Origin: Actinomycetes bacterium | GTDB lineage: Bacteria; Actinomycetota; Acidimicrobiia; Acidimicrobiales; JAJZXF01 | DNA: 38,171 nucleotides | Assembly (NCBI GenBank): GCA_021802485.1 | Contig: JAJZXF010000018.1 | Coordinates: forward strand, 1-38,171 | Reading direction: 5' to 3' | Shown here: positions 1 through 38,171 of the stretch, piece after piece | Numbering within the stretch: position 1 is the stretch's first letter | Layout: the number at the start of each line of letters is the position of its first letter | The notes under the pieces: generated by a model | Database searches by the model: none | What the model was told of the DNA's origin: nothing | The model's input: only the letters and a program-made list of their open reading frames with translations | Program-made: the position numbers and the translations under genes

Positions 1-1
1 C

Positions 2-118
2 GACCGCAAGAGTATCCACAGGCTCGCTCAGTTCGCTCTAGCGGTCGCGTTCCTGCTCACAGCGAAGCTCATCGACTGGCGAAACCGCTGGTCACCGGCA
101 CCATCTCCTATCCGCTGA
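2..118 (+). CDS. C-terminal fragment of an unidentified protein, cut by the window edge
   Basis: An open frame runs in from the left edge (frame beginning at base 2) and stops at a TGA at 116-118, giving 38 residues. The visible part has a hydrophobic stretch (FALAVAFLLTAKLIDW) and a basic, proline-rich tail. It resembles the end of an IS transposase more than a housekeeping protein, but I cannot place it in a family. The broken vapC lies just downstream on the other strand, which fits transposon-type debris. Confidence 0.3.
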   Translation, partial: DRKSIHRLAQFALAVAFLLTAKLIDWRNRWSPAPSPIR

Positions 119-223
119 GCCTCTTAGTTGAGTGACATGCGCCTGCTCCCTTGCCAACGCCCGGCGAGCTGGGCCAGCGTTCAGCAACGCGGAGACCGCC
201 GCCGACGCGTCGACAACGATCAC
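92..223 (-). pseudogene. Truncated VapC-like PIN-domain toxin remnant
   Basis: The frame begins with a GTG whose last two bases are shared with the TGA of the antitoxin gene (GTGA overlap), the usual vapBC layout. The first ~28 residues read as a PIN-domain start: [20 protein letters not shown], containing the first catalytic Asp of the PIN fold, then an Arg/Ala-rich helix. After that the sequence becomes basic and unrelated and stops at ~43 residues, against the usual ~130. The other three PIN acidic residues are absent, so no active RNase is expected. The break falls close to the unidentified ORF at the window edge, which suggests deletion by a mobile element. Confidence 0.6.
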
Positions 224-441
224 CTTCTGACGCGCCCGGCGTCCATACCAGCGAGAACTGAGACCGGATCGATGTCAAGGTCCGGAAGGGAGCAAAGCAG
301 CGCCTGGTTGTCCGCCCGGCGCGACACCTCTTCGAGCTCTCTCACCGCAAGCGCGGCTACGGACATCCGGTCACGCGCAGCCAGGCGTTCCAGGCGCTCG
401 ACGACCTCGTCGGGCACGTTGCGAAGGTAGAGTATCCTCAT
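220..441 (-). CDS. VapB/FitA-like ribbon-helix-helix antitoxin
   Basis: A 73-residue protein starting [20 protein letters not shown]. This is the short N-terminal beta strand and two helices of an Arc/FitA-type ribbon-helix-helix DNA-binding antitoxin ([11 protein letters not shown]...[16 protein letters not shown]), followed by an acidic C-terminal tail that would normally wrap the toxin. I chose the ATG at 441 because the family begins right at this strand; the frame stays open upstream to 570 without recognisable similarity. The cognate vapC overlaps its stop but is truncated, so this is probably an orphan antitoxin. Antitoxins of this class normally autorepress their own promoter. Confidence 0.7.
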
Positions 442-620
442 GTCGCATTCTGTAAGCACATCAGCTGCGATTTGCGTATCACACTGCAACTCACACGGTC
501 GTACCGGAGTACGGCTGAATCCGGGTATCGCTAAACGCGACACCTCCTCTCCCTGGTGCGAAAGCCACAAAAGGGCCTCGTGCTATTGCACGCTCGCTCA
601 GACGCAGCTCGCCCTCGGCT

Positions 621-887
621 ATGAGGGAGTCGGAACACAATTTCGAGGCTTGGCTGCAAGAGCTTGCGCATCGTCACGGGGCCAGCGCTGGTGCTATCGA
701 GATCCGCTCCGGCGAACCGTCGAACATCATCATGCAGCGCTCGCAGAGCGCTGCGCTTCTCGTGCTGGTATGCCGGGACGACCCGAGCCCGGGACGCTGT
801 GATCTCGCCAAGGCCCTGATCGAACGAGCAAAGGTTTCCATCCTACTGCCAGCGCTTTCGGACCATTCCCGTCGCTGCTGGCATTGA
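621..887 (+). CDS. Short universal-stress-protein-like ORF, possibly degraded
   Basis: An 88-residue frame from ATG 621. Residues ~13-75 follow the pattern of the C-terminal half of a UspA-type protein: a helix (AWLQELAHRHGASAGAIEIR), SGEPSNIIMQ where the family has GxPxxxIxxxA, a strand (ALLVLVCRDD), a loop, another helix and a last strand (VSILLPA). The family's usual G-2x-G-9x-G(S/T) nucleotide motif is not preserved and the N-terminal half is missing (full UspA is ~140 residues). It is therefore either a short diverged Usp or a remnant. It has no close partner and precedes the ftsH start by ~110 bp. Confidence 0.35.
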   Translation: MRESEHNFEAWLQELAHRHGASAGAIEIRSGEPSNIIMQRSQSAALLVLVCRDDPSPGRCDLAKALIERAKVSILLPALSDHSRRCWH

Positions 888-994
888 ACCTGGCCACAAG
901 ATCCGCTCGGTAGGGCTAGCGTGGGTGAACGTGGAGCGACACGAACGCCTGGTGCGGCAACCCCCGCTCGGAGCAGCGAACACGTTCAGCCGCC

Positions 995-3097
995 GTGGAC
1001 AATACCTGGGATCAAGGTAGAGGTCTTGCGACATCTCCAGCTTCACCGCAGCCATCGATGCCCGCGAAGAGCTCCCAGGTGACCAGGCACGCACTACCAC
1101 CGCCGGAGGGTGCGAAGCCCCAGCACACAGCGCCACCGCCACCTCCGGGGTGGCGCCACTGGCTGCTCCCGATCGCCTTCGGGATAACGCTCGTGCTCTG
1201 GATCGTGCTGCCTACACTCCACACAACCGTTCCGGTAAACCTCACGTACTCGCAATTCCTGCACGACGTCTCAGCTCACAAGGTGCGCAGCATAGCCATC
1301 GCAGCTGACGGCACGGCGAGCGGCACCCTCGTCAAGGGAGCTACCTACACCACCGTGATCCCGGTCGCGCTGGCCGGCCCCTCGCTGCTCGCGCAGCTTC
1401 AAGCAGCGAATGTCTCGATAACAGCGAACACCGCTGGACCCTCGTTTAGTTCCGAGGTGATCACCTGGCTGATACTCCTAGCTCCGTTTCTCGTCATCAT
1501 CTGGTTCTGGATTCGTCTTTCTCGCCACCCAGGCACCGGAGCGCTCTCCGGAGCGCTCAGCGTCGGACGCTCCAAGGCCAAGGTATTCGACGCTGAGAGA
1601 CCATCGACAACCTTCGCTGACGTCGCTGGCTATGACGGCACCAAGGCGGAGATCGCAGAGGTGGTCGACTTCCTCCGCAAACCCGAACGCTACAGGCAAG
1701 CAGGAGCGGTGGCCCCTCGGGGAGTGCTCATGATCGGCCCACCAGGAACCGGCAAGACGCTTCTCGCAAGAGCAGTCGCAGGCGAAGCAGGCGTGCCGTT
1801 CTTCTCGGTCGCTGGCTCCAGCTTCGTGGAAATGTATGTCGGCGTCGGAGCAGCTCGCGTACGAGATCTATTCACCGAGGCAGCAAAGCGGTCCCCCGCA
1901 ATTGTCTTCGTTGACGAGGTGGACGCTATAGGCCAGCGGCGATCCGGTCACGGCGCAATCGTATCCAACGACGAACGCGAGCAGACTTTAAACCAGCTGC
2001 TATCCGAAATGGACGGTTTCGACCCAGCCGAAGGCATCGTCGTGCTGGCTGCAACAAACCGCCCCGAGATACTGGACCCAGCGCTGCTCCGACCCGGTCG
2101 CTTCGACCGCCAGCTCGTCATTCCGTTACCGACCCTTTCAGAACGCCGAGCGATCCTTGCCGTCCACTGCAAGGGCAAGAAACTCGACAAAGGCGTCGAC
2201 CTTGAGGTCATCGCGAGAGGCACACCTGGCTTCTCGGGAGCAGACCTCGCAAATCTCGCAAACGAAGCGGCTATCGTCGCTGTCCGCAATAACCGGCGGA
2301 TCCTCGAAGCGTCTGACTTCGACGAAGCCCGCGATCGCATACTTCTCGGCAGGCGCGAAGGATCCAATGTCCTGCTGCCAGAGGAAAAACATGCCGTAGC
2401 GATCCACGAGTCAGGCCATGCGATCGTAGCTGCTCTCTGTACCAATGCTGACCCAGTTGCAAAGGTCACGATACTGCCAGCTGGCCAGACGTTGGGCGTC
2501 ACGGAGCAACTTCCCTTGGTGGAACGCCACCTGTACTCCGAAGAGTACCTTCACGACTCCCTCGCGGTACGCATGGGAGGACGCGCTGCGGAACTCGTCG
2601 AGCTCGGTCAAGGATCCACCGGAGCATCCAATGATCTCGCACAGGCAACCGACCTTGCCACGAAGATGGTCCGAGAGCTTGGCCTCTCGAAAAGGTTGGG
2701 TCCAGTCGGGTACCCGAGCGGGGGCTCAGCCTTCCTCGGCACCAGCGGTTCCGAGTTCTCCAGCCGCCCCTTCGCTGAGACAACCCAGGCCATAATCGAC
2801 ACAGAGGTAGCTCGTATGGTTAAAGAAGCCGAAGAGCGAGCGATCACCATGCTCGAAGGCCATCGGAGCGCGCTCGGAAGCCTTGTTGACCTCCTCCTCG
2901 AAAACGAGACTGTGGATGGCGCCGCTGTCTACCATCTCGTCGACGTGCCACTTCCGGGCTCCTCTCAGCAATCCCAAACCGTAGCGCCACGATCCGCACA
3001 CACGTCCTCCGAATCACCAAAGACACGTAGCCTTGCGGTTGGAGCAGAACCCACAGCAAGGCATGGCAACACGGTGGTAGATTATGGCGAGCAATGA
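995..3097 (+). CDS. ftsH: FtsH-type ATP-dependent membrane zinc metalloprotease
   Basis: A 700-residue protein with complete FtsH architecture. It has a Pro/Ser-rich cytosolic N-terminus (1-52), membrane segment 1 (~53-73), an extracytoplasmic domain (~75-150), membrane segment 2 (~154-175), an AAA+ domain (~205-400) and an M41 peptidase domain (~455-640). Visible motifs are Walker A GPPGTGKT (248-255), the pore loop around [10 protein letters not shown] (277-286), Walker B FVDEVD (305-310), and the zinc site HESGH (471-475) with the third ligand Asp in GASNDL (~547). It degrades misassembled membrane proteins and selected soluble proteins. The frame starts at GTG 995; ATG 1058 is an alternative and neither has a clear Shine-Dalgarno. 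The stop overlaps the next gene by 4 bp (ATGA). The extended proline-rich N-terminus is unusual, and the linkage to central-carbon genes suggests an accessory paralogue. Confidence 0.93.
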
Positions 3098-3534
3098 CCC
3101 GTCCAGCCCATCTGGCAACCATTGAAGAGCTTTCGCCCGACGACTGCCGGGACTACCTGCGCTCTGCTCGCATTGGCCGCCTGGCTGTTCACACGGACGG
3201 CCATCCCGACATCTTCCCCGTCTCCTACGTCTTCGACTCTGACAGCATCATCTTTCGCACCGAGCCCGGAACCAAGCTCTCAGCGGCTTCGATGGCAAGG
3301 GTCGCTCTCGAGACCGACCAGATCGACATGCAAGCAGGTACGGCCTGGAGTGTCGTCGTAAAGGGCATGGCCTTCGACATTACCGACGCCATTGACCCGA
3401 CTTCACAAAGAGCGCGCGCGGCTCGAGTCGACTCAGCATTCGTAGGCGATGACGCTCGGTGGGTGCGGATCTCTGGTCTCGAAATCTCTGGCAGGCGCCT
3501 CTCCTTGATCGAGCCCTCGACCACGACCGGGTGA
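3094..3534 (+). CDS. Pyridoxamine-5'-phosphate-oxidase-fold flavin/F420-binding protein
   Basis: A 146-residue protein. The start [20 protein letters not shown] is typical of the split-barrel PPOX family (DUF-type 'flavin-nucleotide binding' proteins of actinobacteria), continuing with a strand giving FRTEPGTKL and a VVVKGMAF strand in the second half. These proteins bind FMN or F420 as dimers and many are oxidoreductases or cofactor carriers; the substrate cannot be read from the sequence. The ATG overlaps the ftsH stop (ATGA), and the TGA overlaps a GTG just before the phosphoketolase start, so translation is probably coupled through ftsH - PPOX - phosphoketolase. Confidence 0.8.
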
Positions 3535-3542
3535 GCGCCGCG

Positions 3543-5900
3543 ATGCCAGCTGCCACATTGAGCGCTGATGAACTCGCTCTGCTCGACAAGTGGTGGCGGG
3601 CAGCGAACTTCCTCTCCGCAGGGCAGATCTTCCTCATGGACAACGCATTGCTAACGCAAGAGCTGCTCGCAGAGCACGTAAAGCCCCGGCTGCTCGGTCA
3701 TTGGGGAACCTCACCGGGGCTGAACCTTGTGTACGCACACGCTGCCCGCCTCATCTCGATCCGCGACCTAAACGCGATCTTCGTCACAGGTCCTGGTCAT
3801 GGGGGGCCTGCCCTCGTAGCGAACACCTATCTTGAGGGCAGCTACACAGATCGCTACCCCAGCATCACCTTGAGTTCTGACGGATTGCGCAAGCTCTTCC
3901 GCCAGTTTTCCTTCCCGGGGGGCATCCCAAGCCACGTTGCGCCTGAGACGCCCGGCTCGATCCACGAGGGCGGGGAGCTCGGGTACTCGCTTCTTCACGC
4001 CTACGGAGCGGCATTCGACAATCCTGACCTCATCGTCTTCTGCGTGATTGGCGATGGTGAAGCTGAAACCGGCCCCCTCGCGGCAAGCTGGCAGTCGAAC
4101 AAGTTCGTCAACCCTGCCCGCGACGGAGCAGTACTGCCAATACTGCATCTGAACGGCTATAAGATCGCTGCCCCGACCGTGCTCGACCGTATCTCACGCG
4201 ACGAGCTCCACTCATACCTCACAGGCTGTGGTCACGAGCCAATCTGGGTCGAGGGCGACGAGCCCGAGGCGGTGCACCGCCGGCTCGCGTCCGTACTCGA
4301 GTATGCGCTCGATCAGATCGCTAACATCCAGAGCGAAGCCCGAACGGGCTGCGTGAGCACACGGGCTTCATGGCCGCTGATCGTCCTGCGAACCCCGAAG
4401 GGATGGACAGGGCCGAAGGTGGTCGACGGCAAACCCATCGAGGGCACCTTCCGAGCGCATCAGGTCCCGCTTCCGCTCGCTAAGACCAACGCCGGGCAGC
4501 TGGCTCATCTCGCAGAGTGGATGCGCAGCTACCGGCCTGAGGAGCTCTTCGATGCCGACGGTTGCGTGCAGGCTGAGATACGTGAGATGGCCCCGAAGGG
4601 ATCGCGGCGCATGGGCTCCAACCCACACGCAAACGGCGGCGAACTACTGCGCGATCTCTACCTCACGGATCTGGGCCCCTACGCAGTAAGCGTCACATCG
4701 CCAGGAAGGCCAGAGGCGGAGCCGACCAGGGTGCTTGGAGAATGGCTACGTGACGTCATGTCAGCTAACCCGGGAATATTCCGGGTATTCGGACCCGACG
4801 AGACTGCATCGAACAGGCTCACCAGCCTGTTCGATGTGACGGATCGCACATGGATGGCCGAGCGCGTGCCTGGAGACGATCACCTCTCACCGGACGGAAG
4901 GGTCGTCGAAGTCCTCTCGGAGCACTGTTGCGAGGGGTGGCTGGAAGGTTACCTCTTGACTGGTCGCCACGGGCTGTTCAACTGCTACGAGGCGTTCGTT
5001 CACATCGTCGACTCAATGTTCAACCAGCATGCGAAGTGGCTAAAGGTATGTCGCGACATCCCGTGGCGAGAGCCGATTGCGTCGCTCAACTACCTGCTCA
5101 GCTCCCACGTGTGGCGCCAGGACCACAACGGCTTCTCTCACCAGGACCCCGGGTTCATTGACCATGTCATCAACAAGAAGTCGGCTGTGGTCCGCGTCTA
5201 CCTGCCACCCGACGCCAACTGCCTTCTTGCCGTCACAAAGCACTGCCTTGCCAGCCGGAATCTGGTTAACGTGATAATCGCTGGCAAGCAACCGTCACCG
5301 ACATGGCTGGCACTGGATGAAGCCGTCGCACACTGCGCTAGAGGCGCTGGGATCTGGGACTTCGCCTGCACGGGAGATCGCGAGGAACCCGCTGTCGTCC
5401 TCGCCTGCGCTGGCGACGTACCGACACTCGAGACCCTAGCCGCAGCCAAACTCCTCCGCGAGTTCATCGGCGACCTCGCTGTCAGGGTCGTGAACGTTGT
5501 GGATCTGATGTGCCTCGAGCCTCCGAGCGAGCATCCACACGGCTTGCCCGATGCCGACTTCAACGCCATGTTTACCACGAACAGGCCAGTCGTATTCGCA
5601 TTCCACGGCTACCCATCACTCATTCACCGCCTCACGTACCGTCGCAGAAACCACGACAACATCCATGTCCGCGGCTACAAGGAGGAGGGCACCACTACCA
5701 CACCGTTCGACATGGTGATGCTGAACGACCTCGATCGTTTTCACCTAGTCATGGACGTCATCGACCGTGTGCCCGGACTCGCCCAGCGTGCAGGCGATAT
5801 CCGCGAGCAGATGCTACTGCGCAGGGCGGAGGCGCGAGCATACACCCGTGACGCGGGAGAAGACATCCCGTCAGTCCAAAACTGGTCCTGGTCACCCTGA
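3543..5900 (+). CDS. xfp: Phosphoketolase (xylulose-5-P/fructose-6-P)
   Basis: A 785-residue thiamine-diphosphate enzyme that splits xylulose 5-phosphate (and often fructose 6-phosphate) with phosphate into acetyl phosphate plus glyceraldehyde 3-phosphate (or erythrose 4-phosphate). It carries the family blocks in order: [12 protein letters not shown] near the N-terminus, [10 protein letters not shown] (~53), GPGHGGPA (~83), the diphosphate/Mg motif [11 protein letters not shown] (~170) with NGYKIA (~206), and a long C-terminal transketolase-like part with [13 protein letters not shown]. Length matches the family (~790-820). I prefer ATG 3543, which has a GGTGAG Shine-Dalgarno 7-8 nt upstream; GTG 3531 overlaps the previous stop and is an alternative. 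The acetate kinase directly downstream would use the acetyl phosphate. The enzyme is cytosolic. Confidence 0.94.
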
Positions 5901-5920
5901 ACACTGGCCGGAGGCGACCG

Positions 5921-7114
5921 TTGGGCGAACACGGCCTGAAATCTGCCACGAACGCATCGAACTGCCCCGTAGGTGAGTCGGATGGTGACTCGATCCTCAC
6001 GGTCAATGTCGGCTCGAGCAGCGTCAAGCTCTCGCTGCTCGACAATGCAGACCAGGTGCTGTCTAGGCGCGAGATCGAGGTCGCCGGAGCGAGCGACAAA
6101 GTACACGCCGCGACACTGGAGACCGAGCTCGAACAACTATGGCCCTTTTGCGCCACGAGCCACCGGATCGTCCATGGCGGGGCTCGCTTCACCCGACCCG
6201 TGCTCGCTGACTCCGAGGTCATCGCGGAGCTTGGCGCCCTCGCCAACCTCGCACCACTCCACCAGCAACGAGCCCTAAGCGCGCTTTCCTGCGTGATGTC
6301 ATCACTTCCCCAGGTACCCGCAGTCGCATGCTTCGACACTTCATTCCACGCAACAATTCCTCGAGCGGCTTCCACCTACGCGATCCCGGCCCGCTGGCGG
6401 GAAGACCTTGGCATAAGGCGCTACGGTTTTCACGGGCTCTCGTATGCCTATGCCACCCGGCGCAGCGCAGAGCTACTTGGGCGGTCCCCGACCAGCCTGC
6501 GCTTAGTTATCGCCCATCTTGGATCAGGCGCATCCCTCGCAGCAGTAAAGCACGGGTCCTCGGTAGATACGACCATGGGCTTTACGCCTCTCGAGGGACT
6601 CGTGATGGCGACCAGACCGGGCAATGTTGACCCGGGGGCACTGCTATGGCTACTTCAAAATGGCGTGAGAACAAGCGAACTTGACGACACACTGGAGCAT
6701 GCCTCAGGGCTGGTGGGCCTCACTGGCACGCAGGACATGCGCTCTGTCCTTCTCGCTGCTCACTCTGGACAGCCTGATGCGCAGCTAGGACTCGAGGTGT
6801 ACCTCCACCGCTTGCGCTCCCTCGTTGCATCCATGGTGGCGGCAACCGGAGGGATCGATGCTCTGGTCTTCACAGGCGGCGTTGGCGAGAACAGCCCCTA
6901 CATACGTGAACACTTAGCGAGAGGCATCGGGTTCCTGGGTGTGAATGTCGACACCGGCGCTAATGCTAGCGCTACTAGCGGGGGGGACGCGCTCATCAGC
7001 CCACGCGGCGCTCGCGTTGCGGTCCTGGTAGTGGAGTCCCGCGAAGATATCGAACTCGCCCAGGAGGCACGCCGGTTGCTTCAAACCGGTCGACCTCAGG
7101 CCTCAGCAATATAG
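5921..7114 (+). CDS. ackA: Acetate kinase
   Basis: A 397-residue acetokinase-family protein converting acetyl phosphate + ADP to acetate + ATP. Recognisable ASKHA-fold blocks are NVGSSSVKLSLL (29-40), RIVHGG (~87), FDTSFHATIP (~148), YGFHGLSY (~172), the phosphate-2 loop HLGSGASLAAVKHG (~198), MGFTPLEGLVMATRPG (~218) and the adenosine loop FTGGVGENSPYIRE (~316). The TTG start at 5921 has a good GGAGG Shine-Dalgarno 6 nt upstream (5910-5914). It lies 20 bp after xfp. The pair forms a substrate-level phosphorylation module of the bifid-shunt type. The first ~23 residues precede the conserved fold and look dispensable, so a later start is possible. Confidence 0.93.
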   Translation: MGEHGLKSATNASNCPVGESDGDSILTVNVGSSSVKLSLLDNADQVLSRREIEVAGASDKVHAATLETELEQLWPFCATSHRIVHGGARFTRPVLADSEVIAELGALANLAPLHQQRALSALSCVMSSLPQVPAVACFDTSFHATIPRAASTYAIPARWREDLGIRRYGFHGLSYAYATRRSAELLGRSPTSLRLVIAHLGSGASLAAVKHGSSVDTTMGFTPLEGLVMATRPGNVDPGALLWLLQNGVRTSELDDTLEHASGLVGLTGTQDMRSVLLAAHSGQPDAQLGLEVYLHRLRSLVASMVAATGGIDALVFTGGVGENSPYIREHLARGIGFLGVNVDTGANASATSGGDALISPRGARVAVLVVESREDIELAQEARRLLQTGRPQASAI

Positions 7115-7158
7115 AGCGTCGTCACAAACCATGCTTGCCAGTGCTCCTTTCGCGTCCC

Positions 7159-7222
7159 GTGAACAACTCGACCCTGAAGGGCCGAGTTTCCGGTCCCTCT
7201 GCGACAAGGTCCAGGCATGACG
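7159..7222 (-). ncRNA. TnpB-type right end / candidate omega RNA scaffold, copy A1
   Basis: On the minus strand this 64-nt block begins CGTCATGCCTGGACC and ends with a GC-rich hairpin (CTCGGCCCTTCAGGGTCGAG) followed by TGTTCAC. It closely matches the blocks at 32894-32956 and 36823-36886, all in the same position downstream of tnpB remnants. In IS200/IS605-type elements the RNA guide (omega RNA) is made from this right end, with the guide taken from the flank beyond the boundary. Here the flank beyond TTCAC reads GGGACGCGAAAGGAGCACTG. Assignment as an RNA is inference from family knowledge; transcription is not shown. Confidence 0.6.
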
Positions 7223-7320
7223 TAAGTGTCGACCGCCACGCTAAATGAGCACGGGGAGACATTCAACGTGAGCACGGCCGGCACCAACGCCATGGCCACA
7301 TTGTGCGTCGCCTCTCGTTC

Positions 7321-7370
7321 CTGTCAAGGCCGAAAGTCCAGCATGTGAGGGTCGTCTGCGGCCTTGACAG
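7321..7370. repeat. Perfect 12-bp inverted repeat inside the tnpB remnant
   Basis: CTGTCAAGGCCG at 7321-7332 is matched by its exact reverse complement CGGCCTTGACAG at 7359-7370, with a 26-nt loop. It lies in the ~240-bp stretch that interrupts tnpB copy A1 relative to copy A3. It could be a hairpin of a small inserted element or an old terminator; no T-run follows on either strand. Confidence 0.5.
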
Positions 7371-7972
7371 TTTCCTCGTCGGCGACGATGTGGGCGTCCA
7401 TGCGATGGATTCCATCCTCGCGCTCTGTGTCGTTGTCGTGATCAAATGACCTGTCGCCCAACAGTAAGTCATGCGGCCCCTCGACAGTGCTGGTGGGCCG
7501 TAGTTTCATGCCCGCATCCACGCCGGTATTCCCCGCTTGCACCCACCAAAGCCGGTCCCAGGTTCGTACCCTGGTGGGCTGTTGCCGGCGTTACAGCTGC
7601 GAGAGCGAGTTTCATCCCCGCTCTAGGATCTCGTCTGCTGCGCTAAAGTCTGCATGAGCCTCATACCCACAAGCGCCGCAGGCGAACATTGCCTAGCTTT
7701 CGCGACTGTACACGTCGACGTGAACGCACTCCACGAAGGTGGCGCTCGTGCCAGGTGTTTTTGCGACGACGTGCAAGTGTCCGTGACGGGCCTGTTTCTC
7801 GTCTGTCCGGTGCTCAAGCGCATACCAGCCCTTGTTCAAGATCGCCCGGTTCACTCCAGCCTTCTGCTTGACACTCTTTCCCCGCTCATCCACGGTTCAA
7901 GCCCGCAAGGAGGCGGCTTGGGGCTGGTGATTCGCGTCGGTCGCCAGCGACGCCGACATCGTCGTCTCTGAC

Positions 7973-7987
7973 CTTACTGAGCTGGTA
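7973..7987 (+). repeat. 15-bp repeat CTTACTGAGCTGGTA, copy 1
   Basis: The identical 15 bases recur in the same orientation at 30528-30542, 22.5 kb away and immediately after the glycosyltransferase gene. This copy sits inside the tnpB A1 debris. On the reverse strand both copies are followed by related short sequences ending near TTCAATGC, so they may mark the same kind of element end. Confidence 0.4.
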
Positions 7988-8104
7988 TGAGAGCATTGAA
8001 GCCTCCACCCCTCGGCGAACTCCGCCATAGTGCATACCAAGCGATTGCGCAAAGGGATTTCACCCGGGGGCAGCAAAGCAGGCAACCTCGATATAATGTC
8101 CCGC

Positions 8105-8992
8105 CTACAGGCGCCTCACCGCGTCATAACCGCACTCTTCCACCTCTTCCGCAAGTTCGGGACCCCCACTCGATGCAATCACCCCATCCATGAGCACGTG
8201 CACCCGATCGGCTGCCAACTCCTTCAGCAAGCGACGGTAGTGGGTTATGGCAATCACACCCATGCCCCATTCATCCGTCGCCTGCTCGACACGTTTCGCA
8301 ACCAGGCGCACCGCATCCACATCCAAGCCGGAATCGATCTCGTCCAGAACAGAAAAGAGCGGCTTGAGCACGCCAAGCTGAACCGTCTCGCTCTTCTTGC
8401 GTTCACCACCCGACAGCTCCACGTTCAACGACCTTCTCCAGATGCTCTCGTCAAGCCCGAGACGATTCGCCTCCGCCTCGATCATCTCGCCTGCCAGGCG
8501 CTCAAAGCCTTCGAGCGCATTTGCGCTCCCGCCAGCACAAAAGGACTCCCCCAGCATGTCTGACATCCCAACGCCGGGCACCTCGACGGGGTCCTGCATG
8601 GCAAGGAAAAGGCCGGCCTGCGCACGAAGCCACGTTGGTAGCTCGAGCAGGTCGACCCCGTCAAGCGCTACCGATCCAGCGACCACCTCATAACCAGCTC
8701 GTCCCATCAGGACATGAGCAAGGGTGCTCTTGCCTGCGCCGTTAGGGCCCATGACAATGTGGACCTCGCCGCTACGCACCTCTAAGTCAATCCCGGACAA
8801 GACCTCACGACCCGCAACCTTGACGACGAGACCACTCACCACCAGCATGTGCTGCCCACCCGTCGCACCAGGTCCGTTGGAAACTCCTTTGCCAAGCAAG
8901 CGTCGATTCGAGCCAACCTCGCCACCTCCGCTTGATCCATTACCCCTGGAGCTCGCAGTACCGCGACGAGCATGCGGCGAACTCTCGTTCAC
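8105..8992 (-). CDS. sufC: SufC, Fe-S cluster assembly ATPase
   Basis: An ABC-type ATPase of the SUF system that powers the SufBCD scaffold for Fe-S cluster assembly in the cytosol. Visible motifs are Walker A GPNGAGKST (82-90), the signature LSGGERKKSE (193-202) and Walker B with catalytic Glu in LFSVLDEIDSG (212-222), followed by the typical ITHYRR switch region. The frame from ATG 8992 overlaps the Rieske stop (ATGA) and adds a 48-residue Ser/Gly-rich leader. The conserved protein begins at Met49 (ATG 8848, giving 247 residues, the usual SufC length), so the true start is uncertain. It is the last gene of the minus-strand sufD - Rieske - sufC run. Confidence 0.93.
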   Translation of the reverse strand: MNESSPHARRGTASSRGNGSSGGGEVGSNRRLLGKGVSNGPGATGGQHMLVVSGLVVKVAGREVLSGIDLEVRSGEVHIVMGPNGAGKSTLAHVLMGRAGYEVVAGSVALDGVDLLELPTWLRAQAGLFLAMQDPVEVPGVGMSDMLGESFCAGGSANALEGFERLAGEMIEAEANRLGLDESIWRRSLNVELSGGERKKSETVQLGVLKPLFSVLDEIDSGLDVDAVRLVAKRVEQATDEWGMGVIAITHYRRLLKELAADRVHVLMDGVIASSGGPELAEEVEECGYDAVRRL

Positions 8993-9312
8993 GAAAGCAC
9001 CACCACGACATCTCCGTTCTCCTCCACCGTCACCTCATGCACCGTGACGGGCACCGTAGCAGGCAGGGTGATCGCTGATCCATCGATTAAGGAGAACCGG
9101 CTGCCGTGCTTTGGGCACTCGATCTCGCGCATCTCGCAGTCCAGGTCCCCCTCGGAAAGCGAGTAATTTGCATGACTGCACCGATCGTCCACCGCGTACA
9201 GAGCCTCGCCAATGCGCACGAGTGCCACCGCATGCCCGTCGATGCTGAACCGGCGCACAGAACAAGAGCTCAGCTCACTCTTCGAGCAAAGGCGAATCCG
9301 TCGCTCACTCAT
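8989..9312 (-). CDS. Rieske-type [2Fe-2S] ferredoxin of the suf operon
   Basis: A 107-residue NirD/Rieske-like protein with both cluster-binding halves intact: C-S-H at 45-47 and C-P-K-H at 66-69 (CxH...CxxH), flanked by AVDDRCSHANYSLSEG and ECPKHGSRFSL. Actinobacterial suf operons often place such a protein between sufD and sufC, probably as an electron donor or regulator. I chose ATG 9312 because it overlaps the sufD stop by 8 bp and starts just before the first strand; ATG 9345 is possible. It ends in a 4-bp overlap with the sufC frame. Confidence 0.88.
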   Translation of the reverse strand: MSERRIRLCSKSELSSCSVRRFSIDGHAVALVRIGEALYAVDDRCSHANYSLSEGDLDCEMREIECPKHGSRFSLIDGSAITLPATVPVTVHEVTVEENGDVVVVLS

Positions 9313-10753
9313 CTCGTTCAGCCCCAAGCTTGCCTGCGACCGCACTCAAGAGAACTTTCTGGACCCCCTCAACAGGAGCACGACGGATCATCTCGTCAAA
9401 GAAGCCGAGAACGATAAGCCGCTCCGCGGCCTCGGGGGGAACTCCCCGAGACTCGAGATAGTAACGCTGGTTCTCATCGATCGGTCCTATCGCGGATGCA
9501 TGGCTGCACTGCACGTCGTTGTCCTGAATATCAAGGTTCGGCACGGAATCTGCCCGTGCAGTCTTCGAAAGCACGAGGTTTCGGTTCGTCTGGAATGCCC
9601 TGGTGCCAGCCGCCCCGTGGCGCACCCGTATCAAACCGCTGTACACCGAGTGCGCCCGATCCGCGACTGAACCGACAAAGACGAGGTCGCTTGTCGTGCG
9701 CCGCGCAGCGTGTTCTTGAAGCGTCCTGAAGTCATGGGTCTGGTCTCCTGTGCCAACATACGCGGCGAGGTGCTGGCTGGAAGAACCCTCGCCAGCAAGG
9801 ACGGAGTCCGAGCGCAGGCGAGCATGTGCTCCGCCAATGGATGCCGAGAACGCCACGAGGTTCGCGTCCTGGCCAGCACTACTCGCTTGATACCCAAACT
9901 GAGTGGTTCCCTTTCCGAGGAGCTGCAAGAACACGTAATCAAGCGCGGCTCCATCGCCCAGGTCCAACTGCGTAACAGGGCAAACCAGAGCGCTTACATC
10001 ATCCGGTGATGCCATGATCTCAACCACCTGGGTACGTGCCCCACTGTGGACCCGTATGATGGTGCGTGGAAAGCTCGCTGACCCCTCGGCGTCGATCCAG
10101 TTGACAATCACGATCGGTGTTCCCTCACCACTCCCATGATCCGGTGCCTCGACCGCGCTCCCAGAGAACCGCAGACTCTCGGAGCCCCCAACCCGAAGCC
10201 CGTACGTCAATGTCACTGTTGAGGGCGTGGCATCCACGACAACCGGATCGATGAAGAATGCTTGGTTCAGGCACACAAACGCATCACGGACCTCCACCGC
10301 TGGCCCAAGAACAGCAGAGGCCTCCGCTGTGCGAGAAGCGTCGAGAGTTCCAGACGTTCCTGCGTCGGGGGCCTGAGCTGGGACATCATTGCTCACGTGG
10401 CTCCCGCCAGGACGATTCGGGCGCGCCTCTACGGCGACGACCTCTCCGTTCCGCACGACAATCAGCGCTAAGCGGGGACCGATCTGATCGAGAATGCCCG
10501 ACAGATGGGCCGGCAGGAGCCCTTCCGCCCGCTCAGCGACCGGACGGCGCTTCGAGGATTGCAATTGCCTCGTAGGCAACGCGGGTGAGAAAGCCTCTAA
10601 GTCTAGCGAGCCTATTCCGCTGTAGCGCCAGGTCTCCTCCGAATCGGATGGGAGCCCGATCTCATCAAAGAGCTCGACGGCGCGCTTGCGACGCTGGACC
10701 AGCCAACCAGGGCCAGCAAGCTTGCCCGCATGCTCAGCAGTGAACGCACTCAG
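9305..10753 (-). CDS. sufD: SufD, Fe-S cluster assembly scaffold subunit (5' end uncertain)
   Basis: The start reads AGPGWLVQRRKRAVELFDEI...EETWRYSGIGSLDLEAF, the typical SufD N-terminus. The C-terminal beta-helix holds VLSKTARADSVPNLDIQDNDVQCSHASAIGPID and YLESRGVPPEAAERLIVLGFF, the diagnostic SufB/D end with the Cys-His of the SufD interface. ATG/GTG/TTG in frame appears only at 10579, inside the conserved region. Upstream the similarity continues to about 10753, where a CTG follows GAGG (10762-10765) with 8-nt spacing. Either the gene uses CTG or its start was lost when the region to the right was rearranged. sufB, normally directly upstream, is absent. Minor length variation: ~482 residues from CTG, long for SufD, with several low-similarity loops. 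Confidence 0.88.
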   Translation of the reverse strand: MSAFTAEHAGKLAGPGWLVQRRKRAVELFDEIGLPSDSEETWRYSGIGSLDLEAFSPALPTRQLQSSKRRPVAERAEGLLPAHLSGILDQIGPRLALIVVRNGEVVAVEARPNRPGGSHVSNDVPAQAPDAGTSGTLDASRTAEASAVLGPAVEVRDAFVCLNQAFFIDPVVVDATPSTVTLTYGLRVGGSESLRFSGSAVEAPDHGSGEGTPIVIVNWIDAEGSASFPRTIIRVHSGARTQVVEIMASPDDVSALVCPVTQLDLGDGAALDYVFLQLLGKGTTQFGYQASSAGQDANLVAFSASIGGAHARLRSDSVLAGEGSSSQHLAAYVGTGDQTHDFRTLQEHAARRTTSDLVFVGSVADRAHSVYSGLIRVRHGAAGTRAFQTNRNLVLSKTARADSVPNLDIQDNDVQCSHASAIGPIDENQRYYLESRGVPPEAAERLIVLGFFDEMIRRAPVEGVQKVLLSAVAGKLGAERDE

Positions 10754-11112
10754 TGTGATTACCTCGTATCCAAGACTCGTCCGAATATCAGCACAACCAG
10801 CCAGCGGGGCCTAGAGACCCAGGAACCGCCAGGCGAACGCACAAGTGTTGTCCCCTCGCACAACACCACAGGAACGCCCGCAAGAAGGCAACCTGCCCTA
10901 AGTCCAGCTCAGCACCACGAGAGTGAAGCTGGAGCCAGTGGGCACCCGTCAGACGTTTAGCGTTCAACCATACTTTATCCAAAAACACTCCGGGAAACTC
11001 GGCCCTTCAGTGCCGAGATGGATCAGCGCTCGGGCCGTAGGCCCGATTTGCGTAGTTTCGCATCGATCCGGGTGCGAGAGTATTCTTTGCCGTCGAACGT
11101 CTGTATGCCATA
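10754..11112. other. Region upstream of sufD: no gene recognised; IS debris begins
   Basis: A minus-strand frame here (10788-10988) does not look like SufB or any family I know. The stretch contains one partial type-A right-end hairpin (listed separately). I see no promoter I would defend. The sufB gene or a suf repressor would be expected here and neither is visible. Confidence 0.5.
10990..11017 (+). repeat. Partial type-A TnpB right-end hairpin, copy A4
   Basis: The plus strand reads CCGGGAAACTCGGCCC then TTCAGTGCCGAG, nearly identical to the hairpin part of copy A1 on its own strand (GGAAACTCGGCCCTTCAGGG). The upstream CGTCATGCC block and the terminal TTCAC are not conserved, so this is a fragment, in opposite orientation to the other copies. 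Confidence 0.45.
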
Positions 11113-11631
11113 ATGGGATCAATGGCGCAAACCGTCCGTAAGCCATCGAGGAATCATCTGCATTCTCATCGCAAAGAACTTCGGGGACGCACGGGGAACA
11201 GATACCGCGCATACCCGACGAATGAGCAACGCATGCTCATCAAGCGCTTCGGCGGCAGTTGCCGGTTCGTGAAGAACTTAGGCAAGCAGCAGCGAGGCTT
11301 TGTCTGGAAACACCGCAGGCACAATGTCTCCTACGCCGCACAGGGCAGGGAACTCCTCGCACTTCGCAACGACCCTGAGTACGGTGCCTGGTTGCACGAG
11401 GTCTGAGCCCAGGTTCTCCAACAGGCACTTGTCGATCCGAACAGGGCATATCAGAACTTCTTCGACGGCCATGCTGGCTACCCTGACTGGACTCGGTACT
11501 CAGGCTGGTACTCGTTTCGCGTGCCTCAGCATGTGAAGGTCCGTGTGCTGTCTCGGCGCTGGGCCGAGGTGAGGATACAAGGACTTGGCTGGATGAAGAT
11601 TCGATATCACCGTCCAATTCGAGGTACTGAG
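11113..11631 (+). pseudogene. tnpB N-terminal half with in-frame stop, interrupted by another element
   Basis: Translation gives a TnpB-like N-terminus: a basic leader, then RYRAYPTNEQRMLIKRFGGS, CRFVKNLGKQQRGFVWKHRR and LRNDPEYGAWLHEV. A TGA at 11404-11406 breaks the frame. The same frame continues with AQVLQQALVDPNRAYQNFFD, YPDWTRYSGWYSFRVPQHVK and WAEVRIQGLGWMKIRYHRPI, all characteristic of the TnpB wedge/barrel region. Similarity ends abruptly at 11632, exactly where the type-B right end begins, so a second element seems to have landed inside this gene. The RuvC half is missing. The protein is not functional. Confidence 0.7.
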
Positions 11632-11665
11632 TTGAAGCCTCCCGGCCCTCAAGGGCCAGGATTCC
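11632..11665 (-). repeat. Type-B IS right end with GC hairpin, copy B1
   Basis: The minus strand reads GGAATCCTGGCCCTTGAGGG, then CCGGGAGGCTTCAA. The same CTGGCCC/GGGCC stem followed by GGAGGCTTCAA occurs in the hairpin at 14835-14878 (there read on the minus strand). GGCTTCAA at the boundary of a GC hairpin is what an IS200/IS605-type right end looks like. It truncates the plus-strand tnpB half at 11631. Confidence 0.5.
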
Positions 11666-12015
11666 GTGTCGACGCCCTGTCTCCTACCGATACTGCTTGG
11701 TAGGCCGTAGGGAGCGCCTGGTTCCCGAGGCATGTTGTTCATGCCGCCACCGATGTAGCTGTGGTGGCGTGGACCGGTACCGGAATGCCGCCGAACACCT
11801 CTGTCGCACCACGACTGCGCCGTTTTTGACGGGCTGTGATGCGCGCCGCTGATCGTCGCGAACGACAACCCCGGCCTCGGTGCTTGGTACTGCTCGACCT
11901 CGGCATCCCTCCGGCTTCTTGGAGGTGAGGTGCGAACACCGGCCACATGGACGCGGCTCCCTCTAAGTCGAGCATGCTCTTGTTGATACCAGAAGATCCC
12001 ACAGTGAGCAAGCAA
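11666..12015 (-). pseudogene. Degraded tnpB C-terminus belonging to the type-B right end
   Basis: On the minus strand, GSSGINKSMLDLEG and FAPHLQEAGG (12011 down to ~11910) match the TnpB segment before the zinc finger. A frame-shifted stretch ending in HSYIGGGMN / VHATTATSVAA sits where the family has the HADxNAAxNI RuvC-III block. The two frames alternate, implying several indels. It continues directly into right end B1. No intact cysteine pairs of the zinc finger remain. Confidence 0.45.
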
Positions 12016-12058
12016 GACGCGTCGCCACCGTTTACCAGCCCAGTCCGATGTTCGCTAT

Positions 12059-12082
12059 CCCGGCCTGAAGGGCCAAGTTTGC
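12059..12082 (-). repeat. Partial type-A right-end hairpin, copy A5
   Basis: The minus strand reads CAAACTTGGCCCTTCAGGCC, close to the hairpin of copy A1 (GGAAACTCGGCCCTTCAGGG). The conserved block upstream and the TTCAC end are missing. It is probably another decayed end of the same element family. Confidence 0.35.
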
Positions 12083-12640
12083 GCTCACAAACAACGAGAT
12101 CAACCTCAAGCCGCCTTGCCTCTGCTGCGACGACAGAACGATCACCTACCTCCTGGAGAGCCGATCGACTCGATCTCGGTCAGACGTCCCAGTTCCGAGG
12201 CTCTGGGCCTCGTAAGTTCGGACCAACCGAGACTTCATACACCACTCGTTGGGACTCGACCCTCGAACCGCAAAGCGCGCTGGTCCCCCGCTGTCTCCTG
12301 GTAGTGCTCGTGCTCTTGGATGACCGCGACTTCCCTCACAGGCACTCGCGGCCCTTCCCGAGCTGACATGCGATCTGTCTCAGCGGCTCCTCGAGGTCTT
12401 CAGCACTGAAGGACTCGCCTGGCATGCTGGTGCCTGCGCAGGTCCTTCGCCGGGTTGACCGGCAGTCATGTCCGATCCGTTGCAAGAACCCAGTGGAATC
12501 CGCTGCGAATGTCGGGCGATTTGCAGGTCTCGCACATCACGAAGCCGGAAAACGAATTGCATCTTCACGCTTCTGCCCGCAAACAGCTACCGTGGGCGGA
12601 GCGACTTGGTGCCCAGTAACCTCGAGGCACGCTAGAAACA
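12083..12640. other. Non-coding or decayed stretch upstream of ddl
   Basis: Open frames exist on both strands, but none gives a protein I can recognise, and they differ in character from the neighbouring genes. It is most likely more transposon debris. A minus-strand piece near 12490-12545 has a cysteine pair (CETCKSPD) reminiscent of a zinc ribbon, too little to name. Confidence 0.4.
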
Positions 12641-12666
12641 ACAAGTTACAAGGAGACCCCAACACT

Positions 12667-13794
12667 TTGACCGCCACATTCAGCGAGACCGCCGTCATTT
12701 TCGGAGGCCCGTCGCCAGAGCATGACGTGAGCATCTTGACTGGCCTCCAGGCAGCTAGGGCCCTAATGGACTCACCCGGCGCATCTCAGGCGATTCATCC
12801 GATCTACTGGACTAAGTCAGGTGACTGGTTCGAGGTGAAGCCGGATTCTGAAGCAGCGAGCTTCATTGATGGCCTACCTCGGAATGCAAAACCCCTAGAG
12901 CTTGTGGTTGGCGGCGGAGGCTTCCGAACCAAGGCAAGCGGCTTGGCAAAAAGACGTCCCCTGGAGATAACGACGGTTGTTAATTGCTGCCACGGTGGCC
13001 CGGGCGAGGACGGGAGCCTGCAAGCCACGCTCGACCTCGCGAAGATCCGATACACGGGACCCACGGTTGCGAGCGCGGCCATTTGCATGGACAAGATCTC
13101 TTCCGCTGCCATCATCGCCGCAGAAAATATCCCAGCTCTTCCGCGCCGCCTCCTCACCACCACATCTTGCGACCCCGGCTTCCCTGGGCCTTACATCCTA
13201 AAGCCACGCTTTGGCGGATCTTCGATCGGCATCGACGTGGTCACTGACCTTGCTACCGCTGTCGCGCGACTCTCGACGAACCCGCACCTTCGTAACGGCG
13301 CGGTCATCGAGCCGTACCGTCCCGACCTGTACGACCTCCAAATCGGCGTACGGTCCTGGCCTGAGCTCCAGCTCTCGACCATCGAACGACCGCTCAGAAC
13401 TAGAGCTGGTTCCGAGATCCTGGGTTACGCAGACAAGTACGTGGGAGATGAAGGCATGGTAAGTGCCCCCCGCGAGCTTCCTGCGAAGATACCCGATGAA
13501 GTTGCGCAGCGTATCAGGGATGCCGCAAAGCAAGTAGCGACCGCTATGAGCATAAGGGGCATCGCACGCATCGACTTCCTTTCCGACGGAGATCAGGTTC
13601 TGCTGAACGAGGTGAATACGATCCCAGGATCCCTGGCAAGACATCTTTGGACAGAGCCCGAGATCGGTTTCAAGGATCTTCTAACCGACATGATCGACGA
13701 AGCATCAGCGCGACCTGCCGCTTCCTTCACCACCGTTGGAGCCGATGGAAGTGTTCTCCGGGGAGCAGGGGCAATAGCAAGCAAGTTGGCCTAG
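12667..13794 (+). CDS. ddl: D-alanine--D-alanine ligase-like ATP-grasp enzyme
   Basis: A 375-residue ATP-grasp protein. The start FGGPSPEHDVSILTG (12-26) is the Ddl substrate-binding N-terminus; CCHGGPGEDGSLQATLDLA and YTGPTVASAAICMDK follow, then PYILKPRFGGSSIGI in the ATP-grasp lid and LLNEVNTIPGS (~312-322), the metal-binding end. The omega-loop region holds GYADKYVG (~253), with the Tyr-x-x-Lys-Tyr pattern of D-Ala-D-Ala ligases and not that of D-Ala-D-Lac (VanA-type) enzymes. It joins two D-alanines for peptidoglycan in the cytosol. The TTG start at 12667 follows AGGAG (12651-12655) by 11 nt; the open frame back to 12424 has no Ddl similarity. The gene stands alone, so a tailoring role on another D-amino-acid substrate is possible. 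Confidence 0.88.
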   Translation: MTATFSETAVIFGGPSPEHDVSILTGLQAARALMDSPGASQAIHPIYWTKSGDWFEVKPDSEAASFIDGLPRNAKPLELVVGGGGFRTKASGLAKRRPLEITTVVNCCHGGPGEDGSLQATLDLAKIRYTGPTVASAAICMDKISSAAIIAAENIPALPRRLLTTTSCDPGFPGPYILKPRFGGSSIGIDVVTDLATAVARLSTNPHLRNGAVIEPYRPDLYDLQIGVRSWPELQLSTIERPLRTRAGSEILGYADKYVGDEGMVSAPRELPAKIPDEVAQRIRDAAKQVATAMSIRGIARIDFLSDGDQVLLNEVNTIPGSLARHLWTEPEIGFKDLLTDMIDEASARPAASFTTVGADGSVLRGAGAIASKLA

Positions 13795-14051
13795 CGAGCG
13801 GCGCTAACGGATTCCGGCATAGCCCACCTGGGTCCCCCACCATCGGAAATGTGCACGGGCACTCCCATCGGATCGCAGGAGTCGGTGATCTCTGTCGGCT
13901 CGGTGAGGATTACCGTGGTACCTGCGCTCGCATCCGCATCGATGATTTGCGAGGCAAGCTGACCAGCGTTGTGAATTGCGGTAGCAACTGCACTCGCGGG
14001 CGGGCCCAGCACGGCTGTATTATAGCTGTCTTGCACCGACTTGCGAGGCAA
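13791..14051 (-). CDS. Small hypothetical protein, convergent with ddl
   Basis: An 86-residue frame from TTG 14051 whose stop overlaps the ddl stop. It has an Ala-rich N-terminal half (AVLGPPASAVATAIHNAG) and an acidic, Thr/Pro-rich second half ending HISDGGGPRWAMPE. The composition looks protein-like and no plus-strand gene competes, but I recognise no domain. The frame is open a little further upstream (to ~14084) without a usual start, so it may also be the remains of a longer gene. Confidence 0.35.
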   Translation of the reverse strand: MPRKSVQDSYNTAVLGPPASAVATAIHNAGQLASQIIDADASAGTTVILTEPTEITDSCDPMGVPVHISDGGGPRWAMPESVSAAR

Positions 14052-14190
14052 GCGGCCATTGACGATTACGAGCGCGAGTGCCTATTGCGACCGTGGTTTG
14101 CCCAAAGCCTTGAACTCGTTGTTTGTGTTTCATGAGTACAACCGAGACAGTCCAACAGCTACGGCCAGCATGCTAGTACGCTCGTTGGCA

Positions 14191-14811
14191 ATGCGGTTCC
14201 ACGGGCCAATCCTGAACGAAGGCGAATCGATGGTCCTCGAGCTCAGACCGCACTGGTCTGTACTCGCGGCCCCTGTGGCGTCGTTCGTCGCAGCCATCGC
14301 GATCAGCATCACCGTAATAGTGGTTTTTCCTTCCGCTCCGTTCGAAATTGCATACGTGCTGCTTGCGCTGGTGGCAATCGCACTTACATGGCTCGTTATT
14401 CGCTATGTGAAAAGGGAGACAACCAGGTTCATCGTCTCATCTGCACGCATCCTTCAAAGCTCCGGCGTGCTGACAAGACGAGGCCAAGAAATCCCACTCG
14501 ACCGGCTCAACGACGTCTCATACCGCCAAGGCTTCCTCGGCCGCCTCATCGGTGTCGGTGATCTCGTGCTCGTCACGGGCGGTGAAGGCGACCGTATGGT
14601 ATTCCATAAGATCTGGCGTCCAGCCCTCACCCAGCAGATGATTGCCGGGGAAATTGCGCACCTACGCACACGGAACCTTGACAGGACTGCGGGGAAAGCC
14701 CCACTATCCATCCCGGAACAGATCGAGAAGCTAGACGAACTCTACCGAAGAGGCGTGCTCACGCAGGCCGAGTTCGAAGCGAAAAAGACAGATCTCCTCG
14801 GACGAATGTGA
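14191..14811 (+). CDS. Membrane protein with bacterial PH domain and SHOCT tail
   Basis: A 206-residue protein. Two membrane segments (~22-47 and 51-72) precede a YdbS/bPH2-type domain (~75-145; VSSARILQSSGVLTRRGQE, IPLDRLNDVSYRQG, LVLVTGGEGDRMVFHKI). It ends with a SHOCT motif (~171-206: IPEQIEKLDELYRRGVLTQ), a short oligomerisation module common in actinobacteria. Such proteins are usually stress-linked membrane components of unknown biochemical role. ATG 14170 and ATG 14191 are both possible; the conserved part starts at the latter. It lies alone between ddl and IS debris. Confidence 0.75.
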   Translation: MRFHGPILNEGESMVLELRPHWSVLAAPVASFVAAIAISITVIVVFPSAPFEIAYVLLALVAIALTWLVIRYVKRETTRFIVSSARILQSSGVLTRRGQEIPLDRLNDVSYRQGFLGRLIGVGDLVLVTGGEGDRMVFHKIWRPALTQQMIAGEIAHLRTRNLDRTAGKAPLSIPEQIEKLDELYRRGVLTQAEFEAKKTDLLGRM

Positions 14812-14834
14812 ACAGGCAAGGCGCATTATGGGTT

Positions 14835-14878
14835 GGTTTGAAGCCTCCTGGCCCTTTAGGGCCGGCAGGCATCAAACC
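14835..14878 (-). repeat. Long imperfect palindrome, type-B IS right end (B2) or terminator
   Basis: Two 20-nt arms, GGTTTGAAGCCTCCTGGCCC and GGGCCGGCAGGCATCAAACC, pair with only three mismatches around a TTTA loop. The minus strand contains CTAAAGGGCCAGGAGGCTTC followed by AAACC, matching type-B end B1 (GGCCCTTGAGGGCCGGGAGG then CTTCAA). It may be a solo transposon end. It lies 24 nt past the SHOCT gene stop and could also stop transcription, although no T-run follows. Confidence 0.5.
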
Positions 14879-15343
14879 AATTAATGGGGTGTAACAGTTC
14901 CTCGGGTGGATGCGCACTTGTCTTATCCGCGGCCTTGACGCCTCCCTTACGGAAAGGGGGTTGAGTCCGCAATTGAGATCATTCCGCTCAGCCTCTGTGC
15001 ACGGGCTCCAATGGATGCAACTGCCGGCTCCCGCTACCAGGAGGCTCACTCGTCCACCCCGGTCATGAGGACGCACCTGTTGCAGGTTGCCTATCCTTTC
15101 CAGCCGCAATTAGAGATCGTACATCCCGTAGCTATCTGAAGTAGCAGTAGCAGCGGACACCATCCGCGACGCCATGGACTTCACGGCCCGGTGATAGCGT
15201 ATCGTAAAGAGGTTTCCCCCAGCCTCTAGGGCGTTGGGCGCTACGATGATTATTGATTGCTCATTCCACATGTGAGGCAACACGGCTAGTGCGCCGTACG
15301 GCCACACAGCCAGCGGTTTCCCTGCGCCAGCCAGTGGGAGGAC
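14879..15343. other. Intergenic stretch before the PKS operon
   Basis: The minus-strand reading next to the palindrome looks like the proline/glycine-rich tail of a tnpB, but no domain remains. From ~15110 to 15343 I see no convincing gene. The operon promoter is expected here; I could not identify a convincing -35/-10 pair. Confidence 0.4.
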
Positions 15344-18300
15344 TTGTGGGACCAATATCTTGCGACCCAGGAAGGAGATCTGCAGACTTTGCGGATGGAC
15401 GAACGCGACCTCGTAATTGGGGTTACACCCTTTGGCTACTGCGACACTCGCCTTACCCTCGCGCTCATTCACTCCGGTGCTCTAGCGGTGCTCGATCTCG
15501 GGAAGAACCCCGACGCGTCGCGCTCCGCGATCTCTGAGATATGTGCACACACATCTCAACCCTTTGGCGTACGCGTGACCAGACGCTCTGGCCTCGCTCC
15601 CCAGTCAGTCCCCTCTCAGGTTGATACGGTCATCGTCGAACAGCCATCGCTTGCTGGCGACTGGCGCGGCAGGCGGGTGCTGGTCGAGATAACCTCGGTG
15701 GACGAAGCCCGATCCGCTGCGGCCCGTGGAGCCTCCGGTATCATCGCAAAGGGCTCCGAAAGCGGCGGGAGGATCGGCCAGGCGACTACCTTCGTGCTAC
15801 TCCAGCAGCTTGTGGATCAGGTCCCACTCCCCGTATGGGCAATGGGAGGAATTGGACTCCACACGGCCAGTGCCTGCCTCGTCGGTGGCGCCAGCGGGGT
15901 CGTAATCGACTCCCAGCTTGCCTTGGTCCAAGAGTCGTCTCTACCACCAGACGTGAAGTCGGCCATCTCGGCTATGGACGGCGCGGAGACCACCATGCTT
16001 GCTGGATATCGCGTCTACACCCGGCCCGACCTCCCGGTCGCGCGAATGGATCGCTCGATTGACCCATCCGGCGTTTCATCACGCCTCGGAGGCTCAAGCC
16101 TTCAAGAGCTCATCGCAGTCGGCCAGGAAGGTGCCTTCGCCGCGGATCTTGCCAAGCGATTCAAGACCGCAGGTGGAGTAGTGCAGGCGCTCAGGCGTTC
16201 GATCACGAGCCATATGTCGTCTGCTGTAGCGCTGCGCCCCCTCGCTCCGGGCTCCTCTTTCGCAGCAGATCACGGTATCCGCTACCCGATTGCACAAGGC
16301 CCGATGACGCGGGTCAGCGACCGAGCGGACTTCGCAGCTGCAGTTGCTAGCGCTGGGGCACTCCCGTTCCTCGCACTCGCGCTCATGAACGCGAAGGATG
16401 TCCGCACGCTGCTGGAAGAGACCGCGGAAAAACTCGCTGGTCGCCCTTGGGGTGTGGGGATTCTCGGCTTCGTTCCCCAAGAGATTCGCTCAAGCCAATT
16501 GCAGGTTGTGCACGACATCCGCCCGCCAGTGGCTCTTATCGCTGGTGGCCGCCCCTCTCAGGCCCGGCCCCTCGAGGACGCGGGCATCATCACATACCTG
16601 CATGTCCCATCACCAGGACTTCTGGACAGGTTCTTGAAAGACGGAGCAACTCACTTCGTCTTTGAGGGCAGAGAGTGTGGAGGCCATGTCGGGCCGCGCT
16701 CAAGCTTTGCTCTGTGGGAAAGCCAGATCGAGCGCCTGCTGGCCAGTGGATCGGCCAGCAAGGCCAGCGTCCTCTTCGCGGGTGGGATTCACGACGCGAG
16801 ATCCGCAGCTATGGTCTCCGCACTGGCAGCACCCCTCGCAGAGGCTGGCGCACGGGTTGGGGTGCTCATGGGAACTGCCTACCTGTTTACCGAGGAGGCC
16901 GTGAGCACGGGAGCCATCCTCCCCGGATTCCAGCAGGCCGCTATCTCGTGCAAGCAGACGCAACTACTCGAGACGTCTCCAGGACATGTGACCCGTTGCG
17001 CCCAATCGCCTTATGTCAACAAATTCACCGAGGAAAAGAACCGGCTGACATCGTCTGGGGCAACCCCTGAGGAGACCTGGGCAGCGCTCGAATCGTTGAA
17101 CCTCGGTCGGCTCCGGCTAGCAAGCAAGGGGCTGCGCCGCGACGGGGACGACCTAGTCAGCGTCGCGCCCAGTGAGCAACGCTCTGAGGGGATGTACATG
17201 ATCGGTGACGCTGCGACCTTGCGCCGCAGCGTCACCACAGCTTCAAAGCTGCACGAGGACGTGAGCTCTCGAAGCGCAGAGATCCTCGAGGCGGTCAGCA
17301 TCCCGGCACCGCCAACGCTGCACGGCGACGACGCTAAGCAACCAGCTGCCAAGAGCACGCCGGTCGCTATCGTTGGGATGGCATCCATCTTCCCAGGGGC
17401 ACGCGACCTTGACGAACTTTGGTCGAATTTGGTTGCTGGTGTCGACTCGATCACGGAGGTGCCTGCTGAACGGTGGAATGTCGACGCCTACTACGACCCG
17501 CAGGCCACCACCACCGGAGCCGGGAGCCGCACCCCGAGCAAGTGGGGAGGCTTCCTGCCTGCGGTCTTCTTCGATCCACTCCGCTACGGCATACCTCCCC
17601 GCTCCCTCGGCTCCATCGAGCCAGCACAACTTCTGAGCCTCGAGGTGGCCGCCCGGGCACTCGCAGACGCTGGTTACGCAGACCGGGAGATCGATCGCGA
17701 GAACACATCTGTCATATTTGGAGCCGAAGCCGGAACCGACCTTGCAAGCGCATATGGCTTCCGCGCCCTGTTGCCCGAGTATCTCGGCTCAGTGCCCGAC
17801 TGGTTGGACGAAACCCTGCCGAAGGTAACCGAGGACTCCTTCCCAGGCGTGCTCACGAACGTCATCTCAGGGAGGATAGCCAACCGGCTTGACTTCGCAG
17901 GATCGAACTACACCGTTGACGCCGCGTGCGCCTCGTCGCTTGCAGCAGTTGACCTAGCGTGCAAGGAACTCGCGAGCGGACACAGCAGCGTCGTGCTCTG
18001 CGGCGGGGCCGACCTCCACAACAGCATCAACGACTTCCTCCTATTCTCTGGAGTTCACGCGCTCTCCCCTACCGGTCGGTGCCGAAGCTTTGACTCTTCT
18101 GCAGACGGAATTGCCCTGGGGGAAGGGATCGCGTGCGTGGTGCTCAAACGGCTCAGCGACGCAACTCGCGACGGTGATCGGATATACGCGGTTATTGATG
18201 GCGTCGGCAGCTCGAGCGACGGCCGCAGCCTCAGCCTCACCGCACCCCGGAAAGAGGGTCAGAGGCTCGCGCTGGAAAGGGCCTACGAACGCTCCGGCAT

Positions 18301-21300
18301 CTCCCCTTCGAAGGTCGGGCTGATGGAGGCCCACGGGACAGGCACTGTCGTCGGCGACCGCACGGAACTCGCAACCATGACCGAGATGTTCACCGCCAGC
18401 GGAGCAAGTACCGGTTCATGCGTGCTTGGCTCCATCAAGTCCCAGATCGGCCACACCAAGTGCGCTGCTGGGCTCGCTGGTCTGATCAAGGCAGCGCTGT
18501 CGCTCTATCACGGCGTACGACCACCGACGCTTCACATCGAGGAGCCGAACAGCTACTACGACCCAGAGCGTAGCCCGTTCGCCTTCCTCAAGCGCTCCCA
18601 GCCCTGGGTCGACACAGACCGCCACGCTGGCGTCAGCGCCTTTGGCTTCGGCGGGACGAACTTCCACGTGGTCCTCTCGGCCCACGACGCGCTCGAACCG
18701 CCTAAGCATGGTTTGAACGTGTGGCCTTGCGAACTCTTCATCTTCCGCTCTGAAGATCTAGAAGGTGCAATGGAGCTCATGAAACGCGTCGAGCGCTTTG
18801 CAACCTCAGTGCACCCAGGCGAGACAGGTTGGCGGTTCAGAGATCTCGCACGCACGGTATGCACATCGGGCTCTGGCACAGTGCAGGTGGCAATCGTCGC
18901 CCAGGACATCGATGACCTCTTGGGCAAACTCAAGACTGCACTGTCGCAGCTGATCGGGGAAGGTTCAACCAGATCCATCTCGAACGAGGCCGTGCAAAGC
19001 CCTAAGGGGATCTTTGTTGCACACCGTGACGCTTCTCCGGGGAAAATCGCCTTCTTGTTCCCTGGCCAGGGTAGCCAACGCCCTGACATGCTTGCCGATC
19101 TGTTCATCGCATTCCCACGCCTTGGGCGCCACCTCCTTCAGCAAGAGCGCTGGCGCGAGAAGATGTTCCCCCCGGCAGCGTTCAACCCGACACAAGTTGT
19201 CGCGCAGCGCAACGCTCTGACTGACACCCCGGTCGCACAGCCATGCCTTGGCATAGCAGACCTTGCAATTGCACACCTGCTTTCTGACCTCGGCATCAAA
19301 GTCGACCTTGCCTCTGGTCACAGCTACGGAGAGCTCGTCGCGCTTTGCATCGCAGGAGCGATCGATGAAGGGGACCTGCTCGCGCTCAGTGAGGAGCGTG
19401 GGCTCGCAATCATTGACGCTGCTGGTGACGAACCCGGCGAGATGGCTGCCGCAGGCGCGTCTTGCGCAACGGTCTCTGAGATTTTGGAAGGCTTCCCGGA
19501 TGTCGTAATCGCAAACGACAACTCGCCTCGACAGGTCGTGATCTCCGGGCAATCAGCGGCTCTGCATAGCGCGACCGAGGCGCTCGCAGAGGCGGGAATC
19601 CCAGTCCACCGGCTTCCAGTCGCATGCGCATTTCACAGCCCGGTCGTCGCGTCAGCCCAGGATCGTCTTCGAAAGTACCTTGGATCGCTGAAGATCTCTG
19701 CTCCCAGTTTTCCTGTATGGTCCAACGCAACCGCGGGCCCTTACCCGGATGATCCGGACGCGATTCGCGATCTTCTCGCTTCGCAGGTTGCACGCGGCGT
19801 ACGCTTCACCGAGCAGGTGCTTGACATGTACAATGCCGGCGCGAGAACATTCATCGAGGTTGGTCCAGGGTATGTTTTGACCCATCTCGTGGAAAAGACA
19901 TTAGGCACAAGGCGCCACGTCGCTGTCTCCTCGGACTCACCCAGAGAGCATGGTGTAACGCACCTGCTCAAGATGCTTGCACGGCTTGCAGTGAACGGAG
20001 TGCACATTGATACAGACCCACTCTTTGAAGGACGCTCAAACACACTTGACCTGGATGCCCAGCCAGCAGCACCACCCGGCTGGCTCGTGGACGGCTATCT
20101 CACAAGGAGCGCTGACGGCAGCCCGATACCGAACGGCCTCCGCCCCGCGCCGGGCAACGATGCATCTGAACTCGGAGCCCAGCGGCTCGCGCAACTTGGC
20201 GGAGCAACGACATCATCGGCGCTTTCCGATACACGACTCGCGCTACAATCTGGCGCGGTCGCGAGCCGCACATATTCCTCAACAGCAGCCAGCTCAAAGG
20301 TGACCAACATGGACGAACTGGATGCGACCGTTATTGAATTTCTGCGCTCGATGCGTGAGGTCGTCGCCACCCAGCGTGAGGTCATGCTGACCTACCTCGG
20401 TGGATCACGAGGAACCACCTACGACCGCGGCACGCTTGACAGCGCTGCTCCCGCAGCAACCAGCGCTGCGGCATCCTCACCACGGGCAGAGGCGCAACGG
20501 GAGGAGATGGCTCTCACTCCCACCCAGAACACACTTCAAATCCACTCCGCCGCCGAGATCGCGGCCACCGAGATCGGGCCTACGATCAAGCCCACAAACG
20601 CAGGCCGCGAGGAGACCGCCCCCAAGGCCCTCGACGCGGCGTACCTTCTCGACACGCTCGTACAGATCGTGAGCGATCGCACTGGCTACCCTGCCGATAT
20701 GCTCGAACCGGACCTCGACCTCGAAGCCGATCTCAGCATCGACTCCATCAAGCGGATGGAGATTCTAGGCGAACTCGCTGACCGGCTCCCGCTTCCCGGC
20801 TCGTCCGATGGTCAGGTAAGCGACGACCTGATCGAGGAGCTGGTCCAGATCAAGAACCTGCGCGGCATTGCTGATTGGCTCGAGGCGAGGTCCCAAGAGG
20901 TCCCCACCGAAGCTGAGCCCGGCGCCTTGCCACAAGGCACTGTAGCGGAAACCTTGCAGCCTCACACGATACCGGAAAAGACATTGCGGTTCGTTCCATA
21001 CATCGAGGTCCTCGCGGATGACCCGTACGAAGCCGACCGATCCGTGCTCGCGGAGCGTAGGTTTGTGATCGTAGACGACGCGAGAGGCATCGCAACAGAA
21101 CTTGCGGCCCGCCTCGACAAGGTCGGCGCAATCGCTGAGGTAGTAAATGCAACTGCGGTCGCTGCACTGCGGTCCGCTGGGACATCGCATGTTCGAACAC
21201 CGGTTGACTTCGAAGAAGCTGACGGCCTCATCTACCTCAGCGCGCTGAGTACTCGCGACCACAACAGCCCAGAAGGTCACTCCGCGTCCCCAGCTCATGC

Positions 21301-22600
21301 TGAAGACCTCTTCGTGCTCGCGCGCCAGTTCCTCACAACCGCCCGGCATCCGCGATGGCTTGTAGCAGCAACCGGCTTCGGGGGGACATTCAGCATGCCA
21401 GAACAACAAACCCCACTGCTCGCAGGCTCCGCTGTTTCGCTGCCCGACTCCGCAGAGCGTCCAAGCAGCGCAGCTGCGAGCTTGCAGGGATCGCTTTCGA
21501 CGACAGCGCTCCCTGAAGGTGCAGGCATCCCGGGGCTCATGAGAACCATAGCGAGGGAGTACCCGCAGGTCGTCGCCCGCACGGTTGACGTCGACAACTT
21601 TTCGAGCCAAGCCGACATAGCAGAAGACATCCTGTGCGACCTGATCTCTCGCGCTCCTACGCCTGATGTTGGCCACCAAGGTGGCCGCCGCACGAGAACC
21701 CGCTTTCAACGCGCTGCACTCCCATCCTTGCCCACAAGCGAACGGGGCATCGAGCTCGGCCCGGAATCGGTCGTGGTCATCACCGGGGGCGCTCGCGGCA
21801 TCACCTCTTTAGTCGCTGTAGAGCTAGCACGTCGCTACGGATGCCAGCTGGAGTTGCTGGGAAGGTCTCCCCTCCCCGAGGGCGACGAAGACCCGGTCAC
21901 AAAGGATGCAAGCAGCCTCGCTGAAGTACGCAAAGCGCTCATTTCATCCGGGCTGAGAGACCATAGCGAGGTCGAAGCAACAGCATCAAGTGTCCTTCGC
22001 GCTCGCGATATACGAAGAACTCTTGCAAAGATCGATGCCACAGGCGCCGAAGCGAATTATCACCCAGTCGACGTGAGGGACGCCTCCGCTCTTCAAAACG
22101 TGATCGAGGACATCTACTCCCGCCACGGGCGTATCGATGGGGTAATTCACGGCGCTGGAGCTATCGAGGACAAGCTGATCGCGGACAAGACACCGGATTC
22201 TTTCGCTCGCGTGTTCTCGACCAAGGTGCAAGGCGCGATCAACCTCATCCGCCCCTTGCGCTCTGACGTAAGCTTCATCGTGTTCTTCACGAGCATCGCG
22301 GGAGCCTTCGGAAACCGCGGCCAGGCAGACTACGCGGCCGCGAACGACGCCCTTGTCGCTCTAGCGAGATCGCTCCAGCGACAAACCAGCGGACGGGTCA
22401 TCGCTATCGACTGGGGACCCTGGGCAGGGACTGGCATGGTCTCCGCAGAGCTCGAGCGCGAGTACGCGAAGCGCTCCATTGGCCTAATTCCTCAAGCAGA
22501 AGGCATCCAGATGCTCCTCAACGAACTCTCGCATCGCGCCCAGGATGACGTAGAAGTCCTCGTGATGAGGGCCGAGCCGGAGCACTTCGAGTTCACCTGA
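15344..22600 (+). CDS. PUFA-synthase-like type I megasynthase, NMO-like/NMO/KS/AT/ACP/KR
   Basis: A 2418-residue protein; residues are counted from TTG 15344. Domains: a 2-nitropropane-dioxygenase-like TIM barrel (~20-230; AKGSESGGRIG at 135-145); a second, full-length NMO/PfaD-like FMN enoyl-reductase-type domain (~310-650; EGRECGGHVG at 441-450); KS (~672-1115) with Cys862 in DAACASS, His997 in EAHGTGT and His1037 in IGHTKC; AT (~1233-1545) with GQGSQ, Ser1327 in GHSYGE and His1431; a linker; one ACP (~1765-1848) with attachment Ser1801 in LSIDSIKRMEIL, the PfaA-type signature; and a KR with inactive structural part (~1885-2110), GGARGI (2148-2153), Lys2294, Ser2317, Tyr2330 and Asn2334. 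KS-AT-ACP-KR is the PfaA order. AAGGAG at 15372-15377 favours TTG 15389 or ATG 15395 as the true start. It heads a six-gene operon and is probably iterative. Confidence 0.88.
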   Translation: MWDQYLATQEGDLQTLRMDERDLVIGVTPFGYCDTRLTLALIHSGALAVLDLGKNPDASRSAISEICAHTSQPFGVRVTRRSGLAPQSVPSQVDTVIVEQPSLAGDWRGRRVLVEITSVDEARSAAARGASGIIAKGSESGGRIGQATTFVLLQQLVDQVPLPVWAMGGIGLHTASACLVGGASGVVIDSQLALVQESSLPPDVKSAISAMDGAETTMLAGYRVYTRPDLPVARMDRSIDPSGVSSRLGGSSLQELIAVGQEGAFAADLAKRFKTAGGVVQALRRSITSHMSSAVALRPLAPGSSFAADHGIRYPIAQGPMTRVSDRADFAAAVASAGALPFLALALMNAKDVRTLLEETAEKLAGRPWGVGILGFVPQEIRSSQLQVVHDIRPPVALIAGGRPSQARPLEDAGIITYLHVPSPGLLDRFLKDGATHFVFEGRECGGHVGPRSSFALWESQIERLLASGSASKASVLFAGGIHDARSAAMVSALAAPLAEAGARVGVLMGTAYLFTEEAVSTGAILPGFQQAAISCKQTQLLETSPGHVTRCAQSPYVNKFTEEKNRLTSSGATPEETWAALESLNLGRLRLASKGLRRDGDDLVSVAPSEQRSEGMYMIGDAATLRRSVTTASKLHEDVSSRSAEILEAVSIPAPPTLHGDDAKQPAAKSTPVAIVGMASIFPGARDLDELWSNLVAGVDSITEVPAERWNVDAYYDPQATTTGAGSRTPSKWGGFLPAVFFDPLRYGIPPRSLGSIEPAQLLSLEVAARALADAGYADREIDRENTSVIFGAEAGTDLASAYGFRALLPEYLGSVPDWLDETLPKVTEDSFPGVLTNVISGRIANRLDFAGSNYTVDAACASSLAAVDLACKELASGHSSVVLCGGADLHNSINDFLLFSGVHALSPTGRCRSFDSSADGIALGEGIACVVLKRLSDATRDGDRIYAVIDGVGSSSDGRSLSLTAPRKEGQRLALERAYERSGISPSKVGLMEAHGTGTVVGDRTELATMTEMFTASGASTGSCVLGSIKSQIGHTKCAAGLAGLIKAALSLYHGVRPPTLHIEEPNSYYDPERSPFAFLKRSQPWVDTDRHAGVSAFGFGGTNFHVVLSAHDALEPPKHGLNVWPCELFIFRSEDLEGAMELMKRVERFATSVHPGETGWRFRDLARTVCTSGSGTVQVAIVAQDIDDLLGKLKTALSQLIGEGSTRSISNEAVQSPKGIFVAHRDASPGKIAFLFPGQGSQRPDMLADLFIAFPRLGRHLLQQERWREKMFPPAAFNPTQVVAQRNALTDTPVAQPCLGIADLAIAHLLSDLGIKVDLASGHSYGELVALCIAGAIDEGDLLALSEERGLAIIDAAGDEPGEMAAAGASCATVSEILEGFPDVVIANDNSPRQVVISGQSAALHSATEALAEAGIPVHRLPVACAFHSPVVASAQDRLRKYLGSLKISAPSFPVWSNATAGPYPDDPDAIRDLLASQVARGVRFTEQVLDMYNAGARTFIEVGPGYVLTHLVEKTLGTRRHVAVSSDSPREHGVTHLLKMLARLAVNGVHIDTDPLFEGRSNTLDLDAQPAAPPGWLVDGYLTRSADGSPIPNGLRPAPGNDASELGAQRLAQLGGATTSSALSDTRLALQSGAVASRTYSSTAASSKVTNMDELDATVIEFLRSMREVVATQREVMLTYLGGSRGTTYDRGTLDSAAPAATSAAASSPRAEAQREEMALTPTQNTLQIHSAAEIAATEIGPTIKPTNAGREETAPKALDAAYLLDTLVQIVSDRTGYPADMLEPDLDLEADLSIDSIKRMEILGELADRLPLPGSSDGQVSDDLIEELVQIKNLRGIADWLEARSQEVPTEAEPGALPQGTVAETLQPHTIPEKTLRFVPYIEVLADDPYEADRSVLAERRFVIVDDARGIATELAARLDKVGAIAEVVNATAVAALRSAGTSHVRTPVDFEEADGLIYLSALSTRDHNSPEGHSASPAHAEDLFVLARQFLTTARHPRWLVAATGFGGTFSMPEQQTPLLAGSAVSLPDSAERPSSAAASLQGSLSTTALPEGAGIPGLMRTIAREYPQVVARTVDVDNFSSQADIAEDILCDLISRAPTPDVGHQGGRRTRTRFQRAALPSLPTSERGIELGPESVVVITGGARGITSLVAVELARRYGCQLELLGRSPLPEGDEDPVTKDASSLAEVRKALISSGLRDHSEVEATASSVLRARDIRRTLAKIDATGAEANYHPVDVRDASALQNVIEDIYSRHGRIDGVIHGAGAIEDKLIADKTPDSFARVFSTKVQGAINLIRPLRSDVSFIVFFTSIAGAFGNRGQADYAAANDALVALARSLQRQTSGRVIAIDWGPWAGTGMVSAELEREYAKRSIGLIPQAEGIQMLLNELSHRAQDDVEVLVMRAEPEHFEFT

Positions 22601-22635
22601 GCCAGCTAGCACGCAATAATAGCGAAACTCACCAA

Positions 22636-25600
22636 ATGGCCACCCAGACTCGAAGAACAGCGACAGATGACGACTCGCGCATAGCGGTAATTGGACTTGG
22701 AGCGGTGTTCCCTGGTGCAAGCGACCTCGACACCTACTGGCAGAACATTATCGATGGCGTCGATTCGATCACAGAGGTTCCCCCCGATCGCTGGGACCGC
22801 ACCTTCTACGACCCAGAAGTTACATCACCCGCACGTTTTTACTGCAATCGGGGCGGCTTCGTTGACGCTCGCGCTATCTTCGACCCGACGGAGTTCGGGA
22901 TCATGCCGGTCAGCGTCGACACCGCAGAACCAGATCAGCTGCTTGCGCTACGCGCAGCCTCGCAAGCTCTCGCAAGCGCAGGAAACCCACACCAGCGGGT
23001 GCCAAAGGACCGGATCGGCGTGATCCTCGGACGCGGTGGATACCTGACGGCCGGCCTCGCCCGCCTGGATGCGCGTGTTCGAATTGCAGAACAGCTCATG
23101 ACCTCACTGCGCGAGATCCTGCCCGAGGTCGACGACCTCGCTCTCGAGCAAGTGAGAGATGCCGTGAACCGCCACCTCGGGCCCGAACATCCAGAGGCAG
23201 CGATCGACCTCGTCCCCAACCTCACCGCTTCACGCACCGCTAACCGCCTGGACATCCACGGTCCCGCTTACACCGTCGATGCCGCGTGCGCCAGCTCACT
23301 CATAGCAGTCGACAACGCTGTACGCGAGCTGAACAGCCACAGGTGCGACCTCGTGATTGCAGGTGGTGTCCACCACTGCCACGACGTCACGCTCTGGAGC
23401 GTTTTCACACAGCTGAAGGCGCTGAGCGCATCACAGGAGATCCGCCCATTGGACACGGGTGCTGACGGCCTCCTGATCGGAGAAGGAACCGGGGTGCTCG
23501 TCTTGAAGCGCCTCGAGGATGCGGTGCGCGACGGCGACCCGATCTTCGCCTGCATCGCAGGAACAGGCATCTCGAGCGACGGCCGCGGGAGCCTAATGAA
23601 GCCAAGCTCAGACGGCCAAATGATCGCGCTCAGGCATGCGTGGCAACAAGCGCGCCTCGACCCATCGAACATCGGTCTGCTGGAAGCCCACGGTACAGCG
23701 ACCCCCGCTGGAGACGAGGCCGAGCTCATTACGATCCGCCGTTTCTTCGGCGAGCGAACCCCTGGCCAGCCTCTAGCTGGAATCGGGTCGGTCAAGTCGA
23801 TGATCGGCCACGCTATGCCTGCCGCTGGCGCTGCTGGGATGATCAAAGCAGTGCTCGCAGTACACCACGGCATCCTTCCCCCGACGCTGCACTGCGAAGA
23901 CCCAAACCCCCTACTGCTCAGCTCTGCCTTCCGGCCGGTTCAAGCAAGCGAACCTTGGAGTGATGACGCGGCTACGAGGCTCGCCGGCGTCAATGCCTTC
24001 GGCTTCGGCGGCATCAACGCCCACGTGGTGATCGAACAGGCACCAGGTGGTGCGCGGCAGCGCTCGAAACCCGACCGGGGTGCTCGCCAACCAAGCGATC
24101 GCGACACACAATCGCCAGGTGACAATTCCAATCCAGGTCCCGGGCGCCTGCTTCGGCTCGCTGCCCACACGACTGAAGACCTGCTCCAAGCGCTCGACGC
24201 ATACGCAAGGAGCATCAACAGCGATAACGACACGGAGAACAGCCTCACGGTAGCTGGCGACGAGACGGGGGGCCTCCGGATCGCAATCATCGACGCGAAC
24301 CAGAGGAAGATCGAGCTTGCACGCAGGGCGATCGAGCGAGGAGTGCCGTGGTCGGGTCGAAACGATGTCTGGTTTGCCCCAGATCGCATGCTCCTTCATC
24401 GCGGCAAGATAGTCTTCGCATTCCCTGGCGTGGAGCCGATCTTCGAACCACGTTTAAATGACCTGATCGCCCACTTCAACCTGGAGCGCTTTGGATTTCG
24501 CAGCTACGACGAGCCAGGGGACGCTCGGGATGTCAATGACACCACACGCGCGGGTTCGCTGGCTCGCGAACCCAGCGGTTCCGCTGGCGGTCTATCGGGG
24601 CTCGAAAGGCATGGCCGGGATATAATAGCTGTAGGCCGGATGCTCGATGCCGCGCTCGCTCGGATCGGGATCCGCCCGGACATCGTCGTCGGCCACAGCA
24701 TCGGCGAATGGAGCGGGATGATATCGACCGAGATGATCCCTCGCTCGGAGATCGACGCATTCATAGACAGCCTTGGACTTGGGACCCTTGAGGTCCCAGG
24801 CGTCGTATTCGCGGCCGCTGCCTGCAGTGCGACTGATGCCTCACGAGCGATAGCAGGCATCCAAGACGTAGCTATCTCCCACGACAACTGCCCGCACCAG
24901 TCGGTGATCTGCGGCAGTGAAGATGGCATAAGGGCGTCCATAGAACGGCTCCGCGACATGAAGGTGCTCGCTCAGGTACTCCCCTTCAGGTCTGGGTTCC
25001 ACTCTGCGATGTTCAAGGAGTTTCTCCCACCGTTCATCTCCCACACTGCAAGGCTGCCCCTTCAGAAACCGCGCGTCCCCTTATGGTCATCCACAACGTG
25101 CGCACCTTATCCGGATGATCCGGACGAGATTCGCGCTCTCGTCGCTAGGCACCTCGTTGAACCAGTTCGCTTCCGGGAGATGACCGCCAACATCCACGAG
25201 GCAGGCGGTCGCGTATTCATCCAGGTAGGCACGGGAAGCCTGCCTGGCTTCATCAACGACACGTTGCGGGACAAGGACCATGTTGCGCTTTCCTCCAACT
25301 CCCCAAAGACCTCGGGGCTCTCCCAACTACTTCGTGTCGCGTGTGCAGTGTGGGTACAAGGCGGCCAGCCACTCTTTGAGCGCCTATTCGAACCGGACCT
25401 CGATGCAGCGTCACAGGCTCTTGCTAACAGTGGTATCCACGACACTCTTGCGAGCCGGCCACGTGCCTCCACACTGTCCTCGTCGCAGTCTCCGCCCGAC
25501 GCCGGAGTCCACGACACCTCCCACCAGCTACGCCTAGGCGCCCCGCTCATCCACCTCGAGAACGTGAAGCTCACCAACATGGGTGGTGTGGACCTCATCA

Positions 25601-27339
25601 GCATCCCGAGCGACCCGCTGCTCGCTGAGATGACCGCTGTGATCCAGGATGCAGTCACAGCAAGCCGCGAGGTCGTTGCTTGCTGGCGGAGTCGCTCCAT
25701 CGGTGTTGAGACAAAGGACAGCGCGACCGACCGCGCCGCGAGCTCGGACCCGTCTGCAGCCGATCGAGCACCATATGCGCGACCCGAGAAGCAGGGACTC
25801 CAGACCGAGACTCATCCCGGTCCACGCCAGATCACGACCAAGCTGACGGTATCAGTCGATACAATGCCAGCGCTGCTGGACCACTGCTTCTATCGCCAGC
25901 CAGATCACTGGCGCTCCGTCAGCGATCGATATCCGGTCGTGCCGATGACTGCACTGGTCGACATCATGGCCAGTGCAGCTGCTGCGATGATCCCAGATTG
26001 CGTGATCGTCGCAGTAAAAAGCGTACGGGCAATGCGCTGGCTGGTCGCTGATCCCCCGACGGAGGTCGAGGTGAGAGCCATGATCGAGGAGCCCTACCGG
26101 GTGCAGGTTTCCATCGCTGGCTATGCGCGAGCAACGTTCATATTTGCGCGTGAATACCCGCGCCCCCCCCAGCTTGTCGATGCAGCACTTACCAATGAAA
26201 GCAGTGCCGAGATCAACGCGTCCCAGCTCTACCGGGACCGCTGGCTCTTCCACGGCCCTTCGTACCAGGGAGTAGTCGAACTCGGCAACGTTGCGACAGA
26301 CGGCATTCGCGGCACCCTTGAGGCGCTTGATGCGCCTGGGGCGCTCCTTGACAACGCTGGCCAGCTCATGGGGTACTGGATCATGACATCCGTGGAGATA
26401 GACCGTCTCGGGTTGCCAACCTCGATCGAGCACATCCGCTACTTCGGGCCATCTCCGAGACCCGGCGAACGCCTGGAATGCACCGTGCGCATCCGGGAGA
26501 TCGCTGCGCATCAAGTCCGTGCTGATCTGGAGCTATACCAAAGAGACCGGCTGTGGGGGTTGATCGAGGGCTGGGTCGACCGCCGTTTCGAGAGCGACCC
26601 TGTTGTCTGGCCAGTGCTCATCTACCCCGAGACCTCGCTCATCTCGCAGATGCGCCCAGGCGGCTACTCCTTCGCAGTCGAGCACTGGACCACGTCTGCT
26701 TCACGGGATCTTATGATGCGCAGGTACCTGAGCGAGGCGGAGCGAGAGCAGTACGGTGCCCGCAATCCACGTGCTCAGCGCGAGTGGCTGCTCGGACGAA
26801 TAGCCGTAAAGGACGCGGTTCGCCACTGGCTGTTTCAGCACGGATCAGGCCCGATCTTCCCCGTGGAAATCGCGGTCTCGAACGATGCGAGCGGCCAGCC
26901 ACACGTCTCAGGCCCGTTCACCGAGGAGCTGTGCGTCTCGATCGCGCATACGCAATGGGCTGCAGTTGCCATCGTCTCGACAGCGGCACAGGTTGGTATT
27001 GACGTCGAGAAGGTGCAAGATCAAAGCGAGCGCTTCGCTGAGATGACGCTCGCAGACAGCGAACGGGAGCTGTACGAACGCAAAGGTCGCGAGACAAGAC
27101 AGCACTGGTTGACTCGCATCTGGACTGCGAAGGAGGCTGTTGCAAAGAGCGTCGGCACTGGGTTGGCGGGAAGGCCCCGTTCCTTTGCTGCTACAGAGAT
27201 GGATGCTGACCGGCTCCTCGTAAACGATGTGTGGGTCCGTACTGAGCAGGTGGGTGACTTCATAGTGGCATGGACATGTGATGAGCCCGCAAGCTCTCAA
27301 GTGTCCCCGAACAACGACAACGAGGATGGATACGCGTGA
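22636..27339 (+). CDS. Megasynthase KS/AT-like/DH-like/4'-phosphopantetheinyl transferase
   Basis: A 1567-residue protein starting 35 nt after the previous gene. Domains: KS (~15-468) with Cys218 in DAACASS, His352 in EAHGTAT and His392; an AT-like domain (~590-900) with Ser688 in GHSIGEW and His789 (GFHS), but the N-terminal GQG motif is replaced by FPGVEP (596-601); a spacer (~950-1060); a double-hotdog DH-like domain (~1065-1320) with LLDHCFYRQP (His1083), VVPMTALVDIM, FHGPSYQGV and Asp1239 in LDNAGQL; and a Sfp-type PPTase (~1385-1545) with SIAHT, GIDVEK (Asp1456, Glu1458) and WTAKEAVAK (1496-1504). The HxxxGxxxxP spacing of standard DHs is not kept. The PPTase could activate the ACPs of this operon. 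No ACP is visible in this protein. The stop overlaps the next start (GTGA). Confidence 0.87.
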   Translation: MATQTRRTATDDDSRIAVIGLGAVFPGASDLDTYWQNIIDGVDSITEVPPDRWDRTFYDPEVTSPARFYCNRGGFVDARAIFDPTEFGIMPVSVDTAEPDQLLALRAASQALASAGNPHQRVPKDRIGVILGRGGYLTAGLARLDARVRIAEQLMTSLREILPEVDDLALEQVRDAVNRHLGPEHPEAAIDLVPNLTASRTANRLDIHGPAYTVDAACASSLIAVDNAVRELNSHRCDLVIAGGVHHCHDVTLWSVFTQLKALSASQEIRPLDTGADGLLIGEGTGVLVLKRLEDAVRDGDPIFACIAGTGISSDGRGSLMKPSSDGQMIALRHAWQQARLDPSNIGLLEAHGTATPAGDEAELITIRRFFGERTPGQPLAGIGSVKSMIGHAMPAAGAAGMIKAVLAVHHGILPPTLHCEDPNPLLLSSAFRPVQASEPWSDDAATRLAGVNAFGFGGINAHVVIEQAPGGARQRSKPDRGARQPSDRDTQSPGDNSNPGPGRLLRLAAHTTEDLLQALDAYARSINSDNDTENSLTVAGDETGGLRIAIIDANQRKIELARRAIERGVPWSGRNDVWFAPDRMLLHRGKIVFAFPGVEPIFEPRLNDLIAHFNLERFGFRSYDEPGDARDVNDTTRAGSLAREPSGSAGGLSGLERHGRDIIAVGRMLDAALARIGIRPDIVVGHSIGEWSGMISTEMIPRSEIDAFIDSLGLGTLEVPGVVFAAAACSATDASRAIAGIQDVAISHDNCPHQSVICGSEDGIRASIERLRDMKVLAQVLPFRSGFHSAMFKEFLPPFISHTARLPLQKPRVPLWSSTTCAPYPDDPDEIRALVARHLVEPVRFREMTANIHEAGGRVFIQVGTGSLPGFINDTLRDKDHVALSSNSPKTSGLSQLLRVACAVWVQGGQPLFERLFEPDLDAASQALANSGIHDTLASRPRASTLSSSQSPPDAGVHDTSHQLRLGAPLIHLENVKLTNMGGVDLISIPSDPLLAEMTAVIQDAVTASREVVACWRSRSIGVETKDSATDRAASSDPSAADRAPYARPEKQGLQTETHPGPRQITTKLTVSVDTMPALLDHCFYRQPDHWRSVSDRYPVVPMTALVDIMASAAAAMIPDCVIVAVKSVRAMRWLVADPPTEVEVRAMIEEPYRVQVSIAGYARATFIFAREYPRPPQLVDAALTNESSAEINASQLYRDRWLFHGPSYQGVVELGNVATDGIRGTLEALDAPGALLDNAGQLMGYWIMTSVEIDRLGLPTSIEHIRYFGPSPRPGERLECTVRIREIAAHQVRADLELYQRDRLWGLIEGWVDRRFESDPVVWPVLIYPETSLISQMRPGGYSFAVEHWTTSASRDLMMRRYLSEAEREQYGARNPRAQREWLLGRIAVKDAVRHWLFQHGSGPIFPVEIAVSNDASGQPHVSGPFTEELCVSIAHTQWAAVAIVSTAAQVGIDVEKVQDQSERFAEMTLADSERELYERKGRETRQHWLTRIWTAKEAVAKSVGTGLAGRPRSFAATEMDADRLLVNDVWVRTEQVGDFIVAWTCDEPASSQVSPNNDNEDGYA

Positions 27340-27701
27340 GCGACCAAGTAACCGACCAGTACCAAGCTTCCCGCAGGGATCTCACCACGGACTCCCCTGC
27401 TGCGGGCGATGATTCCCGTGATGGCATTTACGACGAGGTCCTCAATACCCTCAGGCGCATGATAAGCGAGATCATCGGCGAGGACTATCTGATGGACATC
27501 CCGATAACCGCTGAAACCTCGTTCTCAGATGACCTCGAGATGGAGAGCATCGAGTTCGTAGCACTTGCCGAGAGGCTGACCGACCACTACGGCGACGCGG
27601 TCGACTTCGTAACCTGGATGGCGGGAATGGAGCTGGAGGAGATCATGGCTTTGACCACTGGCCAGCTAGTCGACTTTATCGTCGCGTGCATCAACCGGTG
27701 A
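27336..27701 (+). CDS. Stand-alone acyl carrier protein
   Basis: A 121-residue acidic protein. The first ~35 residues are unstructured and polar; residues ~33-115 form an ACP fold. The phosphopantetheine attachment site is Ser71 in DLEMESIEFVALAERL, where most ACPs have DSLE. Pre-attachment (TSFSDDL) and helix-IV regions (TTGQLVDFI) are present. The GTG start overlaps the megasynthase stop by 4 bp, so translation is likely coupled and stoichiometry set. Its partner activating enzyme is probably the PPTase fused to the preceding protein. It could carry the starter, hand the chain to a hydrolase, or supply the discrete carrier for the second KS-AT protein, which lacks its own ACP. Confidence 0.86.
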   Translation: MSDQVTDQYQASRRDLTTDSPAAGDDSRDGIYDEVLNTLRRMISEIIGEDYLMDIPITAETSFSDDLEMESIEFVALAERLTDHYGDAVDFVTWMAGMELEEIMALTTGQLVDFIVACINR

Positions 27702-27720
27702 GACGGGTGGGCCTCGCGAC

Positions 27721-28461
27721 ATGGAGCTGGTCGAAGCGAACGGAACCTTGATCAACACGCTCTGCATCGGCGATGGTCCTCCTGTGGTAATGGTCCACGG
27801 GCTCTTTACCGCCAGCCTCGCGTCGTGGTTCTTTACCTGCGCGCCCGAGATCGCACGCTCGCACTCCGTGCTCCTCTACGACCTGAGAGGACACGGCCGC
27901 AGTCCTCGCACGAGAGACGGCTACGACGTCGCCACGCTCGCAGGAGACCTCGACGCACTCACCTCGGAGTCCGCACCGTTCGCTCTCGTGGGCCACAGCT
28001 ACGGAGCTTTGATCGCTGCACGGTTCACGATCGACTCCCCTGGACGCGTAACCCGACTCGGGCTGGTAGAGGCACCTTTGAACCCCGCTCCAATTGCGGA
28101 CCTCGATGACGAGCTCTCCGTCCTCGCGGACCTGGCACGTGATGTGCGCCACAACGCCAAGACCCCGACTCCTCGCTCCCAAGCGAGCATCCGCGCCCTG
28201 ATCCGCGAGACGTCCATCCTCTCGGACATTCGCTCCGAAGAGCCACTACCCGACACATGCCTCGCTCAGATCCGGATACCCGTGCTCTGTGCGTACGGAA
28301 GCCGCTCCCCGTACCTCGACGCAGGTCGTCACCTCGCCTCCGTGATCCCTGATGCGCATCTCGCGGTGCTAGATGGCGGACACTCTCTCCACGTCGATTC
28401 CACCAGCGAACTCACCCGCCACCTGAAAGCTTTAATTGATGCGGAGGACGCTCATGCCTGA
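27721..28461 (+). CDS. Alpha/beta hydrolase, first of a pair
   Basis: A 246-residue alpha/beta-fold hydrolase. The oxyanion-region HG is in VVMVHGLF (22-29), the strand-5 block in LLYDLRGHGRS (51-61), the nucleophile Ser93 in GHSYGA, and the catalytic His221 in DGGHS. The acid residue is not clear; Asp200 in SPYLD is a candidate. It starts at ATG 27721, 19 nt after the ACP gene, and overlaps the next gene by 8 bp. In this setting a thioesterase or acyl-transfer role that releases or edits the ACP-bound chain is the simplest guess, but the fold alone does not prove it. Confidence 0.82.
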   Translation: MELVEANGTLINTLCIGDGPPVVMVHGLFTASLASWFFTCAPEIARSHSVLLYDLRGHGRSPRTRDGYDVATLAGDLDALTSESAPFALVGHSYGALIAARFTIDSPGRVTRLGLVEAPLNPAPIADLDDELSVLADLARDVRHNAKTPTPRSQASIRALIRETSILSDIRSEEPLPDTCLAQIRIPVLCAYGSRSPYLDAGRHLASVIPDAHLAVLDGGHSLHVDSTSELTRHLKALIDAEDAHA

Positions 28462-29272
28462 GGTGAAGTCGAACGGAATCACCTTTCACGTACAGCACCT
28501 GCGCAACGGCGACAAGACCGTCGTGTTCGTCCACGGACTCGTCATGGACAACCTGTCCAGCTGGTATTACACGCTCGCGAACTCCGTCGCTCAGCATGCC
28601 GAGGTATTCCTCTACGACCTTCGCGGACATGGCAGGTCAGAACGGCCCGCGACCGGCTATACCATCGATGACCAGGTACAGGACCTCTACTGCCTGCTTG
28701 AAACGCTAGGCGTGACCCGGCCTGTGTACCTTGCAGGCAACAGCTTCGGAGGTGTCATTGCACTTGCGTTCGCCGTTGCCCACCCTGAGAGGGTGGCCGG
28801 ATTGATACTCATAGAAGCTCACGTCGCAGTGGAGGGCTGGGGGGAGGTCATGGCTGGCGGGCTGAACCTTGCTGGACTCCTCCTCGATGACGCAGACGTT
28901 CAAGAGTGGTTGGACATCCAGGGTGGACGCAAGCTAAACCGCATGGCACGCAACGCTGAAGCACTCATCTGGAACAGCTCGCTCGTCGAAGACCTCAGGG
29001 ATGCGCCACAGTTCCACGAGAGCGACCTGCGCAGGATCACCTGTCCAACGCTCGCGATCTACGGAGAGCACTCTGACGTGCTCGATCGCGCGCACGAGCT
29101 CGCACAGCTGCTGCCCAACTGCGAGCTGAAGGTGTTCCCCCACCGCACGCACTCGGTCATTATGGAGGCCACCCCCGAGGTGCGCGCAGAGGTGCTCGCC
29201 TGGCTCGCGCACCAGGCGCCTGCGCACCCGGATGCGCTGCGCGCGACGGACAACACGGCCGGGGAGGACTGA
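28454..29272 (+). CDS. Alpha/beta hydrolase, second of a pair
   Basis: A 272-residue alpha/beta hydrolase with a clear triad: Ser97 in AGNSFGG, Asp208 in YGEHSDVLD and His233 in RTHSV. VVFVHGLVMD (23-32) and FLYDLRGHGRSERP (52-65) match the first hydrolase closely in position and wording, so the two probably arose by duplication. I chose ATG 28454 because GGAGG sits 6 nt upstream (28443-28447); the open frame reaches 28436. Having GNSFG where the neighbour has GHSYG suggests they divided substrates. One may act as chain-releasing thioesterase and the other as an esterase or acyltransferase. Confidence 0.84.
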   Translation: MPEVKSNGITFHVQHLRNGDKTVVFVHGLVMDNLSSWYYTLANSVAQHAEVFLYDLRGHGRSERPATGYTIDDQVQDLYCLLETLGVTRPVYLAGNSFGGVIALAFAVAHPERVAGLILIEAHVAVEGWGEVMAGGLNLAGLLLDDADVQEWLDIQGGRKLNRMARNAEALIWNSSLVEDLRDAPQFHESDLRRITCPTLAIYGEHSDVLDRAHELAQLLPNCELKVFPHRTHSVIMEATPEVRAEVLAWLAHQAPAHPDALRATDNTAGED

Positions 29273-29277
29273 ACGCT

Positions 29278-30522
29278 GTGGGACGATTCCTCTTTGTAGT
29301 TCCGCCGCTTCGAGGCCACGTGAACCCGACCATCGCAGTCGGCGAGGAGCTGGAAAAACGTGGACACGAAGTCGCGTGGGCTGCGCACGCTGATCTAGTT
29401 GGCCCGTTGCTCCCACGCGCTGCTCGAATCATCCCGATGGGCGCGGACGTCCCGCACGAGGTCATGGACTCCCTGACCACCCGCTCTGAAGGGTTACGCG
29501 GCGCAGCTGCACTCAAGTTCTTATGGGAGGACTTCCTCGCGCCGCTCGCCAGGTCCATGGTGCCAGGCGTGAATGCCGCGGTAGACACCTTCCAGCCGTC
29601 CGCGGTCGTAGTGGACCAGCAGGCAGTCGCTGGCGCTCTAGTCGCGAGGCAGCGCAAGCTACGCTGGGCAACCTCAGCGACCACCTCCGCGGAGCTGACC
29701 AACGCTCTTGATGGCCTACCAAAGGTCGCTCAATGGGTCCGGGACCAGCTGGTGGCCTTCCAGATCGAACACGGGGTGTCGCAAACAGACGCAAGCCTGG
29801 GCGACCTACGCTTCTCCGACCAGCTCGTCATCGCTTACACCACGAGAGAACTCTTCGGGAAGGAAGGGGACTTTCCGGCCCATTTTGCCCTTGTCGGTCC
29901 AGCATTTACATCCAAGAGCCGACCAGAGCAGACAGAGTTCCCGTTCGAAAGCCTCGCAGCTGACGTGCCAAAGGTGCTCGTCTCGCTTGGCACGGTCACA
30001 ACGGGAGCAGGGGCAAGGTTCTTCTCCACAGTGGTCGAAGCGTTCGAGGATGCCGCTGTTCAAGTAGTCCTAGTCGCGCCCGCTGAGCTGGTGCCCCGGT
30101 CCCCGGCCAACTTCATCATCAGGCGGTTCGTCCCCCAAACGGCCTTGCTTTCCCACATGAACGCAGTGGTCTGCCACGCTGGCCACAACACGGTATGCGA
30201 GTCACTTGCACACGGCCTGCCGCTCGTCGTCGCTCCAGTGCGAGATGATCAACCGATAGTCGCTTCACAGGTCGCAAATGCAGGTGCGGGCATCCGCGTC
30301 CGCTTCGGGCGAGTACGGCCACGGGAACTCGCCGCGGCAGTGGACGAGGTGCTCACCGACCCGGGATACCGCGCGGCAGCCCGTAGGATCCAGAACTCCT
30401 TCCTGGCCGCTGGCGGGGCCGTTGCAGCCGCTGATCGCCTGGAAGATCTCATAGCGCGAGAAGACTCCGAGCACCCAGGCAGCTCGGGCGGCGTCACTAC
30501 CACACCACCAGCGAAAGCCTGA
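29278..30522 (+). CDS. MGT/UGT-type glycosyltransferase (GT1-like)
   Basis: A 414-residue GT-B-fold enzyme. The N-terminus GRFLFVVPPLRGHVNPTIAV is the acceptor-side start of macrolide/UGT-type glycosyltransferases. The donor-binding signature is in the C-terminal half: RRFVPQTALLSHM (~281-293), VCHAGHNTVCESLAHGLPLV (~297-316), and APVRDDQPIVASQV. It probably transfers a sugar from a nucleotide donor to a lipid or polyketide hydroxyl; sugar and acceptor are unknown. The GTG start has GGGGAGG 10 nt upstream (29261-29267) and lies 5 nt after the hydrolase stop, so it closes the operon. No membrane segment or signal peptide is seen. Confidence 0.88.
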   Translation: MGRFLFVVPPLRGHVNPTIAVGEELEKRGHEVAWAAHADLVGPLLPRAARIIPMGADVPHEVMDSLTTRSEGLRGAAALKFLWEDFLAPLARSMVPGVNAAVDTFQPSAVVVDQQAVAGALVARQRKLRWATSATTSAELTNALDGLPKVAQWVRDQLVAFQIEHGVSQTDASLGDLRFSDQLVIAYTTRELFGKEGDFPAHFALVGPAFTSKSRPEQTEFPFESLAADVPKVLVSLGTVTTGAGARFFSTVVEAFEDAAVQVVLVAPAELVPRSPANFIIRRFVPQTALLSHMNAVVCHAGHNTVCESLAHGLPLVVAPVRDDQPIVASQVANAGAGIRVRFGRVRPRELAAAVDEVLTDPGYRAAARRIQNSFLAAGGAVAAADRLEDLIAREDSEHPGSSGGVTTTPPAKA

Positions 30523-30527
30523 CCGGA

Positions 30528-30542
30528 CTTACTGAGCTGGTA
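30528..30542 (+). repeat. 15-bp repeat CTTACTGAGCTGGTA, copy 2
   Basis: This is an exact match to 7973-7987, in the same orientation. It begins 6 nt after the glycosyltransferase stop codon, at the edge of the IS-fragment zone, and may be the end of a mobile element. Confidence 0.4.
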
Positions 30543-30636
30543 GGCATGCAGAGGGGGTAGATAGTGGCATTGAACAGGGACAATGGCCGCGACTGACCTG
30601 AGAGGTCGTGTTACTACGCGAGCCTGTGACCTGCGA

Positions 30637-30840
30637 CTACCCAGCAGGGATTGGGAGCTCGTAGTCGAGGATCTGGGCCGGCTCGCGCACCTTGAGAGCG
30701 GCGAGGATCTTCCGTTGGCCATTCGTCGTTACCGAGCGCCTCGCGACGCGGCCCTCAGTGGTCCCGAGGGTGACGAGGTGCATGCACTCAAGCTCGTTCC
30801 TGACCGCCTGGCTGGCCTTGCGTAAGCGGTCGATAGGTGA
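30637..30840 (-). pseudogene. C-terminal fragment of an IS1634/IS4-like transposase
   Basis: The minus strand reads RLRKASQAVRNELECMHLVT followed by LGTTEGRVARRSVTTNGQRK and ILAALKVREPAQILDYEL, then a stop. The pattern (short strand, basic linker, ILxALxVxEPxxxxxxE end) resembles the tail of IS1634-type DDE transposases. Everything before it is missing; an IS3-type fragment is joined directly upstream. The family call is from memory of the end motif only. Confidence 0.45.
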
Positions 30841-30854
30841 CTGCCGGAGATCAA

Positions 30855-31070
30855 CGCGTCTTGGATGGACGGTCGGTTGATCCACGCCTTGGTCGGCAAC
30901 CGGCGAGGGGTCGGTGGCTCGGTGAAGCGTTTGGGGTGTGCTCGTGCTGCGGCAAGCAAGGTCATCTGGCGGTGTTCGACGATGGCCTGGTGTCGTCCGT
31001 TGTGGATGTCGGCGGGCCGTAGGTATCCGATGCCCGAGTGGTAGCGCACCTCGTTGTACTGATGCAGGTG
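30855..31070 (-). pseudogene. IS3-family transposase OrfB C-terminal fragment
   Basis: The minus strand reads HQYNEVRYHSGIGYLRPADI, HNGRHQAIVEHRQMTLLAAA, RAHPKRFTEPPTP and LPTKAWINRPSIQ. This is the well-known end of the IS3-type integrase core, with the third catalytic Glu normally upstream of YN..R.HSGIGYLTPADVH. The fragment starts abruptly at ~31070, 16 nt from the stop of the neighbouring gene, and joins the IS1634-like piece on its other side. It is not functional. Confidence 0.7.
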
Positions 31071-31086
31071 GCCTTGTCGAGGAACG

Positions 31087-31893
31087 TCAAGCTGCCTCGG
31101 TGAGTGCGAGTAGCGCGGCGATCGCTGTCCCGCGGCTGAGAAGTTGCCAGGCTTCGAGGTCGGCGGTGCTGATCTCGAATCGTTCGTGTGGCTGGCCGCA
31201 TCCCGGTTTTGCCCAACACTCGAGTCCGCTAAAGTTCGGCAGGTAGCACCAGCGGCCGTGGGCAATGGCATTGCGAAGGGTTCGCCGACGGCCACTGCTG
31301 AAGAAGTGTTCAACGGCGGCGAACGTCGTTTGGTCGTCAACAGCGGCGATCGGCTTCATGAGTGAGTCGCGCAGCCAGACGAATGCGACGTAGAGCTCGG
31401 TCATCACCTGGGCGCGCACGATCGCCGGGTTGTTCGCGTTCGCTTGAGCGATGTCCATCCATGCCTGAAAGGCCGCGAGCTCCTCGGCATAGCGCTCTGG
31501 CGGGACGAGCACCGACAGGCGCAACCTGTTGGTGAGCGTGTCGTCGAGGCCAGTAATCTCCTCGTGGATAGTCGTGGCCAAACAGCGCCAGACATCGTCG
31601 GGTAGGTGCGGTGCCTCTGAAGCCGCACGCACTGCGAGGAGCTGGTTATCGAGGTGCTGAAGGCTCACTCCTTGCTCACGGCCGCGTACGCGCTCAAACT
31701 TGTCGGCCTCTGCGAGGTAGTCGGCCCATCCCTGCGGGTCGCTCTCGCTGTAGCGGTGAACGGCCGCTATAGCCGCGGCCTGCCAGTGTTCGCGAACCAG
31801 CCTACGCACCGTCTCGTCCGCGGACGCACCGCCAAACTCCTCGCGCCCGATTCGGAGAACCTGTTCACGGGTTTCGTCGCTCACCGATAGCAT
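31087..31893 (-). CDS. Ribbon-helix-helix antitoxin-like domain fused to a HEPN-like domain
   Basis: A 268-residue protein. Residues ~1-60 read as a CopG/VapB-type antitoxin (MLSVSDETREQVLRIGREEF, GGASADETVRRLVREHWQAA), ending with an acidic segment (GWADYLAEADKFE). The rest is a long helical domain whose late helix carries R-N-A-I-A-H (about residues 207-212), the RNxxxH form of the HEPN RNase motif, followed by GRWCYLPNF and a Cys/His-containing loop (ECWAKPGCGQPH). HEPN proteins are often toxins or anti-phage RNases; a DNA-binding antitoxin-like N-terminus in the same chain is odd. I chose ATG 31893 with GGTGGG 4 nt upstream; ATG 31905 is possible. The stop lies against IS3 debris. A degraded or non-enzymatic HEPN (MNT/HEPN-partner type) is also possible. 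Confidence 0.6.
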   Translation of the reverse strand: MLSVSDETREQVLRIGREEFGGASADETVRRLVREHWQAAAIAAVHRYSESDPQGWADYLAEADKFERVRGREQGVSLQHLDNQLLAVRAASEAPHLPDDVWRCLATTIHEEITGLDDTLTNRLRLSVLVPPERYAEELAAFQAWMDIAQANANNPAIVRAQVMTELYVAFVWLRDSLMKPIAAVDDQTTFAAVEHFFSSGRRRTLRNAIAHGRWCYLPNFSGLECWAKPGCGQPHERFEISTADLEAWQLLSRGTAIAALLALTEAA

Positions 31894-32138
31894 GAAACCC
31901 ACCATAGCGCTAGGTAAACGGAGTTGTTGACAACCTCATTAGCGAGGTGCACCTTCGCTGTCCCACACAAGTTCGTTATTGCTGTCAAGTCCGCGCGTGC
32001 CGATTCGGCTTGCCTTGTGAGTACGTCCGCTGGCGGCATTCTGTGAGCTCCCAAACCGGCAGTTTGGGCGACATCGATCTCATGAGCGAACTCACGTTTA
32101 GAGACGGCGCACTATGGCGTTATGGACGCCGTCGTAGT

Positions 32139-32432
32139 TCAGCCTGCCTCGCCTAGTTGCCGTTCGAGTACCTTGCGAATGAAGTCAGAAAGAGACTCGC
32201 CGCGGTCTTTGGCCGCTTGCTGCAACCGCAACTTGAGTTCTGCCGGCACGCGCGCCTTGATCTCGGGTGACACCTTGCCCGGAGCAGTCAGCGACGGCCG
32301 ACCCCGACCAAGTTGGCGGTGGACATCTTGGACCGCGTTCTCCATGTACTTCTCATCGATAACGTTGCCCTTGGAATCACAGATCTTCTCATTGGGCTTC
32401 ACGTCGGGTCCCAACTTGTACTTACTGACCAT
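32139..32432 (-). CDS. Ribbon-helix-helix antitoxin-like protein
   Basis: A 97-residue protein. The N-terminal half (KYKLGPDVKPNEKICDSKGN, then VIDEKYMENAV) is likely the toxin-contacting or flexible part. The C-terminal half, ARVPAELKLRLQQAAKDRGE then SLSDFIRKVLERQL, is a clear RHH DNA-binding fold. GRGRPSLTAPGKVSPEIK links the two. It starts 7 nt after the stop of the small gene upstream, a toxin-first operon order as in BrnT/BrnA-type systems. It probably binds the inverted repeat at 32680-32725 to autoregulate. Confidence 0.75.
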   Translation of the reverse strand: MVSKYKLGPDVKPNEKICDSKGNVIDEKYMENAVQDVHRQLGRGRPSLTAPGKVSPEIKARVPAELKLRLQQAAKDRGESLSDFIRKVLERQLGEAG

Positions 32433-32439
32433 GGTGGAC

Positions 32440-32679
32440 CTACCTCCTGAACTGGGTTGGCATAACGTGGATTACATATAGGAAGTCCGGCAGCTGGACC
32501 GCGATGATCTCCAACTCGAATCCCCGGTCATCCGTCCCGACGAACACGAGCCGGTCGTCGAGGGCGTCCGACGGCGCGGGGACCACGACCGGGTCTCCAG
32601 CGTTCTCCAAGGCGGCGAGGGCGTGCGCCTTACCTATGCCGTGCCTTCGAGAAGACTGGGCAAAGCGAACTTTTCGCAC
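32440..32679 (-). CDS. Small toxin-like protein of a two-gene TA-like operon
   Basis: A 79-residue protein from GTG 32679: VRFAQSSRRHGIGKAHALAA, then LENAGDPVVVP, a loop, LVFVGTDDRGFELEIIAVQL and FLYVIHVMPTQFRR. The basic first helix, the strand with a charged turn (GTDDRGFELE) and the VIHVMPT end recall small beta-alpha type II toxins found before RHH antitoxins (BrnT-like order). I do not recognise the exact family and cannot name catalytic residues beyond conserved-looking Arg9-Arg-His and the terminal His. It has almost no leader: the candidate -10 TATTAT lies only ~18 nt upstream. Confidence 0.6.
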   Translation of the reverse strand: MRKVRFAQSSRRHGIGKAHALAALENAGDPVVVPAPSDALDDRLVFVGTDDRGFELEIIAVQLPDFLYVIHVMPTQFRR

Positions 32680-32725
32680 ACTCTATTGTGTGCCGCATAA
32701 TAGCCCCAAGTCAATAGTGTAGCGC
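32680..32725 (-). promoter_or_regulatory. Candidate promoter/operator of the TA-like pair
   Basis: On the minus strand, CTATTG and CAATAG arms (within CACTATTGACTTGGGG and CACACAATAGAG) flank TATTAT (32697-32702), and GCGCTACACTATTG partly mirrors CAATAGAGTGTGCG. An inverted repeat over a -10-like box directly before the first gene is what an RHH-autorepressed TA promoter looks like. The -35 is uncertain. Confidence 0.4.
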
Positions 32726-32893
32726 ACAAACATGAATCCACCGCAGGCGATAGGCCCGGTGGTCAGTTTGGTCGTCCCGGTTCCGGCGTTCGGAGCGCCA
32801 GGTCGGTCGCGATAATGGCGCGCACAATAAGGGTCATCGTGGAAGGGAAAAGGACGCGGCCGAGGGCACCTTCTCGATTTGGGATGGCCATGC

Positions 32894-32956
32894 GTGAACT
32901 ACCACGCCATTACGGACCGAGCTTCCGGACCGCTAACGTGAGGTCCAGGCATGACG
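32894..32956 (-). ncRNA. TnpB-type right end / candidate omega RNA scaffold, copy A3
   Basis: A 63-nt block on the minus strand beginning CGTCATGCCTGGACC, with GGTCCGGAAGCTCGG in the middle and GGTAGTTCAC at the end. It aligns with copies A1 and A2 over its whole length, but its terminal hairpin is weakened (CTCGGTCCGTAATGGCGTGG). The flank beyond the end reads GCATGGCCATCCCAAATCGA. Calling it an RNA rests on knowledge of the TnpB family. Confidence 0.55.
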
Positions 32957-33386
32957 TGTGCGATGCGGCCCCATCAACAGTGCTGGTGCCTGTCTCTTCA
33001 TTCCCGCATCCACACCCGACACCTGCTGCTCCCGGCTCTGCACCTACCAAGGCCGGCCCCAGGTTCGTACCCTGCCGGGCTGTCACCCGCGTTCCAGCGG
33101 CGAAAGCGAGTTTCATCCCCCGCTTTAGGATCTCCTTTGGTGCGTTCAAGTCTGCGTGGGCTTTATATCCACGTGCTGTGCATACGAACATCGACTGGCT
33201 CACACAGCTGCCCTTGTTGACCTGAGTGTAGTTAACCACAGGACAGGTGATAGAGGTACCAGGGGCTTCTACAGCTATGTGGATGTGCCCGTGTAGCGGA
33301 CTTGTAATTCGCCCGTGCGGTGCTCGATTGCGTACCATCCCTTGTCCAAGATCACCGTTGGCCCACTGATCGATCTTGTCGGTCAA
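32957..33386 (-). pseudogene. Degraded tnpB C-terminus, copy A3
   Basis: Minus-strand reading: HGHIHIAVEAPGTSITCPVV, NKGSCVSQSMFVCTARGYKA, HADLNAPKEILKRGMK, then AFAAGTRVTARQGTNLGPAL. This is the zinc-ribbon plus RuvC-III block of TnpB. The second Cys of the first pair is Val (CPVV for CPVC) and the last pair is CTARG for CTACG, so the zinc finger is broken, while Asp in HADLN is kept. Nothing of the N-terminal two thirds remains upstream. It ends in right end A3. Confidence 0.68.
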
Positions 33387-33588
33387 TAGCTATGAGGGCC
33401 CCTGCTCCCTCGATCTCTCTGGCCGCCCAACGCTGGGGTGGCCTGTCACCGGCTCCTATGCATGGGAAGTCGATGCAATACACACAAGTGCACACGAGGT
33501 GGTGCTCTGTCCGAGACCTGCCGCCATAGCACCTGGTCGCGCCGACTTACGTAGTACGGCGAGCTGAAAAGCGTGCCGAGGCGCTGGG
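33387..33588. other. Unassigned stretch between tnpB debris and the NTase operon
   Basis: Frames are open on both strands but I recognise no protein. It is probably the scar between the tnpB remnant and the operon to its right. Confidence 0.3.
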
Positions 33589-33828
33589 TCAGGGCCGACG
33601 CCGGCGCCAGGAGCGCAGCCGCCAGTGGCGGTTCGTGTACCGGGCGGCCTCGTGGACCGACCGAGCCTCGGGCGTGCCCGCCGGTCCCGGGCGCCGGAGT
33701 GCATCGGCAAGAAGGAGAACCTGCTCGAGCGCATCTCCGCGTTCAGCCGGGCTTGCATCCACAGCGAGGTGCCGGAGCGGGTGCTCGGCGGCCTGTCTGT
33801 CGGCATGCTCAGCGAAGCCCGCCATCAA
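33589..33828 (-). CDS. Small hypothetical protein at the end of the NTase operon
   Basis: A 79-residue frame whose ATG overlaps the nucleotidyltransferase stop (ATGA). It is helical in appearance: AGFAEHADRQAAEHPLRHLA, ALEQVLLLADALRR, then a Pro/Gly linker and a basic tail SVHEAARYTNRHWRLR. No family is recognised. The region is very GC-rich and has open frames on both strands, so this is a weak call that rests mainly on the coupled start. Confidence 0.35.
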   Translation of the reverse strand: MMAGFAEHADRQAAEHPLRHLAVDASPAERGDALEQVLLLADALRRPGPAGTPEARSVHEAARYTNRHWRLRSWRRRRP

Positions 33829-34625
33829 CGGTCCTCCGGGTCATCGCCATCGGCCGCGAGGTGCACCTCGCCGTCCTCGGGGTCGTCGGTGAGAGCGAAC
33901 TGGCCGCCTCCCCCTGAGCCCGGCGGCTTCCGCCTTTGGCCGCTGCCAGCCAGTGGTGCGGGCCCGCGCTGTTCGGTCCCGGTCGGGCTCTGGCTCACAG
34001 ATGGCGCAGCGAACCTGTGCCATGGCCATCGCCACCGAGCTGAGATACCGGTGATCGCCGTGTGGCCGTTCAGCCTGGCCAGGTCGTTGAAGCGAACGAT
34101 CCGTTCGCTCAGGCCACTGCCTCCGTCGGCGTAGATCGTCTCAAGCCATCGCCGGACGACGTCGACGTCGATATCCCGTTGCTCCTGTAGCACGCCGTCG
34201 ATGTCAACCCAGTCCTTGTCACGGTTAAAGATGGCCTTGAGGCCGATGAGATCCTCGGGCCCAAGGACGGGGATCTCCGTCCCGCGCACCAAGAGCAGGC
34301 GGGTGCGCTCGCTCGCCTCGAAGTGCATCGGCGTGTAGGAGAAGAAGAAGTCGATCGGCGTCGACCCCCAGTACAAGCGGCCCCAGTCCCCGGCCTTGAT
34401 GAGGTCGACGTCGACGTCCGTGTCCATACCGAGCGTCCTAAGCACAGACAGGAGGTGCTCGGTCGCCCCCGAGTCGAGGAAGACACCGAGGTCGAGATCG
34501 GCTGTGCCTCGTGGCTCGGTGTAGGCGGCGAGTGCGATGGCACCGCCAAACGCGTGGGGGATCCCCGCGGACGAGATCGCCGCTTCGAGCGCAAGGAGCT
34601 TGTCGACGAGGGTGAGGTCCGCCAC
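33825..34625 (-). CDS. Nucleotidyltransferase-fold protein, TA-like partner
   Basis: A 266-residue protein. Residues 1-180 form a minimal nucleotidyltransferase: a helix, then FGGAIALAAY (26-35) holding the GG of the NTase fold, TADLDLGVFL (41-50) with Asp43 and Asp45 as the metal pair, and VLGPEDLIGLKAIFNRDKDW, typical of AbiEii/DUF6036-like NTases. The last ~75 residues are low-complexity Pro/Gly/Asp and may be frame-read-through, because families of this kind end near residue 195. It starts at GTG 34625, 3 nt after the XRE gene. NTase proteins paired with DNA-binding antitoxins can modify tRNA or proteins; the target is unknown. Confidence 0.72.
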   Translation of the reverse strand: MADLTLVDKLLALEAAISSAGIPHAFGGAIALAAYTEPRGTADLDLGVFLDSGATEHLLSVLRTLGMDTDVDVDLIKAGDWGRLYWGSTPIDFFFSYTPMHFEASERTRLLLVRGTEIPVLGPEDLIGLKAIFNRDKDWVDIDGVLQEQRDIDVDVVRRWLETIYADGGSGLSERIVRFNDLARLNGHTAITGISARWRWPWHRFAAPSVSQSPTGTEQRGPAPLAGSGQRRKPPGSGGGGQFALTDDPEDGEVHLAADGDDPEDR

Positions 34626-34628
34626 CCG

Positions 34629-34853
34629 CTACCACTCGCCATGGATCGAGATGACAAGCCCAAGGGCACCGAAGCACGACCACAGGACCGGGAGTCCTGG
34701 GTTCGCCTCGCCGTGCTCGAGCGCGACGACCGTTCGAAGGCTGAGACCAGCTTGCCCGGCGAACTCCCGCTGACTAAGCCCTAGCGCCTCGCGCCGGGGG
34801 CGGATCACTGACGACAGGCCGGTGGCGGTCGTGCCATCCATGGTTTCTAGCAT
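34629..34853 (-). CDS. XRE-family helix-turn-helix regulator/antitoxin
   Basis: A 74-residue protein with a Cro/CI-type HTH: SSVIRPRREALGLSQREFAG, QAGLSLRTVVALEHGEANPG, followed by LPVLWSCFGALGLVISI. It is the first gene of a minus-strand operon with the NTase 3 nt downstream, the usual antitoxin/repressor-first order. ATG 34853 is preferred, with ATG 34841 possible. A TATGCT box overlaps the start, so the transcript may be nearly leaderless. It probably represses its own operon. Confidence 0.75.
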   Translation of the reverse strand: MLETMDGTTATGLSSVIRPRREALGLSQREFAGQAGLSLRTVVALEHGEANPGLPVLWSCFGALGLVISIHGEW

Positions 34854-35132
34854 ACTGCATATCGCCCCAACGGCCGCCCGGACGCCAGAGCGCATCGATA
34901 CGACAGATGGCCGTCCATGTACTCGATGATCGAGTGCGCCCAGAATCGACCTCTCGACACATGGGCGATGTCCCCGGCTGCAACCAAGTGGTGAACTGCC
35001 CCGCGTTGACGGACCGGGTAGTTCACGCAGCCATCCTCAGCGCCCGTTCAACAGCTCAAGGTTGGCCCGGTCAATCCATCGGTTTGAGCCATTCCAGATG
35101 GGAACTTGGACTTTCTACGGCCGAGGTGACAC
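34854..35132. other. Intergenic stretch, nothing recognised
   Basis: This is about 280 bp between the XRE gene and the convergently read end of the acyltransferase gene. I see no gene, hairpin terminator or repeat I would defend; the XRE promoter must lie at its left edge. Confidence 0.4.
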
Positions 35133-36722
35133 TCAGGAGACCAGGTCCCCGTGGCCTTGTTCTTCCTCGCGGTTCTCCCGGGCCAGCACTACCAGCTCGG
35201 CCAGTGAGCGCTCCAGCCACGCAACAAAGTCACCAGGGTCGACAAGCGCGTCGGCGAAAGCTTCAATACCGAAAATAACCCGGTCAGCATAGCTCCACAC
35301 CGTGATGTTCAGCCCGACGCCCTGGTTGGGCGGTCCGAACCAGAAGAACTCCTCACAAGCGGACGATTCGAGCCGCCAGGCACGATCGGGGCCACGGAAG
35401 GAAGAGATTAGGAGGTTCTGGTCAGCAACGTTGCGGTTCGCACGGCGACGTCGGTACTGGCGCGTGGTGATCAACCGCGTGATTAGCGGTGGGATCCGGT
35501 CAATCCACTCCCACATGAGCTCGGGATCGATAACTTCAAGGTCGCCTCTTGCATCAGCTGCGACAGCGCTGATCACCTTCAGCCGTTCCCACGGATCGAC
35601 GATGTCGGTTGCGAGACTGGTACTGAAAGCCAAGATGTGATTCCCATAGGTTCGCTCCGGTTCGTCGGGCGTCTCGATCGACACAGGAACGCTTGTGACC
35701 AAGGGCTGCTCCGGCAAGGAGTCGCGGTCCGCCAGATAACCCCGTACGGCACCAGCCACCACTCCAGCTACAACGACGAAGCGGCTAACCCCACGAGCGT
35801 TCTGGATTTCCCGGAAGTCAGCGAGCGGGAACGAGGCGTGCGCTACGACCTGGGGACGAGTGAACGCGTTTGCAAAGGGCGACGGCGGGGTGTCCTTTGG
35901 TGTTCGGGGGACCTTGACCACCGACCGCTCTCGGCGCTTCTCGAGAGCTCGATAGTTCGAGACCGTGGTGGAGATGAGCGACGGAACACGCTGCAAAGCG
36001 CGTATCTGGTCACCCAGAGCGTTGCCAATGAGACGCCAGCGCCCAGGTGGTTTCCGTGGAGTCCAGTCCTCCGCTGGGCCCCGCTCATCCGGATCCTCCT
36101 CCGAGAAAAGGATCTCGAAGGTTCGCAGGCCGGCAGCGCCGTCAAATAGGCAGTGGTGGAACCGGGCGACAAGCGCCTGGCGGTTATCGCTGAGCCCGTC
36201 GACAAGCGTGATCTGCCACAGCGGATGACGCCGGTCGAAGCGGCGCTGAGCGAGCGCCCCCAGGAATCGGTACAGCTCCGCAAGCGAGCCGGGAGCCGGA
36301 AGGGTGACATGAGCAAGGTGCCTGTCGAGATCGAAGTCCACAGCGTCCACGAAGACCGGATGGTGCAGACGGCCCGGCACCGGGCGAACACTCCATCGCA
36401 AGTAGCTCAGGGCATCGAGACGTTGTTCAATGTGGCGTCGGAGTCGCTCGGGGCTGATGGCGCGAGCTGAGCCGCCAGAGCGCACCGTCGGAGAAAGCAG
36501 AGCTACGGCGAGGATGCCCAGCGGCTGGTTCGGCTGCTCGAGGTAGAAGAAGCCAGCATCTTCTCCACTCAGCCGGCGGCGCGCGAGCCTCAGTTCCTCC
36601 AGTCGCCGCTTGATCTGAAGTCCCCGCTCCCGGCGACGTTCCCGGCGACGTTCCATGAATCGGCGGATACCCGTATTCCTCGGTGGCCGCTTGCGAAGCA
36701 AACGGTGGTTCCGGGTGCGCAT
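35133..36722 (-). CDS. Wax ester synthase / diacylglycerol acyltransferase (WS/DGAT)
   Basis: A 529-residue acyltransferase that esterifies acyl-CoA to diacylglycerol or fatty alcohol for storage lipid. The catalytic HHxxxDG is at 189-195 (HHCLFDG), preceded by FDRRHPLWQITLVDGL. The second half has the family blocks FVVVAGVVAGAVRGYLADR, PLVTSVPVSIET, GNHILAFSTSL and LLISSFRGP, and ends with PPNQGVGLNITVWSYADR. It has a striking Arg-rich N-terminal 50 residues (RERRRERG...), not needed for the fold. ATG 36722 and ATG 36656 are both possible starts. The gene stands alone between IS debris. It may be unlinked to the PKS operon, although both concern lipids. Confidence 0.88.
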   Translation of the reverse strand: MRTRNHRLLRKRPPRNTGIRRFMERRRERRRERGLQIKRRLEELRLARRRLSGEDAGFFYLEQPNQPLGILAVALLSPTVRSGGSARAISPERLRRHIEQRLDALSYLRWSVRPVPGRLHHPVFVDAVDFDLDRHLAHVTLPAPGSLAELYRFLGALAQRRFDRRHPLWQITLVDGLSDNRQALVARFHHCLFDGAAGLRTFEILFSEEDPDERGPAEDWTPRKPPGRWRLIGNALGDQIRALQRVPSLISTTVSNYRALEKRRERSVVKVPRTPKDTPPSPFANAFTRPQVVAHASFPLADFREIQNARGVSRFVVVAGVVAGAVRGYLADRDSLPEQPLVTSVPVSIETPDEPERTYGNHILAFSTSLATDIVDPWERLKVISAVAADARGDLEVIDPELMWEWIDRIPPLITRLITTRQYRRRRANRNVADQNLLISSFRGPDRAWRLESSACEEFFWFGPPNQGVGLNITVWSYADRVIFGIEAFADALVDPGDFVAWLERSLAELVVLARENREEEQGHGDLVS

Positions 36723-36756
36723 CAGCAGTCCGGACGCCGCGTGATCGCCAGCGGCC

Positions 36757-37860
36757 TCAGCTGTCGACCTGATTGCGCCACGGCTGGTCGCCCAGGGGAC
36801 AGGAACTCAAGTACCTGGCGCCGTGAACTGCTCGGCCCTGAGGGGCCGAGCCTCCGGACCGTCTACCGCGAGGACCAGGCATGACGCGAGTCTCGTCGGA
36901 GCACGCTCGGCTCCCCGCGATGTGCTGGCTTTCGAGGTTGCGCTGTAGATGTCGCAGGTCTGCTTGGGCATCCTTGATGCCCTCGGCCAGCACCAGGTGC
37001 TCTATCGCTTCAGGGACCGCGTTGCTCTCAGCGTCAGCGACTACGACGGAGATCGCCGACGCTCCGCAGTCTAGGCCGATGGTCCCGGTACCTGTACTGT
37101 GACGGATAGGCACTCGCCCGTCCAGGACGAACTGTACTTGGAGGGTGGCCTGAGCACGCACGATGGTGCGGATGATACGAGTCTTGATCACTCCCCCGGC
37201 AGCGATCAGGGACTCCAGCCAGGCTCGCTCATCTGCGACCTCCCTGTCGTGGCAGCTGGTCGGGTTCTCGAGCAACGCCTCGACGGGGATGACCGTCTTC
37301 GACCAACGGACAGCAACCAGGGGTACGTCGTCGAAGAAAGCCTGCATGTCCCCGTATGTGTCGGAGCACTGCAACGAGCGTAACCCCCTCGAGACGTTCT
37401 CGAACCGGGGCCTCGCGCGTTCGTCCAGACTCCAACCCTCGCTGGCACCGAAGGCCCGCGTTGCGAGGCGCTGAACCCCTTGAGCGCCGACGTGATCTCT
37501 TACCCATGCCTCGCGCAAGCTGGACCCAAACGTCCAAAGCGCGTCGGAGCCGAAGCCGTGAGTTGCAGCTACCTCATTGAATGCCTTGTTCCTCACTGTT
37601 GCCTCTTTCGACTTGGATGGCCAATTGGACAACGCCTTCGCGGCGTCGAAGGCCCCGTCTGCTCGCATGCGCTTGCAACGATCGGGCGACTCTCCAAGAC
37701 AGGCGTTGTAGACACGTCTCCTCGAATCGAGGTGCATGTCGACTGCGGCCAGGTGAGCCAATCCATGGCGCAACGCCTGGTTGACGATGTGAGCGGGTTC
37801 GCCTCGCTTGACCTTGCGGGGGACGGCCAATTCCATCGGTCGGTGCACGGTTCCGATCAT
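36757..37860 (-). pseudogene. tnpB with internal deletion, right end retained, copy A2
   Basis: The minus-strand frame starts near ATG 37860/37836 (MELAVPRKVKRGEPAHIVNQ) and shows a good TnpB N-terminus: RRRVYNACLGE, RNKAFNEVAATHGFGSDALW, DHVGAQGVQRLATRAF. The barrel follows, and the first RuvC acidic residue is in TIGLDCGASAISVV. It then jumps, after the helix DLRHLQRNLE, straight into sequence encoded by right end A2. RuvC-II Glu, the zinc finger and RuvC-III Asp are lost. The frame stays open through the right end to 36757, past the element boundary. The nuclease cannot be active, but the intact right end makes this a MITE-like derivative that a full-length relative could still mobilise. 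Confidence 0.68.
36823..36886 (-). ncRNA. TnpB-type right end / candidate omega RNA scaffold, copy A2
   Basis: A 64-nt minus-strand block: CGTCATGCCTGGTCCTCGCG, GTAGACGGTCCGGAGG, then the perfect hairpin CTCGGCCCCTCAGGGCCGAG and CAGTTCAC. It has the best-preserved stem of the three. The flank beyond the end reads GGCGCCAGGTACTTGAGTTC. It follows an internally deleted tnpB. Function as a guide RNA is inferred from family knowledge. Confidence 0.62.
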
Positions 37861-37910
37861 AAGGATCGGTACCAGCCTAAACCAACCGATCGAGGTAAGA
37901 GTACGCCAGA

Positions 37911-38159
37911 CAAACCGCTGTCCCTGCGCACGCGAGAGGAGATCTCCCTCGCTTTGATCGAAAACCGTTCGATCCCGTGGGCCGAAATTGGGCGCAGAGT
38001 TGGGCATCACCCAACCACGATCTGCAAGTCGGCGAGACCATCTACGCCGCGCTCTACGCTGGCATAGATGGTCCGTGCCCAACTGAGTGCCTGCGAACAC
38101 GGCGACCCAGTAGGCGACGGCGCCAGGCCCGTCATGAGAACAAACGCCCTGGCCTGTGA
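37911..38159 (+). pseudogene. IS30-family transposase remnant
   Basis: The plus strand reads PLSLRTREEISLALIENRSI and PWAEIGRRVGHHPTTI, the IS30 N-terminal helix-turn-helix. After a frame change at about 38010-38030 it continues GETIYAALYAGIDGP and LRTRRPSRRRR, matching the later 'HETIYxAIYxQ ... LRxxRxxRRxR' region of the same family. The sequence between is deleted and the DDE catalytic part is missing; the frame stops at 38159 near the window edge. It overlaps the start region of tnpB A2 on the other strand. Confidence 0.65.
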
Positions 38160-38171
38160 CATCTCGGCCCG

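Follow-up and report, generated by a model that had tools for sequence, protein, structure and literature searches.

Six consecutive genes on the same strand occupy positions 15344-30522 of the window, the 38,171-nt stretch of DNA analyzed here, which is contig C125 of a 2.86-Mb genome in 152 contigs. They encode two megasynthases (ORF1 and ORF2), a free-standing acyl carrier protein (ACP), two alpha/beta hydrolases and a glycosyltransferase (GT) (Table 1). The gap between ORF1 and ORF2 is 35 bp, ORF2 and the ACP gene overlap by 4 bp, the ACP gene is separated from hydrolase 1 by 19 bp, the frames of the two hydrolases overlap, and the GT gene follows hydrolase 2 after 5 bp; this tight spacing fits an operon. 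For ORF1, the ATG at 15395, preceded by GGAAGGAG, is a more likely start than the TTG at 15344, and hydrolase 2 likely starts at the ATG at 28454. Pfam searches assigned two NMO domains followed by KS, AT, PP-binding and KR to ORF1, KS, AT and ACPS (PPTase) to ORF2, PP-binding to the free ACP, Abhydrolase_1 to both hydrolases and UDPGT/EryCIII-like domains to the GT, whose nearest model was that of macrolide GTs (195.8 of 260 bits) rather than lipid GTs; the DH region of ORF2 had no Pfam match. The six closely spaced genes and their domains, as proposed in the initial annotation, were thus borne out by the ORF check, by Pfam and, for the DH, by a predicted fold. All six frames were open and intact and active sites were retained, ruling out frameshift or decay.

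Table 1. Genes and domains of the operon, with one neighboring gene (coordinates in the window; locus counts refer to loci with room downstream among the best 80 of at least 563 relatives of ORF2)
Feature	Coordinates	Strand	Evidence and remarks
ORF1, megasynthase ER1-ER2-KS-AT-ACP-KR	15344..22600	+	Single open frame, 2418 aa from TTG
ER1, FabK-like TIM barrel, predicted pseudo-enoyl reductase, catalytic His replaced by Arg (SGGR)	15395..16123	+	Pfam, alignment, model
ER2, predicted FabK-like enoyl reductase, catalytic motif ECGGH (His448)	16241..17293	+	Alignment, model
KS1, active Cys (VDAACAS)	17357..18688	+	Pfam, motif, tree
AT1, malonyl type (GHSYGEL, Arg at Ser+25, ACAFHS)	19043..19915	+	Pfam, motif
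Single ACP domain (LSIDSIKR)	20651..20863	+	Pfam, motif
KR, Ser-Tyr-Asn site (SIAGAFGNRGQADYAAAN)	21770..22426	+	Pfam
ORF2, megasynthase KS-AT-DH-PPTase	22636..27339	+	Single open frame, 1567 aa
KS2, active Cys (VDAACAS), not a chain-length factor	22675..24045	+	Pfam, motif, tree
AT2 (GHSIGEW), without carboxylate-binding Arg	24415..25380	+	Pfam, motif, PfaB precedent
DH, predicted PKS-type double-hotdog dehydratase (His1083/Asp1239)	25819..26769	+	Predicted fold and conserved dyad
PPTase domain (ACPS superfamily), VSIAH (P1b') motif	26788..27285	+	Pfam, NCBIfam, motif
Free-standing ACP	27336..27701	+	Pfam; 62 of 65 loci
Alpha/beta hydrolase 1 (GHSYG nucleophile)	27721..28461	+	Pfam; 6 of 65 loci (minority of relatives)
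Alpha/beta hydrolase 2 (GNSFG nucleophile)	28436..29272	+	Pfam; 62 of 65 loci, core cluster member
GT1/MGT-type glycosyltransferase	29278..30522	+	Pfam, NCBIfam; 64 of 65 loci
Wax ester synthase/DGAT (WS/DGAT)	35133..36722	-	Above model cut-off; second copy on contig C43 of the genome

Elsewhere in the window, genes for a phosphoketolase and an acetate kinase lie in a row (3459-7114, plus strand), and a D-Ala-D-Ala-ligase-like ATP-grasp protein, scoring below cut-offs, is encoded not far upstream of the operon (12424-13794, plus strand). At the window end, a 447-aa frame (36757-38100, minus strand) had no Pfam or NCBIfam match and looked transposase-like by eye.

The N-terminal 640 residues of ORF1 were predicted to form two FabK-like barrels (pLDDT 91.6, pTM 0.93), whose best solved structural matches were FabK. 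The GGH motif of ER2 was invariant in 15 of 15 diverse rows, and the corresponding His of ER1 was present in none of the 15. The ER pair of Beijerinckia Type P repeats this pattern, with GGQ in the first copy and GGH in the second. The two NMO domains had been described as PfaD-like units fused onto the synthase; the fusion was confirmed, whereas both sequence and structure place the domains nearer FabK, and the first copy is degenerate. Because TIM-barrel ERs act as dimers and a thraustochytrid ER pair is a heterodimer (PMC13311796), an in-chain pseudo-ER/ER pairing is the likely role of ER1.

Both KS domains retain the active Cys (DAACAS), which rules out a chain-length factor (CLF) hidden in KS2 and agrees with the earlier observation that no CLF domain was visible. 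The best solved sequence match of KS1 (474.7 bits, against 301.5 for the next one) was 7zma, from a trans-AT PKS of Brevibacillus brevis BGC11, hinting that a Pfa-like KS may have been recruited into that cluster. The malonyl-type Arg at Ser+25 was found in 74 of 86 AT1 matches and, at that position, in 0 of 86 AT2 matches. The 12 AT1 matches without Arg probably come mostly from loci with ORF1 cut off, where AT2 was matched instead, because 12 GHS-GEW motifs occur among the AT1 matches. PfaB lacks the same Arg, shows no detectable malonyl-CoA binding and transfers palmitoyl to ACP (PMC12895367), and by analogy we infer that AT2 is a PfaB-like terminal acyltransferase. The DSIKR motif occurs once in ORF1, in line with the single ACP, without a tandem array, noted initially.

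When the DH region of ORF2 was searched against the PDB by sequence, the best match reached only E 1.1; therefore, a fold search was needed. Residues 1062-1378 were predicted to form a double hotdog (pLDDT 87.8) with PKS dehydratases as the best solved matches, the nearest being the DH of a mycocerosic-acid-synthase-like PKS, and the catalytic dyad was invariant (His1083 in 87 of 87 and Asp1239 in 88 of 88). The predicted fold and the His-Asp dyad rule out an ORF2 without DH, as the missing Pfam match might have implied, and the one DH-like region seen previously is modeled as a single PKS double hotdog. The PPTase carries SGQP and VSIAH, as for Types M-T of the secondary lipid synthases, and an MRRYLS stretch that resembles P0 (hRxhLS). 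For Type M, the defining paper gives the motifs P1a x(G/D)xP and P1b' hShxH and does not list P0 (PMC3098273).

That paper, by Shulse & Allen in 2011, divided the secondary lipid synthases into 20 types; it places members of Type M in Frankia, Actinosynnema, Renibacterium and S. avermitilis and gives no product for the type (PMC3098273). In Renibacterium, the genes are a fused pfaDA and a fused pfaBC-PPTase (PMC13291983). The Type M trait of a fused ER and PfaA protein plus a second fused protein ending in PPTase was also found here. An IQ-TREE phylogeny of 43 KS rows was built, in which Frankia and Actinosynnema are represented by congeners in place of the 2011 strains, and which does not include enediyne, Hgl or gammaproteobacterial (Shewanella) PfaA KSs. 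In this tree, KS1 formed a clade with Frankia torreyi and Actinosynnema pretiosum (support 100/100), and this clade was sister to Beijerinckia Type P (95/79) rather than part of it, with the Persicobacter PfaA-like KS outside. KS2 also grouped with the KS2 domains of Frankia torreyi and Actinosynnema pretiosum. Several long-branch rows are unreliable according to a program warning, none of them in the KS1/Type P join. The initial annotation had considered that the KS domains might fall within a characterized family of identical gene order and known product; a family with the same gene order was identified, but we found no product of Type M in the literature.

Named genomes were scanned with an ORF2 alignment, at least 563 relatives were confirmed and the best 80 were kept, so that the locus rates describe the closest relatives of ORF2 rather than all relatives. 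Among these best 80, ORF1 was complete at all 66 loci that had enough sequence upstream, and ACP, hydrolase and GT occurred together at 60 of the 65 loci with room downstream. Counted singly at these 65 loci (Table 1), ACP, hydrolase 2 and GT were each nearly always present, and a methyltransferase gene was found at 44. The hosts included Streptomyces, Kitasatospora, Frankia, Actinosynnema, Actinomadura, Acidimicrobiales, Kofleriaceae, a planctomycete and Sulfidibacter, extending beside the actinobacteria to Myxococcota, Planctomycetota and Acidobacteriota. A genome of the same genus (G001) has the same gene order split over two contigs, and three genomes of other families also share it (G003, minus one hydrolase; G006; and G009, split over contigs). 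In an even sample of the phylum, the DH region was detected at E <1e-20 in 8 of 396 genomes, including the source genome itself. The same domain order in dozens of genomes is far beyond chance. This conservation rules out a local rebuild of a pfa operon: the layout, initially described as rebuilt, is an old, conserved type, and the suggested search for its gene order recovered it across actinobacteria and other phyla.

An ORF2 scan of viral contigs returned nothing. No methyltransferase was found elsewhere in the genome of the window, in a search run without a positive control. At two relatives' loci (L023:5324-7225 and L025:17109-18995), the gene after the GT encodes a methyltransferase of ~630 aa with an N-terminal part of ~380 aa that has no assignment. 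Two strong Type M DH matches each were found in Frankia torreyi (G063) and Sulfidibacter (G066), including those at loci L046 and L084, and these genomes probably carry two clusters each. The open frames that contain the DH in G252 and G090 are 3365 and 2574 aa long, which suggests that other fused variants of ORF2 exist.

Taken together, the operon is probably a Type M secondary lipid synthase with a conserved tailoring cassette and a saturated very-long-chain glycolipid as its product. In the proposed route, the PPTase domain would charge both ACPs, AT1 would load malonyl units, and KS1 (and KS2) would condense them. On the single ACP of ORF1, KR would reduce, the PKS-type DH would dehydrate and ER2 would reduce again in repeated cycles, with ER1, its His lost, most likely acting as the second barrel of the dimer that TIM-barrel ERs require. 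Given a KR, a DH and an ER that looks active, a saturated chain is the simplest output, and the sister Type P/ars synthase suggests by analogy that it would be very long (C20 or more). Full reduction in every cycle is unproven, and skipped DH or ER steps may leave hydroxyls or double bonds. Because the free ACP, a hydrolase and the GT form a constant cassette, they point to transfer, release and glycosylation: AT2, like PfaB, would load the completed chain onto the free ACP, hydrolase 2 would release or transfer it, and the GT would put a sugar on a hydroxyl or carboxyl, yielding a glycolipid.

A product that is a conjugated polyene or an incompletely reduced polyketide, of enediyne-like or aryl-polyene-like kind and with the GT acting on a polyketide hydroxyl, appears unlikely. 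Enediyne PKSs combine KS-AT-ACP-KR with DH-PPTase, as found here, the DH is of PKS type, and the GT belongs to the macrolide-GT class. However, two ER domains, one of them with an invariant catalytic GGH, argue for full reduction, the second KS-AT is foreign to enediyne PKSs, and in the KS tree, which holds no enediyne KSs, the nearest relative with a characterized product type is Type P.

It is also quite unlikely that the chain, although built by the proposed route, remains non-glycosylated or is further acylated, giving a wax ester or a sugar acylated by WS/DGAT, with the GT acting elsewhere. The WS/DGAT gene lies 4.6 kb downstream of the operon, and the same type of gene adjoins the cluster at four other loci (L024, L030, L034 and L058), making it a possible operon partner. 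Nevertheless, among the best 80 of at least 563 relatives, the GT is nearly constant and WS/DGAT is adjacent in few; moreover, the gene in the window is on the opposite strand, and the genome holds a second copy.

The relatedness to PUFA synthases claimed initially was upheld, with PfaA (TIGR02813) scoring highest among the NCBIfam models for both ORF1 (944 bits, under its cut-off of 1010.1) and ORF2 (438 bits). Despite these scores, the DSIKRMEIL ACP site and the KS-AT-ACP-KR order, a compacted true PUFA synthase with pfaA-E function, making methylene-interrupted cis double bonds, is very unlikely in view of the sub-threshold ORF1 score, one PKS-type DH instead of the DH/isomerase pairs of pfa systems, the absence of a CLF, a KS2 that is catalytically intact by motif, and an ER nearer to FabK than to PfaD.

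Beyond this operon, we tentatively suggest, as a single joint claim, that a single, so far undescribed class of glycosylated very-long-chain lipids, common to Actinomycetota, Myxococcota, Planctomycetota and Acidobacteriota, is produced by this cluster, using an internal pseudo-ER/ER dimer and a PfaB-like terminal acyltransferase that feeds a dedicated free ACP. The 2011 listing of Type M gave no product, and we found none in later work, although the cluster is present in cultured Streptomyces such as S. pseudovenezuelae GGS1 (L042) and S. griseoruber (L067). The conservation of GT and hydrolase, the loss of His in ER1 and of Arg in AT2, and the DH dyad now lead to a testable prediction, namely a saturated, glycosylated very-long-chain lipid.

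Compared with Type M, the operon shares the clustering of KS1 and KS2, both fusions and the downstream ACP, hydrolase and GT, and its PPTase has an hShxH motif alongside the P0-like stretch; it differs in its second hydrolase gene, most relatives carrying a single one, and in that no methyltransferase was found here. With Type P/arsABCD it shares the tandem pseudo-ER and ER, KS-AT-ACP-KR in one protein and a sister KS clade, and the Type P DH-PPTase is homologous to that of ORF2 (28% identity, E 3e-52). In Type P/arsABCD, however, the DH-PPTase protein has no KS2-AT2, and the chain is passed to type III PKSs, of which Pfam found none among the six operon genes; Beijerinckia Type P (plasmid pBIND02) has two ACP stretches instead of one. 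The ars system of Azotobacter makes chains for phenolic lipids, given as C22-C26 in PMC3098273 and as C23-C25 in PMC4824345. With pfaA-E, the operon has in common the KS-AT-ACP-KR order, the DSIKR ACP site, a TIM-barrel ER and a second AT lacking the malonyl Arg, whereas it has no CLF, DH pair or tandem ACP array and carries a FabK-like ER pair. The initial comparison with heterocyst-glycolipid loci survives in that a glycosylated lipid is the likeliest output and in the combination of an iterative long-chain synthase with a GT. The likeness to hgl is one of analogy only, since hgl synthases are described as KS-CLF-AT without DH (PMC3098273), whereas here a DH is present and a CLF absent. Finally, unlike the enediyne PKS, a single KS-AT-ACP-KR-DH-PPT protein, the operon divides its domains between two proteins and has an additional ER-ER and KS2-AT2.

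Follow-up and report, generated by a model that had tools for sequence, protein, structure and literature searches.

What does a polyketide synthase (PKS) gain from two TIM barrels of one enzyme family placed in tandem ahead of its ketosynthase (KS), when only one of them appears to be a working enzyme? The window (i.e., the whole stretch of 38,171 nucleotides that was analyzed, from contig JAJZXF010000018.1 of an Actinomycetes bacterium) encodes such a protein. The original prediction described its front as two modules of the nitronate monooxygenase (NMO) type, the second active-looking and the first half-decayed and probably noncatalytic, with Arg standing in for the motif III His; a structural, FMN-binding, or regulatory role was suggested for the first. 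Here, we follow both barrels through family models, structure prediction, motif conservation, selection, and distribution, and then weigh what the first barrel might do.

Organization of the Locus

The features of the locus are collected in Table 1. Protein 1 is listed with a TTG start, but an in-frame ATG at position 15395 is as plausible a start and agrees with the folded part of the AlphaFold2 model, in which residues 1-12 have pLDDT values below 50. The ketosynthases of proteins 1 and 2 both carry an active-site Cys, and there is thus no obvious chain-length factor (CLF), unlike the situation in the PfaC-type KS-CLF. In Streptomyces, a gene annotated as acyl carrier protein lies at the position equivalent to the free-standing ACP gene, and a similar order of genes (PKS, PKS, ACP, hydrolase, glycosyltransferase, and methyltransferase) is found on a Streptomyces plasmid. 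Overall, the locus appears to encode an iterative, reducing synthase that is complete and whose product is probably glycosylated.

Table 1. Features of the synthase locus (positions are those of the window; residues are those of protein 1).
Feature	Position	Strand	Remarks
PKS/FAS protein 1, ER1 (very probably dead)-ER2-KS-AT-ACP-KR	15344..22600	+	Open ORF, 2418 codons, TTG start as listed
Barrel 1, putative pseudo-enoyl-reductase	15401..16243	+	~Residues 20-300; predicted complete 8-stranded FabK-like TIM barrel with short lid
Motif III of barrel 1, AKGSESGGRIG	15746..15778	+	Residues 135-145; K136 replaces FabK Glu, R143 replaces FabK His
Barrel 1 strand 8 and loop, VVIDSQLA	15899..15922	+	D189-x-Q191 replaces FabK G-T-R phosphate loop
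Barrel 2, FabK-like FMN enoyl reductase (predicted)	16247..17311	+	~Residues 302-656; QGPM, EGRECGGH, AGGI, and MGT intact
Motif III of barrel 2, EGRECGGHVG	16664..16693	+	Residues 441-450; His448 in 144/144 readable sequences
Ketosynthase, protein 1	17357..18688	+	Residues 672-1115, active-site Cys (DAACASS)
Acyltransferase, protein 1	19046..19933	+	Residues 1235-1530, GHS motif
Acyl carrier protein, protein 1	20651..20794	+	Residues 1770-1817, Ser in DSIK
Ketoreductase, protein 1	21770..22441	+	Residues 2143-2366, YAAAN motif
PKS/FAS protein 2, KS (active Cys)-AT-DH-PPTase	22636..27339	+	DH is a double hotdog, weak profile match only
Free-standing acyl carrier protein	27336..27701	+	Overlaps 3' end of KS-AT-DH-PPTase gene
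Alpha/beta hydrolase 1	27721..28461	+	
Alpha/beta hydrolase 2	28436..29272	+	
UGT-like glycosyltransferase	29278..30522	+	Gene order matches Streptomyces sp. NBC_01243

Family and Fold of the Two Barrels

The Pfam NMO model PF03060 matches the two barrels separately, at 61.6 bits over residues 1-312 and at 62.8 bits over the 363 amino acids from residue 303, and both pass its gathering threshold of 28 bits. The FabK model TIGR03151 scored 69.6 bits (2.6e-19) with barrel 1 and 85 bits (5.4e-24) with barrel 2; neither reaches the equivalog cut-off of 453 bits, and the barrels are thus FabK-like rather than FabK equivalogs. FabK (enoyl-ACP reductase II) is nonetheless nearer to both than the nitronate monooxygenases are. 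The latter possess a motif II His near the FMN (xSFHFGx) as well as the motif III His (PMC13311796); in the motif II region, one pairwise alignment sets the barrel 2 stretch LIAGGRP against TTGAGNP of FabK, with no His in either. Membership of either barrel in the PfaD family was rejected on the scores of TIGR02814 (cut-off 449 bits), to which barrel 2 gave 14.9 bits and barrel 1 no match.

An AlphaFold2 model of the tandem (665 amino acids, 60-row alignment) contains two complete barrels, with a pLDDT of 94.9 and a pTM of 0.94; at that value over 665 residues, the predicted placement of the barrels relative to each other is confident. Barrel 2 of the model superposes on FabK 2z6i with Z 38.7 (1.9 Å over 312 residues). 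Barrel 1 modeled alone reaches a pLDDT of 92.4, and its match to FabK 5gvj extends from end to end and takes in the lid (Z 30.6, 2.5 Å over 270 residues); it is therefore taken to be an entire FabK-like barrel, albeit with a shorter lid, rather than a fragment. Two barrels of the NMO superfamily do precede the KS, as originally proposed, and barrel 1 is structurally of the NMO/FabK type; the NMO label itself needs qualifying, both barrels being closer to FabK, and their extents can now be given (Table 1).

Catalytic and FMN Motifs

FMN binding and catalysis in this family are associated with the Met of motif I, the ExGGH of motif III, whose His is proposed to be catalytic, and two phosphate loops, GG and GT (PMC13311796). 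These features were counted in 145 sequences, comprising 131 of a main group and 14 remoter relatives of a myxobacterial group. In main-group copies of barrel 2, Met321, Glu441, and Glu444 are each present in 131/131 sequences and His448 in all 130 that are readable there; in the phosphate loops, GG is found in at least 129/130, Gly510 in 130/130, and Thr511 in 122, with Ser in eight more. The 14 myxobacterial-group relatives also keep these features. Every broad feature of a FabK-type TIM-barrel FMN enoyl reductase (Met, His, GG, and GT) is therefore present in barrel 2 and nearly invariant, and its earlier description as active-looking holds. The active-site face of this barrel carries two further histidines, His420 and His483 (~16601 and ~16790), which were also invariant (86/86 in the first sequence set).

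Barrel 1 retains the GG (its GGxG loop), the second motif III Glu, G142, and the lid GQ, and has lost the Met, the His, the first Glu, and the GT. Both motif III stretches had been placed correctly by the original prediction, and Arg143 aligns exactly with the motif III His of solved FabK. The His itself, for which a check of this position had been proposed, is found in only two of the 145 relatives, the other 143 lacking it. As a specific replacement, Arg is not supported: position 143 is R in 76 sequences, L in 18, W in 12, F in 10, P in six, A and Q in five each, V in four, E in three, K and H in two each, and I and M in one each. A conserved role for Arg143 was rejected because its column ranks 160th of the 280 barrel 1 columns in conservation. 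Only the loss of His, and not Arg itself (76/145), is conserved. Within the main group, the motif I Met is Phe in 82/131 sequences, the first motif III Glu is Lys or Arg in 113/131, and the Gly of the GT loop is Asp in 121/131, with either Asp or Glu at the D189 position in 127/131. E139 (the second Glu) and G142 are invariant (145/145). Three FMN-binding or catalytic features are thus gone in addition to the His, and barrel 1 is very probably noncatalytic, as had been supposed; with the Gly-to-Asp change in the GT loop, the FMN-binding role that was also suggested for it appears unlikely.

Conservation and Selection

The 145 sequences share a mean pairwise identity of 37% in barrel 1 and 54% in barrel 2. 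Barrel 2 shows much stronger conservation on its strand-end (active-site) face, the predicted site of FMN and substrate binding, than on the opposite one (0.55 vs. 1.71 bits; 0/5000 permutations). The corresponding difference in barrel 1 is small and not significant (1.88 vs. 2.15 bits, p 0.12), which fits a domain whose catalysis is gone but whose fold is still needed. The helices are the least conserved class of barrel 1 (mean 2.35 bits), and variability is also comparatively high in the stretches that hold strands 1-5. One patch, formed by the ends of strands 6-8 together with the proximal lid, is highly conserved across phyla; it contains E139, G142, Q154, the GGxG at 168-171, and D189, together with Q191, E197, E215, R223, R227, and the GQ at 260-261. 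This patch makes a role in ligand binding possible.

Selection was estimated by the Nei-Gojobori method from the window and one genome of the same genus, a pair for which dS is 1.2-1.8; this is near saturation, and the omega values are accordingly approximate. They are 0.16 for barrel 1, 0.08 for barrel 2, 0.09 for KS, 0.14 for AT, 0.18 for KR, and 0.37 for the linker. Barrel 1 is under purifying selection comparable to that on the AT and KR of the same protein, and its omega is well below that of the linker.

Distribution and Origin

Both barrels were found in 80/80 of the best of 588 GTDB matches, in loci from Actinomycetota, Bacteroidota, Planctomycetota, Myxococcota, Acidobacteriota, Pseudomonadota, Chloroflexota, and others. 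Choosing these 80 by score biases the set toward complete tandems, and a search with barrel 2 only was therefore run on 1,571 genomes of five phyla (as given by the seed-genome titles), evenly drawn except for the seed genomes themselves. Matches were obtained in 9/396 genomes of Actinomycetota, 4/296 of Bacteroidota, 10/398 of Pseudomonadota, 29/235 of Myxococcota, and 6/246 of Planctomycetota, and the synthase family is thus present in about 4% of this sample (58/1,571). When the upstream DNA was searched with a barrel 1 profile, barrel 1 preceded barrel 2 in 58/58 synthases. One of these is divided between two contigs, and in a few the barrel 1 scores are weak (E 2e-5 to 1e-24); no barrel 2 without barrel 1 was seen among these 58 synthases from the 1,571 genomes of five phyla.

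When sequences of both barrels were placed in a maximum likelihood tree with 24 free NMO/FabK proteins, barrels 1, barrels 2, and the free proteins formed three separate groups, with support values of 100/99, 100/100, and 95/93. Because this tree has no root and the long branches leading to the two barrel groups join each other, it fits an internal duplication and two separate recruitments alike. To judge from these sequences, the tandem appears to be ancient and to have been passed on as a single unit.

A second, remoter branch in the Myxococcota sample (some of its matches at 33-43% identity) has the same two-barrel front, with EGxEAGGH in barrel 2 and often CGFEAGGF in barrel 1, and some of its members carry the tandem on PKS ORFs of 3,600-4,100 amino acids. 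In relatives on Beijerinckia and Methylosinus plasmids (loci 15992-28986 and 11284-21589, respectively), 3-oxoacyl-ACP-synthase-III-like genes and a PPTase protein stand in place of the second PKS gene, and the loci adjoin ABC and RND-type export genes.

The Role of Barrel 1

We consider it reasonably probable that barrel 1 is a pseudo-enoyl-reductase serving in cis as the dimer partner of barrel 2, within an iterative synthase of the Type M/N secondary-lipid class. Barrel 2 would be the working FMN-dependent enoyl-ACP reductase, passing electrons by a FabK-like ping-pong mechanism from NAD(P)H to FMN to enoyl-ACP, and would complete the reductive cycle with the KS, AT, ACP, and KR of its own chain and the DH of the neighboring one. 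Barrel 1 would no longer hold FMN in the normal way or protonate a substrate; it would take the place of the second ER subunit, fixing and stabilizing barrel 2 through what may be a FabK-like interface, and each chain would, through its fused dead partner, bring its own ER dimer. FabK functions as a dimer whose active sites work independently of each other (PMC12921513; PMC9260719), and thraustochytrid ERb needs ERc in order to fold and bind FMN, ERb alone being insoluble and flavin-free (PMC13311796). PfaD in its free form, like free FabK, is a homodimer. We arrived at the dimer-partner reading because the motifs of barrel 2 are invariant and those of barrel 1 are lost, because barrel 1 is nevertheless under purifying selection and retained in 58/58 synthases, and because the pTM of the tandem is 0.94; the dimeric state of FabK, the dependence of ERb on ERc, and the presence of KR, DH, KS, AT, and PPTase in the two encoded proteins point the same way. 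Among the roles first suggested for barrel 1, the structural one is thus favored, and a regulatory one is possible.

A pure scaffold would not need all that has been kept: E139, D189, Q191, E197, and Q154 of the old pocket are nearly invariant. It is conceivable, if somewhat unlikely, that barrel 1 is the ER counterpart of a chain-length factor, i.e., an ancient cis pseudo-ER found across phyla whose remodeled pocket (E139, D189-x-Q191, and K/R136) also binds a ligand and so tunes chain length or reduction. Alternatively, barrel 1 may primarily be a ligand-sensing or substrate-holding domain in which the remodeled FMN pocket binds something else, such as an acyl or phosphopantetheine arm or a nucleotide; it would then control flux or chain length, and its contact with barrel 2 as a dimer partner would be secondary. 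The strong conservation of the strand 6-8 and lid patch across phyla speaks for this, as does the fact that D189 and K/R136 are replacements and not leftovers from FabK; however, the active-site face as a whole is not significantly more conserved than the back, and the stretches with strands 1-5, whose loops would help to close such a pocket, are among the more variable. We consider this alternative rather unlikely.

That barrel 1 is mainly a docking module, guiding the ACP or protein 2 to the reductase and ketosynthase, would suit its position N-terminal to barrel 2 and KS in the loci read, and a two-protein synthase does need contacts in trans; yet the helices are the least conserved part of the barrel, a conserved surface was not demonstrated, and we judge such a role improbable. 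Catalysis of another kind, with or without flavin and with a different base (e.g., E139 or D189), could appeal to the invariance of E139 and to the acidic residue at position 189, but E139 belongs to motif III in FabK as well, where it is not the proposed base. The motif I Met, catalytic His, first Glu, and phosphate loop have all been lost, position 143 tolerates residues as different as R, L, W, F, P, A, Q, V, and E, and this chemistry is thus quite improbable. Finally, the loss of several catalytic motifs might suggest a decaying duplicate, but this was rejected as exceedingly improbable, and the term half-decayed with it, given an omega of 0.16 close to that of AT and KR, a complete fold with lid, and retention in every sampled synthase with readable upstream DNA across five phyla.

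Relation to Known Systems

Type M/N secondary lipid synthases are described, in the text of Shulse and Allen (2011; PMC3098273), as having uncharacterized products, and the text of a 2026 paper (PMC13291983) reports fused pfaDA and pfaBC-PPTase genes in Renibacterium and Flavobacteriales. As far as these texts go, Type M/N resembles the synthase of the window in consisting of two proteins, ER-KS-AT-ACP-KR and KS-AT-DH-PPTase, and in sharing the taxa Frankia, Chryseobacterium, and Aquimarina; we also found the two-protein layout in Chryseobacterium (DH undetected by Pfam) and in a planctomycete. Judged by layout and taxa, the synthase of the window would correspond to Type M/N, the published types themselves resting on KS phylogeny. 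The ER of Type M/N is termed a pfaD homolog in those texts, yet neither barrel of the window fits the PfaD model, and the label is thus a loose one. A doubled, half-dead ER region is not mentioned in the running text of either paper (PMC3098273 and PMC13291983), and a literature search for pseudo or tandem enoyl reductases within PKSs returned nothing closer than PMC13311796; an earlier drawing of two ER boxes in Figure 1 of Shulse and Allen is conceivable. The synthase type itself is therefore known, whereas its ER region as a live/dead tandem is without description in the literature texts found.

The barrels share with FabK their fold, motifs, and lid, and probably a dimeric habit, but are only ~25% identical to it, reach at most 85 bits against the 453-bit cut-off, and are fused to a PKS, the live-looking copy being paired with one that is very probably dead. 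The ERb/ERc heterodimer of the thraustochytrid PUFA synthase (9SDD; PMC13311796) is alike in that two TIM-barrel ER domains pair, one of them unstable alone; ERb and ERc, however, lie on separate proteins, are 75-80% identical, and both have the His and FMN, whereas the barrels of the window are in tandem and very divergent, and one appears to be dead. Barrel 1 is probably to barrel 2 what the chain-length factor is to the ketosynthase, the common principle being a catalytic subunit with a dead homolog; fold and reaction are different, and the likeness is one of analogy.

Implications

If the dimer-partner reading is correct, these synthases do not have a PfaD as their ER, and barrel 2 expressed without barrel 1 would probably be insoluble or flavin-free. 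The presence of two TIM-barrel ER domains, considered unique to thraustochytrids in a 2026 structure paper (PMC13311796), would not be confined to them and would be standard in a bacterial family found in about 4% of sampled genomes. The pairing of a live domain with its dead twin, known from the ketosynthase and chain-length factor, would then have evolved for enoyl reductases too.
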